Positions 1 through 64,000 of a stretch of DNA of 64,000 nt are shown here, in pieces. Positions within the stretch are counted from its first letter, which is position 1; the number at the start of each line of letters is the position of its first letter. Both the position numbers and the translations under genes were made by a program. The stretch is taken from IMG/VR virus record IMGVR_UViG_3300048592_000229, positions 1 through 64,000 of that record; one strand, written 5' to 3'. The notes below the pieces were generated by a model. The model was not told the origin of the DNA. It was given only the letters and a program-made list of their open reading frames with translations, and did not search any database. Source of the stretch: a virus.

Positions 1-2
1 GC

Positions 3-107
3 GGAAACAACCGCGCGGTGTTTACTGTCTGGGACTGCAACGGCAACGGCATGAACGTAACCGACACCATCCGCATGAACGCAAAGGAGTCCGCACATGC
101 CGGTTGA
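3..107 (+). CDS. C-terminal fragment of an unidentified protein
   Basis: The reading frame is open from the window edge to a TGA that overlaps the next start by 11 bases. The visible 34 residues include VWDCNGNGMNVTDTI, an Asn/Asp/Gly-rich stretch that loosely recalls a calcium-binding loop; this is too little to name a family. Of the three forward frames this one reads most naturally and couples to the next gene. The N-terminus lies outside the window. Confidence 0.45.
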   Translation, partial: GNNRAVFTVWDCNGNGMNVTDTIRMNAKESAHAG

Positions 108-345
108 TGACCAATGGATTGACGGCCTGACGGTTGGTGCAGCCTATCCTCTGACGCTGTTCGGTGATGATCCAACCGAGGTGGAGATTGAAAGTCTGAC
201 TCGATCAGTCACTCCGGTTGGCGGCCATACGACCGTTCGATTTGTGGTGATATCCAGCAAACACAGGAGCCTGCCGGGTCTGGTGTGTGAGATGGATGCC
301 GAGAACTTCCACACGTTCGTGCAGCTTGGAGGTCCAGATGAATGA
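97..345 (+). CDS. hypothetical protein, 82 aa
   Basis: Small acidic protein with no recognised domain. AAGGAG lies about 9 bases before the ATG. It overlaps the upstream fragment by 11 bases and the next start by 8, so it is part of a translationally coupled string. The pattern of alternating hydrophobic residues suggests a small beta-rich fold. Function unknown. Confidence 0.7.
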   Translation: MPVDDQWIDGLTVGAAYPLTLFGDDPTEVEIESLTRSVTPVGGHTTVRFVVISSKHRSLPGLVCEMDAENFHTFVQLGGPDE

Positions 346-487
346 CTCGACGATTGCGGACAACCCGCACGATCACGGGAGATGGGTTACCGTTCCACTT
401 GATTGCGCCCGCGAGTTGTGGGTCAGGGTTTGCCCTGGAACGACTATGGCGCTTAGGTCCGCTGGACTGGATGAGGCCGCGAAGTGA
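338..487 (+). CDS. hypothetical protein, 49 aa
   Basis: The ATG at 338 is preceded by GGAGG at 328-332, which decides this start over an upstream in-frame ATG at 287. The protein begins MNDSTIADNPHDHGRW and has no recognised domain. Its stop overlaps the next start in a GTGA tetranucleotide. Confidence 0.65.
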   Translation: MNDSTIADNPHDHGRWVTVPLDCARELWVRVCPGTTMALRSAGLDEAAK

Positions 488-705
488 CCGCATCCGCCGC
501 ATGGTCAGGCGCGCGGCTCCGCAAGCTGCGCGAGCGATCCGGCCGCAGCATCCGCGCACTGGCGCGAGACAGCGGCGTGGCGGCCAGCATCATCAGTCGG
601 GCGGAACGTGGCGTCAGCACGCCGAGCATGGCCACCGTGGCCGCGCTGGCGAAGACGCTGGGGTGTGGAGCGAGCAGGCTAATGGGCGAGAGGAGCGAGC
701 GATGA
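484..705 (+). CDS. XRE-family helix-turn-helix regulator
   Basis: A 73-residue protein that is almost entirely a Cro/CI-type helix-turn-helix: LRERSGRSIRALARDSGV, then the recognition-helix region ASIISRAERGVSTPS and ATVAALAKTLG. This family binds operator DNA as a dimer to repress or activate transcription. There is no extra domain, so it is a minimal regulator. It starts at GTG overlapping the previous stop. Its target may be one of the promoters found further on, but no operator can be assigned from sequence alone. Confidence 0.85.
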   Translation: MTASAAWSGARLRKLRERSGRSIRALARDSGVAASIISRAERGVSTPSMATVAALAKTLGCGASRLMGERSER

Positions 706-866
706 GTGAAATGGAGAGCGGCGACAAGCTGATGGCAGTCATCGCAGTGTGCGTGTGCGTGTTCTTTTGCACGTACGCAATCTGCCTTGCGTTCGGACCG
801 AATACGCCGGGCAAGTATCACGACAACGCCCCGGCCGAGCCGGTGAAAGGCAGCAGCAATGAGTGA
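702..866 (+). CDS. small single-pass membrane protein, 54 aa
   Basis: It starts at an ATGA overlap with the regulator stop. Residues 11-30 form one hydrophobic segment (MAVIAVCVCVFFCTYAICLA), flanked by an acidic N-terminus and a polar tail. It is probably an inner-membrane peptide. No family is recognised; a role in superinfection exclusion or lysis cannot be separated from a neutral one. Confidence 0.65.
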   Translation: MSEMESGDKLMAVIAVCVCVFFCTYAICLAFGPNTPGKYHDNAPAEPVKGSSNE

Positions 867-969
867 ACGCTACACCATCCATCCAGACAGTGACCCGTCG
901 TGCGCGGCTGAGGGCATGCATTGCATCTACGACGACGACGGCAGCGACGTGTCGCCCGGACGGGAATGA
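859..969 (+). CDS. hypothetical small acidic protein, 36 aa
   Basis: A 36-residue reading frame with two cysteines and an acidic cluster (YDDDGSD). It overlaps the upstream gene by 8 bases and the downstream start by an ATGA. The purine-rich AAAGGCAGCAGC before the ATG could serve as a ribosome site. It is supported mainly by its fit into the coupled gene string. Confidence 0.5.
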   Translation: MSERYTIHPDSDPSCAAEGMHCIYDDDGSDVSPGRE

Positions 970-1190
970 CCATGGCAAAGCGCGTGGACCCGATCAAAAT
1001 GATTACGCAGCCACCGTCCGCATGCCCGTCGTGCGGAGCAGTTCGGAGCCGTATTGACCTGTGCATGACAGAAAAGGAAGGGCGCTCAATCGTCGAGCGG
1101 TGGGGGTGCGCCGACTGCTACTGCGAGTGGGAGAACGCGTACGAGTGGGCCGAGACGTCCATTGTCGTGCCAGGGGAAGCGAAGCAATGA
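966..1190 (+). CDS. zinc-ribbon-like protein, 74 aa
   Basis: It contains CPSC near residue 19 and CADCYC near residue 50, a paired-knuckle arrangement typical of small zinc ribbons. Between them is a charged segment followed by a tryptophan- and glutamate-rich tail. The start is the ATG overlapping the previous TGA. Such small phage zinc proteins often bind nucleic acid or a host protein; nothing here shows which. Confidence 0.65.
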   Translation: MTMAKRVDPIKMITQPPSACPSCGAVRSRIDLCMTEKEGRSIVERWGCADCYCEWENAYEWAETSIVVPGEAKQ

Positions 1191-2107
1191 CCACCGCCAC
1201 CCACACCACGCCCGCCACCTACGCCGCGATCCTCGCGCTGCTGGATGAGCGGGACACGCTGCGCTCCGCGCTGGAGTCGCTGGTGGACGCGCAGAACGGC
1301 GAGCCGTTGACCAGCCAGAGCGGTGTCAAGTTCTGGCGGGAAGCAATGGCAGAAGCGCGCGCGGCGCTGGCACCGGCCGCGCCTGACCACGCAACGCTCA
1401 ACGACGCATTCGCCGGCATCGACCTGTCCACGCCCGGCGGCTGGGATGAAGTCGGCGGCAAACTGATGATGTTCAGCAACGTGCAGCCGTGGGTGAGCGA
1501 GTTGTTGAGGCAGTTGATCGCGGCTGGGCGCGAGTTGGCCACGCGCACCGATCCTGCATGGGACGACACCGCCGAGGATATCGGCGCGGTGGCTGCGGAG
1601 ATTGTCGCGCGCACCGAGAAACCGGCCACGCCAGCCAACTGGTGGGAGCCGTACAACACACTCCGCAACGCGCTGGGTAGCTTCCTCGCGGCGCACGACG
1701 AACAGGATGGCGAGGTCACGGCGCGCGATATCGAGTTGTTGGAGGCCGCGCTGGCAGAGGCGCAGGGTGGGCGAGTCGAGCAGCCGGCCACGCCCGGCGT
1801 GCGCGAGGCGGCGCAGAGGCTGATTGATGCGAGCGACCGACTCTGCGAGGAAGGCGACCCCGGATTCATGGCTGGGATCAGTCGCGGCCTGCAATTCGGC
1901 GAGGCGATGGACGCACTCCGCGCCGCGCTGGCCGGTGAGCAGGGCGGGTGGCTGCCGGCTGGCGAAGCTGAGCCGGATGCCGCGTACTGGATGACAGGCG
2001 GCGAGATGTTGCACACGAAGCGGCGCGGGTACGTGATCTTGGATGCCGGCCGCGCGCTGATCGCGGAACTGGACGCGGCGCGGGCCGCAGGGGAGCAGGG
2101 GACGTGA
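1187..2107 (+). CDS. hypothetical helical protein with internal repeats, 306 aa
   Basis: This alanine-rich, mostly helical protein seems built from related units: an LRSALESLVDAQNGE...AEARAAL stretch near the start is echoed by LRNALGSFLAAHDEQDGE...LAEAQGG and again by LRAALAGEQGGWLPAGE. The start is fixed by ATGA coupling to the zinc protein. It is the last gene before an intergenic promoter, so it probably ends the first transcription unit of the window. No family or catalytic motif is recognised. Confidence 0.7.
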   Translation: MTTATHTTPATYAAILALLDERDTLRSALESLVDAQNGEPLTSQSGVKFWREAMAEARAALAPAAPDHATLNDAFAGIDLSTPGGWDEVGGKLMMFSNVQPWVSELLRQLIAAGRELATRTDPAWDDTAEDIGAVAAEIVARTEKPATPANWWEPYNTLRNALGSFLAAHDEQDGEVTARDIELLEAALAEAQGGRVEQPATPGVREAAQRLIDASDRLCEEGDPGFMAGISRGLQFGEAMDALRAALAGEQGGWLPAGEAEPDAAYWMTGGEMLHTKRRGYVILDAGRALIAELDAARAAGEQGT

Positions 2108-2123
2108 ATCCGCAACAGCCTAC

Positions 2124-2152
2124 TTGCACGGGTAGTCTCTAGAGGATACTAT
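2124..2152 (+). promoter_or_regulatory. sigma70-type promoter
   Basis: TTGCAC (2124-2129), a 17-base spacer and TACTAT (2147-2152) lie in the gap after the 306-aa gene, 45 bases before the next ATG. Position, spacing and both hexamers fit a strong housekeeping promoter. The -10 TACTAT recurs upstream of the helicase gene at 5173. Confidence 0.8.
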
Positions 2153-2196
2153 TGGGGTGTGGACAGGGACGGAACACAACCAACGGAGCAAGAGCC

Positions 2197-2424
2197 ATGA
2201 CAATCCGCAAGATCGTAGGCGTCTGGTACGACGAAACGCCCGAAGCTGAACACCGCGCGTGGGTGGTAGCCGACGAGGAAATGGACGGCGATGAGACGCT
2301 GTACACAACTACCGTCGCCGCGTTCGACACGCTGGAAGAGGCTCGCGAGGCTGGCGAAGCGCGGGCTGCAAAGCGCGGCGTGCCGTGCGAAGTGCAGATG
2401 AACGCCCGCACTCACGGGAACTGA
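2197..2424 (+). CDS. hypothetical acidic protein, 75 aa
   Basis: First gene after the 2124 promoter. The start ATG follows the leader CAACGGAGCAAGAGCC, a ribosome-site sequence reused before several genes here. The protein reads as a small alpha/beta fold ending in an EEAREAGEARAAK helix. No named family. Confidence 0.7.
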   Translation: MTIRKIVGVWYDETPEAEHRAWVVADEEMDGDETLYTTTVAAFDTLEEAREAGEARAAKRGVPCEVQMNARTHGN

Positions 2425-2446
2425 CCACAACCAACGGAGCAAGACG

Positions 2447-2707
2447 ATGAAGAATACCGCAACCATGACACCCGCCCAGCGTCAGACGCGCCGCCAAGTG
2501 CTGGAAGTGATCTACCGCGGCAGCGAGCGTATCCGCATCGTCAGCCCGGACGGCAGACACGATCTGATTGCCTCGCCTCTGTGGCTTCGGGGTGGATACG
2601 TCGGCGGAGACGAAGGTCAGCGGATCGGCTACTGCGACAGCAGCTTGACGCCCCGCAGGCTCAGGGCGCTGCTCGGAAGGCTGATTCGCAAGGTGGTGGC
2701 GCACTGA
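2447..2707 (+). CDS. hypothetical basic protein, 86 aa
   Basis: The start at 2447 is preceded by CAACGGAGCAAGACG, nearly identical to the leader of the gene before it. The protein is arginine-rich (QRQTRRQVLEVIYRG, RRLRALLGRLIRK) with a central hydrophobic strand region and could bind nucleic acid, but no domain is recognised. Its TGA overlaps the next ATG. Confidence 0.65.
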   Translation: MKNTATMTPAQRQTRRQVLEVIYRGSERIRIVSPDGRHDLIASPLWLRGGYVGGDEGQRIGYCDSSLTPRRLRALLGRLIRKVVAH

Positions 2708-2931
2708 TGCCCCGCGCCACCCGCACACGCAACAAACCCGGCCGCCCACCCCGCACCGACGATCCGCAGCAGCTAGCCTGCTGGATCAGCGCGGAGGCCA
2801 TGCAGCGGTTGCGCGACTGGTCACAGGCCAGGGGCGTGCCGCTGTGGCAGGCCGTGGAAGCCGGGGCGATGAAGCTGAAGGTGCCACGGGCGAAGGCGAA
2901 GGATGACAAGCAAACGGAGGCGCGTGAGTGA
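2707..2931 (+). CDS. possible ribbon-helix-helix-like protein, 74 aa
   Basis: A basic N-terminal tail (MPRATRTRNKPGRPPR) is followed by a strand-helix-helix pattern: LACWISAEAMQRLRDWSQ then PLWQAVEAGAMKLK. The layout resembles the shorter protein at 6993-7175, which also starts MPR and continues with a VYIS-type strand. RHH proteins are small dimeric DNA-binding regulators. The assignment rests on pattern only. The start overlaps the previous stop as TGATG. Confidence 0.55.
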   Translation: MPRATRTRNKPGRPPRTDDPQQLACWISAEAMQRLRDWSQARGVPLWQAVEAGAMKLKVPRAKAKDDKQTEARE

Positions 2932-2989
2932 TGCGGAGTCCGTCAAAAGCCAGAACAAGGGCCGTGAAGCCGCCGCCGCGAATCGTTGA
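2924..2989 (+). CDS. possible 21-aa peptide
   Basis: The GTG at 2924 sits 3 bases after a strong AACGGAGG site and opens a frame VSDAESVKSQNKGREAAAANR before TGA at 2987. It overlaps the end of the upstream gene by 8 bases, like the other couplings here. Only the ribosome site and spacing support it; it may merely be the leader of the next gene. Confidence 0.3.
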   Translation: MSDAESVKSQNKGREAAAANR

Positions 2990-3001
2990 CGAGGCCCCAT
3001 C

Positions 3002-3370
3002 ATGGACGCACTGGCCAACAAGAATCGAGAGTGCGACCGCTGGAACAGTCGCAACCTCGCCGCGCTGCTCGATCTGGCCGCCGGGCACGCCGCGCCAATC
3101 TCGTTTGTCGAGCCGAATGCGGCCGTCGTGCATCAAGCGAACGCTGCTATCGATCAGGCCGCCGCCTTTGTGGACCTGAACGCGGGGGAAGCGTCGGCTT
3201 TCACAGTCGAGTGGTTTGTGAAGCCAGGGGATAACAGGAGACCTCCGCCGGGCGTCGATTCAATCAGCCCGAAGGTCACAGACACACCACTGGCTGACGC
3301 CGAGCGATGTGCAGATCATTGGCGTGAACTACTCGCAGCACTGGCCAACACCAACCGGAGCGAGCAATGA
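3002..3370 (+). CDS. hypothetical protein, 122 aa
   Basis: An alpha-helical N-terminal half (residues 1-60) is followed by a proline-rich linker (RRPPPGVDSISPK) and a short helix. A weak GAGG precedes the ATG. It overlaps the downstream start by ATGA. No family recognised. Confidence 0.6.
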   Translation: MDALANKNRECDRWNSRNLAALLDLAAGHAAPISFVEPNAAVVHQANAAIDQAAAFVDLNAGEASAFTVEWFVKPGDNRRPPPGVDSISPKVTDTPLADAERCADHWRELLAALANTNRSEQ

Positions 3371-3780
3371 CCGACCACGACAAAGACTTGATCGCAGCCA
3401 TCCGGTTGACGCTGGAGTGGTGGGAAGAAAACCCGACCGTGCCAAACGCCGATGCCGTTGATGAGGTGTTGTCGGAGGGAGGGTACAAGCCACTGCGCCG
3501 CTTATTGGGGATGGCCGAGGAACGGGACGCGGCAACCGCCGAGCTCGCCGCGCTGCGCGAGCGGCACGATGCGCTGGTGCAGGCTGTGCGGACGCTCTGT
3601 GAAGCGAAGCGTCCGGTGGCCATCCCGTATACCGACGAGGGAAACGCACTGCAACGGGCGTTCGTCCGCGTCGAATCGCTGCTGGCCGGCACCGCGCCAG
3701 CCGTCACAACGGAGTCCGCGCTGGAGGAATTGAAGGCTGCGGCGCAGCAAGCAACAAGATCGATTGCTCCGGCCGAGTGA
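3367..3780 (+). CDS. hypothetical helical protein, 137 aa
   Basis: Helical protein with a coiled-coil-like middle (RDAATAELAALRERHDALV) around residues 55-75. Its ATG overlaps the previous TGA and is preceded by CCGGAGCGAGCA. It ends a unit; a promoter follows. Function unknown. Confidence 0.65.
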   Translation: MTDHDKDLIAAIRLTLEWWEENPTVPNADAVDEVLSEGGYKPLRRLLGMAEERDAATAELAALRERHDALVQAVRTLCEAKRPVAIPYTDEGNALQRAFVRVESLLAGTAPAVTTESALEELKAAAQQATRSIAPAE

Positions 3781-3856
3781 TCCCGCGCGCCCCGCTGCTC
3801 GCTGTGACATACGGGCTGGAGCAAGCACACGCAATTGCCGATAATCTACGCGCAGG

Positions 3857-3885
3857 TTGACACCGCACACCCCGCTCCGTAGGCT
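3857..3885 (+). promoter_or_regulatory. sigma70-type promoter
   Basis: TTGACA (3857-3862), 17 bases, TAGGCT (3880-3885), 36 bases before the ATG of the helix-turn-helix gene at 3921. The -35 is a perfect consensus; the -10 is weaker. The 140-base gap it lies in holds no gene. Confidence 0.65.
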
Positions 3886-3920
3886 TCACAACGACAGGCG
3901 AAAAGACCAACGGAAAAGCG

Positions 3921-4505
3921 ATGCCACGAGGGGGTTCCAAACTAACGGAACACGAACGGGACGCACTTAAGCCCGTAGTGGTCAAGCATTTGGAAGACGG
4001 CGTATCAGTTCGCCAAACCGCGCGGCTCACAGGCGTACCACAAGCGACCGTCAGCCGGTGGGGCAAGGAAGCGCGCGAACTCTGCGAAGCCGCACGGGAA
4101 GCCGCACGGGCGGAAGCTGAGGCAGACGCACGCGCACAGCGGGCACCGCAAATCACGATCTACCGGCCGGACGACGAGGAAAGCTACGACGACCGCGCAA
4201 TCGACACGGCCTGCGCACGCTACGAAGGCGTGTTGATGGTCCAGGGCCCGCGCTGCGTCCGCGATATCATCGACAACCCGGATAGCTCGGCCCGCGACAA
4301 GATCATGGCGCTGGACGCCGCCGCGCGCCTGTACTCCACACTGGACGCGATCCGACAGGCGCGGACCGAAGCGGCCGACCGCAAGGAAGCCGGCTACGTC
4401 ACGGTGCGCTTCGAGCGCCGGGATACGAAGGCACTGCCTGACACGACGCCGGTCGAGGTGGCCGAGGACGACACGCCGGACTTCCCGGCCGAGGCGATTG
4501 CGTGA
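3921..4505 (+). CDS. helix-turn-helix protein, candidate small terminase subunit or regulator
   Basis: Residues 10-50 form a homeodomain-like helix-turn-helix with VSVRQTARLTGVPQATVSRW. A charged alanine/arginine helix (EAAREAARAEAEADARAQR) follows, then a helical domain containing RDKIMALDAAARLYSTLDAI, and a disordered acidic tail ending in DTPDFPAEA. An N-terminal HTH plus helical oligomerisation region is the usual plan of small terminase subunits, and no other TerS candidate is seen near TerL. A transcription factor is equally possible. It has its own promoter, 10 kb away from TerL. Confidence 0.5.
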   Translation: MPRGGSKLTEHERDALKPVVVKHLEDGVSVRQTARLTGVPQATVSRWGKEARELCEAAREAARAEAEADARAQRAPQITIYRPDDEESYDDRAIDTACARYEGVLMVQGPRCVRDIIDNPDSSARDKIMALDAAARLYSTLDAIRQARTEAADRKEAGYVTVRFERRDTKALPDTTPVEVAEDDTPDFPAEAIA

Positions 4506-4684
4506 GGGCGAGTGGTGGATACGCTGTCGCACCATCGGATAGTCCAGGTCGCGCGCGACCCTCCCAGAACTACGGGCGAGGCCGGTTTGTTAGCCGGGGT
4601 TTTCGATCTTGTCAACGGGCATGCAGAAGAAAAACGCACCAGACCGCTTTGCAGGCGTCGTCAAGCAACAGGAATGCTTTACAA

Positions 4685-4933
4685 ATGCAGAAACGCATCA
4701 AGGGTAGAAAACCATCCGACAGGGACGGGAATGCTGCATCCGAGTGGCGGCGGGTTGACCCCGACACTCCGGCTCCAGTATCTGCTCGGCCGGTTCCAGA
4801 ATCGACCACTCACGGCGGTCGGTTACGCTCGCTGAACGCCAGGCTGGCCGGAATGATCGGAGAGGGCCGGGCGTTCGGTTTCCGGCTCGTTTCGGACGGG
4901 GAATCGTTCCGGTTTACAGATGGAACTGACTGA
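4685..4933 (+). CDS. hypothetical protein, 82 aa
   Basis: The C-terminal half (NARLAGMIGEGRAFGFRLVSDGESFRF) reads as a genuine folded segment. The basic N-terminus starting MQKRIKGRK is the first plausible start in this frame with an AGGA-type site; the frame is open back to a GTG at 4502, so a longer protein of 143 residues is possible. The stop overlaps the next gene by 14 bases. Between 4506 and 4684 I see only a weak CCGG hairpin and a 28-codon frame at 4621. Confidence 0.5.
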   Translation: MQKRIKGRKPSDRDGNAASEWRRVDPDTPAPVSARPVPESTTHGGRLRSLNARLAGMIGEGRAFGFRLVSDGESFRFTDGTD

Positions 4934-5144
4934 CGCCATTGTTCTTGCTGCGAGGTGCATGCGCGCTGGCGTTGGCGCGTCAGTGGAGTCCGTGTGTCAC
5001 GAATGCGACGGAGATGGTTTTCTGTTAGTCGATGGTGACGATCCGGTGGCACCGTGCCAGACATGCGGTGGAGACGGTGCGGTAGTGAGACTGCGATGGG
5101 AGGACGACTGGTGGGATGTGCCGGTATCGATGATTCGTGAATAA
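4920..5144 (+). CDS. DnaJ-type cysteine-rich zinc protein, 74 aa
   Basis: Two CxxCxGxG knuckles, CHECDGDG and CQTCGGDG, match the zinc-binding repeats of the DnaJ cysteine-rich region, here without a J domain. Free-standing two-knuckle proteins of this type are common in phages and probably bind a protein or nucleic acid. The tail is tryptophan-rich and acidic. The start overlaps the upstream stop; a promoter begins 6 bases after the stop. Confidence 0.7.
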   Translation: MELTDAIVLAARCMRAGVGASVESVCHECDGDGFLLVDGDDPVAPCQTCGGDGAVVRLRWEDDWWDVPVSMIRE

Positions 5145-5150
5145 TATTGG

Positions 5151-5178
5151 TTGACTCCTGCTGGCGGTAGTTTACTAT
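5151..5178 (+). promoter_or_regulatory. sigma70-type promoter
   Basis: TTGACT (5151-5156), 16 bases, TACTAT (5173-5178), with the helicase ATG 34 bases downstream after a CAGGAG ribosome site. The same TACTAT -10 occurs at 2147. A strong candidate for early expression of the helicase. Confidence 0.8.
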
Positions 5179-5211
5179 TCAGCTACCGAACACCCCAACA
5201 GGAGCCGACAC

Positions 5212-6993
5212 ATGACACCGAACCCGCCGAAATGCCCGAATTGCAACCGCATCATGGCGCTGCGCACCGCCCGGACTGGACGCAACGCTGGTGGACAGTT
5301 CTGGGGGTGCCGTGGCTACCCGGCTTGCAAGGCCACCGTGCCTTTCGTCGCCACCGGTTCGGCCCCGGTCGCCAACATCAAGCGCATTGACGACAAGATG
5401 GCCAGCAAGTACCAGCGCGCCATTTTCCGGGCGCTGGTCAAGACCGACGCACATCTGGTCATCGAGGCCGTGGCCGGAAGCGGCAAGACCAGCACCATCG
5501 TTGAGGGCATGATCCGCTGGTGTGAGCAGCCCGAGAACAAGGGCAAGCACGCGGTATTTCTGGCGTTCAATCAGGCGATTGCCGGCGAACTCGGCGAGCG
5601 CGTCAAGTCAGCCGGCATCCCGGTCGAGGTGCGCACGACGCACAGCTTCGGGCTGGCTGCCGTGCGCCGCGCATGCCCGACCGTCGAGATTGACCGCGAC
5701 AAGCTGACGGCGGTATTCGACACAGTGTTGCCGTTGCCGCCGGAGCCGGAAGAAAACGCGCCGCGCGAGGAATTGGAAGGCCACGCCATCGCCACGGATT
5801 GCATCGAGGCCGACCGCCGCATCGTGAGCAAGCTGGCCGCGCGCTGCAAGGATACGCTGTGCGATGTGACGCCCGACGCGCTGCGCGATCTGGACGACTT
5901 CTATGGGCTGGACATTGGCGCGGACGCGGACGGATGGGAGCGGCTGGCCGATCTGACGCAAAAGACGCTGGACGCCTGCAAGGCGATGATGGATCGGTGC
6001 GACTTTGACGACATGCTCTGGCTGCCAATCGTCAACAACCTGCCGCTGCCGACTGCCGCTCTGGTGATGGTCGATGAGTCGCAGGACCTGAACAGCGCGC
6101 AGCACGCCATGCTGGAACGGCTGGCGGCACAGGGCGCGCGGATCGTGGCGGTGGGCGACACCAATCAGGCGATCTACGGATTCCGGGGCGCGCGCGTCGG
6201 CGGGATGGCCGATATGGCGTCCATGCTGAAAGCCACCGGCAAGGTCAAGCACCTGCCGCTGTCTGTGACCTACCGCTGCCCGCGCGCACACGTTGCGCTG
6301 GCCCAGCAGATTGTCCCGGGAATCGACGCCGCACCAAAGGCGATCATGGGCGAGGTGGTGTATGAGCCGAACCGCGCGGCGGCTGTCGCTGGATGCGTGG
6401 ACGGCGATCTGATCGTGTGCCGCGTGAATGCGCCGCTGATCGGCACGGCGTTCGACCTGATTCGCATGGGCAAGCGCCCGGTGATCAAAGGCCGAGACTT
6501 CGCGGACGGACTGGCCCGGATCATCCGCGAGTGCGACAAGGGCACAATCGCGCTGACGCTGGTGGCCGTTGATGAGTGGGTCGCGAAGATGCGCGAGAAG
6601 TTCCGTGCGGTGTCGAAGCGGCACCTGTTGATGCGCGCGGAGGACCAGTACGAGACGATCTACGCGCTGGCTGAAGGCGCAACTACTCCACGCGACATGC
6701 TGAACAAGCTGTATTCGATATTCAGCGACGACGCCACCGGCATCATTCTCGCTACCGTCCACGGCGCGAAGGGGCTGGAAGCCGATACGGTGGTGATCCT
6801 CGCACCGGAGAAGATGCCGCACCCGATGGCCAGCAAGGAGTGGGAGCGCGACCAGGAGCGCAACATCCAGTACGTGGCGTTCACGCGCGCGAAGCGGCGG
6901 CTGGTGTTCGTGGCCACCGAAGCCATCACGGCAGCGAGCATCGAGCAGGCACAGGACGACGCGGCCGACGAATCCGAAACGGAGGGGGAGTGA
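5212..6993 (+). CDS. UvrD/Rep-type SF1 helicase with N-terminal topoisomerase zinc finger
   Basis: Residues 6-45 form a C4 zinc finger of the bacterial topoisomerase I type (CPNCNRIM ... FWGCRGYPAC). The SF1A helicase core follows: Walker A EAVAGSGKTST near residue 85, Walker B VMVDESQD, motif III GDTNQAIYGFRGA, motif V VHGAKGLEADTV and motif VI YVAFTRAKRR. This enzyme should unwind DNA 3' to 5' using ATP. Length (593 aa) is shorter than host UvrD. The zinc finger plus helicase arrangement is unusual. It is driven by the promoter at 5151 and coupled to the next small gene. Confidence 0.92.
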   Translation: MTPNPPKCPNCNRIMALRTARTGRNAGGQFWGCRGYPACKATVPFVATGSAPVANIKRIDDKMASKYQRAIFRALVKTDAHLVIEAVAGSGKTSTIVEGMIRWCEQPENKGKHAVFLAFNQAIAGELGERVKSAGIPVEVRTTHSFGLAAVRRACPTVEIDRDKLTAVFDTVLPLPPEPEENAPREELEGHAIATDCIEADRRIVSKLAARCKDTLCDVTPDALRDLDDFYGLDIGADADGWERLADLTQKTLDACKAMMDRCDFDDMLWLPIVNNLPLPTAALVMVDESQDLNSAQHAMLERLAAQGARIVAVGDTNQAIYGFRGARVGGMADMASMLKATGKVKHLPLSVTYRCPRAHVALAQQIVPGIDAAPKAIMGEVVYEPNRAAAVAGCVDGDLIVCRVNAPLIGTAFDLIRMGKRPVIKGRDFADGLARIIRECDKGTIALTLVAVDEWVAKMREKFRAVSKRHLLMRAEDQYETIYALAEGATTPRDMLNKLYSIFSDDATGIILATVHGAKGLEADTVVILAPEKMPHPMASKEWERDQERNIQYVAFTRAKRRLVFVATEAITAASIEQAQDDAADESETEGE

Positions 6994-7175
6994 TGCCGCG
7001 ACCCGCACGAACCGACAACCCGGAGAACGTAACCGTGTATATCAGCGAGCAAGCGCGGGCGTTGCTTGCGTCACTCGCGGCTGACGGCACGCCGAAGGGG
7101 CGCATCGTAGAGGCTGCGCTGGAGTGCTACGCAGCGAGCCAACAACCGGAGCATAAAATGCGCCCCCGCGCTTGA
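6993..7175 (+). CDS. small ribbon-helix-helix-like protein, 60 aa
   Basis: After a short basic arm comes a strand NVTVYISEQ and two helices, RALLASLAADG and KGRIVEAALECYAAS, the classic RHH plan in which the beta-strand pair contacts DNA. It overlaps the helicase stop as TGATG and is therefore probably co-translated with it. It could be an autoregulator of the 5151 promoter; that is inference. Confidence 0.65.
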   Translation: MPRPARTDNPENVTVYISEQARALLASLAADGTPKGRIVEAALECYAASQQPEHKMRPRA

Positions 7176-7200
7176 CCGCGAGCGCCACGCGGCGTATTGT
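7172..7200 (+). promoter_or_regulatory. sigma70-type promoter
   Basis: TTGACC (7172-7177), 17 bases, TATTGT (7195-7200). The -35 overlaps the stop codon of the RHH gene. It would drive the string that starts at 7246 and may run into the surface-chemistry cassette. Confidence 0.75.
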
Positions 7201-7245
7201 CAGATACGGGCACTAGCGGCAAGTGTGGGGGCCACGGAGGCAACG

Positions 7246-7524
7246 ATGGGCAACGACGGCGGGCCAGCATTCCCAACGCAGATGTTCGAGCATCCTGCGC
7301 ATAGCAAACTGGAGAACTCGGCAGAGTACGGATACGGCGGCATGACGCTGCGAGACTACTTCGCGGCCGTCGCGCTTGGGGCAATCGTGTCTCAGGCGGC
7401 AATCGTTACGTCGAAGGCAACCGGAGGAAGCGCCACCGCTTCCGAAATCGCTAACGGTGCGTATGAACTGGCCGACGCCATGTTGGCGGAACGGCAGAAG
7501 CCAACCAACAAGGAGCAAGCATGA
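7246..7524 (+). CDS. phage NDGGPAFP-type conserved protein, 92 aa
   Basis: The N-terminus MGNDGGPAFP and the later GMTLRDYFAAVAL segment are hallmarks of a widespread phage protein family of unknown function. The GGAGG at 7236-7240 decides the ATG at 7246 over an in-frame GTG at 7225. The middle of the protein is hydrophobic and helical, ending in a MLAERQK tail. It lies just after a promoter. Confidence 0.75.
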   Translation: MGNDGGPAFPTQMFEHPAHSKLENSAEYGYGGMTLRDYFAAVALGAIVSQAAIVTSKATGGSATASEIANGAYELADAMLAERQKPTNKEQA

Positions 7525-7805
7525 GCAATACACGACCCGACAAGCGATACCGCGACCCGGACAAAGCGCCCGGCATCGTCAGCGAGAAGCGGCTGACGTT
7601 CTTCCTGCCGCACGCCATGTTCCGGCGGCTCAAGCTGGCCGGCGGCAACTGCCAGGTGGCCAACGCGAAGGCAAACGGCAATGCCGGCGATGCGCCCGAA
7701 CTGCCGGAGTCGCCGTCTGCGCTGGCGCGGCTGGCCATCGAGGCGCTGTTCGGCGAGGCGGACCAAGCCGTGGTGGACGCGGTGCGGAAGGCGGGCAAGA
7801 AATGA
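7521..7805 (+). CDS. hypothetical protein, 94 aa, possible RHH fold
   Basis: The ATG follows AAGGAGCAAGC, the stereotyped ribosome leader of this phage. The segment KRLTFFLPHAMFRRLKLAGG looks like a strand plus helix, and SALARLAIEALFGEADQAVVDAVRK is helical, giving an RHH-like outline with a longer linker. It overlaps the broken gene at 7802 by ATGA. Confidence 0.6.
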   Translation: MSNTRPDKRYRDPDKAPGIVSEKRLTFFLPHAMFRRLKLAGGNCQVANAKANGNAGDAPELPESPSALARLAIEALFGEADQAVVDAVRKAGKK

Positions 7806-7949
7806 GGCACAAGGGGCTTCCGCATCGCTGGCGAGTGCTACTCGTGGTTCGACAGAACCAAGGAAACGAGCACCTGGCACACCGACACGCCCGCGTGGCT
7901 TGACGGCATCATCGCCAAACACAAGGACGGGTACGAGGTGATCCCGTGA
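7802..7949 (+). pseudogene. frameshifted small gene (48 aa if repaired)
   Basis: The ATG at 7802 couples to the upstream stop and reads MRHKG, then the frame turns into unlikely sequence. The frame one base away reads GFRIAGECYSWFDRTKETS and continues convincingly to a TGA at 7947-7949 that overlaps the next GTG, but it has no start codon of its own. Removing one G from the GGGG run at 7813-7816 joins the two parts perfectly. This may be a real mutation, a sequencing error in the homopolymer, or recoding. Confidence 0.6.
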
Positions 7950-8158
7950 CCGCGCCCGTCGTCTACTACTCCACGGCGTTCGTCGCGCGGCATCCGACCG
8001 CATGGTGGGAGTTGCAGGGCCGCATCGTGAGCGGCGTGCAGTGCCGCGACTGCCACCACTGGCAGGAGCAGCCGGCCAAGGTGTTCGTCTACGACCCCGA
8101 CGAGCGGTGCGAAGCATGCGGCGGCTGCCGCCTTTCCTACGGACTGGAGGTAGAGTGA
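7946..8158 (+). CDS. zinc-ribbon-like protein, 70 aa
   Basis: It starts at GTG overlapping the previous TGA. Two cysteine pairs, CRDCHHW and CEACGGC, suggest a zinc ribbon in the C-terminal half; the N-terminal half contains a WWELQGRI helix. It is the first intact gene ahead of the glycosyltransferase genes. Function unknown. Confidence 0.65.
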   Translation: MTAPVVYYSTAFVARHPTAWWELQGRIVSGVQCRDCHHWQEQPAKVFVYDPDERCEACGGCRLSYGLEVE

Positions 8159-8916
8159 GCCACACGAAGATCATGCTGGCGGTGCCGACCTACAACGGCA
8201 GCATCGACTACCGGCACGCTCGCAGCTACCGCGCCTTCTACGAAATGGGCCGCGCCAGTCTGTACGCGGCGCTTTCCAACCTGGTCGCGGCCGACGCCGG
8301 CATGGTGGACAAGGCGCAAGCCGTGCGCGATGCCACCAATGCGCTGCAACGCGATCCCGTGGACGTGGTGCATTGGCAGGTGAACAGCGCGCTGTGCTAC
8401 GGGTTCAATGGCCTGTACCAATCGGCGCTGCGGCGGCGTGGCACGAACGGCGTGACACACTTCCTGATGCTGCATGCCGACGTGGGCGTTGAGACGCCAG
8501 CCGTGCCGTGGCCGGAGAAGATGCTGGCCATCATGGAGCGCGAAAAGCTGGGCGTGCTCAGTGTGACCGTGCCGCTCAAGACGCCCGGCGGAGAGACAAG
8601 CGCGGCAATCGACGCGCACGATGACCAGCCGCTGCGACGGCTGACTATCGGCGACACGGCGATGCGAACCGTCACGACTCGGCAGGAGCCGGGCCTGCTG
8701 ATCAACACCGGCTGCATGATGATCGACTTGCGTCAGCCGTGGGCCGACGATGTGTGCTTCCAAACGCGCGACTACATCGAGAACGGCGAGCCGGTGTTTC
8801 ACCCGGAGGATTGGGAGTTCTCGCGGTGGCTGCGGGAGCGTGGCGTGGCGTTCGGGACGACAGGCGAGGTGATGGCCGTTCATGTGGGCGGCCGTACCGA
8901 ATACCGGAACATGTGA
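8155..8916 (+). CDS. GT-A fold glycosyltransferase-like protein (GT2-like)
   Basis: The N-terminus KIMLAVPTYNG is the typical nucleotide-sugar-binding start of GT2-type transferases. THFLMLHADVGVETP holds the region where the metal-binding acidic motif sits (ADVG here instead of canonical DxD). A later GLLINTGCMMI and PEDWEFSRWLRERG resemble the acceptor-side ED motif. The enzyme should transfer a sugar from a nucleotide donor, presumably in the cytoplasm. GTG start overlapping the upstream stop. It opens a cassette of carbohydrate- and sulfate-modifying genes. Confidence 0.75.
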   Translation: MSHTKIMLAVPTYNGSIDYRHARSYRAFYEMGRASLYAALSNLVAADAGMVDKAQAVRDATNALQRDPVDVVHWQVNSALCYGFNGLYQSALRRRGTNGVTHFLMLHADVGVETPAVPWPEKMLAIMEREKLGVLSVTVPLKTPGGETSAAIDAHDDQPLRRLTIGDTAMRTVTTRQEPGLLINTGCMMIDLRQPWADDVCFQTRDYIENGEPVFHPEDWEFSRWLRERGVAFGTTGEVMAVHVGGRTEYRNM

Positions 8917-8928
8917 AGGAGGCGGGCG

Positions 8929-9105
8929 ATGATCAATTGGGACTACATCCGGCACATTGCTGGAGACATGATGGACGACTCGGAATACGCGCCGATACCG
9001 TGTCGGTTGCCGGACGGCACGCTGATGTGGGTCGTTGGTGTGGAAGGACGCGACAGGAGCGCAACGCTGGTTCTGAGCAACGAGCGCCCGAAGGACGACG
9101 AATGA
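8929..9105 (+). CDS. hypothetical protein, 58 aa
   Basis: A strong GAAGGAGG site at 8915-8922 precedes the ATG. The protein begins MINWDYIRHIAGDMM and ends in an acidic tail. It is coupled by ATGA to the next gene. No family recognised; its position between two sugar-modifying genes suggests an accessory role only. Confidence 0.65.
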   Translation: MINWDYIRHIAGDMMDDSEYAPIPCRLPDGTLMWVVGVEGRDRSATLVLSNERPKDDE

Positions 9106-10409
9106 CGCGCGTACTCTACCTGAACGATACCAGCCGCTGGCACGTCGGCTCGGCCGTGGCCAGTGAATCCATCGCGTGGGCCATCGTGAAGGCCGGCGGC
9201 GAGATTGTGCGCACGGTCATCACGGGAGATGCACGGGCGTGCGACGACGCATTGCGCGCTGGCGACTATGACGCTCTGGTCATCAACGGCGAGGGCACGC
9301 TGCACGACTGTGAGGATTGCGACTCGCGCGAGTGGCCGGCGGTCCTGATGCGCGCGTGTGAGACGGCGATGCAAGCCGGCAAGCGCGTGGCTGTGGTCAA
9401 CGCGCTGTGGTGTCGCATGAGTCCGGTATTCGCCGACATTCTGCGCGACTGCGATCTGGTGGTGTTCCGCGACACTATCAGCCGCGCGGTGGCTGGCATG
9501 CCGGATGCGCCGTGCTTCCCGGATGCGGCGCTGATGTGCCCGATTCCGACGATTGCCACTGGCGACAAGCGCGGCCACCTGACCGGCACGTCGCCGATGG
9601 AGTGGAATCTGTCGTCCGATCCCGATGCGCGCGTACCACGCAGCGGAGGCGCTACGGCGTGGGTCAAGTACCTGTGCCGGCTGGCCGAGATTGAAAGCCT
9701 GCGGACGTGCCAGCATCACGCCTTGCTGGCGGCGGCCATCGTCGGAACGAGCGTGGTGCCGTGGTCGTCGGAGTTGCTGGGTCGCGGCTGGAAGAACGAG
9801 GGGCTGATGGCGTGGGCGGGGTTGCCAGCGGCCGACTCGCCTGACGCGGAGCCTGTCGAGACGGCGGACCTTGCGCGCGTTCTGGTGGATGAACGCGAGA
9901 AGATGGTGGAGGCGTACCCGATGATGCTGCGGGACGTATTCGAGGGGCGCACGCGGGAGACGGCCGATGCCGCTGGCGATGGAGGGGAAGAAGTGATCAT
10001 CGATAACGTCACCATCTTCAAGGCGCACGTTCGACCGGAGCGTACGTCGCTGATAGGTGGAACATGGCCAGCCATCGACTTCGGGCCAGACTGGTGCAGC
10101 ACCACCGTCGCAAACCTGCTGGCCAATATCGACGGCGGATATTACCCGACCGTCCACATGGGCCACCACGAGTCCGGTAAGCTGCCGGAGCATGTTGGGT
10201 TCGTCACGGGCGCAAGGTACGACGCCGATTCCGAGACGATAGTCGTGAGGATGGCCCTGCACATCGCCGAAGGGACTGATTTTGATGCGCTGCGGCCGAG
10301 TGTTGAGGTTGCTGCCGAACGCCCTGAAATCCTGTCGGTGGCGCTGATCCACGGCCCGCTGGACGCCGGGATTGACAAGCACGTGCCGATGCTCGGGAGC
10401 TACCTGTGA
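9102..10409 (+). CDS. pyruvyl-transferase-like domain fused to prohead-protease-like domain
   Basis: Residues 1-290 resemble polysaccharide pyruvyl-transferase or GT-B-type proteins: an N-terminal WHVGSAVASESI stretch, then VINGEGTLHD in place of the usual GGG loop. Residues 300-435 resemble the protease domain encoded at 26690: NVTIFKA, YYPTVHMGHHESG, RPSVEV and ILSVALIHG align with VEIFQA, YLPPVHIGHHKG, YRSVEI and ISSLALL, so the putative His and Ser are kept. An in-frame GTG at 9993 after GGAGGGGAAGAA could yield the C-terminal domain alone. No stop separates the two parts. Confidence 0.6.
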   Translation: MTRVLYLNDTSRWHVGSAVASESIAWAIVKAGGEIVRTVITGDARACDDALRAGDYDALVINGEGTLHDCEDCDSREWPAVLMRACETAMQAGKRVAVVNALWCRMSPVFADILRDCDLVVFRDTISRAVAGMPDAPCFPDAALMCPIPTIATGDKRGHLTGTSPMEWNLSSDPDARVPRSGGATAWVKYLCRLAEIESLRTCQHHALLAAAIVGTSVVPWSSELLGRGWKNEGLMAWAGLPAADSPDAEPVETADLARVLVDEREKMVEAYPMMLRDVFEGRTRETADAAGDGGEEVIIDNVTIFKAHVRPERTSLIGGTWPAIDFGPDWCSTTVANLLANIDGGYYPTVHMGHHESGKLPEHVGFVTGARYDADSETIVVRMALHIAEGTDFDALRPSVEVAAERPEILSVALIHGPLDAGIDKHVPMLGSYL

Positions 10410-11089
10410 ACCGCATCGCCATGGTCCTGTTCAAGCCGCCAGGCAACCTGCCGGCCTACTCCAGCGGGTTTTCCCCGGCCTACGCCGACCGCGTAGCGCG
10501 CAACATCTATCGGCACGCCGGGTCGAGAACGGAAGTCGTCGTGTTGACCGACTACCCGGCCGACGACTTCACTGAAGGCCAGACGCTGCTGCCGTTCCAG
10601 CACCCGGAGCGCGGCTGGTGCTCGCTGATGGAGTTGTTTCGCCCTGACGTTGTGCGCGGCGGCGCGCTGCTGATCGGGCTGGATACGGTGTTTGTCGGCG
10701 GGCTTGACCGCGTGTGGAATGCCATTCGCGAGCACGGATACATCGCCTGCGGTGGGCGCACCAACCTGCCGGACGCGTTCAGCAACAGCGTCGTCGGTAT
10801 TGACGCGAAGCACGCGGCTGCCGTGTGGGAGGATTGGTGCCACCGCCGCACGGCGGACTTGCCGAACAAGCGATACTGGCTCTACGGCGCGTTCTCGGAG
10901 ATGTTCTGGCTGCGGGATCGGCACCCGTCGAATGCGTACTGGCAGAAGGTGCTTCCGGGCCGCGTGGTCAGCTACAAGCAGCACCTGGACCGGATGCGTC
11001 CGGGCGATGACGTGGCCATTTGTTATTTTCATGGGGAACCGAAACCGCACAATCTGGCGGACGAGTGGATCAAGCGGGAGTGGGCGTGA
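10406..11089 (+). CDS. glycosyltransferase-like protein, 227 aa
   Basis: It has a GT-A-like outline: RIAMVLFKPPG start, EVVVLTDYP, a LIGLDTVFVGG segment with LD at the usual DxD place, and a C-terminal ICYFHGEPKPHNL, a His-containing block seen in many small phage and bacterial transferases of the GT8-like type. It starts at GTG overlapping the previous TGA and is followed immediately by a sulfotransferase-like gene. Substrate unknown. Confidence 0.65.
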   Translation: MNRIAMVLFKPPGNLPAYSSGFSPAYADRVARNIYRHAGSRTEVVVLTDYPADDFTEGQTLLPFQHPERGWCSLMELFRPDVVRGGALLIGLDTVFVGGLDRVWNAIREHGYIACGGRTNLPDAFSNSVVGIDAKHAAAVWEDWCHRRTADLPNKRYWLYGAFSEMFWLRDRHPSNAYWQKVLPGRVVSYKQHLDRMRPGDDVAICYFHGEPKPHNLADEWIKREWA

Positions 11090-11682
11090 TGGCCGTTTAC
11101 ACGCCGCGTCTGGTCTACGTCCACATGCCGAAAACGGCCGGCACGTTCGTGCAGTCCACGCTGATTTCCAGGGCGCGCGGAGAACGTCGCGGTGGGCACA
11201 CGCTAGCGCGCGATATCCCGACCGGGCGGCTGCTGCGGCGCAAGGTGTTTGGCACCGTGCGTGAGCCATGCGCGTGGTACGAATCGCTGTGGCTGCATTC
11301 TGTGCGCGACGGCTACTGTAACCGCACGTTCGGCGATTGCATGGCGCGCTGGCTGGATGTGCGCAATCTCGGCGGTGTGTGGCACCCGCTGCCGCCATTC
11401 AGGCGCATCACTCTGCCGGATGAGCCGGTCGGCCTATGGACGGCGGCCGTGCGTGGCTGGTACGGCAACGGCAACGGCGGGTGGGCGGTAGACGCGCTGG
11501 TGCGTGTCGCGCACCTGTCGGACGGGCTGCGGATACTCGGCGTGGACGCGAGCTGTCAGCCGCGCGAGAATGAGCGCCCGGCGGGTGAATCGGTGGAGTG
11601 TACGCCCCGGATGCGTGAGGCGGTTGCGCGCGCGGATGGCGCGATGTGGGAGCAACTACGGGAGGCAGTGACGCATGTTTGA
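11089..11682 (+). CDS. sulfotransferase-like protein
   Basis: Near residue 10, VYVHMPKTAGTF matches the PAPS 5'-phosphosulfate-binding loop (PKxxGT), and around residue 55, VREPCAWYESLW matches the 3'-phosphate-binding RxP...S block of cytosolic and bacterial sulfotransferases. At 197 residues it is compact but spans both signature sites. It should transfer sulfate from PAPS to a hydroxyl, most likely on a sugar. The start overlaps the upstream stop. A second, related gene lies at 13829. Confidence 0.75.
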   Translation: MAVYTPRLVYVHMPKTAGTFVQSTLISRARGERRGGHTLARDIPTGRLLRRKVFGTVREPCAWYESLWLHSVRDGYCNRTFGDCMARWLDVRNLGGVWHPLPPFRRITLPDEPVGLWTAAVRGWYGNGNGGWAVDALVRVAHLSDGLRILGVDASCQPRENERPAGESVECTPRMREAVARADGAMWEQLREAVTHV

Positions 11683-11935
11683 CAACGACCGCAGGGAATG
11701 GTGGTTCGCGCAGGGTTACGGCATCGCCACGCCAGCAGCGGTTCGCAAAATCACGATCCACTACCGGAGGCGCGCAAAGCCACACCGTTCACAATTCGAC
11801 AGCGGACGCACACTGGCACGCACTGAGCGGCTGATCGGCTCGCCGTTCGACGCCGACGAATTGGCCCGTTGGACAGAGCAGGCGCGGCGCGGATACGAGT
11901 TCCAGAAGGAATTGATGCGAACGGAGTCCGAGTGA
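11675..11935 (+). CDS. hypothetical protein, 86 aa
   Basis: Small basic protein with a tryptophan-rich start (REWWFAQGYG) and a helical RWTEQARRGYEFQKEL tail. It overlaps the sulfotransferase gene by 8 bases and the next start by TGATG. Its place inside the cassette suggests co-expression; no domain is recognised. Confidence 0.6.
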   Translation: MFDNDRREWWFAQGYGIATPAAVRKITIHYRRRAKPHRSQFDSGRTLARTERLIGSPFDADELARWTEQARRGYEFQKELMRTESE

Positions 11936-12411
11936 TGTTTGACGGGCAGACCGTAGCACTGGTGGGAAACGGCCCGGCAAGCCGCGCATACGACGCCGTG
12001 GACGCCTGCGATGCCGTGATCCGCTGCAATCTCTACCGGCTGGGCCACGACACGGGATGGGTGACGACGCACCACGCCATGAACGCGGCCGAGTTGGCCC
12101 GCGAGACACCGGCCGGCGTGAAGCGCATCGCGTGCGTGCCGTCCGACCGACTGCGCCATGTGCCGGGTGATTGCCAGCACGTTGACGTGTGGCTGCCGCG
12201 TGACTGGCTGCGCAGGCTGGACGAGCGAATGACCGCGCGGCCGTCTGTCGGCTGCATGCTGACGCACTGGCTGCTGGAGTGCTGCAATCCGGCGCGAGTC
12301 GTGATGGTAGGTTTTTCGTGGTGCAACCATTCGGTTGCCAAGGTGCATGATCTGGAAGAGGAACGGCGCATGTTTGACGCGGCTGACACGCGAAAGGTGG
12401 TGCTACTGTGA
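11935..12411 (+). CDS. GT29/sialyltransferase-like protein, 158 aa
   Basis: The N-terminus TVALVGNGPASR followed by DAVIRCN resembles the L sialylmotif of family 29 transferases (VGNGPS ... D.VIRfN), which binds the CMP-sugar donor. ARPSVGCMLTHWLLE lies where the S motif would be. It is short for the family, so it may be a minimal or divergent form. The donor sugar cannot be read from sequence. Coupled on both sides. Confidence 0.6.
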   Translation: MFDGQTVALVGNGPASRAYDAVDACDAVIRCNLYRLGHDTGWVTTHHAMNAAELARETPAGVKRIACVPSDRLRHVPGDCQHVDVWLPRDWLRRLDERMTARPSVGCMLTHWLLECCNPARVVMVGFSWCNHSVAKVHDLEEERRMFDAADTRKVVLL

Positions 12412-12905
12412 TTCCGGTGAAACAAAGCAACCGGCACGATCCCGACAATGGCGTGTGGGGCGACTGCCACCGGGCGGCTGTCGCGAGCATCCTGAGATTG
12501 CCGTTGGAGGCCGTGCCACACTTCTGCGACGGCGGACCGGATGCCGATGAGTTTGTCCGCAGGGAGCGCAATTTCCTGACCAGCGTCGGACTATTCGCGG
12601 TCGAGTTTGCATGGGCCGCTGATCTTGATGAAGTTCTGGCGACGATGGGCGAGCGATACGACGGAATCCACTACCTGCTCGGCGGGTGGAGCCGCACTGG
12701 ATGTAACCACACGGTTGTTTGCTGCGGTAGGCGAATCGTCCATGATCCGTCGCTGGATGACAGCGGTATCATCGGTCCGATGGAACCGACCGGGCGCTAC
12801 CACGTCACCATGTTCGGGGCGATGTGGCCGTGCTCAGTTGCGGCGAAGTCTGAAAGGGTCAAGCAGTGGTACGAGAGCCGGATAAAGGAGCTCATGCACC
12901 GATGA
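12408..12905 (+). CDS. papain-like cysteine peptidase family protein
   Basis: GDCHRAAVASILRLPLEAVP near residue 19 holds the candidate nucleophile Cys at a helix start, and HTVVCCGRRIVHDPS around residue 100 holds the candidate His and following Asp. This layout defines a common phage family related to C39/papain-like peptidases, usually uncharacterised. It could process a protein, act as a transglutaminase-type enzyme, or be inactive. It starts at GTG overlapping the GT29-like gene, inside the sugar/sulfate cassette. Confidence 0.65.
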   Translation: MIPVKQSNRHDPDNGVWGDCHRAAVASILRLPLEAVPHFCDGGPDADEFVRRERNFLTSVGLFAVEFAWAADLDEVLATMGERYDGIHYLLGGWSRTGCNHTVVCCGRRIVHDPSLDDSGIIGPMEPTGRYHVTMFGAMWPCSVAAKSERVKQWYESRIKELMHR

Positions 12906-13447
12906 TTGACACCGTGGAAATCTGGTGCCCCGGTCAATCGCTGGTGCCGCATCATCCGGTCGGCGAGTGGGTCATCACAGTCAACCGCGCATCGGCCGCG
13001 TGGCACGAATGGCGATACAGCCAGTACGGCACAGACGCCCGCTGGTGGCACGTCAGCCGCGACGTGGAACAACTGCGCGCAATGCGCGAGATGATCGGCT
13101 ACGGGCTGGTTGCGCCGGACTGCATCACGTCCAGCAAGGCGTACGGGTTTGAGTGCGCGACGATGTTCCCGGACTCGCGCTACCTGCCGTTCGAGTGGAC
13201 CGACGCATTCTGCGGAAGCCTCCGGTTCAAGCTGACGAAGATCGTGGCGCTGGCCGTGGCTCACATGATGGGCGCGCGCAAGATCGTGATGCACGGCGAC
13301 GATATGGCCGGTACGGCCGATTGGGACGGCACCGTGCTGCCGGGGTATGATCGCACCGACGAGCGATGGGAGAAGGAGCGGCGCGACACGGAAGCGGCCG
13401 TGAAGCTGCTGGAACAACGTGGCACGAGCGTGGAGTGGGCAAAATGA
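12902..13447 (+). CDS. second GT29/DUF115-like transferase, 181 aa
   Basis: VEIWCPGQSLVPHH followed by WVITVNRA mirrors the VALVGNGP...VIRCN arrangement of the gene at 11935, suggesting a nucleotide-sugar-binding Rossmann-like fold of the GT29 or DUF115 kind. VAHMMGARKIVMHGDDM in the second half is a strand-turn-helix with an acidic pair. It is linked by ATGA to the peptidase-like gene. The activity is inferred from this resemblance only. Confidence 0.5.
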   Translation: MIDTVEIWCPGQSLVPHHPVGEWVITVNRASAAWHEWRYSQYGTDARWWHVSRDVEQLRAMREMIGYGLVAPDCITSSKAYGFECATMFPDSRYLPFEWTDAFCGSLRFKLTKIVALAVAHMMGARKIVMHGDDMAGTADWDGTVLPGYDRTDERWEKERRDTEAAVKLLEQRGTSVEWAK

Positions 13448-13728
13448 GCGAGAACGAAATCACGGGTATGGGGATGGCGGCGGCGAACATCCTTGACGAC
13501 CTGTATTCGGTGCGCATCCAGTTCTGCGAGAAGCACGACGTGACGCCCGGCGCGTGCGCGTTCATCGCTCTACTGCCGCTGTGGGCAGAGCAAAGCGTGC
13601 GGCTGATTCACTCTGACGGCCGCTGGCCAACGAATACCGGAATTGCCTACGGGAAGTGCGTCAAGGGCTGGTGGGTGATCTGTGTCACGCCGTCTGGCAC
13701 GGTCGAGAAATGGAAGGTGGCAGAATGA
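13444..13728 (+). CDS. hypothetical protein, 94 aa
   Basis: A helical N-terminal part (MGMAAANILDDLYSVRIQF) leads into aromatic-rich strands (CVKGWWVICVTPSG). It overlaps the previous gene by ATGA and ends 9 bases before the tRNA gene. No family recognised. Confidence 0.6.
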   Translation: MSENEITGMGMAAANILDDLYSVRIQFCEKHDVTPGACAFIALLPLWAEQSVRLIHSDGRWPTNTGIAYGKCVKGWWVICVTPSGTVEKWKVAE

Positions 13729-13737
13729 TGACCACTC

Positions 13738-13808
13738 GCGCCATTCGCCTAACGGTCGGGCACCGGGCTTCCATCCCGGCGAAGCGGGTTCGACTCCCGC
13801 ATGGCGCT
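13738..13808 (+). tRNA. tRNA-Gly(UCC)
   Basis: A full cloverleaf can be drawn: acceptor GCGCCAT (13738-13744) with ATGGCGC (13801-13807), D stem GCC/GGC, anticodon stem CCGGG/CCCGG around loop CTTCCAT with anticodon TCC at 13770-13772, a 4-base variable region, and T stem GCGGG/CCCGC with loop TTCGACT. The discriminator is T and CCA is not encoded. It reads GGA and probably other GGN codons. It sits between two genes of the cassette. Confidence 0.92.
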
Positions 13809-13828
13809 TTCCAACCAGAGGAATCCTG

Positions 13829-14497
13829 ATGCCGGTCTACTCCGACAACCCGCCGCTGTGCGTCGTTCACATGCCGAAGTGTGGCGGCACGTGGGTATCG
13901 TCCATACTCCGCACGCACTGCGCGGCGCGAGAACTGAACGGACACCAGTGGGCGCGCGACGTGACGGCGGCTGAACTGACCGGCGGGGTTGCGCGACGGT
14001 GCGAGCACTGCGGCCACGTCCCGGCACGCAAGATGATCGGGCTGCTCCGCGACCCCGCCGACTGGTACGCATCGCTGTGGGCGCACGCCTTGCGCCGGCA
14101 GCCGCTGCGGCTCGCTGAGATTGGCGGCGGCAGCGTCAACTTCGCGGACGTGCTGCGCGTGTGGACGACGCCCGATGCGCTGTCGTGCGTGCGCAACCCG
14201 ATGGCGTTCGTGGACACGCCGGCTGCAAGCGGACCCGGCGGTCTGTGGTCACACGCCATGCGCTGGTGGTACGCTGACGCCGATGGGAACTGGCTGTCGA
14301 CGTGGTGGCTGTGGGCTGGCCGGCTGCGAGCTGACCTGTCGGAATTGATCGGCGTGGCGTTGCCGGTGCATAGCTACCCGGCCGAGAACGTCGGCAAGTA
14401 CATGGTGACGTGGACGGACGAAATGCGCGCGATGGTGCGCGAAGCAGACGGCGACAACTACGCGGAGAGGATGGCGACATGGACAACGCAGAAGTGA
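13829..14497 (+). CDS. sulfotransferase-like protein
   Basis: CVVHMPKCGGTWVSS near residue 10 is a PAPS 5'-loop of the PKxGGT type, and LLRDPADWYASLWAH near residue 75 is the partner 3'-phosphate-binding block. The gene is a paralogue of that at 11089 in order of motifs and size (222 aa). An inserted CEHCG pair may bind metal. The ATG at 13829 has an AGAGGA site; the frame is open upstream through the tRNA, but translation from there is not expected. It ends the cassette. Confidence 0.75.
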   Translation: MPVYSDNPPLCVVHMPKCGGTWVSSILRTHCAARELNGHQWARDVTAAELTGGVARRCEHCGHVPARKMIGLLRDPADWYASLWAHALRRQPLRLAEIGGGSVNFADVLRVWTTPDALSCVRNPMAFVDTPAASGPGGLWSHAMRWWYADADGNWLSTWWLWAGRLRADLSELIGVALPVHSYPAENVGKYMVTWTDEMRAMVREADGDNYAERMATWTTQK

Positions 14498-14709
14498 CCG
14501 AAATGAGCCGCGCGGAAGTGATGGCGGCGGCCGACTTGGCTCTGCGCGTGTTGACCGACGTTCCGGTCCGCGACGACAGCCGCGAGGAAGTAGTTACGAT
14601 GTGCAAGGCGGCCTGCAAGCTGCTGACAGTGGTGTTCGAGAACGCGGCGCATCCGGTGTCGGTGGTGATTCCGGCCGAAGCGTACCAGACGCCGAATGAG
14701 CCGCAGTGA
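14479..14709 (+). CDS. hypothetical protein, 76 aa
   Basis: A helical protein (MSRAEVMAAADLALRVL, EEVVTMCKAACKLLTVVF) that overlaps the sulfotransferase gene by 19 bases and ends 3 bases before TerL. No domain is recognised. The position directly ahead of TerL would suit a small terminase, but it lacks a helix-turn-helix and is short for that. Confidence 0.6.
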   Translation: MDNAEVTEMSRAEVMAAADLALRVLTDVPVRDDSREEVVTMCKAACKLLTVVFENAAHPVSVVIPAEAYQTPNEPQ

Positions 14710-14712
14710 CCC

Positions 14713-17085
14713 ATGGTTGCCGAAGGCCGTGAAATCGTCTACAGCCTGAGTGATGCTCAGTACGACTTTCTCGCCAGCGAGAAGAAGCTGGTCGGTTTCA
14801 TCGGGGCTATCGGGAGCGGGAAGGCCCAGCCGGTTGATTGCCCGGTGCTAACGCCGATGGGATGGTGCCCAATCGGCATGATTCGGCCCGGCGACAAGGT
14901 GATAGGCCAGAGCGGTGATCCGGTCAGCGTCGTCAGCGTTCACCCGCAAGGCGTGCGCGCCGTTTATCGAATCACGTTCGCCGACTACACATCAACGCGC
15001 TGTTGCGGAGAGCACATCTGGCGTCTGTTCAGTTGGGACAGCGGGAAGTGGGAGTTGCTGGACACGATGACCGTGCGCCAGCGGATGCAAGTTGAAGATG
15101 AGCGGCTGTACCTGCCTGAAATCGGCGTCCCGATCAGCTACGACGATGAAGCGATTGACGATAGTTGCAATCGCTACGTGATTGACGTGGAGCCGGCTGG
15201 TGAGGCCGAGTGCGTTTGCATTGCCGTGGATTCCCCGGACGGCCTTTACGTCACAGAGAACCACATTGTCACGCACAACACCTGGATTCTCGCCCGATGG
15301 ATAGCAGAGATGGTCATGTGCTACCCCGGTAGCATCGGCTTGATCGGTGCGAACACCTACAAGCAGCTTGCGCAATCGACGCTGCCGCACATCTTCGCGG
15401 CGCTGTACGACATTGGCTTGCAGCACGGTCGCGACTTCGTGTGGAACCGCACGCCGTCATTCGGCTACCGCAGCAAGTTCCCTCCGGCCGAGCACGATGG
15501 CATTCTGTCGTTCGCCAACGGTACGCAGATCGTCACGCGAACGCTGGACAACTACGAGGCGATTCGCGGCATCGAGATTGATTGGGCCGGGCTGGACGAA
15601 ACGCGCGACACCGCCCGCGAGGCGTTCGACGTGGTGATGGGCCGTATGCGCGGAAAGATCGGTCCGCACCGCATGCGCGTGGTTACTTCGCCGGCCGGAT
15701 TCAACTGGCTGCACGCGGTATTCGTGGAGGAAGTTGACGCCGACAACGAGCGGCCGGAGAACGAAAAGAAGGGGCTGGCTCGGCAACGCGAATACTTCAA
15801 CGCAAGCATCTACGACAACCGCCAGAACCTGCCGGAAGGCTACATCGAAAGCCTTGAAGCGCAGTATGACGAAGTGTTCGCGCTACAGGAATTGCACGGC
15901 AAGTGGGTGAGCGTCGGAAGCGGCCGGGCGTACATCTTCGAGCGTGCGGCGCACACGTTCCGCAGCGGATACTACGAGGCGCACGACTCGCTCTATCTGA
16001 CGTGCGACTTCAACACGGGTGGCGAATCCCCGCAGTGCTGGATCGTGGCGCAGCACGACCGCGACGGGATTCTGCGCGCGATAGACGAGATTGTGCTGAA
16101 GTCGCCCGGACCCGGCATGAGCATCACGGAGACGGCCGCGCGCGTCTTCCTTGACCGCTACGGCAAGCATCAAGGGTTTGTCGAGGTGTTCGGCGACTAC
16201 TACGGCAGCAGCCGGGCCACGAATGCCGCGCTGACCGACTACCAGTTGATTGCGCGCATCCTGCGGCCGACGTTCGGCACACGGCTCGCCATGCGCGTCA
16301 GGGCCGACGATCCGAACAGCGAAGGCGGCAACCCGCGCGTGATTCTGCGCGTCAGCCAGGTCAACGCGCTGTTCCGCAACGTCCACGGCGAAAGCCGCTG
16401 TGCGATCAGCGACCGATGCGTTACGCTGATCCGCGACTTTGACGGGGTGACGTGGAAAGAGTATGGCGTGATAGACAAGCGGGACAAGAGCCTCACACAC
16501 GCATGCTTCCCGGCTGGCCAAATGGTCGATACCACTAGCGGGCCGAAGCCGATAGAACATATAACGGCTGGTGATGAACTGGTGTCGCCTGACGGTGAGC
16601 CGTCTGTGGTGCTGGGAGCGGGTTGCACCGGGTTGCGCCCGCTCGTCCGGGTGACACTGGAAGACGGGCGAACAATCACATGCACGCCTGACCATCCCTT
16701 CGCCGTCCCGGGCGACGGGTGGCGACGGGCGGATCAGATGCAGGGAGTCGCGACGTGTTCAAGACCGGCGCAAAGGCTGGTCGGCGGAATCCGTAGCACG
16801 CCTGTTGAGCGGCGGCGTATTGCTCCAGAAGTTGCCGAACAAGGGCCATGCATCGTCAGCGTCGAGAGCGTAGAGCCTGACTTCGTGTACTCGCTCGCGA
16901 CGACCGCTGGCACGTACTTCGTCAACGGGACGCTCGTTTCAAACTGCGACGCGTGGGGGTACTTAGTGCATTCAGTAGCAGGGCGGAAAATCAGGGACCG
17001 CAAAGACGTGCCACGCATCGGGCAAGCGCACGTCGGAGCGGATGGCAGGCCGATCATGGACGGATACAAGCCTGAGAGGCCATAG
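14713..17085 (+). CDS. terL: large terminase subunit with two inteins
   Basis: The packaging motor ATPase and nuclease. The P-loop GAIGSGK-T is split by intein 1 after residue 37. The rest of the ATPase follows, with IDWAGLDE as Walker B. The RNase H-like nuclease shows LTCDFN, VFGDYYG and, split by intein 2, LTHA-CDAWGYL, carrying the three metal-binding acidic residues. The precursor is 790 residues; removal of 152 and 147 residues leaves a normal-sized 491-residue terminase. The start ATG follows the previous stop by 3 bases. Confidence 0.93.
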   Translation: MVAEGREIVYSLSDAQYDFLASEKKLVGFIGAIGSGKAQPVDCPVLTPMGWCPIGMIRPGDKVIGQSGDPVSVVSVHPQGVRAVYRITFADYTSTRCCGEHIWRLFSWDSGKWELLDTMTVRQRMQVEDERLYLPEIGVPISYDDEAIDDSCNRYVIDVEPAGEAECVCIAVDSPDGLYVTENHIVTHNTWILARWIAEMVMCYPGSIGLIGANTYKQLAQSTLPHIFAALYDIGLQHGRDFVWNRTPSFGYRSKFPPAEHDGILSFANGTQIVTRTLDNYEAIRGIEIDWAGLDETRDTAREAFDVVMGRMRGKIGPHRMRVVTSPAGFNWLHAVFVEEVDADNERPENEKKGLARQREYFNASIYDNRQNLPEGYIESLEAQYDEVFALQELHGKWVSVGSGRAYIFERAAHTFRSGYYEAHDSLYLTCDFNTGGESPQCWIVAQHDRDGILRAIDEIVLKSPGPGMSITETAARVFLDRYGKHQGFVEVFGDYYGSSRATNAALTDYQLIARILRPTFGTRLAMRVRADDPNSEGGNPRVILRVSQVNALFRNVHGESRCAISDRCVTLIRDFDGVTWKEYGVIDKRDKSLTHACFPAGQMVDTTSGPKPIEHITAGDELVSPDGEPSVVLGAGCTGLRPLVRVTLEDGRTITCTPDHPFAVPGDGWRRADQMQGVATCSRPAQRLVGGIRSTPVERRRIAPEVAEQGPCIVSVESVEPDFVYSLATTAGTYFVNGTLVSNCDAWGYLVHSVAGRKIRDRKDVPRIGQAHVGADGRPIMDGYKPERP
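14824..15279 (+). other. class 3 mini-intein in the TerL P-loop
   Basis: 152 residues between GSGK and T. It starts with Ala (AQPVDCPVLTP) rather than Cys or Ser and ends VTHN before Thr. The class 3 signature can be read: Trp66 after the block B His (EHIW), Cys132 in block F (VCIAVDSPDGLYV) and Thr150 in block G. In class 3 inteins the block F Cys starts splicing instead of residue 1. No homing-endonuclease domain is present. Confidence 0.85.
16504..16944 (+). other. class 1 mini-intein in the TerL nuclease site
   Basis: 147 residues from CFPAGQMVDT to GTLVSN, followed by Cys. Block A has Cys1, block B has TCTPDHPF with the conserved TxxH, and block F is DFVYSLATTAGTYFVNG. The penultimate residue is Ser instead of the usual His, a known variant that still splices in some inteins. 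It interrupts the third catalytic acidic motif. There is no endonuclease domain. Confidence 0.87.
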
Positions 17086-17096
17086 GAGACGAGCGG

Positions 17097-17522
17097 ATGA
17101 ACGTGATCCCATTGGGCGAAAGGTTGATTGTGCGGCGGAACGAAGCGGCGACCCACACGCCGGGCGGGCTGGCGTTGCCGAGTCGGGCGCAGGATCGGCC
17201 GCAGAGTGGCGTGGTGCTGGCGGTCGGACCCGGCCGACTATCGGCGGCGCAGAAGCTGTCACGTCTGTCGCAGGCGGCGCGTGCGCTGCTGGATGCGCTG
17301 AAGCGCAACCAGAACGATCAGCAGCCAAGCGTTGTCGCCGAATTCGAGGCGGTAGAGGCCGCGCTGAACGCCACGGCGACACCGATGCGCATCAAGCCCG
17401 GCGATACCGTCATGTTCGGCAAGTTCGCCGGCAACGAAATCGTGGTGGACGGCGAAAAGGTGCTCATGCTGGCCGAAGGCGACGTGCTGGCCATCGTGGA
17501 GCCTGCGGAGGTGACGACGTGA
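17097..17522 (+). CDS. groES: GroES-like co-chaperonin with helical insertion
   Basis: The ends are clear GroES: MNVIPLGERLIVRRNE, a mobile loop HTPGGLALPSRAQDRP, GVVLAVGPGR, then IKPGDTVMFGKFAGNEI, GEKVLMLAEGDVLAIVE. Between them, residues 49-98 are a charged helical insertion (KLSRLSQAARALLDALKR, AEFEAVEAALN) where GroES normally has its roof hairpin. It should cap GroEL during folding of phage proteins, probably the capsid protein. AGGAG precedes the ATG; it follows TerL directly. No GroEL is encoded in the window. Confidence 0.9.
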   Translation: MNVIPLGERLIVRRNEAATHTPGGLALPSRAQDRPQSGVVLAVGPGRLSAAQKLSRLSQAARALLDALKRNQNDQQPSVVAEFEAVEAALNATATPMRIKPGDTVMFGKFAGNEIVVDGEKVLMLAEGDVLAIVEPAEVTT

Positions 17523-17830
17523 ACGTTCCATCAATACTGCGCAGGAAGCCGGCTGGTCCAGAACATCACGCGCTGATGGCCGGGGATATGATCGGGGCGC
17601 GGCTGGTCGTTGCTATGTTCTTCGATGCGCTTGCCAGAGACAACGGCAAGCTGACCGAATCGCGACACGTCGGCGATGCGTGTGTGGAGGTGCATAACGC
17701 ACTGGTCAACGCGAAGGCATTGAACGGGCGGCCGATGTTCACGGCTCCCGAGATTCTTGCGGCGATGGACGCGCTCGCGGTGAACGGTTGGTCAGAGTTC
17801 GGGCTGGTTGACGAGGGGGTGCCGGAATGA
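17519..17830 (+). CDS. hypothetical helical protein, 103 aa
   Basis: It starts at GTG overlapping the groES stop. Two predicted helical segments, GDMIGARLVVAMFFDALARD and PEILAAMDALAVNGW, with a short acidic tail. It belongs to the head gene string by coupling on both sides. No family recognised. Confidence 0.6.
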   Translation: MNVPSILRRKPAGPEHHALMAGDMIGARLVVAMFFDALARDNGKLTESRHVGDACVEVHNALVNAKALNGRPMFTAPEILAAMDALAVNGWSEFGLVDEGVPE

Positions 17831-18252
17831 CCGACCACCCCGCATACGCCAAGCCGCACCCGTTCCCGGCGCACGGCGCGGATTCATTCTATGCCGGCGC
17901 GCTACTGGATATTCTGTCGGATGGAACGGTCGCGCCGCTGTGCGCGAATCCTGACGGCGTATTCATCGGCATGTGCGCGACAAGCATCAACGCCAAGCCC
18001 GGCGATTCTGTCAACGTGCATGTGGCAAACGGTGAATCCGTTGTGCTGCCGCGCAGTATTGCCGACGCACGTCCGCAGGACGTTGGCAAGGCGGTCTGGT
18101 GTACGAGCGACAACATCGAGGACGCCAGCATTGCCTACACGGACGGCGCGCGGCGCATCGGGCTGCTCTCTGTCCCAATGAACATGGCGGTACTCTACGT
18201 GGACGGCGACCCGAAGCGCGCCGGCCTGATTCCTACGCAGGGGGTGCAATGA
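17827..18252 (+). CDS. decoration-protein-like single domain, 141 aa
   Basis: DSFYAGALLDILSDGTVAPL, GMCATSI, VNVHVANGESV and VGKAVWCTSDNIEDAS align stepwise with the first domain of the larger protein at 28459 (DTFYAGALLELN, GICAQ, VKVWVNGK, IGKPVYCTTDNAEDD). The shared fold looks like the DUF2190-type capsid decoration domain. Here it stands alone, ahead of the portal. It may decorate the capsid or act in assembly. Confidence 0.65.
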   Translation: MTDHPAYAKPHPFPAHGADSFYAGALLDILSDGTVAPLCANPDGVFIGMCATSINAKPGDSVNVHVANGESVVLPRSIADARPQDVGKAVWCTSDNIEDASIAYTDGARRIGLLSVPMNMAVLYVDGDPKRAGLIPTQGVQ

Positions 18253-18491
18253 AAACAACGCGAATTGAAATCGTCGTATTCACCGGCACCGAGACCGCGT
18301 GCCGCAGTCTGATCAAGAACCACAAGCGCGGAGTCCCGGTAACGGACGGGGTTGGCGGCGGCGTGATCGGCAGTGTCGCAATCCTTCGGCATGATAAGCT
18401 GGACGGCCGCAGCGTGGTTCTGGCAACGGTGGATATCGACAACGTTCCGCCGCAGCCATACCGTTCAATCGAAGTCGAGGGGGTGCAATGA
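18249..18491 (+). CDS. hypothetical protein, 80 aa
   Basis: A beta-rich small protein (TRIEIVVFTGTETACRSL, SVVLATVDIDNVP). Its start region GGGGGTGCAATGAAAAC is repeated almost exactly at the start of the next gene, and both upstream genes end GVQ. It is in the head gene string; function unknown. Confidence 0.6.
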   Translation: MKTTRIEIVVFTGTETACRSLIKNHKRGVPVTDGVGGGVIGSVAILRHDKLDGRSVVLATVDIDNVPPQPYRSIEVEGVQ

Positions 18492-18832
18492 AAACCACCA
18501 TTGACCGTGCCGACGTGCCCCGCATGGCTATGCTGCCGGGCCGCGTGATGATCGACCTGACGGAGCGCAGCCGCGTGCCGGAAGCGCATCGCCACTGGTA
18601 CGTTACGCCGCAATCGGACGCGACACGCCGGCAGGTAGAGCGGCAGGGGACGATACTTGCAATCGGGCCGGACTGTCGCGATGATATCCGCGTTGGGGAC
18701 TGGTGCTGGTTCCTTCTGGCAATGAACGACCTGGACCGTGGTCATTGCGAGGGGGAAGAACTGCACGTCAGCGATGGTGGCATGCTGATCGTGCTGGATG
18801 ACGTGCAGGTTGTGGCCGTGCGCAGGCAGTAG
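18488..18832 (+). CDS. second GroES-fold protein, divergent
   Basis: MLPGRVMIDLTER, GTILAIGPDCRDDIRVGDWCWFL and GGMLIVLDDVQVVAV follow the order of the GroES strands (PLgDRViVkr, GeVLAVG...vGD.VlF, .ViseDvLAIV). The mobile loop is replaced by a different segment (VPEAHRHWYVTPQ). It may be a second, specialised co-chaperonin or a GroES fold used as a structural protein. ATGA coupling upstream. Confidence 0.65.
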   Translation: MKTTIDRADVPRMAMLPGRVMIDLTERSRVPEAHRHWYVTPQSDATRRQVERQGTILAIGPDCRDDIRVGDWCWFLLAMNDLDRGHCEGEELHVSDGGMLIVLDDVQVVAVRRQ

Positions 18833-18851
18833 TGGAGTCAGGCAAAGGGGG

Positions 18852-20354
18852 TTGATCGCCTACAAAAGCCCGGTTTCCCCGAGCGAAAATCTGACGCGGC
18901 GTGACCCATCCGGCACACCGCGTCGAGTGGCATTCTACCGCCGCACGCGGCCCGACCTTGACAACGTGCGGTCGCAGCTATTCGCGCACAAGCTGTGGCT
19001 GGACCCCGACGACTATGCGGCATCGCGCGACCCGAAGGTGTTGCGGAAGATGTTCCGCGACTCCACGATCCAGATGGCGGCGCAGTTCCGCCTCTCGCGC
19101 GTGGCGGGTGCTGAATGGTTCCTGGACTCCAAGGTACGCGACAGCCGGCCGCTGATTCCGCACCTTGAGCACCTGATGAACATGATCCCGAACTTCGCGC
19201 AGAGCCGCATGGCGCTGGCGAACGGGATCTTCGAGGGGCGGTCGTGGCTGAAGATGTACAGCGGGCGGAAGCGGTTCCGCATGCCGGGCGACACGCAAGA
19301 GCGCGTCTGGTGGTATCCGGCGATGCTCGGGCATATCAGCGCTGGCCAGATCATCCGTGGCGTCGAGCAAGTGCGGGAAGCCGACAGCGACGGCCTGGTT
19401 GAGAAGCAGCGGTACTATTGGGCCACGATGGACCCGACCAGCCCCGGCGCGCCGTGGCTGCGCGTCGAGGATGACCAGCTTGCCAGCTACGTCCGGCTGC
19501 ACTACCACGACGACGCGCTGACCTACGGCTACGGCACGCCGCTGACGGACGCTTTGTACCAGACGTGGTACGCGAAAACGCACCTGTGGGAGATGATGCT
19601 GCGCCACGCCGACCGCTACGGCACGCCGCAGATCGTGGCGACGATGCGCGCCGATGCCACGACCGGCGTCAACATGGGCGAAGACCTGCAATCGCAGTCG
19701 GCCCGGCGCGCGCAGCTAGTGGCGGATATCGAGAAGCAACGCGCCGGCAACGTGATCGCGCTGGACGACGCCGAGAAGATCGAGGTGTTCAGCACGCGCG
19801 GCGAGGATTCGTCTGGACTCCGCGCGCTGCTGGAATACTGCAACGAGGAACTGACGCGCACCATTCTGGCGTCGTCCATGCCGTTCGGCGGCGGTGGCGA
19901 TGCTGGCAGCTACGCCCGTGCGCAGACAGAGCGCAGCAGCACCGACGACTTGCTGGCGTTCGACCGCACCATCATGGGCGAGTCGTTGCAGTCGCTGGTG
20001 GTGATGTGCTTCGAGATGAACCGGCAGAACTTCGCGCACATGCAGGACGGCACCGGCCGGTTCCTGCACACGATGGGCGATATCCTGCCGACCATCGGAC
20101 TGCGCTCGCCGGATAGCGGCGTGAGCGTCGAGAACGTCGAGCGGGCGCTGACAATGGGCCTGCCGGTTCGTCGTCAGGATGCGTACAAGGCGCTCGGCCT
20201 GACCATGCCGGACGAAGACGACGACGTGATCCAGCCGCCCGGATTCGGCGGCGGTGGTGGCCCGCCCGGCATGGGTGGCCCAGCAACCGACGTGTTCGGC
20301 GGACCCGCACCGGGGGCGAATAGCACGGTTACAGCAGACGGGGTGATGCAATGA
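18852..20354 (+). CDS. Mu-like portal protein (DUF935-like)
   Basis: The central core (HLWEMMLRHADRYGTPQIV) and the C-terminal RALLEYCNEELTRTILASSM followed by GSYARAQTERS match the portal family of Mu gp29. The ring of portal subunits is the DNA entry vertex and docks TerL. The C-terminus is a Gly/Pro-rich tail after residue 455. The start is taken as TTG at 18852 behind AAAGGGGG, since the ATG at 18798 would lie inside the previous gene without a ribosome site; the true N-terminus is uncertain. Confidence 0.8.
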   Translation: MIAYKSPVSPSENLTRRDPSGTPRRVAFYRRTRPDLDNVRSQLFAHKLWLDPDDYAASRDPKVLRKMFRDSTIQMAAQFRLSRVAGAEWFLDSKVRDSRPLIPHLEHLMNMIPNFAQSRMALANGIFEGRSWLKMYSGRKRFRMPGDTQERVWWYPAMLGHISAGQIIRGVEQVREADSDGLVEKQRYYWATMDPTSPGAPWLRVEDDQLASYVRLHYHDDALTYGYGTPLTDALYQTWYAKTHLWEMMLRHADRYGTPQIVATMRADATTGVNMGEDLQSQSARRAQLVADIEKQRAGNVIALDDAEKIEVFSTRGEDSSGLRALLEYCNEELTRTILASSMPFGGGGDAGSYARAQTERSSTDDLLAFDRTIMGESLQSLVVMCFEMNRQNFAHMQDGTGRFLHTMGDILPTIGLRSPDSGVSVENVERALTMGLPVRRQDAYKALGLTMPDEDDDVIQPPGFGGGGGPPGMGGPATDVFGGPAPGANSTVTADGVMQ

Positions 20355-20593
20355 GCACCGTCTGGACACACCTGTTTGCCTGCGGTCACGCGATTCTGGC
20401 CGATTGCGTCCAGTGGGCGGCGCACAGCGGGCTACTGTGTCCGGCGTGTGCCGAGAACGTGGTGGAGTCGGCGCTGGTGGCCGTGCGGAACCGGAGACGT
20501 GGCTACAAGGTGGAAGTGCTGACCGCCGACCGTCCGCTGGTCTGGAACGGTCCGCAATTCGTTGGCTACTGGCCGGAGAACCGTGATGCCTGA
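20351..20593 (+). CDS. small cysteine-containing protein, 80 aa
   Basis: It begins MSTVWTHLFACGHAILADC and has a second pair LLCPACAENV, suggesting one zinc site made by CxH/C and CxxC. The rest is short strands with aromatic residues. It overlaps the portal stop by ATGA and the next start by 8 bases. No known family. Confidence 0.6.
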   Translation: MSTVWTHLFACGHAILADCVQWAAHSGLLCPACAENVVESALVAVRNRRRGYKVEVLTADRPLVWNGPQFVGYWPENRDA

Positions 20594-23500
20594 TCCGCGC
20601 CTGTCGCGTCCACCGTTGCCGCCCGGCGTCACTTGGCGGCCGGGATTGCCGCCGGGCGTCAAGCCGGTTGATCAGCGATTCCCCGCCGTGCGTGCGCCAC
20701 GCATGCCGCGCAAGGGCCAGCGAAACCTGCTGACCACGCTGGAATCGCTGCCGCCCGGTACGCGCGTGCGCGTGACGAACATCCTGCGGCGCGGCGGACA
20801 GCGTGGTGGACCCGGTGCGAAAGCCGCGTTCAACTTCATCATCGGCGCGCGGCCGACGTGGACGAACAAGACCGGCCGTTCCGGCTGGGCCAAGCCCGGT
20901 CAAGTCGAGCGGTACGGGCTGAAGCTGATCCGCGACGAAGACCGGGGCGGTGCGCCGCGTCTGCTGAATACTCAGAGTATGGTGCGCGTGGACGTGCTCG
21001 GCGACGATGGCGAGTCGTCACAGACCTACCGCCGCAAGCGTGGCAGTCACAACGCGGTGCCGGTCAGCGAGCGTCGGTATGCGCGTGACGCCGCACGTCG
21101 CACGCAAGGTGCGAATCAATCACTGTTCTACCCGCGCGGGCAAGGCCCGCAGGACACCGGAGACGAAGCCGTGCAGCCGATCAAACACTGGCGCGGTAAC
21201 CGTGGCGCTGAAAACTTCCGCCGTTGGCTGAACGTGCGCGCATCGCGCCCGTGGTCGCCTGTGCGCCCGAAGGACGTGGAAGCACCGCCCGGCGAGGCGT
21301 ACAACGAGGATGCCCGCACGGCGGTTCACTTCGCCGATGACGACGGCATGCGCGGGCTGTACATCTGTATCGACCTGGACGAGTGGAACGCCAAGCGATA
21401 CCGCGAGAAGAAACCGGAAGACGACAGCCCGCCACACATCACGGTCCTGTACATGGGCAAGCAGTCGAGCGCGACGGCAGATGCGGTGGCCGAGAAGGTG
21501 TCGGCCGCGTTGAACGAAGTGGCGCAGTTCGGCGTTGAGGGTATCGGCCGTGACGTTTTCGAGAAGTGCGAGGACGGCAAGGATGCGGTGTACACGCCGG
21601 TCCACGGCGAGGAACTACATGCACTTCGCCGGACGATCCAGTCGGCGGCGCGGTCCGCTGGCGCTGTGTGGTCCGATACGCACCCGATCTACAAGCCGCA
21701 CGTCACCATAAAGTACGTCGAGCACGGAACCGGAATGGACGTGGAGCCGGTGGACAACTGGTATCAGACAGTGGACAAGGTGGCGATTCGCCACGGCGAC
21801 CGGCTCGTGTCAACCGCCCCGCTTGGCAAGCCGCGCGCCAAGTTCTCGGAGTCGGTCCACTTCTCCAATCCCGTCGGCGCGGAGTCGGCCGGCGCAAACA
21901 CCGTCAGCCAGTTCCGCCGCGACATTCACGGAAAGCGCCGTCGTGGCGTGTCTGGCCCGTCAGTGGCGCAGCGGTTCGCGGCGATGTTCTCGGCGGCTCC
22001 ACGGTCGCGCATGCTGCCGGGTACGTCTGGCGCTGGCCAGTTCGTGCGCGAGCGCGTGCCGGGCCAGTACCGCGCGAATGTGCTGCGCTCGATGCGCGTT
22101 GCGAGCACAACGGCACCGGAGCAGGCGTTCAGCATCCTTCGGCCAGACGAGTTGGCGACGCCATACGACAGCGACAATAGCGGGCAGAACAGGGTTATCG
22201 ACTCACGGTCACGGCTGACTCACGCCGTTCCGACAGGCGGACGCAATCTTGATCCGTATGGCGAAAGCCAGTCGCATGGCTTGAGTCGCGATACTCCAAT
22301 TGGGACGGGCGCTCTGTCAAACAGGATCAGGGCTGCAATCCCGCGCCCAGAACACCCGGACGACCCCTATGATCCGCGCGGTGTAGCTCATAGAAACCTG
22401 AGCCACCAAGCCCTCACGGGGTCACTTGGTAGTCCGACCACACCAGCCGACATTGAGGCTAGCGGCATCCGGTATCTCGGCAATGATTCATCTGGCGCGG
22501 ATTCAGAGTTGCGAGTGATGCGAAGGCGGCACGGTGCGCCAGAAGCAAGCGAGATGCGATCCCTTCCAAGGGCAGGGCAAAACTCGATGGACAACCTGCG
22601 AGAGTTGCTGGCTCGGAATGAGATGATCCGCCCAACGTCGCTGGCGAATATGATTCGTGCGGCACGCATGCTCGGCGACGTTGCTGGGTCGCCTGTAGGT
22701 GCGGTGCGCGGCGCTCGCCGGTTGCGTAGAGAGAATCCGCTGGCCCGTGCTGGCATTCAGCGGTTCGCTACGGTGCAGGTAGGCGACCAGCCGGTTGAGG
22801 TGCCCGACACGCTGGCCAACCGGCTCGGCGTTGTGCCGGTTCCCGCAGTGGGCATCACGCCGACCGGCGGCATCACGCAGCCGCGCCAGCCGGAGCGCAT
22901 GGACGGCCAGCGGTTCGCGCTGAAGGACATTCCGGGCTGGGACACGAGCGACACGCTCTCGCCGATCAACGAGGAAGAGCGGCGCATCACGGGACTGCGC
23001 GGGTTGACCGGCCAGCAGCGGAAGGCGGCTAGCCGTGGAGAGCGAGTGGATACGAGCGGTCGCCGAACAGGCGCACGCGGAGGGCTGCTGCCCAAGAGTC
23101 CTACATCGGAAGGTGAGTGGCCAGCGAACGGAGACCCTCGCGATGACGCCGTCGCCATGAATGGTCAGGTGTCACGGCGTATCAAGAACTACCACATCGC
23201 GACAGATGGAGAGTCCGGCGGGGTTGAAGCAGCGAATATCGCCGATGCACTTGAGCGGTTCGGGCTACCAGCCAAGGTGCGGTCGCGGAGAAATTTCCAC
23301 CGCTGGCTCGATCAGGCTGGCGGTTTCGGGCGAATTGAAGAATTGTCTCGCGGGTCGGCGGTGGTGCCAATGACCCCCGCTCGTCTGCGAATGGCCATCG
23401 AAGCGCAGTCCGGAATCGGCCGCATTTCGCGCCTTGAACGCCAGCCGCGCGAAGCGGCTATGCGCCGGGGTCTGCCCGGACTGCCAGCAGGTGGCCAGCG

Positions 23501-25442
23501 CAGCAACTTCTCGCAAGCGCAGCAATTCGCGCGAACCCGAAGCGGCACGCACGGCATGACGACCACCGGCCTGTTGCCGGGACCACCGACCGCTGGCCAG
23601 CGCGCGATGATTGCAACCGGCGGAAAGCTGGGACACGACCCGCAGACCGTGCAATCCATGATGCGCCAGCGTCGGCCGATGGCGCGCGCCAAGTGGCCCG
23701 CACGCGGTAACGACGAAGTGATTGACGCGCTGCTGGGTCGCGGCAAGACCGGGCGTACATTCCCCGGAGTCGTGACGTTCGCGCGCGACTTCGAGCCGTT
23801 GAACATCCAGCGTCAGCGCGGCATCAAGCGCCGGATGATGCGCCGCCCGTCCGCTGACTTCGAGCCGCTGACAATTCCGGCGCAGGAGGGCGACGACTTC
23901 AGCCCGCTGACTATTTTGCGTCGCGCAGCCGCGAAGAAGCAGACGCCCAACCGGCTCGCATACATCGACCGCGCGCGCAATCTGCGCCGCCCGCCACAGG
24001 CTGGCGAATCGCTCGGGCAAGAGTTTGACGACGATGACGACCGCGCGAACGATATCGCAACGATCCAAAGCGGTTACGCATCCAGCGGGTTTGCGCCGCG
24101 TCGTCGCCTTGGCGAGCATCAGATTCGGCAGATGACGGACCCGCGCGAGCGCCGCATGCGGTCGCTGGCTGACGATTCGCCACGTATCGGACCGGAGCGG
24201 ACAGACCGGCCGCGCGTTGTGGAGCGTGACGATCCGGCACCGGCCGCTCCGCTGACGCCACGATCCGCTCTGGCTATGTTCCCGAAGCGTCCGCAGCAAG
24301 GACGCCAGCAGGCGACCAGCGCCCGCAGTCCAATGCCCACCGTGCGGCAGGTTCCTCGCGACGTTGGCCGCGTCAGCCGTGAACCGGTCAGCGCGCAGTT
24401 GCAGCGCGAGTTTTTGCCCGCTCGTCAGCGTGGCGTCGCGTTGCCGCAGCGTCAGCGCGGAGATGTGTCGTGGTCGCCCGGCAATCGCGGGGCGCGACCG
24501 GAAGCCAGCGCGATGCTCCGGCGTAGCGGGTTCGGCCCGAAGCCAGACCGCACATGGAACCAACTAATCAGCCGCGCGCGTGGTGAGCAGGCCGCCAGTA
24601 ACCGCACAGCCGGTCGCGTCAAGAGCGCAATCGGTGGCGGGCTTGGCGGGCTTGCGCTCGGCGCGTTGACTGGCGGTGTCGCTGCGCCCATCGGTTCGGC
24701 GCTCGGGTCGTACATCGGATCGACCGATTGGGGACGCCGCGCCGCATCGCGTGCCGGGCGCGCCGCACAAGGCCTGATCGGTGGCTTGCGTGGCCAGCAG
24801 CGCGGTACTGGACGTTCGGCCGCTGTCGGGCAACTGGCTGGTCAAGGGCTGCGCCGTGCGGGCGGGTTCATTCGTCGCCGGCTCGGATTCAGCATGGACG
24901 GACAGCGGTTCGGCGTGGACGACACATTGCAGCGCATGCGCGGATACAGCGGCGGGTTCACCATCCCGGAGATTGCGCCCGACCACAACCCGATGCGCGA
25001 CGCCTACGACCGCATGCCGACAGGCCAGCGCACGATGATGAAGCGCATGGTGGGCGAGGCGCAACTGGCGCTGGCACGCCGCCAGAACAACGCCGACGCG
25101 CTGCACAACTACGGCACGCCACGGATCAGCCGCATGCTACGCGGCGGCGCAGGACGCCCGCGCGGTGGTGCAAGGTTCGCGGCCGGTGAGCGCGGTGGCT
25201 TCATGGGTGCGCTCGGCCGCGTCGGCCGCATGGCCAGCTACGCGCTGCCCGGCTCGCCTGTGCGCACGTATCGTGAGTTGCGCCAGAGCGGGCGCGGACG
25301 GCTCACTTCGGCACTAGCCGGCGCGGCCGGAACGGCGCTGGACCTGACGGCGGTTCCGGGGAGCGGCGCGAGCATGGCGGTTCGGAGGCTGCTGCGCAAG
25401 CGGCAGGGGCAGCAGTTTGCGAGGTGCGCACGGGGGGCGTGA
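20586..25442 (+). CDS. giant minor-head/ejection-type protein with 2H phosphoesterase domain
   Basis: 1618 residues, Arg/Gly-rich and largely disordered, placed where Mu-like phages carry the minor head protein. Residues 230-400 hold a 2H phosphoesterase domain with motifs PPHITVLYM (His284, Thr286) and YKPHVTIKYVE (His372, Thr374). Residues 428-447 (NPVGAESAGANTVSQFRRDI) resemble the N-terminus of the major capsid protein. Further on are repeats DFEPLNI, DFEPLTI, DFSPLTI, several QRFA-like sites and a C-terminal hydrophobic Gly-rich region. Residues 535-720 are lower in GC. Probably packaged with or ejected before the DNA. Confidence 0.75.
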   Translation: MPDPRLSRPPLPPGVTWRPGLPPGVKPVDQRFPAVRAPRMPRKGQRNLLTTLESLPPGTRVRVTNILRRGGQRGGPGAKAAFNFIIGARPTWTNKTGRSGWAKPGQVERYGLKLIRDEDRGGAPRLLNTQSMVRVDVLGDDGESSQTYRRKRGSHNAVPVSERRYARDAARRTQGANQSLFYPRGQGPQDTGDEAVQPIKHWRGNRGAENFRRWLNVRASRPWSPVRPKDVEAPPGEAYNEDARTAVHFADDDGMRGLYICIDLDEWNAKRYREKKPEDDSPPHITVLYMGKQSSATADAVAEKVSAALNEVAQFGVEGIGRDVFEKCEDGKDAVYTPVHGEELHALRRTIQSAARSAGAVWSDTHPIYKPHVTIKYVEHGTGMDVEPVDNWYQTVDKVAIRHGDRLVSTAPLGKPRAKFSESVHFSNPVGAESAGANTVSQFRRDIHGKRRRGVSGPSVAQRFAAMFSAAPRSRMLPGTSGAGQFVRERVPGQYRANVLRSMRVASTTAPEQAFSILRPDELATPYDSDNSGQNRVIDSRSRLTHAVPTGGRNLDPYGESQSHGLSRDTPIGTGALSNRIRAAIPRPEHPDDPYDPRGVAHRNLSHQALTGSLGSPTTPADIEASGIRYLGNDSSGADSELRVMRRRHGAPEASEMRSLPRAGQNSMDNLRELLARNEMIRPTSLANMIRAARMLGDVAGSPVGAVRGARRLRRENPLARAGIQRFATVQVGDQPVEVPDTLANRLGVVPVPAVGITPTGGITQPRQPERMDGQRFALKDIPGWDTSDTLSPINEEERRITGLRGLTGQQRKAASRGERVDTSGRRTGARGGLLPKSPTSEGEWPANGDPRDDAVAMNGQVSRRIKNYHIATDGESGGVEAANIADALERFGLPAKVRSRRNFHRWLDQAGGFGRIEELSRGSAVVPMTPARLRMAIEAQSGIGRISRLERQPREAAMRRGLPGLPAGGQRSNFSQAQQFARTRSGTHGMTTTGLLPGPPTAGQRAMIATGGKLGHDPQTVQSMMRQRRPMARAKWPARGNDEVIDALLGRGKTGRTFPGVVTFARDFEPLNIQRQRGIKRRMMRRPSADFEPLTIPAQEGDDFSPLTILRRAAAKKQTPNRLAYIDRARNLRRPPQAGESLGQEFDDDDDRANDIATIQSGYASSGFAPRRRLGEHQIRQMTDPRERRMRSLADDSPRIGPERTDRPRVVERDDPAPAAPLTPRSALAMFPKRPQQGRQQATSARSPMPTVRQVPRDVGRVSREPVSAQLQREFLPARQRGVALPQRQRGDVSWSPGNRGARPEASAMLRRSGFGPKPDRTWNQLISRARGEQAASNRTAGRVKSAIGGGLGGLALGALTGGVAAPIGSALGSYIGSTDWGRRAASRAGRAAQGLIGGLRGQQRGTGRSAAVGQLAGQGLRRAGGFIRRRLGFSMDGQRFGVDDTLQRMRGYSGGFTIPEIAPDHNPMRDAYDRMPTGQRTMMKRMVGEAQLALARRQNNADALHNYGTPRISRMLRGGAGRPRGGARFAAGERGGFMGALGRVGRMASYALPGSPVRTYRELRQSGRGRLTSALAGAAGTALDLTAVPGSGASMAVRRLLRKRQGQQFARCARGA

Positions 25443-25444
25443 AC

Positions 25445-25660
25445 ATGGCGACAGCTACGAAGATCACGGTGATGGAGGCGGTAGCGGTGTTCCGCGAGCA
25501 CGGGTTCTTCGTGTCGCGCGTCTACGTGTGGCGTTGCTGCCGCGCCGGCCGCATACCAAGTGTGGCGGTCGCGAATCGCCTGTGGATGGAACGCGACGAC
25601 GTTGAGCAGTTCATCGCGGAGCAGGCGGATTCGTCACGGGTTGTGCGCGTCCGGGCGTGA
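25445..25660 (+). CDS. excisionase/MerR-type helix-turn-helix protein, 71 aa
   Basis: ITVMEAVAVFREHGFFVSRVYVWRCCRAGRIP then RLWMERDDVEQFIAE is the winged helix-turn-helix pattern of excisionase-like and MerR-like proteins (helix, turn, recognition helix, wing, capping helix). It follows the giant protein by 2 bases and is convergent with the AAA+ gene on the other strand. It may regulate head genes or that ATPase. Confidence 0.7.
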   Translation: MATATKITVMEAVAVFREHGFFVSRVYVWRCCRAGRIPSVAVANRLWMERDDVEQFIAEQADSSRVVRVRA

Positions 25661-25666
25661 TTCGTC

Positions 25667-26542
25667 TTACGCTTCGATTATCCGGCGCTTTCGCTCGTTC
25701 GTGCATGCTCGCACTATCTCCGCGTGCGACCAATTGAGCGGCATCTGATCGGCCGGGTAATCGTCGCCGATGCTGCGCGACACCAACTCGGCGCGATGCT
25801 TGTCAGACGGCAAGTCGAACCGAACGGCCACGTCAAACCGGCGATGAATCGCGTGGTCAAGATGCTCCGGACGGTTCGTTGCGGCAATCACCACGGCCGG
25901 TCCTTCATGCGCCTCCATCATCTGAAGCAGCACGTTCAGAATGCGATTGCCCTCGCGTTCGCTACCGCCATTGCCTTCCGACCGCGATGCGCCGAAGCTG
26001 TCAAACTCGTCAATCAGCAGTACGCAGCGATTGGCTCCGGCAAACTCAAACACCTTCGCCAACGATGCGCTGCTGGCACCCATGTAGGACTGAATGATGC
26101 GCTCCTGCCGCGCAACAACCAGCGGCACGCCGAGAGCGAGCGCTAATGCTCCTGCCGCGCTTGTCTTGCCGGTTCCGGGCGGGCCGTCGAAGATCAGTCG
26201 GCATGCCGGAACAAGCCCCTCATCCCGCAACCTGTCTCCGAACTCATGCTCTCGAATGACGCGTATCAGCGCTGAACGAACGTCGTCCGTGAGAACCATT
26301 TCATCCAACGCCATGCGCGGTGTTGACGGCTCTACCAAGTTGCCCTCGCCGTCCTTGCCGGTCGGCAGCCGCATCAACTGCCGCGCTTCGGGGTGCTGGC
26401 CGATCATTCGCTGGATTCGCGCTGCGACCTGCGGCGAGCGCTTGTGCTCGTTTGCTGCGATAATTCCAGCGACTGACCGGAATCGAACCATGTCGCCGGA
26501 CAACACAGACTGGATCAAGGCGATAACATCCTGAGACTTCAT
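25667..26542 (-). CDS. AAA+ ATPase, IetA-like, solitary
   Basis: The N-terminus DVIALIQSVLSGDMVRFRSV plus a helical linker resembles the small AAA+ ATPases that partner subtilisin-like proteases in ATPase/protease defence pairs (IetA of IetAS). The AAA core is complete: Walker A FDGPPGTGKTS, Walker B VLLIDEFDS, sensor 1 IAATNRPE and an arginine finger HRRFD. No protease partner is encoded nearby. It is the only minus-strand gene in the head module and has its own promoter, like a moron. It could be a defence, anti-defence or assembly factor. Confidence 0.8.
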   Translation of the reverse strand: MKSQDVIALIQSVLSGDMVRFRSVAGIIAANEHKRSPQVAARIQRMIGQHPEARQLMRLPTGKDGEGNLVEPSTPRMALDEMVLTDDVRSALIRVIREHEFGDRLRDEGLVPACRLIFDGPPGTGKTSAAGALALALGVPLVVARQERIIQSYMGASSASLAKVFEFAGANRCVLLIDEFDSFGASRSEGNGGSEREGNRILNVLLQMMEAHEGPAVVIAATNRPEHLDHAIHRRFDVAVRFDLPSDKHRAELVSRSIGDDYPADQMPLNWSHAEIVRACTNERKRRIIEA

Positions 26543-26586
26543 GCTTCACTCTCGCTAATTTGGCACAGAAAACGATCCGGCTGAGG

Positions 26587-26595
26587 ATTGTACCA
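26587..26595 (-). promoter_or_regulatory. extended -10 promoter for the AAA+ gene
   Basis: On the minus strand TGGTACAAT gives an extended -10 (TGn plus TACAAT), about 45 bases before the ATPase start. No good -35 is seen at 17 bases. Just upstream are three GTTAC/GTAAC pentamers at 26607-26611, 26616-26620 and 26632-26636 that could be activator or repressor sites. Confidence 0.55.
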
Positions 26596-26689
26596 GCCCG
26601 CATCCTGTTACGCTTGTTACTTTGCCGTGACGTAACCGCTCGCGCGCACGATGATTCCGCCAGAACACGCGGATTCAACAAGGCACGCG

Positions 26690-28423
26690 ATGGTCGCGCA
26701 AACCGTAACGCAACTGCGATACCCGCTGATCGCCGATGGCATCAAGCGCGCGACTACAGGCATCGACTTCGGCAAGCGGTATCGCGCCGAGAAGATGCCA
26801 AACGGCAACTTCGCCATTCGCGACGTTGAAATCTTTCAGGCGTGCCAGCGGCCGAACCCGGCGACCGGAGCGGTTGACGACTTCGGGCAGAAGTTCCTTG
26901 AAACCGCGCTGTCTGCATTCCGCGAGCGCAGCAGCGATCAGTACCTGCCGCCGGTCCACATCGGGCACCACAAGGGCCAGACCGTCGCCAACGAGTTTGC
27001 CGGGCACCTGATCCTCAAGCGCGTCGAGAACGACAAGAAGGGCATCCCGACGCTGTACGGCGACATGGTGGAGATTCCGCCGCGTGCGTTCGCCGAAATC
27101 ATGGCAAACCGGTTGCCTTACCGCTCGGTCGAAATCAACAACCCGGCCAGCGGTGAAATCAGCAGCCTGGCGCTGCTCTCAACCGAAGTGCCGTACTTCA
27201 AGTTCCCGCTGATGCGCGTCGAGAAGGTCAACTTCTCCGCGAGCATGCCGGACACGCTCTGCTTCTCCGAAGACGGCTTCACGCCCGGCGGAACCGGCGT
27301 GTGCGTCACGCAGCGATTCTCTGGCGAAGGTGCCGCCCTGACTGAACCGACGCAGGCGCGTCAGATGTTCATGGGCTACGGCCGGCAGCACTACGCCGAT
27401 GGCGATGACGACGAACAGATGATGGACGACGGCGAGGATGCCGGCGACCCCGATATCGAAGAACTGCTGGCCAACCTGAGCGAGCCGGAACTGGCGGAAC
27501 TGCTGGATCAACTCGGACAGGACGACGGCAGCGGCTACGACGGCCAGGACGATTCCATGAACCCCGCGGCGGGTGACACCTCCGCAATGCAAGGCGAGGA
27601 TGAAATGGCCGGACCCATCGGCGAACAGATTCTCCAGTCTCTCGGCGAACTGACAACGGCTGTTCAGTCGTTGGCGTCGTCCAGCCCGGCAGCCAACCCG
27701 GCCATCCCGTCGCCGCCTCCGGTGAGCGCGCATGAGCCGAATGCCGGTGCCGCGCACTTCAGCGAGAACGGCAACGGCAAGATGCCGCTGTGGGCGCAGG
27801 CGTTCGTTGATCGCCTCACGAAGATGGAGAAGGAGACGGCCGAGCGCAACGCGCGGATGGACCAGTTCTTCTCCGAGATGGAAGCCGAACAGAAGTTCGC
27901 CGAGATGAAGGCGGAACAGGAATCTCGGATGAACGCCGTGGCTGACGACCTCGCCGCGCGCAAGTTCGATGAAGGCACCATCGATGCTGCATGGAACGCG
28001 GTTGCTCCGCGTGTGGCCGATGACCTCGCTCTGGTTGCAGGCGGACAGCGCAAGGAACTGACCGACCCCGCCGTGTTCTTCGGCGAGTACCTGCGCGGCG
28101 TTCCGGCCACGCAGCGCAGCAACCTGCCGACCCCGCCCGATGTGCCGGCTGGCGCTGACGCGTCCACGGCTGCGAACGGTGGCGCTGCCCCCGGGAGCAA
28201 GCCGCCGGTTGTGAGCGAACAGGCCAAGGCGTTTGCCGAGAAGCACGGCAAGAAGCCGAAGGCCGCGTTTGACGCCAACCCGGTCATGTTCTCGGAGACC
28301 TACGACAAGGCAATCGCCGAGTGGAAGGCCGAGTACGAAAACAGCCCGCGCGCTGCGATGTTCGGCAGCATGGATGCGTTCATCGCCAACCGCGTGAAGC
28401 AGCTTCCGACCGAAACCAACTGA
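26690..28423 (+). CDS. prohead protease fused to scaffold
   Basis: The N-terminal third has the Mu gpI-type protease pattern: VEIFQACQRP, YLPPVHIGHHKGQ with the likely catalytic His, and YRSVEINNP with the likely Ser, followed by SSLALLSTEVP. An acidic linker (DGDDDEQMMDDGEDAGDPD) leads to a coiled-coil scaffold-like part (EKETAERNARMDQFFSEME) and a C-terminal helical domain. Protease plus scaffold on one chain is usual in Mu-like phages. The ATG at 26690 has AAGG upstream; an ATG at 26651 would add 13 residues but has no ribosome site. Confidence 0.8.
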   Translation: MVAQTVTQLRYPLIADGIKRATTGIDFGKRYRAEKMPNGNFAIRDVEIFQACQRPNPATGAVDDFGQKFLETALSAFRERSSDQYLPPVHIGHHKGQTVANEFAGHLILKRVENDKKGIPTLYGDMVEIPPRAFAEIMANRLPYRSVEINNPASGEISSLALLSTEVPYFKFPLMRVEKVNFSASMPDTLCFSEDGFTPGGTGVCVTQRFSGEGAALTEPTQARQMFMGYGRQHYADGDDDEQMMDDGEDAGDPDIEELLANLSEPELAELLDQLGQDDGSGYDGQDDSMNPAAGDTSAMQGEDEMAGPIGEQILQSLGELTTAVQSLASSSPAANPAIPSPPPVSAHEPNAGAAHFSENGNGKMPLWAQAFVDRLTKMEKETAERNARMDQFFSEMEAEQKFAEMKAEQESRMNAVADDLAARKFDEGTIDAAWNAVAPRVADDLALVAGGQRKELTDPAVFFGEYLRGVPATQRSNLPTPPDVPAGADASTAANGGAAPGSKPPVVSEQAKAFAEKHGKKPKAAFDANPVMFSETYDKAIAEWKAEYENSPRAAMFGSMDAFIANRVKQLPTETN

Positions 28424-28458
28424 ACTGATCGGCCAACCGGCCCTGACGGAGAACCCGG

Positions 28459-29403
28459 ATGACTGCTCTCGCTGCGAACAAGAACCTCAACCTCGGCACG
28501 TTCGATGTGACGGGCGCGCTTGAAGTGCGTGCAACCGCCGACACGTTCTATGCCGGCGCGCTGCTGGAACTCAACTTTGCGACTGGACTGGTTGCGCCAC
28601 TCGGCACCACCGGCTACCCGTCGGCGCGCTTCTGCGGCATCTGCGCGCAGGAGAAAGTCGTCACGGCCACGTCTGACCAGTACGTCAAGGTGTGGGTCAA
28701 CGGCAAGATCATCAAGGGCGAAGTGGTCGCGGGCGCTACCGGCGTGGGTAACATCGGCAAGCCAGTGTACTGCACGACCGACAACGCCGAAGACGACATG
28801 ACGCTGACCAGCACCAGCGCCACGCCCATCGGCACCGTCATCAAGCACAACTCGTCCACGTCGTGCGACGTGCTGACCTACGACACGCGCCACGTCTTCG
28901 AGACCTACGCGGCCGGCGCTGACCTTCTCGGCGCGGTGATCGCCAACTCGTCGGCGCACACGAACACCACGACCGAAGCCAGCTTCGACCAGACCGTGGT
29001 GATTCCGGCCGGAACGATCCGCGTCGGCGACGTGTACCAGATTGCGGCCGGCGTCAACGCAACGGCGACCAACTCCACCAACACGCTGACGTGCAAGTTG
29101 CGCTTCGGCGGGACCACGATTGCAACCAGCGGTGCCATCGACGTGGCGAACTCGGATACCTGGGTCTGCATGGCTCAGGTGACGATCCGCACGATTGGCG
29201 CAAGCGGCACCGGCAAGGCTGTGAACCTGCAACACGGTCCGGACGCCGAAACGACCGGATCGGATGCCGGCGCGCTGGTCGATATCGCGTCGGTGGACAC
29301 GACTTCGGCCGTCACGGTTGACGCACGCGCCGACTGGTCGGTTGCCAACTCCGGAAACTCCTGCCGCCTGGAATACCTGACCGTCACCAAGTTTGCCCGC
29401 TGA
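28459..29403 (+). CDS. capsid decoration protein, two domains
   Basis: Residues 1-150 are the decoration-type domain shared with 17827 (DTFYAGALLEL ... VGNIGKPVYCTTDNAEDD). Residues 155-314 are a beta-sandwich or jelly-roll-like domain ending SVANSGNSCRLEYL, shared with the C-terminal domain at 31366 (SAANAGNSCRLDI). It lies just before the major capsid gene, the usual place for head decoration or stabilisation proteins. CGGAG precedes the ATG. Confidence 0.7.
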   Translation: MTALAANKNLNLGTFDVTGALEVRATADTFYAGALLELNFATGLVAPLGTTGYPSARFCGICAQEKVVTATSDQYVKVWVNGKIIKGEVVAGATGVGNIGKPVYCTTDNAEDDMTLTSTSATPIGTVIKHNSSTSCDVLTYDTRHVFETYAAGADLLGAVIANSSAHTNTTTEASFDQTVVIPAGTIRVGDVYQIAAGVNATATNSTNTLTCKLRFGGTTIATSGAIDVANSDTWVCMAQVTIRTIGASGTGKAVNLQHGPDAETTGSDAGALVDIASVDTTSAVTVDARADWSVANSGNSCRLEYLTVTKFAR

Positions 29404-29440
29404 CCCATCCGGCCCGATACGGGCAAACGGAGATTGACCG

Positions 29441-30454
29441 ATGCCGAATCCGATTGGATCTGAAGCCGCGAGCGCAACGACCGTCACGCAGTTCCGCAAG
29501 GATCTGACCGACGTGTTCAACGAGCTGTTCGAGAACCACTACCACACGGACACGCCAAGCTGGAAGCAGCAGTTGTTCAAGGTGGTGCAAATGGACGGCG
29601 CGTACCTCGTCGCGCACACGCACATGAACGCTCCACTGTTCTATCCGCGCATCGACGGAGCGGAGGCGCAGGAATCCGGCATCGACGGGCTGACGTACAC
29701 GCTCTACCCCTACGACTACGAGACGCCGAAGATGGTGTGGGGCGTGAACGCGCTCCAGGACACGAAGAACAACTTCCGTTCGCGAGTGGACGAAGCCGCG
29801 ATGTACCTCGCGCGCTTCCGTGACTTCGCGCAGGAAGAACTCCAGGCCGGCGCGGCCACCACGTTCCTGCACGGCGAAGTGGACTTCACGACCATCTTCG
29901 GCAGCACCGGCCTGTTCAGCGCATCGCACACCTACAACGGCGTCACGCTGAACAACATCGTGACCGGCACCGGCACGGCGAGCGCAAACATCTTCGATGA
30001 CGTGTACTCGGCCCGCCGCGCGTTCATGGACATGAACGATGCGAACTCGCGCCCGTACTGGGACGAGATTCGACTGCGCGCCGCGCAGATGACCGTCGTG
30101 ATCCCGTCCGCGCTGGACCAGGCGTTTGACGGCGTGATCGCGTCCACCACCTACGTCACGCCGGGCGGCACCTCGCCGGCCGACAACTTCCTCAAGACGG
30201 TCTACGGCGACAAGCTGAACGTGGTCCACGACGCCGCGCTGACCGACGCCGACAACTACTTCTTCTACCGCACCAGCGACGTGGGCAACATGCGCCCGTA
30301 CGTCTACGGCGACCGCCTCGCGATCCAGCCGATCCTCTGGACGATGGAAGACAGCGACGAGTCGAAGAAGACCCACAACGAAGCGGCTCAATGGTGGATG
30401 CGCGCGGCGGTCGGCATCGGCGACCCGGTGACCGCCGTGACCGTGCAGAACTGA
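29441..30454 (+). CDS. major capsid protein (Mu gpT-like)
   Basis: 337 residues at the canonical position after protease/scaffold. FSASHTYNGVTLNNIVTG and the following ARRAFMDMNDANSRPYWDE and MTVVIPSALDQAF match the layout of the Mu gpT capsid family, an HK97-like fold. The N-terminus MPNPIGSEAASATTVTQF is shared with a segment in the giant protein at 20586. It should form the capsid shell after scaffold removal. GGAG lies ahead of the ATG. Confidence 0.82.
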   Translation: MPNPIGSEAASATTVTQFRKDLTDVFNELFENHYHTDTPSWKQQLFKVVQMDGAYLVAHTHMNAPLFYPRIDGAEAQESGIDGLTYTLYPYDYETPKMVWGVNALQDTKNNFRSRVDEAAMYLARFRDFAQEELQAGAATTFLHGEVDFTTIFGSTGLFSASHTYNGVTLNNIVTGTGTASANIFDDVYSARRAFMDMNDANSRPYWDEIRLRAAQMTVVIPSALDQAFDGVIASTTYVTPGGTSPADNFLKTVYGDKLNVVHDAALTDADNYFFYRTSDVGNMRPYVYGDRLAIQPILWTMEDSDESKKTHNEAAQWWMRAAVGIGDPVTAVTVQN

Positions 30455-30489
30455 TAGCGGACTGACGGGCAACCAGTGGAGAACGAGAC

Positions 30490-31359
30490 ATGGCGAAGCA
30501 CGACAACGCGAGCGGCAGCACGGCGGTAGCCGAGAAGCCGAAGAAGGAAGACGGAAGCCCGCGCGAGCGCAAGGGCGCGATCTACGAACTGTGGCTGGAC
30601 CCGCCGGGCGACGTGCCACACCACGTCACGCCGGCCCTGCCGTGCATCCTCATCACTGACCCGGTGAGCGGGAAGCAGAAGCTGGAAGGCCCGGCCATCC
30701 CGCGCAAGGTCCGCGTGCTGCCGTTGCGGTGCCCGAAGTGCTCGCATCGGTGGAGCTCGGAGCAGGCGCTGCGCACCGGAATTGCAATGACGCAGGAGCC
30801 GGACTTCGCCAATCGGCTGGTGGAGTCTCGCAATTGCCCGCGTTGCCGGTCCGAGCGCAAGGTGGACGTGCAGGGGCTGAGCGTTGACACGCACGGCAAC
30901 CCGCACCAGTGGCAGGACGCCCGCATGCAGTTGTGGCTGTACGACGACGAAGTTGACCGCCTGCGCGAGCACATCAATGAAGACGATGCCACGCCGCACT
31001 ACGAGACGCTGACGTTCGCCGATGGAAGCACCACTCAGCGCCGCGTCACATCCGGCATCGGCCGGGGCGTCGTGAACTTCCGGCACAAGGGCCGCGTGCG
31101 CCGCGTGAACCTCGCGAAATTCGTTCGCATCCGCCGGCTGGATGCCGTGGTCGCTCTGCCGCTGGACGTACTGGAGAAGCACCAGGAACTCGGCCGAAAG
31201 GTCGAGGAACTGTCGCACCAGATCGCCACGAAGATTGACTCCATGGCGTCGGCATCCAACGGCAACGAACGCGACAAGATTGCCGATCAACTCGCTGAAC
31301 TGAACAAGCAGCGCAAGGCTTTGCAGGCCGAGCGTGACGCGCTCTCGAACCCGGAATGA
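30490..31359 (+). CDS. zinc-ribbon and coiled-coil protein, 289 aa
   Basis: A CPKC ... CPRC pair around residues 80-120 should bind zinc. A charged domain with VNLAKFVRIRRLD follows, and the last 60 residues are a coiled coil (LEKHQELGRKVEELSHQIATK, LAELNKQRKALQAERDAL). It lies between major capsid and capsid-fibre genes, so it is probably a head-associated or assembly protein. No named family. Confidence 0.65.
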   Translation: MAKHDNASGSTAVAEKPKKEDGSPRERKGAIYELWLDPPGDVPHHVTPALPCILITDPVSGKQKLEGPAIPRKVRVLPLRCPKCSHRWSSEQALRTGIAMTQEPDFANRLVESRNCPRCRSERKVDVQGLSVDTHGNPHQWQDARMQLWLYDDEVDRLREHINEDDATPHYETLTFADGSTTQRRVTSGIGRGVVNFRHKGRVRRVNLAKFVRIRRLDAVVALPLDVLEKHQELGRKVEELSHQIATKIDSMASASNGNERDKIADQLAELNKQRKALQAERDALSNPE

Positions 31360-31365
31360 TGACCG

Positions 31366-32463
31366 ATGGCCGACCTCACTGCGCCCGTCAACTACAAGGT
31401 GTCGGACTCCCCGTTTGTCGAGGATTTCCCGTGTTCGTCGCTGTCCGTGAAGGCCGGCGCGCTCATCGGGATTGACGAGTCCACCGGCTACGCGGTGACG
31501 TGGGCCGACACGGACGGCACCAAGTTGCTGGGCCGCGCGGTCGAGACCACCACCAGCGCGTCAACAGTCAAGGTGTACACCGGCAAGCACACCGTCCATG
31601 GCGCATCCGATGCGTTGGGTGTGGCAGTGGCTGGCTGCACGGCCGTCACGAACAACGGCGATCTGGTCTACTGTTCGACCAACAACCTCGCCAACTGCAC
31701 GCTGACGCCGGGTAACGAGCCGATTGGGCGCGTGTCCCGGTACATCAGCAGCGGCAAGGCGTGGGTCGAAATCATCCCGCGCGGCTACTCGCTGGGATCG
31801 CCGTCCGCGTTCGACGGTCCGGTTGACCTCGGCAGCACGCTCAACGTGGCTGGTGCGACGACGCTGGAGTCCACGCTGGCAGTAACCGGCGCTTCGACGT
31901 TCACCGGTGCAACCGCACACAACGGCGGACTGACGACGACCCGTGGTGTTGCCAGTGGAACCGCGCTGAAGGTCGGCGGCCAAGCATCGTCTGCCGTGGC
32001 GGCCAGCACGGCCGTCACGAACACGGCCGTCGAGACGGCCTTCGACAATTCGTCCTACGCTGTGCCGGCCGACACGCTGACGCAGGGATCGCGCCTGAAG
32101 ATTTTCGCGCAGGGAATCGCCACCAGCACGACCGGAAGCGACACGCTGGAAATCATCGTGTACGCCGGGTCCACCGAACTGTTCAGCACTGGAGCGCTGG
32201 ACGTGGGCGACAACGAGGCGTTCAGCTTCATCGGCGAGGTGGTAGCGCGGGCCGCTCCGGCCGCTGCTGCATCGTGTGTCGGGTTCGCGCACATCGCCTA
32301 CGGCACCGACGAAGAGGCGAGCGTCGGCAAGCACTCGATCATGCCAGCCACGAACCTGGCCACTAATGGCGCGCTGACGTTCAATGTTCGCGCCAAGTGG
32401 TCGGCCGCGAACGCGGGCAACTCCTGCCGCCTGGATATCTGCAACTACGAAGTCATCGGCTGA
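31366..32463 (+). CDS. capsid fibre/decoration protein, three modules
   Basis: Residues 1-145 are a decoration-type domain (SVKAGALIGIDESTG ... NGDLVYCSTNNLANC). Residues 150-190 form a stalk-like beta repeat (STLNVAGATTLESTLAVTGA, STFTGATAHNG) of the kind seen in trimeric fibres. Residues 200-365 are the jelly-roll-like domain shared with 28459, ending SAANAGNSCRLDI. It could stand on the capsid with an exposed tip, perhaps carrying or binding sugars. Confidence 0.68.
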   Translation: MADLTAPVNYKVSDSPFVEDFPCSSLSVKAGALIGIDESTGYAVTWADTDGTKLLGRAVETTTSASTVKVYTGKHTVHGASDALGVAVAGCTAVTNNGDLVYCSTNNLANCTLTPGNEPIGRVSRYISSGKAWVEIIPRGYSLGSPSAFDGPVDLGSTLNVAGATTLESTLAVTGASTFTGATAHNGGLTTTRGVASGTALKVGGQASSAVAASTAVTNTAVETAFDNSSYAVPADTLTQGSRLKIFAQGIATSTTGSDTLEIIVYAGSTELFSTGALDVGDNEAFSFIGEVVARAAPAAAASCVGFAHIAYGTDEEASVGKHSIMPATNLATNGALTFNVRAKWSAANAGNSCRLDICNYEVIG

Positions 32464-32477
32464 ACCGGAGGCGCGCC

Positions 32478-32783
32478 GTGGGAATGACCATCCAGGAACT
32501 GCAAGAGCTGCATCGGCAGTTGCTTCGCGGCATCAACCGGCTGGTCGGCGAGTTTCGCGATTCGCCCGACCCCGAAATCCGGGTGCTGCTCGAACAGACG
32601 CCGCGCTACACCGATGCCGACCTGAACCAGATTGTCACGCGCGCTCTGCGGAACGTGTCCAGCATGACGCCCGAAGAAGTGCGCGGCATCGTGGCTGACC
32701 TGATTGCGCGCAAGTTCGACCGCCAGCCGGTGAAGTTGCCGGGCCACGACAAGCCGACCGATTTCGTCAAGTGGAGTGACTGA
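32478..32783 (+). CDS. hypothetical helical protein, 101 aa
   Basis: GGAGG at 32467-32471 places the start at GTG 32478 rather than the ATG at 32484. Helical protein (IQELQELHRQLLRGINRLVGE, DLNQIVTRALRNVS). It follows the capsid fibre gene. No family recognised. Confidence 0.6.
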   Translation: MGMTIQELQELHRQLLRGINRLVGEFRDSPDPEIRVLLEQTPRYTDADLNQIVTRALRNVSSMTPEEVRGIVADLIARKFDRQPVKLPGHDKPTDFVKWSD

Positions 32784-32827
32784 CTGTGTGGCCGTTCACC
32801 AAAAAGCGGCCGGATACCGGAGCAAGC

Positions 32828-33151
32828 ATGAGCGACAACGACGCACCCGATTTCCCGGCCGAACCCACTGACAAGGGCCACGACCACGCGCCCGAGAGGA
32901 CGCCCGAACAGGACCGTCCGAAGACGGAAGACGATTCGCGAGCCGTTGCAACCGACGCGGAAGCCGACGTTGACAAGCTGATCGCACACTGCGAAAGCCT
33001 GCGTCGTCAATTGGCAGACGCTGAATCGGCAGCCGCAGCCCGCGCGGATGCGCGTGTGATGGCGGCACTGGCGGGAGCATCAAAGGACGCCGGGTTTCTC
33101 ATCGACGCTCTGCGGAGAATCAGCGCCAAGGCGCGCCGCGCTATCCAGTAA
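32828..33151 (+). CDS. hypothetical acidic coiled-coil protein, 107 aa
   Basis: The ATG follows ACCGGAGCAAGC, the stereotyped leader, which decides it over an in-frame GTG at 32786. The first half is acidic and disordered (HDHAPERTPEQDRPK), the second a coiled coil (KLIAHCESLRRQLADAESAAAAR) with a helical end. Possible chaperone or scaffold-like helper; unproven. Confidence 0.6.
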   Translation: MSDNDAPDFPAEPTDKGHDHAPERTPEQDRPKTEDDSRAVATDAEADVDKLIAHCESLRRQLADAESAAAARADARVMAALAGASKDAGFLIDALRRISAKARRAIQ

Positions 33152-33173
33152 CCACGAACACAAGGGGGTTCCG

Positions 33174-33848
33174 GTGGACTCCGATGCCCTGCAAAATCCC
33201 GCTCCTGCTCCTGCTGGTTCCACGCCGCCCGTCTCGCCAGCGGTGGCAGCGGGAGCGGGTGCTATTCCGCCGAAGCCAAACGGCAAGCTGCCCGACATGA
33301 TGGATTGGGCGCTCTCCGGCGGCCAGTGGGTGGCCGTGTGGAAGGCCCCGGCCGACAAGCCGGTGAACGTCACCGATTCCGACAAGGACGGCATTCCGCC
33401 CGCGTGGGTGGACGAGGATGGCCCGGCCGGACCGAAGCCCGGCGCGTGGCGCGACGTGCGAGTCATCACGGACCCGCTGACCGGGCGAAAGCGCAAGGTG
33501 GCTGACTGCGGATGGGCCGACGACGACGATCCGCCGGTACCGATTGACCAGTTGCTATCTGACCGCGAGGGCGCAGCCGAACGCGCTGGCAAGCTGCTGG
33601 ACGCGGCGCTGGCCAAGTGGCGCGCGGCTGCCAGTGTGAGCATCGTGGCGCTGTTGGCGTGTGTGTTCTACGCTGTTGGCATCTGGAACGGGCTGTTTCC
33701 GGCCATCGGTGCGCAGGGCGGCATCCCGGCCAGCGTGGCCCGGCCGCTGATCGACCAGATGCAACAGGATGCCGACGACCCGCGCAAGGCGGACGACGCA
33801 TGGGACCGGCTGGACAAGGCGTGCAAGGAAGCGGAGGGCAAGCAATGA
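33174..33848 (+). CDS. single-pass membrane protein, 224 aa
   Basis: Starts at GTG after AAGGGGGTTCCG. A Pro/Ala-rich disordered N-terminus is followed by a region rich in Asp and Trp, then a transmembrane helix SVSIVALLACVFYAVGIW near residue 150 and a short charged helical end. It opens the membrane-protein cluster that continues to 36722, likely the envelope/lysis region. No holin family is matched. Confidence 0.62.
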   Translation: MDSDALQNPAPAPAGSTPPVSPAVAAGAGAIPPKPNGKLPDMMDWALSGGQWVAVWKAPADKPVNVTDSDKDGIPPAWVDEDGPAGPKPGAWRDVRVITDPLTGRKRKVADCGWADDDDPPVPIDQLLSDREGAAERAGKLLDAALAKWRAAASVSIVALLACVFYAVGIWNGLFPAIGAQGGIPASVARPLIDQMQQDADDPRKADDAWDRLDKACKEAEGKQ

Positions 33849-34210
33849 AGCGAATCGCAATCACGGCTTCAGTGTGCTTGATGACCATCGTGTCCGGGTG
33901 CGCTATGGAACGCATCGCGAAGGACGCCAGCGCCACGCAGCCAGCAACGTTTGACCGCGCCACGTTCCTGCGGAACTTCACAACCGGTTGGTCAAGTATC
34001 GTGGACACGATTACCGAGGACGAGGCGCTGGCGATCCTCGATTCAAACGGCGACGGCGAAGCGTCCTACGCGGAGATTCACGTCGGTCAAGTGCTGCTGC
34101 GCAACATCGTGTGCGCGAACCTTGGGACCGATACCGGAAACACGGCCGACGACTACCGCAAACACATGGCGGTCAAGCTGGCGTGGGACAAAGCGGAGGG
34201 CGATCAATGA
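33845..34210 (+). CDS. lipoprotein with an EF-hand-like loop
   Basis: The signal peptide KRIAITASVCLMTIVSGC ends in a lipobox (VSGC), so the mature protein should be lipid-anchored after cleavage. Around residue 70 DSNGDGEASYAEI matches an EF-hand calcium loop (DxNxDGxxSxxE). A phage-encoded lipoprotein beside membrane proteins suggests an outer-spanin-like or exclusion role; the calcium loop is unusual for either. Coupled to both neighbours. Confidence 0.68.
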   Translation: MKRIAITASVCLMTIVSGCAMERIAKDASATQPATFDRATFLRNFTTGWSSIVDTITEDEALAILDSNGDGEASYAEIHVGQVLLRNIVCANLGTDTGNTADDYRKHMAVKLAWDKAEGDQ

Positions 34211-34695
34211 GCGAGAACCGACTGCTGCGGTACTTCAAGTACGAACACCTGCCGCCTTACCTGCAAGAGATCAGCCGGCCGTTCTGCGAGCTTGCGCGAG
34301 AGATTGCCGCGAAGGAAGCAGCGGACCCGGCCGAGCAGACCGCCGGGCTGCGAAAGCTGCTGGAGGCCAAGGATTGCATCGTCCGCGCCATGCTCCCGCT
34401 GCTTCTGGTCTGCATGCTGCTCGCCACCGGATGCGCAGTGCGTCACAACTCGATCACCGGCGAGACGGAAGTCGGACCGGCCACCGGCACAAGCACCAGT
34501 ACAGCCACCGGAAGCAGCACATCGTCCAACCGCGAGCCGTGGTATGCGGCGGCGTCTGCGGCCTACGCGGCTGGAGAGTCTGCATGGTACGACTGGACGA
34601 CGGCCGAGCGCCGCGCGTCGGCGGATCGGCTGCGCGCGAAGCAGGACGCACGACAGGGCGTGATTGACCGCGCGGCGGCGCAGGGGGTGCAGTGA
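34207..34695 (+). CDS. RYF.YEHLP-type phage protein joined to a lipoprotein-like half
   Basis: Residues 1-60 (LLRYFKYEHLPPYLQEISRPF ... LRKLLEAKDCIVRA) match a widespread small phage protein that normally ends there. The frame continues without stop into MLPLLLVCMLLATGC, a lipoprotein-like signal with lipobox ATGC, and a Thr/Ser-rich then helical tail. An internal ATG at 34390 could give the lipoprotein alone, though its ribosome site is poor. Either a true fusion or two in-frame products. Confidence 0.6.
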   Translation: MSENRLLRYFKYEHLPPYLQEISRPFCELAREIAAKEAADPAEQTAGLRKLLEAKDCIVRAMLPLLLVCMLLATGCAVRHNSITGETEVGPATGTSTSTATGSSTSSNREPWYAAASAAYAAGESAWYDWTTAERRASADRLRAKQDARQGVIDRAAAQGVQ

Positions 34696-34913
34696 ACGAC
34701 GGCTGCGCCACGGCAATTCTGATCGCATTCGCCGCTCTCGGGCTGTGGATGGTGATGTGTGGCGCGCTGGTCATTCTATGGAACAGTGTGATGGTGCCGC
34801 TGTTCGGCCTGCCGCGTATCGACCTGTCGGCGGCTAGTGGCATGATCGGCATTGGATGGCTGATCTTCGGCGGCCCGTTCCGGCTCACGTACCATGTCGG
34901 GGGCAAGCAATGA
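34692..34913 (+). CDS. small two-helix membrane protein, 73 aa
   Basis: Two hydrophobic segments (IAFAALGLWMVMCGALVILW and IGIGWLIFGGPF) around a short VPLFGLPRID loop. Small proteins of this pattern occur widely in phages and could be holin-like or antiholin-like. Starts at GTG overlapping the previous stop. Confidence 0.62.
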   Translation: MNDGCATAILIAFAALGLWMVMCGALVILWNSVMVPLFGLPRIDLSAASGMIGIGWLIFGGPFRLTYHVGGKQ

Positions 34914-35716
34914 CCTACTACCGCCGCGATGACGAGCCGCAGATGCCGCCAGGCTGGTGGGTTCCGTTCGGTCTAGTGCTCGTCATGCTCGGCGTGTGCT
35001 GGTCGTGCGCGGCCGGATGCAACAGCGCCGCGATCACAGAGGAAGCCGACGCCGCACGCCGCACGCTCACAACGGAGCAAGAGGCGCTGGCAACCGACGT
35101 GACGGACGCATTCGCCGGTCTGGTGCAGTTGCGCGACCAGATTTACGAGACGCTGACGGCGCTCATGGGCAGCGGTGACGATGTGCGCGACCAGGCTATT
35201 GAGGAAGCGCGCGACCGGCTTACTGACCAGATGACCGAACGATTGCAGGCTCTTGCCGAGCGACTGAAGGCTCATGCTGCCGTGCTGCACGCCGTGGTCG
35301 AGCGGCTGAACAAGATTTACACGATGGCGCTGGACGACGCGAAGCTACTCAGTCTATTGCAGTCCCCGCTGGGGTTCTTCGGATTCCCGCCGTCGAGTCC
35401 GCCAACCGGAAATCCGCCTGCCGGCCCTAAGCCAAGCGGTGGCTTCCCGGTTGGCGAAACGATCCTTGGCGTGGCGTCCTTGTATGGACTGTACCGTGGC
35501 GGACGATGGGGTGTCGGCGTGTACCGCAGCGCGAAGGACAAGCGCGAGGCGCAGGCGGCCGAGCATCGCGAAACCATCGAGTTTCTGAAGGCGCAGAGCC
35601 GGAGCGACCGGAGTGACCCGCCCCCAAAAGCTGAACGCGCGCCGCAGACCGCGAGTCAGCGCGCGCGCCGTGTTACTGTGAGCGGCGACGACTACGACAT
35701 TCCTGGGAGGAACTGA
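34910..35716 (+). CDS. membrane-anchored coiled-coil protein, 268 aa
   Basis: A transmembrane or signal segment VPFGLVLVMLGVCWSCAAGC ends in a lipobox-like AAGC. A long helical part follows (EEARDRLTDQMTERLQALAERL), then a proline-rich linker PPSSPPTGNPPAGPKPSG, a second hydrophobic stretch and a charged tail. The layout of membrane anchor, periplasmic helix and proline-rich segment recalls spanins, but it is long for that. Coupled to both neighbours. Confidence 0.58.
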   Translation: MTYYRRDDEPQMPPGWWVPFGLVLVMLGVCWSCAAGCNSAAITEEADAARRTLTTEQEALATDVTDAFAGLVQLRDQIYETLTALMGSGDDVRDQAIEEARDRLTDQMTERLQALAERLKAHAAVLHAVVERLNKIYTMALDDAKLLSLLQSPLGFFGFPPSSPPTGNPPAGPKPSGGFPVGETILGVASLYGLYRGGRWGVGVYRSAKDKREAQAAEHRETIEFLKAQSRSDRSDPPPKAERAPQTASQRARRVTVSGDDYDIPGRN

Positions 35717-35967
35717 TGAGCGGCGGGCTACGGCGATACTGGAACATGCGGGCCGGCGAGCGTGCGCGCTTGCGTGATGCCGCGTTCCGTAAGCGCCTGA
35801 AGCACAACTTCATCACGACGGCCGTTGTCCTGACGTGGCCGTTCTTCGGCATGTGGTTCTCGGCGCGTCTGATCGGACGCGGCAGCGCAATCGCAGCAAG
35901 CAACCTGACGGGCGGGAAGATGCGGGCCAAAAGCCTGCGGTGGAAAACCAAACCAATGAAAATCTGA
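35716..35967 (+). CDS. small basic membrane protein, 83 aa
   Basis: Basic N-terminus, one hydrophobic segment (FITTAVVLTWPFFGMWFSA) and a lysine/arginine-rich end. TGATG overlap with the upstream gene. Possible holin partner; nothing more can be said. Confidence 0.58.
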   Translation: MSGGLRRYWNMRAGERARLRDAAFRKRLKHNFITTAVVLTWPFFGMWFSARLIGRGSAIAASNLTGGKMRAKSLRWKTKPMKI

Positions 35968-35978
35968 CGGGGGCGAGC

Positions 35979-36722
35979 ATGAAAAACGGACTGACGAAAA
36001 CCGAGTGGGCCATGATTTTGACCGGCCCCGTGGTGATGGGCCTGCTGGCAATCCTGTTGCTGGCGGTCGTGCTGGTGAACAACGCGCGCGGCGGCGAGGG
36101 TGTGCCCATCGGCGTTGTGACCGGCCACGCGGACGGCTCTCCGGATGTGGTCGTGACCCCGCCCGAGTGGGGTTATGACTTCGGCACACTGGTGCGCAGT
36201 GACGAGCGCGGCACGGCATGGGCCGGCGTGCGCTATCAGGGCCTGACCGTGCTGGGCGGAGGTGACGGCCTGCTGACCGACCACGACAACATGCGCTTCT
36301 GGATGGGAGGCGAGTACCGCTTGCGCGAGTCTGGTGTGGCGTTCGGGGGCTTCGTGGATATCGACGGGCCAGCCGCGTTCCGGCTGACGTGGTGGCCGTC
36401 TTCTGACGAAAAGCCGATTGAGTTCGCGTCCCTGTGGGCCGAGGTCGGCGGCAAGGGGAGCGGCGGCACGTTTGAGATCGTGATGCGCTTCGGCGTCGAC
36501 GTCGCGCTGCCGTTCGACACGCATTTCGAGCCGGGCGTCAGCCTCACCTACGGCACCGATCAGGCGCTGGGAATGGACCTGTTCCTACGCTTCCCGATTG
36601 ACGCGGGCCTGGCGGTGCAGGGTGGCATGATCCTGCTGGACGGGCCGGACCTGCCGGTGTGGTGGCGGCGAGCGAACGGCGACGGCTTCACCGGGTATCT
36701 CTCGCTGACGTGGCGAGGGTGA
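35979..36722 (+). CDS. membrane-anchored beta-rich protein, 247 aa
   Basis: Residues 10-40 contain a signal-anchor WAMILTGPVVMGLLAILLLAV. The remainder alternates strands (GTAWAGVRYQGLTVLGGGD, FRLTWWPSSD, FEIVMRFGVDVALPF, GVSLTYGTDQALG, MDLFLRFPID) and ends GYLSLTWRG with a terminal aromatic, like an outer-membrane barrel protein. A phage protein inserted in the outer membrane could block superinfection. That is inference. Confidence 0.58.
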   Translation: MKNGLTKTEWAMILTGPVVMGLLAILLLAVVLVNNARGGEGVPIGVVTGHADGSPDVVVTPPEWGYDFGTLVRSDERGTAWAGVRYQGLTVLGGGDGLLTDHDNMRFWMGGEYRLRESGVAFGGFVDIDGPAAFRLTWWPSSDEKPIEFASLWAEVGGKGSGGTFEIVMRFGVDVALPFDTHFEPGVSLTYGTDQALGMDLFLRFPIDAGLAVQGGMILLDGPDLPVWWRRANGDGFTGYLSLTWRG

Positions 36723-36829
36723 ATCACAGAAGCCTGGCGCTGGCGGCCAGCGAAACCACTACCGCGCGGGTCGGTCTAGTCCAGCCGAGCCAGCCGCCAG
36801 CGCCGGACCCTGTTTGATGGAGGACGCCG

Positions 36830-37282
36830 ATGCCAGCAACCGCCGCCGCTCTGAGCGCCCATGTGCAGGCTGTCGGTCCGACCGAACGCCTGAAGCAGGC
36901 GACTCTGTATCAGACGACCGGAACAGAAGTTGACACCACTCTGCTGGAACTGATCTGCCAGAAGGCAATCAACTGGTTTCAACTGCTGGTCACGACCTAC
37001 GACCCCGACAACTACTCGCTGCACCAGGACATTGCCTCGCTTCGCGTCTGGCAGTTGCTATTCGAGCGCATGGGCGACTCGTCGGCAGCGTCCGCCACCG
37101 AAGCGGCAATGGGCGAATTGCTGGGCGCGGTGGGCAAGTCGGGTGATGGCGGGCGACGGAGCATCACCAGCGCGACCAATAGCCAATTCACGCACGAGGA
37201 CGTAGACCGCGAGGGCACAGTGCCCGGACCCTACTACTCGCCATTCTCACCCCGCGCCTTTGACGACTACCGCGCCCAATGA
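36830..37282 (+). CDS. probable head-completion/connector protein
   Basis: 150 residues, helical (LLELICQKAINWFQLLVT, IASLRVWQLLFERM) with a disordered tail, directly ahead of a candidate tail-terminator gene. This matches the usual spot of head-tail connector proteins. ATGGAGGACGCCG supplies the ribosome site. The upstream gap 36723-36829 has a GCTGGCGGCCAGC hairpin but no T-run. Confidence 0.5.
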   Translation: MPATAAALSAHVQAVGPTERLKQATLYQTTGTEVDTTLLELICQKAINWFQLLVTTYDPDNYSLHQDIASLRVWQLLFERMGDSSAASATEAAMGELLGAVGKSGDGGRRSITSATNSQFTHEDVDREGTVPGPYYSPFSPRAFDDYRAQ

Positions 37283-37770
37283 CCCCACTGGCTGCCCAAC
37301 AACGATTGCAGAGCATCTTGCGCTCGCTGACCCACACGGGCGACGCGGCCGAAGTGGTGTTCAACAGCTTGTCCGTCATCATCGCCAGCGAGCGCGACCG
37401 CGAGAAGGGCAAGCAGCCGTCAGTCAGCCCGCCGCGCGCGTTCATCTATCAGGACGCGGCCGACCCGTACCTGCACTACGGCGACACGCTGCAACTATGC
37501 CGCTTCTCAATCGTCATCGAAATCGAGGGGATGGATCACCACGGCAACTTCGCGCTGGAGGAAAAGACGCGAGACAGTGGTGCCCAACAAGGCGCTGCGC
37601 TCACGACGATTCTGAGCAAGGTGATTCCAGCCACCTACTTCATTGATACAACGTCCGGAGCCGCGCATACTACGTGGATTCAGTACGTGGACGGCAGCGG
37701 GCGAATAGACACGAACCGCCCGGTTGCTACCGCAACCATCGAATACGAAGCCCTTTGCGAGACCGCATGA
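37279..37770 (+). CDS. probable tail terminator/completion protein
   Basis: 163 residues with an alpha/beta pattern (RFSIVIEIEGMDHHGNFAL, ATATIEYEALC) typical of tail terminator or tail completion proteins, in the expected place before the tail genes. ATGA coupling upstream and downstream. Assignment is by size, pattern and position. Confidence 0.45.
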   Translation: MTPLAAQQRLQSILRSLTHTGDAAEVVFNSLSVIIASERDREKGKQPSVSPPRAFIYQDAADPYLHYGDTLQLCRFSIVIEIEGMDHHGNFALEEKTRDSGAQQGAALTTILSKVIPATYFIDTTSGAAHTTWIQYVDGSGRIDTNRPVATATIEYEALCETA

Positions 37771-38141
37771 GCATTTCCGAACAACGCCGCCTTCTGGAAG
37801 TTCCGTCACAGTTGATCCTCGATATCCTGTCGGCGGCTGTCGGCTCTCCCGTTGAGCCTGCCGCACCGGACGACGCGCCAACGATGGTCGTCAGTGGCAA
37901 CCTGCTGGACGCGCTGTGCGCCGTAGCCGGCCGTCGCCCGTTCAACGTCGTCAGTCCGCTGATGGCGAATCTCCAGCGGTACGCGACGGAGTACAAGCCG
38001 CGCGCATTCGCTGACGCAAGCGGATCGAATGGAGCCAACGGGGCAGCGCCAAAGAAGAAGCGCGGCCGTCCGCGAAAGAAGGCGACCGCTGCGGCCGAGT
38101 CAAACGGCGGTGCATCCGATAGCCAGAACGGAGGCGACTGA
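37767..38141 (+). CDS. AT-hook-containing small protein, 124 aa
   Basis: A helical N-terminus (QRRLLEVPSQLILDILSAAV) is followed by a C-terminal disordered tail with KKKRGRPRKKA, a textbook AT-hook core (RGRP) for minor-groove binding of AT-rich DNA. The rest of the tail is Gly/Ser/Asn-rich. A DNA-binding tail within the tail/completion genes is odd; it may contact packaged DNA or be a regulator. Confidence 0.6.
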   Translation: MSISEQRRLLEVPSQLILDILSAAVGSPVEPAAPDDAPTMVVSGNLLDALCAVAGRRPFNVVSPLMANLQRYATEYKPRAFADASGSNGANGAAPKKKRGRPRKKATAAAESNGGASDSQNGGD

Positions 38142-38677
38142 TGCCTGACTTCGGCGGACTGGTCAACGGTGTCGGTCGTGTCCTGGCGGGGCAGGCGGAT
38201 GCGCGTCTGAACCGCAACAACCTGAATATTCAGGACGGGTTACTTGATCGCGCGAAGGCGAACGCCGAAGCACGCAAGCAACAGAAGGACGCCGAACGCG
38301 CCGCACGGGACGCCGACAAGGCTGCGCAGCAGGAAGAAAAGGATGAGGCCGAACGCGAGAAGCGCAAGGCCAACTGGAAGAAGGGAAGCGGCCGGTTCAA
38401 GGCGAACCACGCCAACTTCGAGGTGGGCAGCAAGATCGTCCCGAAGGCCCCGCCAGCGGCATACACGCCGCCGATCATCGCGGGGTCGGGTGCCGTTCCG
38501 TCCATCGGTGGCGGTGGCGGTGGTGGCACACCGCCGCGACTCAATCCGTGGCACCCAGCCGGAACATGGGGAGGCGGCCCGCGATACGCTGGCGCGTCCT
38601 ACATCGGGTCGGGGTACCAACGTGGCGGATTCTCCGCCGGCAGTCCGCATAGCTGGTCATTCCAAGGGTTCCGATGA
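38141..38677 (+). CDS. coiled-coil protein with Gly-rich end, 178 aa
   Basis: Residues 40-90 are a highly charged single helix (KDAERAARDADKAAQQEEKDE), and the C-terminal half is Gly/Pro/Tyr-rich (GGGGGGGTPPRLNPWHP, GSGYQRGGFSAGS). It overlaps the previous stop by TGATG and the next gene by 4 bases. Perhaps an internal virion or tail-assembly protein. Confidence 0.58.
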   Translation: MPDFGGLVNGVGRVLAGQADARLNRNNLNIQDGLLDRAKANAEARKQQKDAERAARDADKAAQQEEKDEAEREKRKANWKKGSGRFKANHANFEVGSKIVPKAPPAAYTPPIIAGSGAVPSIGGGGGGGTPPRLNPWHPAGTWGGGPRYAGASYIGSGYQRGGFSAGSPHSWSFQGFR

Positions 38678-39711
38678 GCCAGACGACGACACACAGGCCG
38701 ACCGCAGGCGATGCCCTGAAGGCCATCGAACGCGCCATGGACGTGATCCGCGAAATGGATCGCGAGCACGACGCGCCGGGGTACATCGCCACCACCGAAA
38801 AGCACCTTGCCGTGGCGCTGGACAAGGCGCGCGACATGTTCCGGTGGGACAGCCGCACATGGGACAAGCGCGCACGGCGGGCGGCCGAAATTGAACGCGA
38901 GTCGGCATCGCGCGAAGCGGCGGCGCGTCTCGGTCGGGCGACTCGGCGGCTACGGGACAACATGATATCACTCGGCATCGTCAACCCGAAGCAGCGCAAT
39001 CCGCAGCCCGATTGGCTCCACATCGCCACCAGCCGGCTCCGCAAGATGGACGGCGACCCCGACGCCAACGCATCCCGACTGATGCAGGCCGTACAGAAGG
39101 CGTCCACGCTGGACGGCGAATGTCGCGCACTGTCCGACAGGCTGAGCGAACTGCGCAAGGCCGAGACGGATGCGGCATTCGCGGCTGAGGCACTACGGCG
39201 CGCACTGGCGGAATCGCAAACGGCGTCCACCGGTAGCGAGTCGATTGCCGCTGAACTGGCGGCAGCCGTGGCCGCGTCCGACGACGCTGAAGCGGCCGTT
39301 GCGGCGACCGGCGCAGCACTCCGTGAAGCAAAGGCCGCGCATGCAGGGCCGAGTCAGGCGCTGGCTGACCTGACGACGAACGGCGGCGATGCTGCGGCGC
39401 TTGCCAGTCTGAAAGCCGACGTGGATCGTCTGAATGCGGCGGTAGAGGCCGCGCGCGAGGAAAACAACCGCATGCTCGGCGTGGCCAACGCGAAGCGCGA
39501 AGCGAAAGCCAAGGCGCAGGAGCGATCCGCCGCGTTTGACGCACGCATGAAGCAGCAGTCCGATCAGGCCGAGAAGCGCAAGGCGAAGATCGCCGAGCAC
39601 GAATCCGAACAGGCCGAGCACGCCGCAGCCGCAGCCGCTGTCAGCGAACAACTGGAGTCCGTGCGCGCCGATCTGCGCGCGGCCGTGGACACGCTTGGAA
39701 TGGAGAACTAG
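38674..39711 (+). CDS. long coiled-coil protein, 345 aa
   Basis: After a helical globular start (ALKAIERAMDVIREMDREH), residues 150-345 are nearly continuous coiled coil rich in Ala, Glu and Arg (LKADVDRLNAAVEAAREEN, AEKRKAKIAEHESEQAEHA). It is upstream of the tail proteins. It could be a tail chaperone or scaffold, or a short rod; no tape-measure-like length or domains. Confidence 0.58.
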   Translation: MSQTTTHRPTAGDALKAIERAMDVIREMDREHDAPGYIATTEKHLAVALDKARDMFRWDSRTWDKRARRAAEIERESASREAAARLGRATRRLRDNMISLGIVNPKQRNPQPDWLHIATSRLRKMDGDPDANASRLMQAVQKASTLDGECRALSDRLSELRKAETDAAFAAEALRRALAESQTASTGSESIAAELAAAVAASDDAEAAVAATGAALREAKAAHAGPSQALADLTTNGGDAAALASLKADVDRLNAAVEAAREENNRMLGVANAKREAKAKAQERSAAFDARMKQQSDQAEKRKAKIAEHESEQAEHAAAAAAVSEQLESVRADLRAAVDTLGMEN

Positions 39712-39714
39712 CCG

Positions 39715-41091
39715 ATGGCCACGCCGTCTTTCGCCGAATGCTGGACACAGCTAACCAACCTGTACCGGGTGGCGGATACGCTGTATCTCGCCGCCAACAC
39801 CAACTCGGCGAACTACCTCGGCGCGATGAACACGCTGGAGCAGTCACTGGAGGGTGACTACCTGATTGACATTGTGCAGGGCGTCCGCACGGGCGCGCTG
39901 GCGATCAACTCGGCGTTCAACTCGCTGGCTGTCGCGCACAACGCGCTGATGCTCACGTTCGGAAAGCTGATCAACGAGCCGCGCCGGTCGGCGTCGGTCG
40001 TTCCGCAGTCGCTGTACAACTACTTCATCGACAACTCGCTGACGGCGTTGCAGATCAACTACACGCGCGGAGCCGTGTCGGCGAGTGGCAACGTCGGCAA
40101 CGGCACGGCCTACGCCCTGACGACCGACGCCGAGAACTACGCCATCGAGGAAGGAACGGGCTACACGTCGGCCAGCATCGTGACGAACCTGCGATGCATC
40201 GCCGACAAGACCAGCGGCGCGCGTGCCGGCGCGGAAGTGTTCCGCGTCCACACCAATGCCAGCCCGAACCCGGCGTACCCGTTCATCGACAAGGTGGGCC
40301 AGAACGGCGGCACATCGCGGGAACGGCAGTTCCGCTCGCTGTGCAAGGAGGACGCCACCACATTCCTGCGCAATCCGGGGTTCCAGGAGTACAACTCTGG
40401 TGACACGCACCCGTTCCCCGGCTGGCTATCGACCAGCGGCACAACGTACACTGGCATCTCGCAGGACACCACCAGCGCGGCCGGCTATCGCCCGTGGCGG
40501 CCGTCGCTCACGCTGTCCACGCGCGAATACTACCAGGCTGCGCTGGGGGCTACGTCCACGACCGGACTCAAGCAGTACATCGGCCTGAACGGCCGGCAGT
40601 TGCGCGACGACGTGCCGTACTTCATCGGCGTGCGCTGGTACGGCGATGCGAGCGCCAATGGCAACGTGGTGCTCAAGCTTGGCGACTACGACGCATCTCC
40701 GCTGTCGGTGTCGGTGTCGGCTGCCAACTCGTGGAACCTGACGCTGATCAACGCCAGTACGGCGCGCAATGCGTGGTTCCGCCGGTTCAACCAGGACGAT
40801 TTGTGTGTGGCTGTCGAGCGAGCGAGCCACAACGCGGGCACGGTCTACATCGACGCCGTGTTCTGCGAGGAATACGATTACTTCCTCGGCCGCTGGATCA
40901 AGATTGTCAGCGGTACCACCGACTGGTCGGCCGGCGCGACGGGCAGCCCGAACAAGCGCGGCGACCTGCTGACGTTCACCGACACCACGCCGTCGAGTAT
41001 CGGCACGTCGCAGTTCTGGTTCAAATTTTTTACTGGAAGCTACCTTCCCCATGCGGATGCCAACACGGCAACGCAGGCCGATTATGCATAG
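39715..41091 (+). CDS. tail-region protein with carbohydrate-binding-like beta domain, 458 aa
   Basis: The N-terminal 110 residues are helical (FAECWTQLTNLYRVADTLYLAA). The rest is beta-rich; residues 215-410 (FQEYNSGDTHPFPGWL ... GTVYIDAVFCEEYDYF) look like a galactose-binding or CBM-type jelly roll, whose last strand typically reads YIDAVF. It is followed by tail-tube-sized proteins. May be a virion adhesin or tail component. Confidence 0.55.
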   Translation: MATPSFAECWTQLTNLYRVADTLYLAANTNSANYLGAMNTLEQSLEGDYLIDIVQGVRTGALAINSAFNSLAVAHNALMLTFGKLINEPRRSASVVPQSLYNYFIDNSLTALQINYTRGAVSASGNVGNGTAYALTTDAENYAIEEGTGYTSASIVTNLRCIADKTSGARAGAEVFRVHTNASPNPAYPFIDKVGQNGGTSRERQFRSLCKEDATTFLRNPGFQEYNSGDTHPFPGWLSTSGTTYTGISQDTTSAAGYRPWRPSLTLSTREYYQAALGATSTTGLKQYIGLNGRQLRDDVPYFIGVRWYGDASANGNVVLKLGDYDASPLSVSVSAANSWNLTLINASTARNAWFRRFNQDDLCVAVERASHNAGTVYIDAVFCEEYDYFLGRWIKIVSGTTDWSAGATGSPNKRGDLLTFTDTTPSSIGTSQFWFKFFTGSYLPHADANTATQADYA

Positions 41092-41094
41092 CCC

Positions 41095-41577
41095 ATGACG
41101 CGCACCGCAGCAAACATCTACCGTTGGCGCGGCGAGTTGTCGCTGGGCGGAACCGGACTCGGCTACCTTGGCGGAGAGGCGCTGCTGACGTTCGACCCCG
41201 GATACGGCAGGCAGAACTACCCCGGACCGGAGGCCACGAACACCATCAAAGGCTCGATCTTCACCGGCTTCGGCGGAAAAGGCATGGTGGAATTGCTGGA
41301 GTGGTCGTCCACGACACTGGCCAAGGCGTTCCCCGGAATCGTCAGCGGTAGCACCGTGACGGCCAGCAATGCCACGGTCTACCCCGGCACGAATCTGGCC
41401 ACGAAGTCCGGTCTGTACTTTTCGCTGTCGTGGTCGTCAGACTCGGGCGATGCCGTCTTGGCCGCGACGAAGGTACTGGTTGATCCGAAGCAGTTCGCGT
41501 TTGGCCGCCGGTTTGACAACGTGTTGCCGGTCGATTTCGAGGTTGTAGACGGATCGTGGTCGCTGACCCTGAGTTGA
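41095..41577 (+). CDS. probable tail tube-like protein, 160 aa
   Basis: A compact beta protein (LGGEALLTFDPGYGRQ, FTGFGGKGMVELLEW, YFSLSWSSDSGD) of tail-tube size between virion proteins. No decisive motif; it could also be a small head-tail protein. It starts 3 bases after the upstream stop. Confidence 0.42.
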   Translation: MTRTAANIYRWRGELSLGGTGLGYLGGEALLTFDPGYGRQNYPGPEATNTIKGSIFTGFGGKGMVELLEWSSTTLAKAFPGIVSGSTVTASNATVYPGTNLATKSGLYFSLSWSSDSGDAVLAATKVLVDPKQFAFGRRFDNVLPVDFEVVDGSWSLTLS

Positions 41578-41578
41578 C

Positions 41579-42334
41579 ATGGCGAAAGACCCAACAACTC
41601 CGGGTGGCGGCGCACAGATGGCCGAGTTGACGCGCGCGATTGTGCGTCTTGAGCGCGTGATGCAGCGGCTGGCTGGTCCGGTAGAAAAGCAGGCACGCGA
41701 GCAGGCACAGACCAACCGTGACCGCAAGACCAGCCGTAGTTCATCCGGGGGCGGACGTGGAGGAGATGGTGGCGGTGGACTTGGCGGACTGTTCGTTGCG
41801 CAAGAGATAGCCAGTGCAATGACGGCTGGTATCAGTGCGTCGTTTGCGCCGCAGATTACGCAGGCCGAGCGGTCGGCTGCTACTACACAGGCTGTTGCTG
41901 GTGGCGCTGGCTCAATTGGCGGAGCAGCCATTGGCTCGCTGTTCGGGCCGGGCGGAACGCTTGTCGGCGCGTCACTCGGCGGCGCGCTGGGGCAAGCACT
42001 CGGAATGTCGGCCACGCACAAGCAGGAGACCATCGCTAAGGGGGCGACCGGACAATTCGCGGACCTTGAGACGCTGGCGGCGGCCGGCTACGGCGTCAGC
42101 CCGGAGATCATGCAAGGCCGCGCAAGGCTTGCTGTCCAGCAACAGAAGCGCCGGTACGATTTCCGAGAACAGGTTGCGCCGATGGTGGACAAGGAAATGA
42201 GCGCGCAGGGCGTCGAGGGTGTCGATGTTGCGGCTACGTTCAAGGCGCTTCTGTTCGACCTTGTTGACACGCTGAAAGCCGTTGTCGGCGACACGCAATC
42301 GCTTCGGAACCATTTGGAGGTGCCGCGCCGATGA
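41579..42334 (+). CDS. Gly-rich hydrophobic protein, possible mini tape measure or ejection protein
   Basis: 251 residues: a charged N-terminal helix (MAELTRAIVRLERVMQRLAG), a Gly/Ser linker, then a hydrophobic Gly-rich stretch (GSIGGAAIGSLFGPGGTLVG) that could enter a membrane, and a helical C-terminus. Tape-measure or ejection proteins contain such segments, but this one is far too short to set a long tail. It is the best candidate for that role here. Confidence 0.45.
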   Translation: MAKDPTTPGGGAQMAELTRAIVRLERVMQRLAGPVEKQAREQAQTNRDRKTSRSSSGGGRGGDGGGGLGGLFVAQEIASAMTAGISASFAPQITQAERSAATTQAVAGGAGSIGGAAIGSLFGPGGTLVGASLGGALGQALGMSATHKQETIAKGATGQFADLETLAAAGYGVSPEIMQGRARLAVQQQKRRYDFREQVAPMVDKEMSAQGVEGVDVAATFKALLFDLVDTLKAVVGDTQSLRNHLEVPRR

Positions 42335-42615
42335 TCGACCCCGGATACTTCTACATGTTGGCGTGGGTCGGCGGACCGGCTGCACACGAAGCGTTCTCGG
42401 CTATGGATGCCGACGAGCAGCGCATGGCGTTCAACGCGGCGAAGGTCGCGCACTACGAGCGCATGTGCGATATCGCGCACGCCCTGTCCAGTCCGGCACA
42501 CGCCATGATCGCGTTCACGCGCGCGGCGCAAGGCGACAAGGCGTCTGACGAACTGGCGCTGGAAGTGATGGCTCAGATTGCGGCCGGGCAGTCCGCGCAG
42601 GAGGCGACCGGATGA
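42331..42615 (+). CDS. hypothetical helical protein, 94 aa
   Basis: Helical protein with a MIDPGYFYMLAWVGG start and a tail SDELALEVMAQIAAGQ. Coupled by ATGA to both neighbours within the tail genes. No family. Confidence 0.58.
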   Translation: MIDPGYFYMLAWVGGPAAHEAFSAMDADEQRMAFNAAKVAHYERMCDIAHALSSPAHAMIAFTRAAQGDKASDELALEVMAQIAAGQSAQEATG

Positions 42616-44087
42616 CCACTTCCATGCAATACGGCAGCTACACGCTGCCAGAGATGGTTGGCCCGCCGGAAATCATGATTGACGGCCGCAAGGGAACGCT
42701 GTCAATCAGCCAGAACTTTGTCGTGCAGAGCGACGACAGCGACAGCGACTTCAACACGAAGATTCTGGCCGCAGAGGCCGCACTGAACACCTGGAATCAG
42801 GCGCTCACCATCACATGGGCCGACCAGTCCTACCGCACCTGGAGTCCGACGACAAACACCGCGTTCCTGACGCGCGGGTCCATGTCGCGTTTGCGGGACA
42901 GCCTGACGCAGCGCCGGTCCGCGCTGTGCCGATTCGACTTCGAGGCGATGCTGCCGGCCAGCGAGATTCGGGACGACGGCTCCACTATCAAAGGCTACTT
43001 CGAGACGAAGATCACGGTGTCGCAGGACGACGCCGGACGGCCGACGATCACGTTTGAGGGCGAGTACCGAGCAGAGCGCGATCTGGACGGCGGCGGTGTG
43101 CATGACGCGATCACGACCTACGCGGATGCGACCTACGGCGCAAAGGCACTGGCCGTGGCGTGGCTGACTACGAACGCCGCGACGTACACCGGGGTTACGG
43201 GTGACGCCACGCGGTACGAACTTATCGCCGAAAGCAAGCCGACCGAAGATCAGGCGAAGGTCATCACGTACACGCTGACCTACCGCTATCGCGTGATCCC
43301 GGAGAAGGCGGACGGAACGGCGACCAGCGACTACATCGTGACGCGATGCGTCGTGACACGCGGCCGGTCTGCTCGCTTCGGCATCCTGTTCGACGGTGGC
43401 AGCGCCGACCAATCGCGCACGGCTCCCGGTGGCGGCGTTGCCGGAGCGATGGGCACCATCCCGTTGGTGTTCCAGGTTGATTTCGAGGTGGCGTTGAATC
43501 TGCCCGGCGGGGTGGACTATGCCGACGCGGCGGCGCTGTACGATTCGACTATCCGGCCGTTCCTGTCCGCTCACCTTGACGCTGTGTGGGCACCGAGCGG
43601 AACGAAGATCGTGCAGACCGAGAGCCAGCCGGTGATGACCGACTCGAACCGCATGTCGGTGTCGTGGGTGGTGACGCTTCCGAATGAGCGGCAACTGCTG
43701 GCGTTCAACTACTCGCTGTCATCGCGCGAGGATAAGCGGAAGCAATACCGCAAGCGTGCGGACGGGCAAGAGGACACATTCGACCGCGCGACGGCCGGAC
43801 GCAGACTCTTTGTGACACAGGAAGCCAGCGGAACCATCGTCACAGGATCGACCGATGACGCATTCTTTCTGGCGCTGATACCGGAGTTGCCGCCGCCGCA
43901 TGACCTGTTGCAGCCAACCGTGATGAAGAATCCGTTTATCGGACGGACAGCCGAAGGTGTTGACGTGCAGATCGTGGATTTCGTTGTACGCCGGGAATAC
44001 ATGGTGGCCATCATCGCTGGCGGCGCAAACGGTGGTGGAGGCGGTGGACGGGCCGCAGAGGAAACGCTGTTCCGGGGGCTTGCCTGA
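42612..44087 (+). CDS. tail/baseplate protein, 491 aa
   Basis: A beta-rich protein with two similar halves: an N-terminal part (GTLSISQNFVVQSDDSDSDF, DFEAMLPASEIRD) and a later one (IPLVFQVDFEVALNLPGG) ending in a Gly-rich GGANGGGGGGRAA tail. Size and position between small tail proteins and a 731-residue protein suggest a distal tail or baseplate component. Confidence 0.5.
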   Translation: MTTSMQYGSYTLPEMVGPPEIMIDGRKGTLSISQNFVVQSDDSDSDFNTKILAAEAALNTWNQALTITWADQSYRTWSPTTNTAFLTRGSMSRLRDSLTQRRSALCRFDFEAMLPASEIRDDGSTIKGYFETKITVSQDDAGRPTITFEGEYRAERDLDGGGVHDAITTYADATYGAKALAVAWLTTNAATYTGVTGDATRYELIAESKPTEDQAKVITYTLTYRYRVIPEKADGTATSDYIVTRCVVTRGRSARFGILFDGGSADQSRTAPGGGVAGAMGTIPLVFQVDFEVALNLPGGVDYADAAALYDSTIRPFLSAHLDAVWAPSGTKIVQTESQPVMTDSNRMSVSWVVTLPNERQLLAFNYSLSSREDKRKQYRKRADGQEDTFDRATAGRRLFVTQEASGTIVTGSTDDAFFLALIPELPPPHDLLQPTVMKNPFIGRTAEGVDVQIVDFVVRREYMVAIIAGGANGGGGGGRAAEETLFRGLA

Positions 44088-46282
44088 TGGTTCATCGCAT
44101 CGACTTCGGGGGTGTCACGCTCAGCGCGGATTCGTCCACGTTGCGGTGGGCGCTGATGCCTGGAGTCGATCCGTACCAGTCACAGATTACCGTGTTTGCC
44201 GACCGGCTACCGGAAATGTGGCCGTCGTTGGCCGGCTCGCCGCAGACGCTGACCATCTACGCCAATCGCGACGCGCCGGATCAGGTCGGGTCGGACTCGC
44301 TGGTCATCCGCAATTTGTGGCTGATGCACTACGACTACGCCAGCGAGGGCGACTACGAAGTTGCGCGTATGACGGTGGCGGATTGCCGGTGGAAGTGGTG
44401 CCATATCGGCACGACCGGGCGACACAACCACATCATCCGGCTCAACGACGCTGATATCATCAACGACGGCATCACGCCGGCTGTGGCTGGTCAGGAGACG
44501 CGCCAGCAGCAACCAGCCGGTGAGGCCGAAGCGCGCCCGGATGTTCGCGACGGCCGAGTGGTCGGGTTCAAGCCGGCAGACGTGATTGGCGACTTTATCC
44601 AGTTGCCACGGCGTAACTGGCGCGATCTGACCATCAACCCGGACGGCACGCCACGCACCGCGTTGCAGATGGCAATGGGCTTGCTCAACGGCTACGACGT
44701 GAAGTTGCTGAACGGCGGCACGGTCCATGTTGACGGGATTCTCGATGAGTTGGACGGTCCGGCCGAAATCGAGAACGGGCTGACCGACAACAAGTATCCG
44801 CTGAACCGCATCAACTGGCTGGCGACAGATGTTCGCGAGGCTCTCGCCGTGTGCTTGGCGTTCGCGCGCGCGAGGCTGTACGCGGGCATCGACGGAAAGA
44901 TTGCACTGTTCCCGACCGAACTAAACACGCCTCCACAGTTGCCGTCGATCCCGTCGCAAGAGATCAGCGGGCGGCTGTTCCAGAAAGACTACCGCGTGTG
45001 GCGTCCGAAGGCGGTTCACACGCACTTCCGCATGGAGCGGACCATCGTTGCCTACAGCCGCAGCGAAGATGCCACGGCGACACAGCCGGTCGGTGGGTCC
45101 AGCCCGGTTCCGCAGCCAGACGACGACAACCGGCCTATCGAATTGGAACTGCTGGAGCCGGTCGTGAAGCTGCCGGCGAACTACACGATTGATCTTGGCG
45201 ACGGCAACGGTCCGCAGGAGTTTGCGCAGGGCACTTGGCTGCCAGAGGAAAAGGCCGCAATGGCCGTCATCGGGCGCGATATCAAGTGGATCAACGAAAG
45301 CTGGTTCGTCGGCATCGAGTCGCGCTACGCGCTCGAAAAGAGCATCGACCCGAATCTGATTCCGGAAGCGGAATTGATGTTCTGCCGCGCAATCCGGGAG
45401 TGTCACCGCTCATGCTACCGCGTCCATAGCGACTGGATCAGGCAGATCATCGACATGCGCGCGGAGTCGGTCGTGGTGCTGGACCCGATCACCGGCAAGC
45501 GCATGCCGTCTCGTGTGTGGGCCGATCACACGGCGCTTTACTCGCAGCGTCTTGGCAACCCGGCCAACGCGATGATTGATCATATTCTCTATCGCGACAA
45601 GCGGTATGCGAAGCAGGGCGGAACGGCAAAGCCGACCGATGATGCCGTCCCAAGTCCGTTCATCTGCCTTGTACTGGACGCCGAAGTCGGCATCGTGCAG
45701 ATCAAGCCGGTCACGGACATGTACGGCTACATCAACAAGATTCTGACCGGCTTCGTGAAGGACAAAGACAAGCTGGTTGCCGTCGCGACAGGCAATTCAG
45801 ACGTGGCGCTTGAAGCGCGGTTCACCGAAGAATTCGGCTGTGCGGCGGAACTGGTTGTGGAGTCGATGGAACCGAACACAGACGCCCAGCTTTACCGCGT
45901 GCGCGTGGAGGCTGGCGAGGTGAACGCGACACCCGGAATTGTCGTGGATCACAAGGACGTGATGGTCTACGACGAAACCGCGCGCTTCGACCGGGACGGC
46001 GATCTGGTTAACCGGCGTGCCGTGGAGACGCGCGCCGACGCCGAAGCGAAGATGGTGTACTATTCGTGGCAAGACCGGATCGTCGGCAAGCAGACGTTCA
46101 GCGGGCTGCACAACATCAAGCCGTTCGGCACAGTCAAGCAGATCGAGTGGACCATCGGCGCGGACGGGTTCCCGGACACGACGGTTGACGCGCCAGAGCC
46201 ACGTTCACCGCTGACCATCGAGCACTTGCTGCCGCCGGACCTGTTGCACCAGCGCCTCAAACTACTTCCGCCGCAATCCTAG
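44087..46282 (+). CDS. large tail/baseplate hub-like protein, 731 aa
   Basis: MVHRIDFGGVTLSADSST leads a mixed alpha/beta protein. Its N-terminal 350 residues hold segments such as ALQMAMGLLNGYDVKLLNGG and NWLATDVREALAVCLAFAR, reminiscent of hub proteins built from tail-tube-like domains. The C-terminal part is beta-rich and ends in a Leu-rich helix. No peptidoglycan hydrolase motif is seen. Confidence 0.5.
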   Translation: MVHRIDFGGVTLSADSSTLRWALMPGVDPYQSQITVFADRLPEMWPSLAGSPQTLTIYANRDAPDQVGSDSLVIRNLWLMHYDYASEGDYEVARMTVADCRWKWCHIGTTGRHNHIIRLNDADIINDGITPAVAGQETRQQQPAGEAEARPDVRDGRVVGFKPADVIGDFIQLPRRNWRDLTINPDGTPRTALQMAMGLLNGYDVKLLNGGTVHVDGILDELDGPAEIENGLTDNKYPLNRINWLATDVREALAVCLAFARARLYAGIDGKIALFPTELNTPPQLPSIPSQEISGRLFQKDYRVWRPKAVHTHFRMERTIVAYSRSEDATATQPVGGSSPVPQPDDDNRPIELELLEPVVKLPANYTIDLGDGNGPQEFAQGTWLPEEKAAMAVIGRDIKWINESWFVGIESRYALEKSIDPNLIPEAELMFCRAIRECHRSCYRVHSDWIRQIIDMRAESVVVLDPITGKRMPSRVWADHTALYSQRLGNPANAMIDHILYRDKRYAKQGGTAKPTDDAVPSPFICLVLDAEVGIVQIKPVTDMYGYINKILTGFVKDKDKLVAVATGNSDVALEARFTEEFGCAAELVVESMEPNTDAQLYRVRVEAGEVNATPGIVVDHKDVMVYDETARFDRDGDLVNRRAVETRADAEAKMVYYSWQDRIVGKQTFSGLHNIKPFGTVKQIEWTIGADGFPDTTVDAPEPRSPLTIEHLLPPDLLHQRLKLLPPQS

Positions 46283-46291
46283 GAGCCACAA

Positions 46292-48766
46292 ATGGGCGAC
46301 GGCGCAACAATCGGCGACTTCGTGAATCGCGGCTATCAGGTCGCGCGGGACCACCGCACGGACGCGCTGATAGACGACGTGAACCGTTCGCTGTCGGCGA
46401 AGGCGCGCGTGCTGGACGATGCGCCGGACCCGTTCGTGCGGCATCTCGGCGAGCCGGGCCACGAATTGGGCGAGGTCCACACGCTGAAAAGCGACCCGCG
46501 CGTTGAAGGCGAAGGGCTGGACAGCGAGATGCAGCGCGAGGTCGGCGCGTGGAATGCGCTCGTGGCCACGTTCAGCAATCGGTACAAGATGCGCCCGTTG
46601 TGGTCGGCGTTCGATCAGGATGGCTCACTCGGGCCGCTGGAAGACGCCAGCGAGGATGAGCCGCCGGGCGAGGGCATGGGGTTTGCCGAGTACCGAAACG
46701 CGAATCTGCGCAACGTGCCGGCGACCACCACGGGCATCCTGACGGCGACCACCAAAGGCACGCGACAGGAGACGGTGTTTGCTCCGTTCATGGAGATTGT
46801 CGCCGACCATGCTACGCCGGGAGACGGCGCGCACAAGTATTCGACTCCGGTCTACGAGGTGACAGCGGACGGCGAACTAGACCAGCAACGTGCCGGCGGG
46901 CTGCACTCTGCACTGTGGGTGGCGCAGTTGCCAGACGGCGGGTGCCTGGATCAGTCGCCGTACTTTGTGCCAGCCCTGAACCTTGCGCGTAGTGCGGACG
47001 GCAGCGGCTATGGGGCCTACGTGTGCCAGTCGGACACCGGGCCGCCGGCACCGCTGCCGGACACGACAACGACCGATGTTCCGGCGAAGCAGGACGACGC
47101 ACAGACGCTCGGCGCGTTCCTGTCGTGCCTTGCCAGCGGGCCGAACCACCCCGGCCACGTCAGCGACAAGCACCGCACCGGTGTCAACGAGGAAGGCGTG
47201 CCGTGGAACTGCGGGCACATCTCCACGTCGGCGCTGTTCTACATGGACCAGGAGCGGGACGCGCCGATTGCGTTCGAGCCGGTGTATCCGAACTGCCAGA
47301 AGATGCCGATCAAGGTCGAAGCGCACATCAGCTACGACGTGAAGGCGCGGCATTCGACGGTCTGCGGATCGCACACGGGACTCTGGCGCTTGTGGGCCGA
47401 GTCGCCAATTATCCCGCCGCCGAAACCGCCAGACGTTCCGCGCGAGCCGGAATGGGGCGAGGTCACAGGCGGCCGACCCGGCGACATTCTCGGCGGTGGC
47501 GGCGGTGGCGGAAACAGGGGTGGGCTGCCCGGCGATGGTGGCGGTCCGGGGGCAGGAGGCGGACCGGCCGGTGGCAACAACGGCGGCAACGGCAACGGGG
47601 ATGGAGATGACGGCGATCCGGGGATTGTCCCGCGCTTCGACGTGCCAAACTTCTTCGGCATTCCGATTGATCCGGCACCTGAAATCACGAGCGGCGGACA
47701 GATTCCGCGCGGCGGTACGGGGCTGTCGTCTGTGTTGGGCGGCGGAAAGTACGGGTCGTGGCAGTTCCGCGACAAGAACTACCAGGTGGACCCGGAGCAG
47801 ACGCCACACTACGACCCGGCCCGAACGCCGTGGCAACTTGCCGCGCCGGGATTCTACTTCATGGCTGGCCGGCGAGTCGGGCAAGAGCCATATGCCGGCG
47901 ATATCGGCGGCGAGACGGATGTGGTGGACGGCACGGACGTGCGATGGGTGACGCGCGCGCTGACCGGGCACCTTGAGGGCTTCGGTGCTGTCGTCGGCAA
48001 TCACCTGTTCAGCGAGACGTTCAAGCAGGGCGAATATTTCAACCGGAGCGGCACGACTGCCGGCGGCGCGGTATTCCTGCCGCCAGAGGTCAAACTTGAC
48101 GCGCGCGTGCCGTCGTCGGTCAGCGACACGGCGCTGGTCACGTACAACGGGCTGGTCGGAACCACGTCAAAGGGCAACGCGGCGAAGCTGGGCAGCGCTA
48201 CGCCGCAGCTTGACGACGGTTCTCTGGCGGATGGCTGGTACATGCAGGCCAGCGGCGGGACCGGGCTGGTCAACTGCCTGTTCAGCGGCGTGAACGCATC
48301 TGGCAACGCGCGCAACTTCCGACTGCTACCGGGCGCGATTGTGACAGGCGGCACGACGGGGAGCATGCTCGGACTCGGGAAGCACACGGACACGCAGGTT
48401 ACCGAGACTGGATCGGACGAACTGACCACGCAGACCGACACACAGGTGCAGTTCTACGCATTCGCGCCGGACGGCGGAAGTGGCTACACCTACACCATCG
48501 GGCTGATCAAGACCGACGCTGATTCGCAGACCGTTCCCGAAGGCGCGATGTTCAACATCAACCTGACGCTGGGCCAGGATGGCGGAGCGGACACAACGAC
48601 CGTGGTCATCAAAAACGGGTCGGCCGCGACCGGCGCAACACTGGCGACCATCACCAGCGCGACCAGTTCCGACGTGATGCGCGACGTGGTGGCGTACTTC
48701 GACGGCACCAACTGGCGCATCAAGAGCCTGCACACATCGTTTGTGGCTGGGTTGGCCGTCGCGTAG
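46292..48766 (+). CDS. tail fibre/tip protein, 824 aa
   Basis: Residues 1-360 are a globular part with many Cys and His (GVPWNCGHISTSALF). A Gly/Asn-rich collagen-like linker follows (residues 390-450). The C-terminal 370 residues carry a fibre-type motif GQIPRGGTGLSSV and end in a beta-sandwich (VQFYAFAPDGGSGYTYTIG, FDGTNWRIKSLH). Likely an adhesion structure. Confidence 0.6.
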   Translation: MGDGATIGDFVNRGYQVARDHRTDALIDDVNRSLSAKARVLDDAPDPFVRHLGEPGHELGEVHTLKSDPRVEGEGLDSEMQREVGAWNALVATFSNRYKMRPLWSAFDQDGSLGPLEDASEDEPPGEGMGFAEYRNANLRNVPATTTGILTATTKGTRQETVFAPFMEIVADHATPGDGAHKYSTPVYEVTADGELDQQRAGGLHSALWVAQLPDGGCLDQSPYFVPALNLARSADGSGYGAYVCQSDTGPPAPLPDTTTTDVPAKQDDAQTLGAFLSCLASGPNHPGHVSDKHRTGVNEEGVPWNCGHISTSALFYMDQERDAPIAFEPVYPNCQKMPIKVEAHISYDVKARHSTVCGSHTGLWRLWAESPIIPPPKPPDVPREPEWGEVTGGRPGDILGGGGGGGNRGGLPGDGGGPGAGGGPAGGNNGGNGNGDGDDGDPGIVPRFDVPNFFGIPIDPAPEITSGGQIPRGGTGLSSVLGGGKYGSWQFRDKNYQVDPEQTPHYDPARTPWQLAAPGFYFMAGRRVGQEPYAGDIGGETDVVDGTDVRWVTRALTGHLEGFGAVVGNHLFSETFKQGEYFNRSGTTAGGAVFLPPEVKLDARVPSSVSDTALVTYNGLVGTTSKGNAAKLGSATPQLDDGSLADGWYMQASGGTGLVNCLFSGVNASGNARNFRLLPGAIVTGGTTGSMLGLGKHTDTQVTETGSDELTTQTDTQVQFYAFAPDGGSGYTYTIGLIKTDADSQTVPEGAMFNINLTLGQDGGADTTTVVIKNGSAATGATLATITSATSSDVMRDVVAYFDGTNWRIKSLHTSFVAGLAVA

Positions 48767-48775
48767 CCGGAATAG

Positions 48776-48804
48776 TGGACAGACCATGCCGAACAGGTTG
48801 TAAA
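48776..48804 (+). promoter_or_regulatory. weak candidate promoter
   Basis: TGGACA (48776-48781), 17 bases, TGTAAA (48799-48804) in a 69-base gap before the 137-aa gene. The -10 is a poor match; listed because position and spacing are right. Confidence 0.35.
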
Positions 48805-48835
48805 GTACATTCAGACTGCCCATGGAGACCGACCG

Positions 48836-49249
48836 ATGATCAACCCGGAACTGTCGCGCGTCACGCTGAAGAAGTTCACTATTGCATCCGGTGCGACACA
48901 GCCGTCAGCGGCCATTGACACGGGTGCCGGAAAGGTGGTCGGCGTCCTGTGTGGGTCGAGCATCGGGGACGCCACTAGCATGACGTTTGACGTGTCGTTC
49001 GGCACGGTTGCCACGCGCGACACGCCGAAGCCGACAAAGCCCGGAGAAGCGGCCGACTACGCGGACGCGCTGCAATCGGACGGCAGCACGCAAGGGGTGA
49101 CCGTGACGCTCTCGGCCGGCGACTATTGCGGGTTCCTTGCGGCTGACGCGGCGGTTGCCGCCAACTGGCCGCAGTGGGTGCTGCCGACCACAAACGCGAG
49201 CGTTGGCGCGTCTGCTATCGACTTCTGGCTTGCTGTTCGTGTGTACTGA
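48836..49249 (+). CDS. small beta-sandwich virion-type protein, 137 aa
   Basis: Strand-rich protein (VTLKKFTIASGATQPSAAID, GVTVTLSAGDYCGFLAADAA, AIDFWLAVRVY) between two fibre genes. It could be a fibre accessory or decoration protein. CATGGAGACCGACCG precedes the ATG. Confidence 0.58.
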   Translation: MINPELSRVTLKKFTIASGATQPSAAIDTGAGKVVGVLCGSSIGDATSMTFDVSFGTVATRDTPKPTKPGEAADYADALQSDGSTQGVTVTLSAGDYCGFLAADAAVAANWPQWVLPTTNASVGASAIDFWLAVRVY

Positions 49250-49258
49250 GGGCCGATC

Positions 49259-50293
49259 ATGCTTCCACCCGGAACGCGAAACCTGCTGTGGGGCGGTGCC
49301 ACCGCCACACAACTTGGCATCACCACGCAGCCGGCATTCCATTCCGGCGCTGCATCAGCCACGTTCGGTACGTCGCCCGTAGTCAAAGCGTACCTGTCGG
49401 ACGGCACCACGGTTGACACCGCCTACACCGGCACAGTAACGGCCGCGCTGGTAACTGCCAACGGCGCGACACTCGGCTCCACCACCAGCGTGGCGTGCGT
49501 GGCTGGCGTGGCCACGTTCGATGATCTGGACGTTGACACGGCCGGCGCGTACCAGATCGTTTTTACGGCCTCCGGACTAACCAGTGCGACCAGCAACTGG
49601 TTCGTGGTCGGCGCTGCGATGTTGCTGCGTGCTGACGCTGGCGTATCCGATACGGGCGGGCTGGTGGACACATGGGCCGATCAAAGCGGCAACAGCCGAG
49701 ACTTCACTGGCGTGACGACCGCGCGGCCGACCGTGAGCGCCGTTCCTGATCTTGATTTCGATGGTGGCGACAAGCTGACAAAGAGCGGATGGGCGCTCAG
49801 TGCAACCTCCCCGAAAACTGCCATCGTGGTATTCCAGGCAGACACCGACAACACGCGAAACCAACTGATCAACACTCGGCACGCGTCTAACCGTGGCTGG
49901 TCGTTTGAAACACAAGCAGACGGCACAATCAGGCTCATCTACCTTGCGAACACAGGCAGCTGGGCAATCACGTCAGACTCTGACGTTGGAGACATCACGG
50001 CATGGCAGACCGCAGCATTCGCCGCTGACGGTGCTGGTGATGCGGACCTTTACGTGAACGGAGGCGCAGTAGCGGCTACTGCAACCGGCAGCGACCCTCC
50101 CGATGGAGACGGCACGTCTACGTATCTGGGAGATATCGGCTACGTTAGTGCCGGGCAGTTGAACGGCAAGATCGCCGCAGTTGCTGCCTTCGCGAGCGAG
50201 TTGTCTGCCGCTCAGGTTGCCGCCGTGCACAACGCGTTGCGACAGGAACTCGCCACATTCGCAAATCCGATCAGCCTGCCGGCTGCGTCATGA
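49259..50293 (+). CDS. receptor-binding-type protein with Ig-like and LamG/ConA-like domains
   Basis: Residues 30-115 resemble an Ig-like fold (AYLSDGTTVDTAYTGTV ... TAGAYQIVFTASGL). Residues 120-340 have the LamG/concanavalin outline: MLLRADAGVSD, LVDTWADQSGNSRDF, TAIVVFQADTDNTR, WSFETQADGTIRLIY, DLYVNGGAV, YLGDIGYVSAGQLNGKIAAV and a final LSAAQVAAVHNALR helix. Such domains bind sugars. Last gene of the + strand virion block, so a likely host-recognition protein. Confidence 0.68.
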   Translation: MLPPGTRNLLWGGATATQLGITTQPAFHSGAASATFGTSPVVKAYLSDGTTVDTAYTGTVTAALVTANGATLGSTTSVACVAGVATFDDLDVDTAGAYQIVFTASGLTSATSNWFVVGAAMLLRADAGVSDTGGLVDTWADQSGNSRDFTGVTTARPTVSAVPDLDFDGGDKLTKSGWALSATSPKTAIVVFQADTDNTRNQLINTRHASNRGWSFETQADGTIRLIYLANTGSWAITSDSDVGDITAWQTAAFAADGAGDADLYVNGGAVAATATGSDPPDGDGTSTYLGDIGYVSAGQLNGKIAAVAAFASELSAAQVAAVHNALRQELATFANPISLPAAS

Positions 50294-50330
50294 GACGCGC
50301 CGAAGGACAGCCCGGCCCACGCGCTGCCGC

Positions 50331-50699
50331 TCACGGCCAGTTGATGCCCGCCTCGGCCTCCGCGCCGAGCAACGTCACGCACACCTCGCGAGCCATCGCC
50401 ACGCGCGACTGGTGCAGCGGCGCAGCCCACCACGCCTCGCGAAGCATGTCGTCCACGGCCGCCCACCGCTCCACGGCCACGCTGTCACCGGCTGCCATCG
50501 CAACTCGGCGGCGGTCGTCGCACTGTGAGCGGGCGGCGGCGATTGCGGCGCGTGCGGTGTGCGCTTCGGGCAGGCGCTGGGGGCGTCCGGCGGTCGGGTC
50601 GTCCAGCGCGTCGGGGTCGTAGCACATGCTGCTGCTGGGGCTGAGTGTCGGGTCGAGGAACGCATCGTGTTCCCCGCCAAAGAATTGGTTGCTGTACAT
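50331..50699 (-). CDS. hypothetical protein, 122 aa
   Basis: Minus-strand gene with a good AAAGGAG site before its ATG. The N-terminal part (SNQFFGGEHDAFLDPTLSP) is disordered; the rest is helical (ARAAIAAARSQCDDRRRVAM, MLREAWWAAPLHQSRVAM). It is the last gene of a four-gene minus-strand unit and converges on the fibre gene. No family. Confidence 0.65.
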   Translation of the reverse strand: MYSNQFFGGEHDAFLDPTLSPSSSMCYDPDALDDPTAGRPQRLPEAHTARAAIAAARSQCDDRRRVAMAAGDSVAVERWAAVDDMLREAWWAAPLHQSRVAMAREVCVTLLGAEAEAGINWP

Positions 50700-50721
50700 C
50701 GTGTCTCCTTTGCCGGCGGGA

Positions 50722-50774
50722 CCGGGCGACCCGAAGGCCGCCCGGCGTGCGGCGGGAATGGCCCTTGCGGGGCC
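50722..50774 (-). terminator. two GC-rich hairpins between minus-strand genes
   Basis: CCGGGCG pairs with CGCCCGG (50722-50728 with 50739-50745), and GGCCC pairs with GGGCC (50760-50764 with 50770-50774). They fill the 84-base gap between two minus-strand genes. No T-run follows, so they may be an attenuator or mRNA processing site rather than a full terminator. Confidence 0.35.
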
Positions 50775-50783
50775 GGGTGAGTA

Positions 50784-51113
50784 TCAGCAGCCCCGGTCCC
50801 GCGCCCATGCGCGTTCATCCTCGCGCCGGTCGTCGGCCGCTTCGTTGCAGGCGGCGCAAACGCCGTCGTCGTCGGTGGGTTCGCCGTCCGGGTCCACCGG
50901 CTCGCCGCAGCTTGCGCAGGGCTCCCAGGTGACACGCTCCAAGTCGTTGAGGATGCCGGCGCATTCCTGCGCGTCCGGCTGGTCGTACCACCAGGCGGTG
51001 CCGTCTGTGATGCCGTCAGGGGCGGGAGCATCGTTGTCGGCGAGCAGAATCAGGTCGTCGTCGGTCAGGCCGGGGATGATCCAGCCGCAGCCGTTGTGTT
51101 TGATCGTGTACAT
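50784..51113 (-). CDS. zinc-finger-containing acidic protein, 109 aa
   Basis: CASCGEP and CAACNEA at residues 66-90 form a zinc ribbon. The N-terminal half is acidic and hydrophobic (IIPGLTDDDLILLADND, WWYDQPDAQECAG). The ribosome site CCGGAGAACGCC resembles those of its minus-strand neighbours. Function unknown. Confidence 0.68.
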   Translation of the reverse strand: MYTIKHNGCGWIIPGLTDDDLILLADNDAPAPDGITDGTAWWYDQPDAQECAGILNDLERVTWEPCASCGEPVDPDGEPTDDDGVCAACNEAADDRREDERAWARDRGC

Positions 51114-51138
51114 GGCGTTCTCCGGTTGGCGTGTGAGG

Positions 51139-51345
51139 TTAGCGTGCGGCTGCCAAGGCCAGAGCCTTGCGGATGATTGCCTTCTCGCTGCGCGGCGTCA
51201 GCGAGTGGCACAGGGTGTAGATTCTGCCGTCCCACACCCGCACGCGAATCGGCGCGGCGTCCATCGTGTCAATCATCACCTGATGGCTGGCAGCAGGCTC
51301 GTTGCTCCACGGCTTGCAGCGCGCGGTGTAGCAGATTTGCGTCAT
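51139..51345 (-). CDS. hypothetical protein, 68 aa
   Basis: The ATG at 51345 is preceded by ACCGGAGAAAGACCG, which fixes this start and leaves out a 73-residue in-frame N-terminal extension. MTQICYTARCKPW start, then APIRVRVWDGRIYTLCHSLT and a basic helix ending in Ala repeats. No family recognised. Confidence 0.62.
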   Translation of the reverse strand: MTQICYTARCKPWSNEPAASHQVMIDTMDAAPIRVRVWDGRIYTLCHSLTPRSEKAIIRKALALAAAR

Positions 51346-51367
51346 CGGTCTTTCTCCGGTTGGTGAT

Positions 51368-51589
51368 TCAGGCAGCCAGCGCGGCAGCCGTGGTCGGAAT
51401 GATGCCGCCGTTGCGGCCGATGCGAGCGGCGCGGAGGTAGCCGAGCATGTACGCGCGGCGGGCCTTGCTGCCACGGCGACGACCGGACAGGCGGGCAGCG
51501 GTTGCAACGTCGGTGCGGCCGTCGCGGTACATGGCGATGTGGTAGGCGATGAGGCCGCGTTCAAAGTGGTGGCGTTCGTGAGTGGTCAT
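51368..51589 (-). CDS. hypothetical basic protein, 73 aa
   Basis: First gene of the minus-strand unit, after CGGAGCCAGAACC. It is His/Arg-rich (THERHHFERGLIAYHIAMY) with a helical core containing RGSKARRAYMLGYLRAAR. Possibly nucleic-acid binding. A promoter lies 35-65 bases upstream. Confidence 0.62.
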   Translation of the reverse strand: MTTHERHHFERGLIAYHIAMYRDGRTDVATAARLSGRRRGSKARRAYMLGYLRAARIGRNGGIIPTTAAALAA

Positions 51590-51624
51590 GGTTCTGGCTC
51601 CGTGTGGTGTGCTTCGATAGTTGG

Positions 51625-51653
51625 AGTATCGGCCACGCGGCGGCGGAAGTCAA
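51625..51653 (-). promoter_or_regulatory. minus-strand sigma70-type promoter
   Basis: On the minus strand TTGACT (51653-51648), 17 bases, GATACT (51630-51625), 36 bases before the first minus-strand start. It is back to back with the + strand promoter at 51668, forming a divergent control region with overlapping upstream sequence (an A/T-rich AAAAAGATTTTT tract at 51652-51663). Confidence 0.7.
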
Positions 51654-51667
51654 AAAGATTTTTCATT

Positions 51668-51696
51668 TTGCCAAACGACAAACCGCGTCGTAAGGT
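51668..51696 (+). promoter_or_regulatory. sigma70-type promoter for the recombination/replication genes
   Basis: TTGCCA (51668-51673), 17 bases, TAAGGT (51691-51696), 31 bases before the ATG at 51727. With the minus-strand promoter at 51625-51653 it forms a divergent pair separating the virion and early blocks. The RHH-like product of the first gene could act here. Confidence 0.62.
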
Positions 51697-51726
51697 TCCG
51701 GCGTTAGGCAAACACGGAGACACGGC

Positions 51727-51906
51727 ATGGCCCGTATCAACATCGAGATTAGCGACGACTTGCACGCCTGGCTGGCCGCCAAGGCCGCGCGGGAGTTTGC
51801 GTTCAAGACCAACAACACGCGCGGCAACATCAGCGCGGCGGCAAACGAGATTCTGGAGAAGGCGCGGAAGCGCAGTCGGACACCAAAGAAAAAGGCGTCA
51901 AAGTGA
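51727..51906 (+). CDS. ribbon-helix-helix-like regulator, 59 aa
   Basis: A strand ARINIEISDDLHAWLAAKAAR followed by helix ISAAANEILEKARK and a basic tail fits the RHH fold, in which paired strands read DNA. It is too short for most gene callers. It is first after the divergent promoters, a natural place for an autoregulator. Stop overlaps the next GTG. Confidence 0.65.
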   Translation: MARINIEISDDLHAWLAAKAAREFAFKTNNTRGNISAAANEILEKARKRSRTPKKKASK

Positions 51907-52391
51907 ACTACCGCGAAATGATCCGGCGCGACAAGCTGGCTCGTCTGCGCATGAAGTCGCAAGCCGAGAAGCCACAGGCCCAGCCAGTGAAGCAACAGTC
52001 AGAACTAGGACGCGGCGACAAGCCTGCCCGAAACGGCCAGAAAACGCCGTATCTGTGCGTGATCTGCGGTTGTGATATCGAGGATCAGCGAGCCGGTCTG
52101 CGCGGAGCAACCAACCAGCCGTGCGAGGACTGCGCGCACCGCATCCAGTACGTGGCGGATGACCTGATTGACAAGGCCGACAAGAAACTGCGCAAACTGC
52201 CGGCGTGTCGGCATCTGTCCGCCCCACTTCGCAACGGTAGCAGGCTGCGCATAGTGGCAGCGGAGCGTCGGAGCATCGTCGTGGAACTGCGCGAGAAGCA
52301 CGACGCAACATGGGGCATGATCGCCAAGGCGCTCGGCTACCGGAACCACTCCAGCGCCACACACGCATACTGGAAGGCGAAGAAGCCGTGA
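51903..52391 (+). CDS. DnaA domain IV-like protein with zinc ribbon, 162 aa
   Basis: The middle carries CVICGCD ... CEDCAH, a zinc ribbon. The C-terminal 45 residues (VELREKHDATWGMIAKALG then YRNHSSATHAYWKAKK) match the helix-turn-helix of DnaA domain IV, whose signature is GxRDHSTVxHA. There is no ATPase domain. It may bind an origin or recruit host replication proteins; that is inference from the domain. Starts at GTG. Confidence 0.65.
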   Translation: MNYREMIRRDKLARLRMKSQAEKPQAQPVKQQSELGRGDKPARNGQKTPYLCVICGCDIEDQRAGLRGATNQPCEDCAHRIQYVADDLIDKADKKLRKLPACRHLSAPLRNGSRLRIVAAERRSIVVELREKHDATWGMIAKALGYRNHSSATHAYWKAKKP

Positions 52392-52579
52392 CCGACCTTC
52401 GCATCCGCACAATCCCGACGCCGCGCGGGACCATCGCAATCGTGCAGTGCGCGCTTGGCATTGAGCGACACCGCACCGAGCCGCAGAGCAGCCAACTACC
52501 GAGCAACGCCGAGCGGTTCGCGCGGGAGGCGGCCGAATCGTGGATCGCAGAACACAACCGACAAAGGAGCAAGCGATGA
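52388..52579 (+). CDS. hypothetical protein, 63 aa
   Basis: GTG start overlapping the previous stop. Strands DLRIRTIPTPRGTIAIVQCAL followed by a helix FAREAAESWIAEHNRQRSK. No family; in the early string. Confidence 0.58.
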   Translation: MTDLRIRTIPTPRGTIAIVQCALGIERHRTEPQSSQLPSNAERFAREAAESWIAEHNRQRSKR

Positions 52580-52926
52580 GCAAGTCAACACCTGGGCCGT
52601 GGTCAGTCGCATCGGATCAACGACGGCCGTACACAGTTGCGACAACTACAGACGGGCTCGCCGCTTCGTTTGTCGTTTGTGCAGGCGAGGACACCGGCGG
52701 CGGACCGTTTTGGCCGGAATGGCGAGATGGCGGGAAAGACGTTGCTCGTGCAAACGCCAAATTGATCGCAGCCGCGCCTGATCTGCTGGAAGTCGTCAAG
52801 CATCTTGCGGAGTGCGGCATCTCCCCGTGCGAGGACGACCCCAAGTACAGCGAGGCCATCGTGCTTGTCGAGATGATCCACAAGGCACGCGCCGCCATCG
52901 CGAAGGCCGAAGGCGGTGCATCGTGA
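52576..52926 (+). CDS. TPGPW-type conserved phage protein, 116 aa
   Basis: MSKSTPGPWSV and the C-terminal ANAKLIAAAPDLLEVVKHL define a very common phage and prophage family of unknown function. The ATG is preceded by AAAGGAGCAAGCG. The pattern is strands then a C-terminal helical pair. Confidence 0.78.
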   Translation: MSKSTPGPWSVASDQRRPYTVATTTDGLAASFVVCAGEDTGGGPFWPEWRDGGKDVARANAKLIAAAPDLLEVVKHLAECGISPCEDDPKYSEAIVLVEMIHKARAAIAKAEGGAS

Positions 52927-53051
52927 AGCTGCTGCACTACCTGCTACTGCCGCTGTCCGTGCTGGTCGCGCTGGCGTCTGCCGCGTGGGCCGACCTGACG
53001 CGCAAGGCCGATGACGACCGCGAGAACGATGCTGCGTGGAGGCAAGGATGA
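52923..53051 (+). CDS. small secreted or membrane peptide, 42 aa
   Basis: GTG start. KLLHYLLLPLSVLVALASAAWA is a signal-peptide or single-helix membrane segment, followed by a charged tail. Coupled on both sides. Role unknown. Confidence 0.58.
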   Translation: MKLLHYLLLPLSVLVALASAAWADLTRKADDDRENDAAWRQG

Positions 53052-53374
53052 ACAAGGTCTACACCGTATTCGGCCAGTCCGGTCAGTACAGCGACTGGCG
53101 CATGTGGGCTGTCCGTGCGTTCGGCGCAAAGGACGATGCGGATACGTTCGCCGAACGACTCAACAGCATCGTGAAGCGGAATCTGGCGGCCATCGAGGAA
53201 GCCGACGAAGAAGCGGACTACCCGGCGATTGATGCCGCCGTTGCGAAGTACCACAAGGAACTGATCGAAGCTGGCGAGGAACTGGCCGGCGACCTTGACG
53301 AGTGGACGATGCGCGGGTGCAACGAGCCGTCTTACCACGTCGAGGAAATCGACTTCACGGAGGCCACCAAGTGA
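53048..53374 (+). CDS. hypothetical acidic protein, 108 aa
   Basis: Starts with strands (KVYTVFGQSGQYSDWRMW) and continues with acidic helices (IEEADEEADYPAIDAAVAKY, IEAGEELAGDLDEW). It immediately precedes the exonuclease-like gene and overlaps it. It could be a partner of that enzyme; no family recognised. Confidence 0.6.
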   Translation: MNKVYTVFGQSGQYSDWRMWAVRAFGAKDDADTFAERLNSIVKRNLAAIEEADEEADYPAIDAAVAKYHKELIEAGEELAGDLDEWTMRGCNEPSYHVEEIDFTEATK

Positions 53375-54342
53375 CCGAACTTCCCGCATCATGGACGCCA
53401 GACCCGGCCGCTGGTGCTGGCGCAATCGAGCGCCCGCTGCACCAGTCCACCATCGACCGCGTGAACATCGGCTCGCGTTATTTCGCCGGTGAGAGGGCTG
53501 TTTGGAGCGGTACTGTAATTGGAACGGCCGGCCATCTCGCGCAGGCTGACCGCTACGCCGGCAAGCCGCTGCGCCCGGCGCGCGAATACTGGAACGAGGC
53601 CGTGGCCGCAGAGGAAGCGGATGGCCGCGCAATCCGGTTCTTCAAGGATGGCAGCAAGACACAGGCGGATGCCGTCGAGGCGGCAGAGTCGATGGGATGG
53701 ACGCTGAACGAGTGGTGCCACGACAACGCCGCGCAGAAGCTGTCCGCGCGCATGGAGACGTGCGACAGGTTGCACCAACACATCTTGGGCGGTGTGGTGC
53801 TGGTTGAGAAGCAATTCATCGTGTGCGATCCGGTCACTGGAATCTGGTACGAAGGAACGGCAGATTTAGTGTCCGGCGGGCCTTCCGGAGTCTGCACGAC
53901 CGTCTATGATTGGAAGTTTGGCGGGCGTTCACCGGCTGATCCGGCCGACACATACAAGCCGCCGGCATGGACGACAAGCCCGCAGCCACACGTCTACATG
54001 CTGGCGATGCTCCACGGCTGGTGGGCAGATGCGCCGAACCTGCCGGGCCTGCACCAGATAGACTGGAAGAACCGCGCCAGCGAGTTTCAGCGGTTCGGCG
54101 TGTGGCCAGTGCAGTTCATCTTCGCGCACATCCAGAGCATGAAGTGGGACGAACACGGGCGGCTGGAGCGCGGGCTGGTGCCGGTGGTGACGGCCGAGCC
54201 GTGGTCGTGGGCATACGTGCGCGAGTTGACGCGGCAGTGGCGCGAGGCGTACCCGGACGAGGCGCGCGGCAATCGGCGCACGACTGTGCCGGCAAACTTT
54301 GATTGGGACACATGGGCGAACAACGGAGCGAACGATGAGTGA
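53371..54342 (+). CDS. PD-(D/E)XK nuclease-like protein (RecB/Cas4 type)
   Basis: The core WYEGTADLV ... TTVYDWKFG gives the GxxD and DxK metal-binding residues of the PD-(D/E)XK fold, and QPHVYMLAMLHGWW resembles the motif IV QxxxY helix of RecB-like exonucleases. 323 residues is usual for phage exonucleases working with annealing proteins. It lies next to ERF and SSB, so it likely resects ends for recombination. GTG start overlapping the previous stop. Confidence 0.75.
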   Translation: MTELPASWTPDPAAGAGAIERPLHQSTIDRVNIGSRYFAGERAVWSGTVIGTAGHLAQADRYAGKPLRPAREYWNEAVAAEEADGRAIRFFKDGSKTQADAVEAAESMGWTLNEWCHDNAAQKLSARMETCDRLHQHILGGVVLVEKQFIVCDPVTGIWYEGTADLVSGGPSGVCTTVYDWKFGGRSPADPADTYKPPAWTTSPQPHVYMLAMLHGWWADAPNLPGLHQIDWKNRASEFQRFGVWPVQFIFAHIQSMKWDEHGRLERGLVPVVTAEPWSWAYVRELTRQWREAYPDEARGNRRTTVPANFDWDTWANNGANDE

Positions 54343-54964
54343 CAAGCCAGCAGTACACGCCGCAATCGCGGCCGTGATGGCCGAGATTCAGCCGGTGGCC
54401 AAGGGGCGACAGAACACGCAGCAGAACTACCGATTCCGTGGCATCGCGGACGTGTACGCGGCCTGCCAGCGTGTGATGGCGGCGAAAGGCCTGCACATCA
54501 CGCCACACGCAATCGTCGGTCAGATTGACAGCGAGCGCAAAACATCGAAGGGCGGTGCGCTGTTCGTCGTTCGGCTGACGACGCAGTTCCGCATCTACCA
54601 CGCCGATGGCTCGTTCGTCGAACTGATGACGGTCGGTGAGGGCATGGACAGCGGAGACAAGGCCGCAAACAAGGCGATGAGCGCGGCCATGAAGTACGCG
54701 CTGATCCAGGCGTTCTGCCTGCCCGAGGACCACCCGGACGAGCCGGAGAACGATTCGCACGAAGTCGCGCACCGCGGCGAATCGAAGGCCGCCGATCCGT
54801 TGGACGCGCTGCGCGATGCCTACAAGCGTTGCGCAGCCGAGCGCGGAAAGGAGAAGGCGCAGAGCATCATGGCCAGCCGCAAGGCACCGGCCGACATGGA
54901 CGCAGACGAAATCGCGGCCACCGTGGCCAATCTGGAATACGCCATCAACCACCCGGAGAGCTGA
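54335..54964 (+). CDS. erf: ERF-family single-strand annealing protein
   Basis: QQNYRFRGIADVYAACQRVM near residue 28 and GEGMDSGDKAANKAMSAAMK near residue 105 are the signature of the ERF superfamily, which anneals complementary single strands in phage recombination. The C-terminal part is a separate helical domain (DALRDAYKRCAAERG). The ATG has CAACGGAGCGAACG upstream and overlaps the exonuclease gene by 8 bases. Confidence 0.88.
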   Translation: MSDKPAVHAAIAAVMAEIQPVAKGRQNTQQNYRFRGIADVYAACQRVMAAKGLHITPHAIVGQIDSERKTSKGGALFVVRLTTQFRIYHADGSFVELMTVGEGMDSGDKAANKAMSAAMKYALIQAFCLPEDHPDEPENDSHEVAHRGESKAADPLDALRDAYKRCAAERGKEKAQSIMASRKAPADMDADEIAATVANLEYAINHPES

Positions 54965-54966
54965 TC

Positions 54967-55404
54967 ATGGCAGGAAAGTACTACGACACCAACAGCGTCA
55001 TCCTCATCGGCCGAATCGGCAGCGACCCCGGCGAGTTGCGCCACGCAGGCGAGCATCCCGTGTGTGATCTGCGGCTGGCGGTCAGCGACGGCGACAAAAC
55101 GTGCTGGGTTGACGTGACGTGCTGGCGGCAGACCGCGCAGTTTGTGGCCGACTACTGCCGCAAGGGGCACCGCGTGTGCGTCCGTGGCCGGCTCACGATG
55201 GACGAATGGAACGACAAGGAAAGCGGCCAGAAGCGCAGCAAGATCAAGGTCACTGCGGACGGCGTGCAGATGCTGACTGAGAAGGGCGAGGACGGTGGCC
55301 GTGACGAGCGGCCTGCACGCGAACCGGAACGCCGGCCGGTGCGTGACAATGGCGGCGGCAGTCCGCTCAAGGACTACGGGCTGGACGACGACGCCCCTTT
55401 TTGA
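54967..55404 (+). CDS. ssb: single-stranded DNA-binding protein
   Basis: An OB-fold of SSB type: NSVILIGRIGSDPGELR, PVCDLRLAVSDGD, CWVDVTCWRQTAQFVADYC, KGHRVCVRGRLTMDEW. The disordered linker ends in the acidic tip DDDAPF that recruits partner proteins. The stop TGA follows CCCTTTT, a canonical -1 slippery heptamer, and the -1 frame continues for 50 codons (see findings). Confidence 0.93.
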   Translation: MAGKYYDTNSVILIGRIGSDPGELRHAGEHPVCDLRLAVSDGDKTCWVDVTCWRQTAQFVADYCRKGHRVCVRGRLTMDEWNDKESGQKRSKIKVTADGVQMLTEKGEDGGRDERPAREPERRPVRDNGGGSPLKDYGLDDDAPF

Positions 55405-55553
55405 CCCCGGCGCAGACGCTGGACAGCTACGACCTGGACGATGAGGTTCCCGAGCCTCGTGGCGGAAAGCAGAATCGTTTGCGCCAATCAATGCCGTGGG
55501 AAGGCTGCAACGAACCAGACGATGGCCCCGACCCCGGAGGGTGGGGAAGCTAA
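55401..55553 (+). CDS. small acidic protein or SSB frameshift extension, 50 aa
   Basis: A frame reading LTPAQTLDSYDLDDEVPEPR and later MPWEGCNEPDDGPDPGGWGS ends at TAA 55551. It can start at TTG 55401 overlapping the SSB stop, or be entered by -1 slippage at CCCTTTT. It has no good ribosome site of its own. Composition and codon pattern look coding. Confidence 0.5.
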   Translation: MTPAQTLDSYDLDDEVPEPRGGKQNRLRQSMPWEGCNEPDDGPDPGGWGS

Positions 55554-55594
55554 CTGGCAACTGATCGGCGCACGTCCCGCAGCCGACGCCCGAC

Positions 55595-55611
55595 GCCCGC
55601 CTTGTGCGGGC
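55595..55611 (+). terminator. hairpin, possible terminator
   Basis: GCCCGC (55595-55600) pairs with GCGGGC (55606-55611) around a CTTGT loop, in the 95-base gap after the SSB region. No T-run follows, so any termination would be weak or factor-dependent. Confidence 0.35.
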
Positions 55612-55648
55612 TTAGGGCAGTGAAGGGCAAACCACACGGAGTAAGGGA

Positions 55649-56167
55649 ATGGCAAAGAAGCGCGACCACGCCGAGAAAATACCGGCACTCTGCCGCATCC
55701 ATTCGATACCGGAGCCGGCCAGAGAGCACGAGTTTGTGCCCGGCCGCAAGTTCCGGTTCGACGCCGCATGGCCTGCGCATCGTGTGGCGGTGGAGATTCA
55801 CGGCGGCGAGTGGATCGGCGGCGGGCACAGCCGGGGACATGTGTTCTCGGCCGACCAGGAGAAGATGCGACACGCCGCGCTATTGGGATGGCGCGTACTG
55901 CCGTTTACGGGAGAGGATTTGGCGAAGTATCAGGGCATGGTGGTGGCGTGCATCCGGGCCGCGCTGTCTGCCGAGAACCACCCGATCACCAATGCGCTGA
56001 ACAATACCGGCGACTTGACGGCGCGTGAGCGAGTAGGGCTGGCGCATGAGGCGTTTGCCGAAATGGCGCGCGCTTCGGCTGACCGGCGCGAGCGTCTGAA
56101 CAAGGCGCGAAAGAAGCGAGCAAAGAAAAAGGCCGCGCAGTTTGCCGATGGCAAAAAGCTGGAGTAG
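55649..56167 (+). CDS. Vsr/DUF559-like endonuclease, 172 aa
   Basis: FVPGRKFRFDAAWPAHRVAVEIHGGEW with downstream DQEKMRHAALLGWRVLPFT matches the small PD-(D/E)XK endonucleases found in phage recombination modules (RFDFAWP ... AVEVEGG ... LLGWRVL). The Asp and Glu-X-His/Gly in the strand are the likely metal ligands. The C-terminus is a lysine-rich helix. It may resolve junctions or trim DNA. The promoter at 56142 lies inside its 3' end. Confidence 0.78.
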   Translation: MAKKRDHAEKIPALCRIHSIPEPAREHEFVPGRKFRFDAAWPAHRVAVEIHGGEWIGGGHSRGHVFSADQEKMRHAALLGWRVLPFTGEDLAKYQGMVVACIRAALSAENHPITNALNNTGDLTARERVGLAHEAFAEMARASADRRERLNKARKKRAKKKAAQFADGKKLE

Positions 56168-56170
56168 ACT
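56142..56170 (+). promoter_or_regulatory. sigma70-type promoter
   Basis: TTGCCG (56142-56147), 17 bases, TAGACT (56165-56170). The same TAGACTTCC string occurs at the promoter at 63943. It would produce a transcript with a 120-base structured leader before the gene at 56299. Confidence 0.65.
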
Positions 56171-56220
56171 TCCGTCACAATTCAATCGGGCGCGTCGGGC
56201 TAGCGGCGCGTAAAGCTGTC

Positions 56221-56279
56221 GGACGTACAACGTCCGCGCTACCGCCGGTCGCGTACCTCTAGCCGGGTACGCGGCCGGT
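56221..56279 (+). ncRNA. structured 5' leader with two hairpins
   Basis: In the 131-base gap 56168-56298, GGACGT-ACA-ACGTCC (56221-56235) forms a tight hairpin. A second one pairs 56244-56257 (GCCGGTCGCGTACC) with 56266-56279 around an 8-base loop, 14 pairs including two G-U. Nothing else fills the gap. It may control expression of the helicase/methylase/clamp genes or be part of an origin. Confidence 0.55.
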
Positions 56280-56298
56280 CTGCGTTTGGAGGCGAAAG

Positions 56299-56586
56299 AT
56301 GGAAGGACCACGGGACAGGATCAGAACTGCGGCGCGCAACTACGATGGCGCGAAGCAGCGAGCGGAGGACGATCTGGATACGGCCGTAGACCGCGCGATG
56401 GACGATATCGAGCGCGACCTGGCGGCCGGTTCGGACAACTTCGATGAAGCGCGGCAGTCAATCGAATCGGCGATTGCCGCCGGCCGCGAACGGTGGCTGC
56501 GGCTCACGCTGCACGGCATGGGACTGGCCGAAGCAAACGCGCGGGCAATGGCGCGCTGGCTGATCGAGCGGGAGGCGTCACGATGA
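56299..56586 (+). CDS. hypothetical helical protein, 95 aa
   Basis: Nearly all helix (KQRAEDDLDTAVDRAMDDIERDL, ANARAMARWLIEREASR). TTTGGAGGCGAAAG provides the ribosome site. It is the first gene behind the structured leader and overlaps the helicase start by ATGA. Confidence 0.6.
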   Translation: MEGPRDRIRTAARNYDGAKQRAEDDLDTAVDRAMDDIERDLAAGSDNFDEARQSIESAIAAGRERWLRLTLHGMGLAEANARAMARWLIEREASR

Positions 56587-57962
56587 GTTACGCCGACTTT
56601 TTGCAACGCAAGGTGCAACACGGGACCGCGCACGGCTTCGAGCCGCTGTGGATGCCGGACGCGCTGTTCCCGTTCCAGCGCACGCTATGCGAGTGGGCGA
56701 TCCGCCGGGGGCGCGCGGCACTGCTGGAGGATTGCGGACTTGGTAAGACCTTGCAGCAGCTGGTCATTGCCGAGAACGTCGTCCGCCACACCAACCGGCC
56801 GGCGTTGATCCTTACGCCGCTGGCCGTGGCGCAACAGACCGTGCGCGAAGCCGAGAAGTTCGGCATCGAGGCGGTGCGGTGCGTGGACGGCAAGCCGAAG
56901 CCCGGCGCGCGGATCGTGGTCACGAACTACGAGAAGCTGCACCTGTTCGATACCGACGCATTCGACCTGATCGTGTGCGACGAATCGGGCATCCTCAAAA
57001 ACTTCGACGGCAAGCGCAAGGCACAGGTTACGGAGGCGCTGCGCACCCGGCCGTACCGGCTGGAATGCACCGCCACGGCCGCGCCGAATGACTACATCGA
57101 ACTCGGCACGCACGCCGAGGCGCTGGGCGAGATGGGCTACATGGATATGCTCTCGGCGTTCTTCAAGAACGACCAGAACACCAGCAAGGTAAACCGCAAT
57201 TGGGACGGTGCGCAGTGGCGGTTCAAGGGACACGCCGAAGAATCGTTCTGGCGCTGGGTCTGCTCATGGGCGCGTGCGTGCCGGCGGCCGTCCGACTTGG
57301 GCTTTGACGACGACGGGTTCATTCTGCCGGAACTGATCGAAAGCCAACACACGGTCGGCGGCCCGCGAATCCTGCCGGGCGAGTTGTTCGAGTCGGTAGC
57401 CGTGGGACTGCGCGAGCAGCGCGAGGAACGCCGCCGCACGATTGACGAGCGGTGCGCGAAGGTCGCGGAGTTGGTGGCGCACGACCGCCCGGCGGTGGTG
57501 TGGTGTCACCTGAACCCCGAGGGCGATGCGCTGGAGAAGCTGATCACCGACGCCATCCAGGTGAGCGGCCGGGACAGCGACGACGCGAAAGAGGCGAAGC
57601 TGGTCGCGTTCACCGAAGGCCAAGCGCGCGTGCTCATCACGAAGCCGAAGATTGGCGCGTGGGGGCTGAACTGGCAGCACTGCGCACACATGACGTTCTT
57701 CCCGTCGCACAGCTTCGAGCAGTACTACCAGGCCGTTCGCCGCTGCCTGCGGTTCGGCCAGACGCAGACCGTGCAGGTGGATGTGGTCACGTCGCACGGA
57801 GAAGCCGACGTGATGGCCAACCTGCAACGCAAGGCCGATCAGGCCGACCGCATGTTTACTGAACTGGTGCGGCTGATGAACGACGAATTGCGCATCAAGC
57901 GCAGCAACCCATTCAACACCGAAAGCGAGGTTCCCGCATGGCTGTCCACGCCCAGCAACTGA
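56583..57962 (+). CDS. SNF2-like SF2 helicase/translocase
   Basis: Walker A LLEDCGLGKTLQQL near residue 52, Walker B as VCDESGILKN, motif III-like CTATAAPND, and in the second lobe LITKPKIGAWGLNWQ and motif VI EQYYQAVRRCLRFGQ. This is the compact SNF2-type helicase commonly found next to a phage DNA methyltransferase. 459 residues. The next gene overlaps by 25 bases, so the two are translated together. Confidence 0.88.
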   Translation: MSYADFLQRKVQHGTAHGFEPLWMPDALFPFQRTLCEWAIRRGRAALLEDCGLGKTLQQLVIAENVVRHTNRPALILTPLAVAQQTVREAEKFGIEAVRCVDGKPKPGARIVVTNYEKLHLFDTDAFDLIVCDESGILKNFDGKRKAQVTEALRTRPYRLECTATAAPNDYIELGTHAEALGEMGYMDMLSAFFKNDQNTSKVNRNWDGAQWRFKGHAEESFWRWVCSWARACRRPSDLGFDDDGFILPELIESQHTVGGPRILPGELFESVAVGLREQREERRRTIDERCAKVAELVAHDRPAVVWCHLNPEGDALEKLITDAIQVSGRDSDDAKEAKLVAFTEGQARVLITKPKIGAWGLNWQHCAHMTFFPSHSFEQYYQAVRRCLRFGQTQTVQVDVVTSHGEADVMANLQRKADQADRMFTELVRLMNDELRIKRSNPFNTESEVPAWLSTPSN

Positions 57963-59050
57963 CCGATCAGTACGCCATCTACAATGGCGATTGCCTTGAA
58001 GTGATGCCAACGATGCCCGCAGGATCGCTCGGGCTGTCGGTGTACTCGCCGCCGTTCGGCGGTCTGTACCACTACACCAGCAGCGAACGCGACCTGTCGA
58101 ACTGCCGCAGCTACGAGGAGTTCTTTGAACACTACGCATTCGTTGTGCGCGAACTGCACCGGCTGACCATGCCCGGTCGGATGACGTGCGTGCATTGTAT
58201 GGACGTGCCGAGCGGGAACAGTGGCAAGGATCATCTTCGCGACTTCCCCGGCGATATCATCCGCCTGCACGAAACCGAAGGGTGGGACTACATTGCGCGA
58301 TACGCCGTGTGGAAAGAGCCACTCGGCGTTCGCAATCGGACTATGGCAAAGAATCTCGCGCACAAGACCATCGTCGAGGATTCGTCGCGGTGTTCGGTGG
58401 CGTCGGCCGACTACCTGCTGGTGTTCCGCAAGCGCGGGGAGAACCCGGTGGCCATCGCGCACCCCACCGGCCTGATGGGATACGCCGGTGCGCGCGAGAT
58501 TCCGGCCGAACTGTTGAAGTACCGCGGCTGGACCGGCAAGCAGACCGAGAACCGCTACAGCCACTGGATCTGGCGACAGTACGCGAGCGCTTTCTGGGAC
58601 GACGTGCGGATTGACCGCGTGCTGCCGTTCCGTGAGGCGCGCGACGACCAGGACGAGAAGCACGTGCACCCGCTGCAGCTCGACGTGATCGAGCGGTGCG
58701 TGATCCTGTGGAGCAACCCCGGCGATGTGGTCGGCTCGCCGTTCGGCGGTGTCGGCAGCGAGCCATACGGCGCCGTGATCAACGGACGCAAGGCGTGGGC
58801 CGTGGAGTTGAAGCCGTCCTACTACCGACAGCTCGAGAAGAACATGGAGGCCGCCGCCGGCAACCAGCCGGTGGCCGACCAGCCCGGGCTGTTCGACACG
58901 CTGGCCGACGAGTCCGACGACGGCGTGTCCGGCACCTACGTGCAGACGCGCGAGAATCCGAACATCCCCGACCAGATACAGACCGGCCTGCCGGTCGCCA
59001 CCCGCACCAAGCCCGCGCGCAAGCGCACGAAGAAGGACAACGCACAATGA
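57938..59050 (+). CDS. DNA methyltransferase (N4/N6 amino type)
   Basis: Catalytic motif IV is SVYSPPFGGLY (SPPF variant of DPPY, often seen in N4-cytosine enzymes), and motif I is represented near the C-terminus by VGSPFGGVGSEPYGAV, with ERCVILWSNPGD before it. The order places catalysis first, as in beta-group enzymes. The basic tail (KPARKRTKKD) may bind DNA. It probably protects phage DNA or modifies host DNA; the helicase partner upstream is typical. Confidence 0.85.
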   Translation: MAVHAQQLTDQYAIYNGDCLEVMPTMPAGSLGLSVYSPPFGGLYHYTSSERDLSNCRSYEEFFEHYAFVVRELHRLTMPGRMTCVHCMDVPSGNSGKDHLRDFPGDIIRLHETEGWDYIARYAVWKEPLGVRNRTMAKNLAHKTIVEDSSRCSVASADYLLVFRKRGENPVAIAHPTGLMGYAGAREIPAELLKYRGWTGKQTENRYSHWIWRQYASAFWDDVRIDRVLPFREARDDQDEKHVHPLQLDVIERCVILWSNPGDVVGSPFGGVGSEPYGAVINGRKAWAVELKPSYYRQLEKNMEAAAGNQPVADQPGLFDTLADESDDGVSGTYVQTRENPNIPDQIQTGLPVATRTKPARKRTKKDNAQ

Positions 59051-60201
59051 CTACCGCAACCACATCGGCCGCTATCGACTGCCCGCGTGCCGCCCTGCAA
59101 TCCGCACTGGACCCGCTCGCCAAGCTTGCACCGCAGCGCGGGCCGCACCCGATCTGTGCAAACGTGCTGATCGAGTACACGCGCGCCGACGCGGCCGACC
59201 CCGGCGAGTGCTGGCTCACGGCAACCAACATGGAAACCACGCTCCGGCTCCGGCTCGCTGGAGTTGTCGGCCAGCCGGTGCGGCTGCTGGTTCCGGCCAA
59301 GCGATTGCACGAGGCCGTCCGGTCCCTGCCCGGCGACGACGTGACGCTGCGCGAGCATGACGGCAAGCTGATCGTGGCCGCGCGACGCGACAAGGTAACC
59401 ATCGGATGCTTCGACCCGGCCGACTTCCCGGTGATTGCTACCGACGATGATCCGCCGATTGCGTCGGCACAGTGTGCGGCTTTCGCGCGTGCGCTCGACA
59501 CGGCCGCTGCGTGCATGGCCGAAGAGCGTACGCGTTACTCGCTGAATGGCGTATTCATCGACACGGCCGACTCGCTGCGATTTGTCGGAAGCGAGGGCAG
59601 CATGATTGTCTATCGCGTTGTGACCGACAAGGCAACGCCCCTGAATCAACACTCGATCATTCCCGGAAAGGCGGCGAAGCTGGCGGCACAGGTGCTCGCC
59701 ACGCTGGACGGCGAGTGTGATCTGGTGGTGACTGAAAACCACGCGGCATTCGAGACGCCCGGCTGCGTGTTGCGTTGCCAGTTGCTCGCCGGTCTGTACC
59801 CGGCCTATCGTCAGGTGCTGCCGGACACGGAAAAGCACGATATCCGGGTGACGCTGGGCCGCAATGACCTGATGGCAGCACTTCGGCGGCTGGCCGTGGC
59901 GAAGGGCGAGACGGAGAAGGGTGTCGGCACGACCGAGTGCGCCCGCTGCCGCGTCACGCCGACCGCGCTGCACCTGACGATGCGCGGCGACGACGCCACG
60001 GCCGATAGCACCGTGGATTGTGAGTCCACGCTGGAATCCGGCATGGAAATGGAAATCGGCCTGGATCGCGGAAAGCTGGTGGCCGGGCTGACGGGCGCGC
60101 CGGATCGCGTGACGCTGATGATGCGCGACCACGAGAAAGCGCCGGTAGTGATCGAGGATGATGGCTTCCTGTACATGCTCATGCCGATGGAGTTGTCATG
60201 A
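59047..60201 (+). CDS. dnaN: DNA polymerase III beta-like sliding clamp
   Basis: 384 residues, with marks of the beta clamp: the first-domain repeat ALQSALDPLAKLAP, YSLNGVFIDTADSLRFVGSEG in the middle and the C-terminal LYMLMPMELS, equivalent to the clamp's closing MPMRL. Three similar clamp domains are expected. The ring should tether polymerase and repair proteins to DNA. No polymerase is in this window, so a host enzyme or a gene outside is implied. ATGA coupling to the methylase. Confidence 0.87.
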   Translation: MTTATTSAAIDCPRAALQSALDPLAKLAPQRGPHPICANVLIEYTRADAADPGECWLTATNMETTLRLRLAGVVGQPVRLLVPAKRLHEAVRSLPGDDVTLREHDGKLIVAARRDKVTIGCFDPADFPVIATDDDPPIASAQCAAFARALDTAAACMAEERTRYSLNGVFIDTADSLRFVGSEGSMIVYRVVTDKATPLNQHSIIPGKAAKLAAQVLATLDGECDLVVTENHAAFETPGCVLRCQLLAGLYPAYRQVLPDTEKHDIRVTLGRNDLMAALRRLAVAKGETEKGVGTTECARCRVTPTALHLTMRGDDATADSTVDCESTLESGMEMEIGLDRGKLVAGLTGAPDRVTLMMRDHEKAPVVIEDDGFLYMLMPMELS

Positions 60202-60506
60202 TCATCCACACGCAAGCATCCACCGAAACACTCGCCACGTCCGCCGCCGAGTTTGCATCGGCAGCCGTGACCGCCGCCGCACTGGAATGCTCACGGGCGC
60301 GCACGGTGTCCGCCGCGAGGGCCGCATTCGCCGAATGGTGGGAGGCTGTGCGCCACGAATGGGCATGGCTGGGTCCGGACGTGCAGGTGATGCACGACGT
60401 TGCACGGGCCGCGTGGAATGGCGTCGTGCGTGGGCGCGAAAGCGCGATCCTGAGCAGGGGCGCAAAGCCACGATTCGCGCGGCAGACGCGCACGGAGGCG
60501 AAATGA
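60198..60506 (+). CDS. hypothetical protein, 102 aa
   Basis: Helical (ETLATSAAEFASAAVTAAALE, EWWEAVRHEWAWLGPD) with a basic C-terminus. Coupled to the clamp gene by ATGA. No family recognised. Confidence 0.6.
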   Translation: MIIHTQASTETLATSAAEFASAAVTAAALECSRARTVSAARAAFAEWWEAVRHEWAWLGPDVQVMHDVARAAWNGVVRGRESAILSRGAKPRFARQTRTEAK

Positions 60507-60904
60507 GACGTGAACTGGACGTGAAGGTGGCCGAGGCGCTGGGCTGGGGAGTGTGGGAGTGGCAGGCTCCGCGAGGCGGCGATTCGCTGCTAATCACCCC
60601 GCCCGGCGACGATCCGAACAGGTATTTGCGTGACGAATACGACCCGCTTCCGTGGGTGCGAGTGCCATTCGATGCGTCCCGCAAGTGGGGCGACTGGTCG
60701 AACACCGGGAAGGGCGTCCCACACTATTCCACCGACACAGAAGCGTCGGTGGAACTGTGGGCCGAGCATCTTCCGGCAGGCTGGTCATTCAGCCACATCA
60801 ACAGTTGGGTCGGAAGCGACAACAAGACGAAACTGCGAGCAAGCGGCCGGTCGCTACCCGAGGCCATCTGCAACGCGATTCTCGCTGTGAAGGAGGCGAA
60901 ATGA
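60503..60904 (+). CDS. phage ABA-sandwich family protein, 133 aa
   Basis: KVAEALGWGVWEWQ at the start, the central YSTDTEASVELWAEHLPAGW and the final SLPEAICNAILAVKEAK fit a small conserved phage family with an alpha-beta-alpha sandwich. Its function is not established. Coupled on both sides. Confidence 0.68.
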   Translation: MRRELDVKVAEALGWGVWEWQAPRGGDSLLITPPGDDPNRYLRDEYDPLPWVRVPFDASRKWGDWSNTGKGVPHYSTDTEASVELWAEHLPAGWSFSHINSWVGSDNKTKLRASGRSLPEAICNAILAVKEAK

Positions 60905-61278
60905 GCGAGCGACGTTCCCCATTCCACTGCGGAAGCCAACACGCCGATTGGGAGTCGGCCAACTGCGGCAACTGCCGCAAGGGCTGCGCTGACGAATCAA
61001 ACTTCATCGAGGCTTGTAGGTGCCCGATACAGTGGGCGGTCTCCGAGGCCGGCATGTTGGACGGCACAGTGTCGGCCGAAATATACGAGCGCATGGGCGC
61101 TTCCGACTTCGAGGGGCATCTGACGTGGCCGTGCCGGGAGATTGACCCGGTGAACGACGACGTGGCCGAATCCGTGCGGAAAATGCGCGCACGCAAGCTG
61201 GCCGAGAACGCCGGTCGAAAGGGCGTGTCTGACGATGTGAAGTGGACGGACGTTGTGAATGAAAGCGATGCGAAATGA
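60901..61278 (+). CDS. cysteine-rich protein, 125 aa
   Basis: Cysteines are spaced FHCGSQHADWESANCGNC, GCADE and ACRCP in the first 45 residues, suggesting a zinc or metal cluster. An acidic and helical C-terminal half follows. A similar Cys-rich start is seen in other phage proteins of unknown function. Confidence 0.62.
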   Translation: MSERRSPFHCGSQHADWESANCGNCRKGCADESNFIEACRCPIQWAVSEAGMLDGTVSAEIYERMGASDFEGHLTWPCREIDPVNDDVAESVRKMRARKLAENAGRKGVSDDVKWTDVVNESDAK

Positions 61279-61715
61279 GCCTGCCCAACGACTGGCCCAC
61301 GATGAAGCAGGCCGCGCCAAACAACCTGCCGGCCGATCAACGCGCCGTGCGGCTGCTGGAGGAATCATCATCCGGGCTGATCCACCACGACGGCAGCGGC
61401 GATCCAAAGCGCATCCTACAGCAAGACGAAGGCCCGCTGCGCCCGCACGCCGGGCCGCTACTCGCAGACGCCGCAATCGCGCGCGCAGCCGTGGGAATCG
61501 AGACCTACGGATCTGCGCTCACGCGAAACAACGGCCGCAACCAAGCCGTGGATGCCTTGCAGGAACTGGCGGATGCCGTGTGCTACCTCGCCGCGTGGTG
61601 GGACGAACTACCAGAGGGCGAGGCGAAGCGGTGCGTCGAGCATGCGATCTGCCGGCTGCGGTACGCGGCACAGTTCATCGAGACAGCCGAGAAGGAGCAA
61701 GCCAATGCCGATTGA
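61275..61715 (+). CDS. helical protein of MazG-like appearance, 146 aa
   Basis: RAAVGIETYGSALTRNNGRN followed by VDALQELADAVCYLAAW resembles phage helical proteins with a (Y)G..L..NNGR..VDA.(E)EL.D...YL pattern, which recall the four-helix NTP-pyrophosphohydrolases. The acidic metal ligands are not clearly complete. It ends with KEQANAD, overlapping the next start by 11 bases. Confidence 0.55.
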   Translation: MSLPNDWPTMKQAAPNNLPADQRAVRLLEESSSGLIHHDGSGDPKRILQQDEGPLRPHAGPLLADAAIARAAVGIETYGSALTRNNGRNQAVDALQELADAVCYLAAWWDELPEGEAKRCVEHAICRLRYAAQFIETAEKEQANAD

Positions 61716-62004
61716 CTTGGACGCAATCGAGAAGGCCGCGCGGCTCGCGCTGGCCGTTGACGCCGAGAGCAAGGCTGCCGGCAACAAGGGCATGCCGATG
61801 CAGATGCCGCCGGCCGACGTGCTAGAGTTGGTCGAGCAAGTGCGAGATCGTGACCACATCAAGGCACATCGTGACGCGCTGCTTGCTGCCTTTGAGAAAT
61901 GGGAGCGCGGCCCGGTAGCGCCGTATGGTTCGTTGCCGCCATTTATCCAGGTCGCAAGCGACGAATTGAAGCGCGCCATCAAGGCAGCAAAGGAGGCGAA
62001 ATGA
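61705..62004 (+). CDS. hypothetical helical protein, 99 aa
   Basis: ATG after AAGGAGCAAGCCA, the recurring ribosome leader. Helices ADVLELVEQVRDRDHIKAHRD and ELKRAIKAAKEAK around a short proline-rich loop. No family. Confidence 0.58.
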   Translation: MPIDLDAIEKAARLALAVDAESKAAGNKGMPMQMPPADVLELVEQVRDRDHIKAHRDALLAAFEKWERGPVAPYGSLPPFIQVASDELKRAIKAAKEAK

Positions 62005-62453
62005 GCGAGTACCCAATACCGGCCGACCTCCACGTTGCGTACCACACGGCCGCGCGCCGCAAAGACTTGATGGGCGCGGCAACGTGCCTCCTGATTGAGC
62101 GCATCGCGCGGCTGGAGGCTGAGCGTGCCATGATTCATTGCATCCGCGAGGGGCTTGACTCTGGCTTGCAAGTCGCGGCAACACACGCCGACGACCTGCG
62201 CAATCGGCTGGAGCGTGCCGAGGCACAACTGGCCGCGAGCAACGAGGCCTACGAGCAGAGCCAGAAGGCCGCCACCGACATCATGGCGATTGCCGAGCAG
62301 CGAGCGAAGCGGCTGGAGCGCGCCGAGGCGCTGCTGCGCGAGTGCGTGGACCCGTCATACCGCACGCCGGCTGCAAAGACCGTGGAGCATGTGTGCGAGT
62401 TTCTCGGGCTGGACAAGCCGGGCGAACTGGCAGAGAGGGAGGCGAAGCCGTGA
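62001..62453 (+). CDS. coiled-coil protein, 150 aa
   Basis: A helical start (IERIARLEAERAMIHCIREG) followed by a long coiled coil (RNRLERAEAQLAASNEAYEQ, AEQRAKRLERAEALLREC) and a short end. Coupled on both sides; role unknown. Confidence 0.6.
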   Translation: MSEYPIPADLHVAYHTAARRKDLMGAATCLLIERIARLEAERAMIHCIREGLDSGLQVAATHADDLRNRLERAEAQLAASNEAYEQSQKAATDIMAIAEQRAKRLERAEALLRECVDPSYRTPAAKTVEHVCEFLGLDKPGELAEREAKP

Positions 62454-62698
62454 GCGAGCGCAAGAAACCCATGCGCTGGCGCTACGTAAATGACGGACGT
62501 GGATACTACGAACTGCGCCGAGAAGGTGTGTTAATGGCAACCGTCTGGTACGTCTGGCCGCCGCCCGGCAAACTGTCGGGCGGCGGCCCCTTGTCGGAGA
62601 GAACAAATGAGCATGATCAGAATTCCGAAGTGCGGAGACCTGTTCACCGTAGAAGAATGGAGTACGGAAGAGTATCAGCATATGTTCAGCCCAGATGA
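62450..62698 (+). CDS. hypothetical protein, 82 aa
   Basis: GTG start after GGGAGGCGAAGCC. The first 50 residues (MRWRYVNDGRGYYELRREG, MATVWYVWPPPG) look folded. The rest runs through a strong hairpin and into the next gene in another frame by 92 bases, so the C-terminus may be a read-on of a once shorter gene. Confidence 0.5.
   Translation: MSERKKPMRWRYVNDGRGYYELRREGVLMATVWYVWPPPGKLSGGGPLSERTNEHDQNSEVRRPVHRRRMEYGRVSAYVQPR
62556..62588 (+). terminator. 12-bp GC hairpin, probable terminator or attenuator
   Basis: GGCCGCCGCCCG (62556-62567) pairs without mismatch with CGGGCGGCGGCC (62577-62588) around a 9-base loop. It is followed by CCTTGTCGG, without a clean T-run. It marks the boundary between the GC-rich early string and the AT-richer genes that follow. 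Confidence 0.55.
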
Positions 62699-62801
62699 TG
62701 GGGATGGTCACTGGGCGACCGCTACGCACACAGATTATAGTAGTGTCTTCAACACTCCGCGGCCCAAATGGGCAACTCACGTCGTCTGGTTCAACAAATG
62801 A
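62607..62801 (+). CDS. hypothetical protein, 64 aa, AT-richer
   Basis: CGGAGAGAACAA precedes the ATG. The protein (MSMIRIPKCGDLFTVEEW ... ATHVVWFNK) is small and aromatic-rich. Base composition is visibly lower in GC than upstream genes, pointing to later acquisition. Coupled to the next gene by ATGA. Confidence 0.6.
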   Translation: MSMIRIPKCGDLFTVEEWSTEEYQHMFSPDDGDGHWATATHTDYSSVFNTPRPKWATHVVWFNK

Positions 62802-63061
62802 GTGAGAGACATGCCCAATGCTGGGGCTTCAGCAGCTTGACGGAATGCAAGTTGTCCGACAACGGCGACTTCATCTCCATCAAGTTCCCCTACGACAAGG
62901 TAGACAACCACGTCTTCATCCGCTTGCTCAACATCCAGTGCTTTGACAACTACCAAGACGAACGGATCATCATCGTGACGTCAGCGGCGACGTACTACCT
63001 GTCATCCAGTAACAAGACTCTGATCCAGCAGATCGAACGACTGCTGGTAGAAAGTTTGTGA
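62798..63061 (+). CDS. hypothetical protein, 87 aa, AT-richer
   Basis: Starts in an ATGA overlap. Beta-rich (FISIKFPYDKVDNHVFIRLL, ERIIIVTSAATYYLSSSN) with a final helix IQQIERLLVESL. Shares the lower GC of its neighbours. No family recognised. Confidence 0.6.
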   Translation: MSERHAQCWGFSSLTECKLSDNGDFISIKFPYDKVDNHVFIRLLNIQCFDNYQDERIIIVTSAATYYLSSSNKTLIQQIERLLVESL

Positions 63062-63298
63062 CCATGAAGTTGTTCATCCCGCCGCTTGGCACGAAGATGA
63101 AACTGACGAAGGACTGGACATTCACGCTCCACAGGGAACACAGGAACGACACCTTGTGGTCTGTTCTACGCGGAAGGATGGTTCGTCTGGCGTGCCGACA
63201 AGCCAGTGCATGGCACTGGTCGCGAGACGAAGCCCGAGAAGGCGAAGGCCGTAGCCGTCAGGTTTGTGAAGCGGCAGGAGGCGAGCAGTGCCGAATGA
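63058..63298 (+). pseudogene. frameshifted small gene (about 78 aa if repaired)
   Basis: The frame beginning MKLFIPPLGTKMKLTKDW reads well to about residue 35, then turns into Arg/Ser-rich nonsense. The other frame, GLFYAEGWFVWRADKPVHG then EKAKAVAVRFVKRQEASSAE, reads well and stops at TGA 63296-63298, overlapping the next gene's start region. Skipping one base near TTGTGG (63150-63160) would join them. Mutation, sequencing error or recoding are all possible. Confidence 0.55.
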
Positions 63299-63476
63299 TC
63301 GAGCAACACAGACGCCGCCGGGCGTCGTCTACAAGTTCAAGCAGAGTGCGCCGGCAACGATCGACGGCAGATGCCCGTACTGCGGCGCGCTTGTGGCTCG
63401 TGACCATTGCCCGTGCCGTCCAGTTTCGCCGCCGAAGGGATGGCTCCACCGAATACAATCCGATGATCTGGAGTGA
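63288..63476 (+). CDS. zinc-binding small protein, 62 aa
   Basis: GTG start 6 bases behind AGGAGG. The core CPYCGALVARDHCPC is a zinc knuckle. The stop is followed 3 bases later by the -35 of a promoter. Function unknown. Confidence 0.62.
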   Translation: MPNDRATQTPPGVVYKFKQSAPATIDGRCPYCGALVARDHCPCRPVSPPKGWLHRIQSDDLE

Positions 63477-63479
63477 TGC

Positions 63480-63508
63480 TTGACTCCCGCCGACAGGCAT
63501 CGTAGTAT
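63480..63508 (+). promoter_or_regulatory. sigma70-type promoter
   Basis: TTGACT (63480-63485), 17 bases, TAGTAT (63503-63508). Both hexamers and the spacing are close to consensus. It would drive the small genes at 63525 and 63644. Confidence 0.72.
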
Positions 63509-63524
63509 CCAACCACGCCCGCGC

Positions 63525-63674
63525 ATGCTCGCACCTTGCGCACACGGCGACAATTCTGTTTGCCCGGCCTACGGCTGGGGCATCGGACCGGAAGGATGCG
63601 TGCGAGGCGTCCTGACGGTCCGTGTGCATTTGGAGCGTGAATCGTGGCGAAGAAGAACCACATCCAGCTGCTGA
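63525..63674 (+). CDS. possible small cysteine-containing protein, 49 aa
   Basis: ATG at 63525, 17 bases after the -10 of the promoter, reading MLAPCAHGDNSVCPAYGWGI with three Cys and ending in a basic tail that overlaps the next gene by 31 bases. No clear ribosome site. It may be leader sequence only. Confidence 0.35.
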   Translation: MLAPCAHGDNSVCPAYGWGIGPEGCVRGVLTVRVHLERESWRRRTTSSC

Positions 63675-63886
63675 TCAACAAGCATGCCGAAATGCTGGAT
63701 GGAAACCCGTACTGCTACTTCGAGTTGGCTTACACGCGACAGACTGAGTGGATGGCGTGGATTTGCTCCAAGCCGCGCGAAATGGACCCGGGCCGCATCG
63801 TTCACTGTAGCGGGCAGGGAATGACGCCAGACGATGCGTGCAAGCACGCCCTGTCGGTTCTGGAAAAGGCGGAGGCTGCCGGCTGA
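63644..63886 (+). CDS. hypothetical protein, 80 aa
   Basis: GTG start after TTTGGAGCGTGAATC. A strand-rich middle (PYCYFELAYTRQTEWMAW, RIVHCSGQG) and a C-terminal helix PDDACKHALSVLEKAE. No family recognised. TGATG leads into the next short frame. Confidence 0.62.
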   Translation: MAKKNHIQLLINKHAEMLDGNPYCYFELAYTRQTEWMAWICSKPREMDPGRIVHCSGQGMTPDDACKHALSVLEKAEAAG

Positions 63887-63945
63887 TGGCCGAGAAGTGG
63901 GCCGAGTTTGACCGGGTGCTTGACTTCGGACGTCCGGAAGCGTAG
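63886..63945 (+). CDS. possible 19-aa peptide
   Basis: MAEKWAEFDRVLDFGRPEA, coupled to the upstream stop by TGATG. A promoter lies within it. Very short; may not be functional as protein. Confidence 0.3.
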   Translation: MAEKWAEFDRVLDFGRPEA

Positions 63946-63948
63946 ACT
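63920..63948 (+). promoter_or_regulatory. sigma70-type promoter
   Basis: TTGACT (63920-63925), 17 bases, TAGACT (63943-63948), followed by TCC as at 56171. Transcription would start about 10 bases before the ATG at 63965. Confidence 0.68.
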
Positions 63949-63964
63949 TCCCGCACGCCAGAGA

Positions 63965-64000
63965 ATGTGCTACTACCACATCTCGCAAGGCGACAATTCT
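63965..64000 (+). CDS. start of a gene cut by the window end
   Basis: ATG at 63965 opens MCYYHISQGDNS to the last base. It lies right behind the 63920 promoter, with only a weak CAGAGA before it. Too little to identify. Confidence 0.35.
   Translation, partial: MCYYHISQGDNS

What the first reader, a model, noticed from the sequence alone, without database searches (positions are those of the whole stretch)
14713..17085. Terminase with two different mini-inteins, each in a catalytic site
Seen directly: a 152-residue class 3 type intein (Ala1; Trp66/Cys132/Thr150 signature) splits the P-loop between Lys and Thr, and a 147-residue class 1 intein (Cys1 to Asn, Ser as penultimate residue) splits the third nuclease motif. 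Known: inteins favour conserved active sites, and class 3 inteins start splicing from an internal Cys. Two inteins of different splicing class in one terminase mean both packaging activities depend on splicing, and both have lost their homing endonucleases. Inference: they may act as timing switches for packaging.
Basis: partly seen in the sequence, partly recalled or inferred. Interest (0 to 1): 0.8.

Follow-up and report, generated by a model that had tools for sequence, protein, structure and literature searches.

The report
Phage packaging motor with two mini-inteins
The DNA-packaging enzyme of this uncultivated phage carries two small self-removing protein inserts, one in the ATP-binding site and one in the DNA-cutting site; both look like real inteins of two different chemical classes, but enzymes carrying two inteins, and each of these insertion sites, are already known, so this is a good new example rather than a new kind of system.

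Summary
ORF 14713-17085 encodes a 790-aa terminase large subunit (TerL) with two in-frame inteins. Intein 1 (14824-15279, 152 aa) splits Walker A between Lys and Thr. It has Ala1 and Trp66/Cys132/Thr150, which are invariant in 61 aligned class 3 inteins, and its predicted fold best matches solved class 3 inteins. Intein 2 (16504-16944, 147 aa) sits before the third nuclease Asp (HA^CDAWGY). It is class 1 in type (Cys1, TxxH, Asn147, Cys+1), but lacks the block-F Asp/Asn and His and has a penultimate Ser, so its efficiency is uncertain. Cys+1 is never seen at that position in 80 intein-free relatives. Both lack the central domain that most relatives carry. Precedents: cyanophage Mic1 TerL has a nuclease-site intein at this same site plus an ATPase-domain intein, and M. 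smegmatis DnaB combines class 3 and class 1. IMG/VR holds the same class 3 P-loop plus class 1 nuclease-site combination in a distant TerL (L099), whose near relatives show long, mini and empty nuclease-site alleles. Best reading: two independently acquired homing elements that lost their endonucleases and persist in immutable sites. A timing-switch role is untested. New member of a known kind.

The parts
14713..17085 (+). terL gene: 790-aa precursor, predicted 491-aa spliced terminase large subunit
   Evidence: open frame; Pfam Terminase_6N, PHROG terminase large subunit; boundaries
14713..14823 (+). N-extein, ends at Walker A Lys (GAIGSGK)
14824..15279 (+). intein 1, class 3 mini-intein, 152 aa (Ala1...Asn152), inserted K^T in the P-loop
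   Evidence: PDB sequence hits 6bs8/6rix; WCT columns invariant in 61-sequence alignment; AF2 pLDDT 93; fold hits MchDnaB-1 and MsmDnaBi1
15019..15021 (+). Trp66 of the WCT triplet
   Evidence: invariant in A5/A7
15217..15219 (+). Cys132, predicted block-F initiating nucleophile
   Evidence: invariant in A5/A7; aligns with the block-F Cys of 6bs8
15271..15279 (+). Thr150-His151-Asn152 (block G THN)
   Evidence: invariant in A5/A7
15280..16503 (+). middle extein: Walker A Thr (+1 of intein 1), Walker B, nuclease motifs I and II
   Evidence: alignment A1
16504..16944 (+). intein 2, class 1-type mini-intein, 147 aa (Cys1...Asn147), inserted HA^CD in nuclease motif III
   Evidence: Pfam Hint_2/Intein_splicing; AF2 pLDDT 85; fold hits to solved inteins; homologues at the same TerL site
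16945..16947 (+). +1 Cys of intein 2; this column is N/P/F/V/S, never C, in 80 intein-free relatives
16948..16950 (+). third nuclease Asp (extein D447)
   Evidence: invariant in A1
16945..17085 (+). C-extein

Best explanation
A phage TerL gene invaded independently by two inteins at two of its most conserved sites. Intein 1 is a class 3 mini-intein: Cys132 would attack the Lys37-Ala1 bond, the N-extein would pass to Thr38, Asn152 would cyclise, and an intact Walker A loop would form. Intein 2 is a class 1-type mini-intein: Cys1, then the +1 Cys, then Asn147, joining His-Ala to Cys-Asp and completing the nuclease site. Both once had a central domain (a LAGLIDADG endonuclease in intein 1's kin; an unidentified domain of about 170 aa in intein 2's kin) and lost it. 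They remain because inexact deletion would destroy an essential active site. Shown here: anatomy, homology, fold, signature residues, existence of relatives with and without the central domain and with an empty site. Inferred: that both splice, that the central domain of intein 2's kin is a homing endonuclease, and the loss itself.
For: Boundaries and residues; families and PDB hits; models and fold matches; WCT invariant in 61 class 3 inteins; class 3 relatives at GK^T/S of many phage ATPases, mostly 340-370 aa with a LAGLIDADG-type centre matching PI-SceI, some 138-155 aa; about 16 distinct TerLs in IMG/VR with a class 1 intein at nuclease motif III; allelic series in the L099 lineage: 299 aa, 125 aa, empty; intein 2 groups with L195's intein (100/99; BLAST E 4e-29) while the two exteins share no significant similarity (E 2.4), so the intein moved between TerL lineages; +1 Cys absent from 80 intein-free relatives, and N in the empty L358 allele; no further intein found in the record.
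Against: No splicing was observed. Intein 2 lacks the block-F Asp/Asn and block-F His and has a penultimate Ser, so it may splice slowly, leak cleavage products or be impaired. No close relative of the window TerL was found (best about 28-32% identity), so loss versus ancestral absence of the central domains cannot be dated. Support for intein 1's nearest neighbour is weak.
Confidence: 0.85

Rival explanations
1. The inteins are maintained as regulators: splicing delays or conditions the appearance of active ATPase and nuclease, so packaging and genome cutting start only after a lag or under suitable redox conditions.
For: Both sites are catalytic, both inteins lack endonucleases and so cannot home by themselves, and intein 2 lacks several assisting residues, which could make it slow. 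A class 3 P-loop intein in M. [quoted passage not shown] The same idea was proposed, untested, for Mic1 TerL (PMC7156551).
Against: No test of it here. Published TerL inteins assayed in a reporter spliced readily, with ligated extein predominant (PMC5050341). Intein 1 has no Cys48 equivalent. The nuclease-site intein is absent in near-identical kin of the double-intein L099. Persistence needs no regulatory benefit when precise deletion is required.
Confidence: 0.12
2. Intein 2 (or both) is a decayed, non-splicing or only cleaving HINT domain, so the gene is a dying allele or the phage depends on another TerL.
For: Intein 2 lacks the block-F Asp/Asn and His and the penultimate His.
Against: Frame fully open; Cys1, TxxH, Asn147 and +1 Cys all kept; penultimate Ser is normal for this site; confident HINT fold; all TerL catalytic residues kept; the TerL protein query found only this one match in the record.
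Confidence: 0.1
3. The segments are TerL-specific structural insertions, not inteins.
For: None found.
Against: related inserts occur in unrelated ATPases, and the L358 TerL has an empty nuclease site.
Confidence: 0.01

Closest known systems
Microcystis phage Mic1 TerL (MN013189; PMC7156551)
   Same: Two inteins in one TerL; the second is a 146-aa class 1 mini-intein at the same nuclease motif III site (HL^C...VSN^CDALRY), with penultimate Ser and +1 Cys
   Different: Its first intein is class 1 in type with a homing endonuclease and sits in the ATPase coupling motif (LLTG^TPKG), not the P-loop; neither is class 3
IMG/VR L099 TerL (IMGVR_UViG_3300010280_000219)
   Same: Class 3 intein at the P-loop (GGGK^S) plus class 1 intein at nuclease motif III (GH^C...VHN^CTD)
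   Different: Both longer (276 aa with a LAGLIDADG relic; 299 aa); TerL only about 22% identical; its inteins do not group with the window's
Mycobacteriophage TerL1-a and class 3 TerL inteins (PMC5050341)
   Same: TerL1-a sits between the invariant Lys and Thr of the P-loop; class 3 TerL inteins described and five TerL inteins shown to splice
   Different: All those lie in the ATPase domain; none in the nuclease domain
Mycobacterium smegmatis DnaB (DnaBi1 class 3 in the P-loop, DnaBi2 class 1; PMC6195587)
   Same: Class 3 P-loop intein and class 1 intein in one protein; DnaBi1 lacks an endonuclease
   Different: A replicative helicase; DnaBi2 keeps its endonuclease and lies in a DNA-binding loop
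crAss-like Delta group OBYQ01000140 TerL (PMC7886860)
   Same: TerL interrupted by two inteins
   Different: Described as Hint-Hop type, in a recoded gut phage; class and exact sites not compared here

Membership tests
Class 3 intein (intein 1) | no nucleophile at position 1 | tested here: met
   Ala1
Class 3 intein (intein 1) | WCT triplet: block B Trp, block F Cys, block G Thr | tested here: met
   W66, C132, T150 are invariant columns of the class 3 alignments
Class 3 intein (intein 1) | block B His, C-terminal Asn, +1 Cys/Ser/Thr | tested here: met
   H64, N152, T+1
Class 3 intein (intein 1) | HINT fold closest to class 3 structures | tested here: met
   MchDnaB-1 and MsmDnaBi1 among the top Foldseek hits
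Class 3 intein (intein 1) | splicing through a block-F Cys branched intermediate | not testable with these tools
   needs biochemistry
Class 1 intein (intein 2) | Cys/Ser/Thr at position 1 | tested here: met
   Cys1, invariant in A6
Class 1 intein (intein 2) | block B TxxH | tested here: met
   T61, H64 invariant in A6
Class 1 intein (intein 2) | C-terminal Asn and +1 Cys/Ser/Thr | tested here: met
   N147, C+1; +1 Cys absent from 80 intein-free relatives
Class 1 intein (intein 2) | usual assisting residues (common, not obligatory): block-F Asp or Asn, block-F His, penultimate His | tested here: not met
   VYSLATTAGTYFVNGTLVSN: Ser, no His, Ser. Not a defining requirement; penultimate Ser is standard at this site. 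Hence 'class 1-type', splicing efficiency uncertain
Class 1 intein (intein 2) | HINT fold | tested here: met
   AF2 pLDDT 85, many intein hits
Class 1 intein (intein 2) | splicing through Cys1 thioester | not testable with these tools
   needs biochemistry
Mini-intein (both) | no homing endonuclease domain | tested here: met
   152 and 147 aa; no endonuclease domain matched; relatives carry a central domain
Terminase large subunit | Walker A/B and three nuclease Asp | tested here: met
   G34, G36, K37, T38, E144, D280, D343, D447 invariant in A1

The most novel reading that the evidence does not exclude
The two mini-inteins form a double lock on the packaging motor: a class 3 intein whose internal Cys splices at one rate gates the ATPase, and a class 1-type intein stripped of its assisting residues splices slowly and gates the nuclease, so translocation and genome cutting are switched on in a set order late in infection.
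Probability: 0.07. Interest if true: 0.8.

Novelty: new member of a known kind. Interest (0 to 1): 0.38.

Why it matters
It adds a clear case in which both active sites of one viral motor should depend on protein splicing by two different chemistries. The comparative work also shows that TerL nuclease motif III is a recurrent class 1 intein site (about 16 distinct TerLs in IMG/VR, plus TerLs in two bacterial genome contigs), whereas the main published survey of mycobacteriophage TerLs found inteins only in the ATPase domain. The L099 lineage offers long, mini and empty alleles in closely related TerLs, a natural test bed for whether inteins without endonucleases are kept for regulation or merely cannot be lost.

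Tried and rejected
Close relatives of the window TerL: none found with the 491-aa spliced protein or with an extein alignment, whose patterns demand an intact P-loop and so cannot find P-loop-interrupted relatives; an all-family alignment gave no usable pattern. Common origin of the double-intein state in the window and L099: not supported by trees (long branches, so not excluded). Enrichment of ATPase-site inteins among nuclease-site TerLs: 3 of about 16 (L099, L217, Mic1 clade); no baseline, and the sample is biased by the CTPDHPF search pattern, so no claim. Redox toggle as in DnaBi1: the Cys48-equivalent position is Val in intein 1 (alignment); a CxC at 130/132 occurs in several relatives but its role is unknown. 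Foreign composition: GC of the inteins (0.60, 0.63) is like the gene (0.62), so no sign of recent arrival. Phage and plasmid collections gave as best hits only relatives of this TerL at about 28% identity. A suspected natural split of the class 3 intein in L360/L361 was dropped: the N-terminal TerL part was not found in those records.

Full report
Observation. The window belongs to a 68,384-base virus record. ORF 14713-17085 (+) is open for 790 codons. Removing aa 38-189 and aa 598-744 leaves exactly 491 aa. That product aligns along its length with eight intein-free phage TerLs (26-32% identity) and keeps Walker A GxGKT, the Walker B Glu, nuclease Asp280, Asp343 and Asp447 and the motif-III His. 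The unspliced protein matches terminase families in the exteins and HINT/intein families in the second insert.

Intein 1 (14824-15279, 152 aa). Its best PDB matches by sequence include the class 3 M. smegmatis DnaB intein 6bs8 and the mycobacterial DnaB intein 6rix. A scan of IMG/VR with a small class 3 alignment gave 80 loci; most are inserted at GK^T or GK^S of many kinds of phage ATPase. In alignments of 61 and 58 sequences H64, W66, C132, T150, H151 and N152 are invariant. AlphaFold2 gives pLDDT 93 and the top Foldseek hits are the class 3 inteins MchDnaB-1 and MsmDnaBi1 together with gp41-1 variants. Most relatives are about 340-370 aa and their centre matches the PI-SceI-type LAGLIDADG endonuclease; a minority, like this one and the TerL mini-intein in L116, are 138-155 aa. 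Intein 1 therefore meets the sequence and fold tests for a class 3 mini-intein.

Intein 2 (16504-16944, 147 aa). Pfam Hint_2 and Intein_splicing match, the model is confident except for a loop near residues 85-115, and the fold hits are solved inteins. Cys1, T61, H64 and N147 are kept. The +1 Cys is telling: in 80 intein-free IMG/VR relatives that column is N (67), P (6), F (4), V (2) or S (1), never C. Caveat: the C-terminal motif VYSLATTAGTYFVNGTLVSN lacks the block-F Asp/Asn and block-F His and has a penultimate Ser. Penultimate Ser is normal for inteins at this site, and the sister intein L195 shares the block-F Ser but keeps His. Splicing of intein 2 is likely but its efficiency is not assured.

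How common is it? About 16 distinct TerLs in IMG/VR carry a class 1 intein at this nuclease motif III position, and others carry one a few residues later (DHLMDA^TRY). Two bacterial contigs (a Burkholderiales MAG and Piscinibacter sakaiensis) carry it too. Three of the 16 also have an ATPase-domain intein: L099 (class 3, P-loop), L217 (class 1 type, P-loop) and the Mic1 clade (class 1 type with endonuclease, coupling motif). The window's architecture therefore recurs in L099. Trees put the window's intein 2 with L195 (100/99), not with L099, and intein 1 near L135 (weak support), not with L099. The L195 and window exteins have no significant similarity while their inteins match at E 4e-29, so the intein moved between TerL families into the same site.

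Allelic series. Close relatives of L099 (92-97% over aligned parts) have the nuclease-site intein as 299 aa (L099), 125 aa without the central part (L360, L361) or absent (L358, L359; extein reads GH^NSD instead of GH^CTD). This is direct comparative evidence that the element is a dispensable insertion in that lineage and that mini-inteins exist alongside long forms there. The central domain, about 170 aa, has no Pfam match in the members tested.

Mechanism. The most economical reading is two separate invasions by homing elements at sites that cannot drift, followed by loss of the central domains; splicing then becomes obligatory because each insert separates adjacent catalytic residues. Steps shown: anatomy, homology, fold, alleles. 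Steps inferred: actual splicing, endonuclease nature of intein 2's missing domain, order of events. Regulation by timing remains possible; the same proposal was made for Mic1 TerL without test, while a redox-sensitive class 3 P-loop intein is documented in M. smegmatis DnaB. The disulfide partner in that protein (Cys48) aligns with Val in intein 1.

Literature. TerL P-loop inteins between Lys and Thr and class 3 TerL inteins are published, and five representative TerL inteins spliced in a reporter (PMC5050341). That survey placed all mycobacteriophage TerL inteins in the ATPase domain. Mic1 TerL has two inteins, the second at the site seen here (PMC7156551). A crAss-like TerL has two inteins (PMC7886860). 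DnaB of M. smegmatis combines class 3 and class 1 (PMC6195587). In the library I could search I found no report of a TerL with a class 3 P-loop mini-intein and a class 1 nuclease-site mini-intein together; subscription papers were not searchable.

Verdict. Observation confirmed; interpretation as two inteins of different class in two catalytic sites supported; timing-switch role unsupported. New member of a known kind, moderately interesting.

Noticed in passing
L205, L211, L212, L217, L221-L223, L226, L231, L244 (nuclease-site inteins, central ~170 aa): The long TerL nuclease-site class 1 inteins share a central region of about 170 aa with no Pfam match in the members tested; it may be an unrecognised homing endonuclease type.
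   Followed up: partly
L099 2035-5361, L358/L359 3986-6424, L360/L361 3941-6277: Closely related TerLs with long (299 aa), mini (125 aa) and empty nuclease-site alleles; +1 residue is Cys when filled and Asn when empty.
   Followed up: yes
L200, L216, L218, L219, L243: A second nuclease-domain insertion point, DHLMDA^TRY, with class 1 inteins.
   Followed up: partly
L360 and L361, around 3941-4010: TerL frame starts inside the class 3 intein; the N-terminal TerL and intein part was not found in these records (defective provirus or rearranged gene).
   Followed up: partly
window 17097-17522: GroES-like co-chaperonin (Cpn10, E 8.6e-23) between terL and the portal gene (18798-20354); 18488-18832 looks GroES-like by eye but matched no family.
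   Followed up: partly
window 10406-14497: Run of small genes upstream of terL with weak matches to glycosyltransferase family 29 (11869-12411) and a sulfotransferase domain (13682-14497, a frame that overlaps a tRNA-Gly at 13738-13808, so its true start is probably later).
   Followed up: partly
window 20562-25442: 1626-codon frame with a 2'-5' RNA ligase/LigT-type phosphoesterase domain (E 1.3e-10) downstream of the portal gene.
   Followed up: no
phage records NC_054727, NC_070650, NC_042081 (hits): Intein-bearing genes labelled 'DarB-like antirestriction'; in the Eowyn phage the other copy of the record (LR881104) calls the same place terminase large subunit, so the label looks like an annotation error, perhaps driven by the intein.
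   Followed up: no
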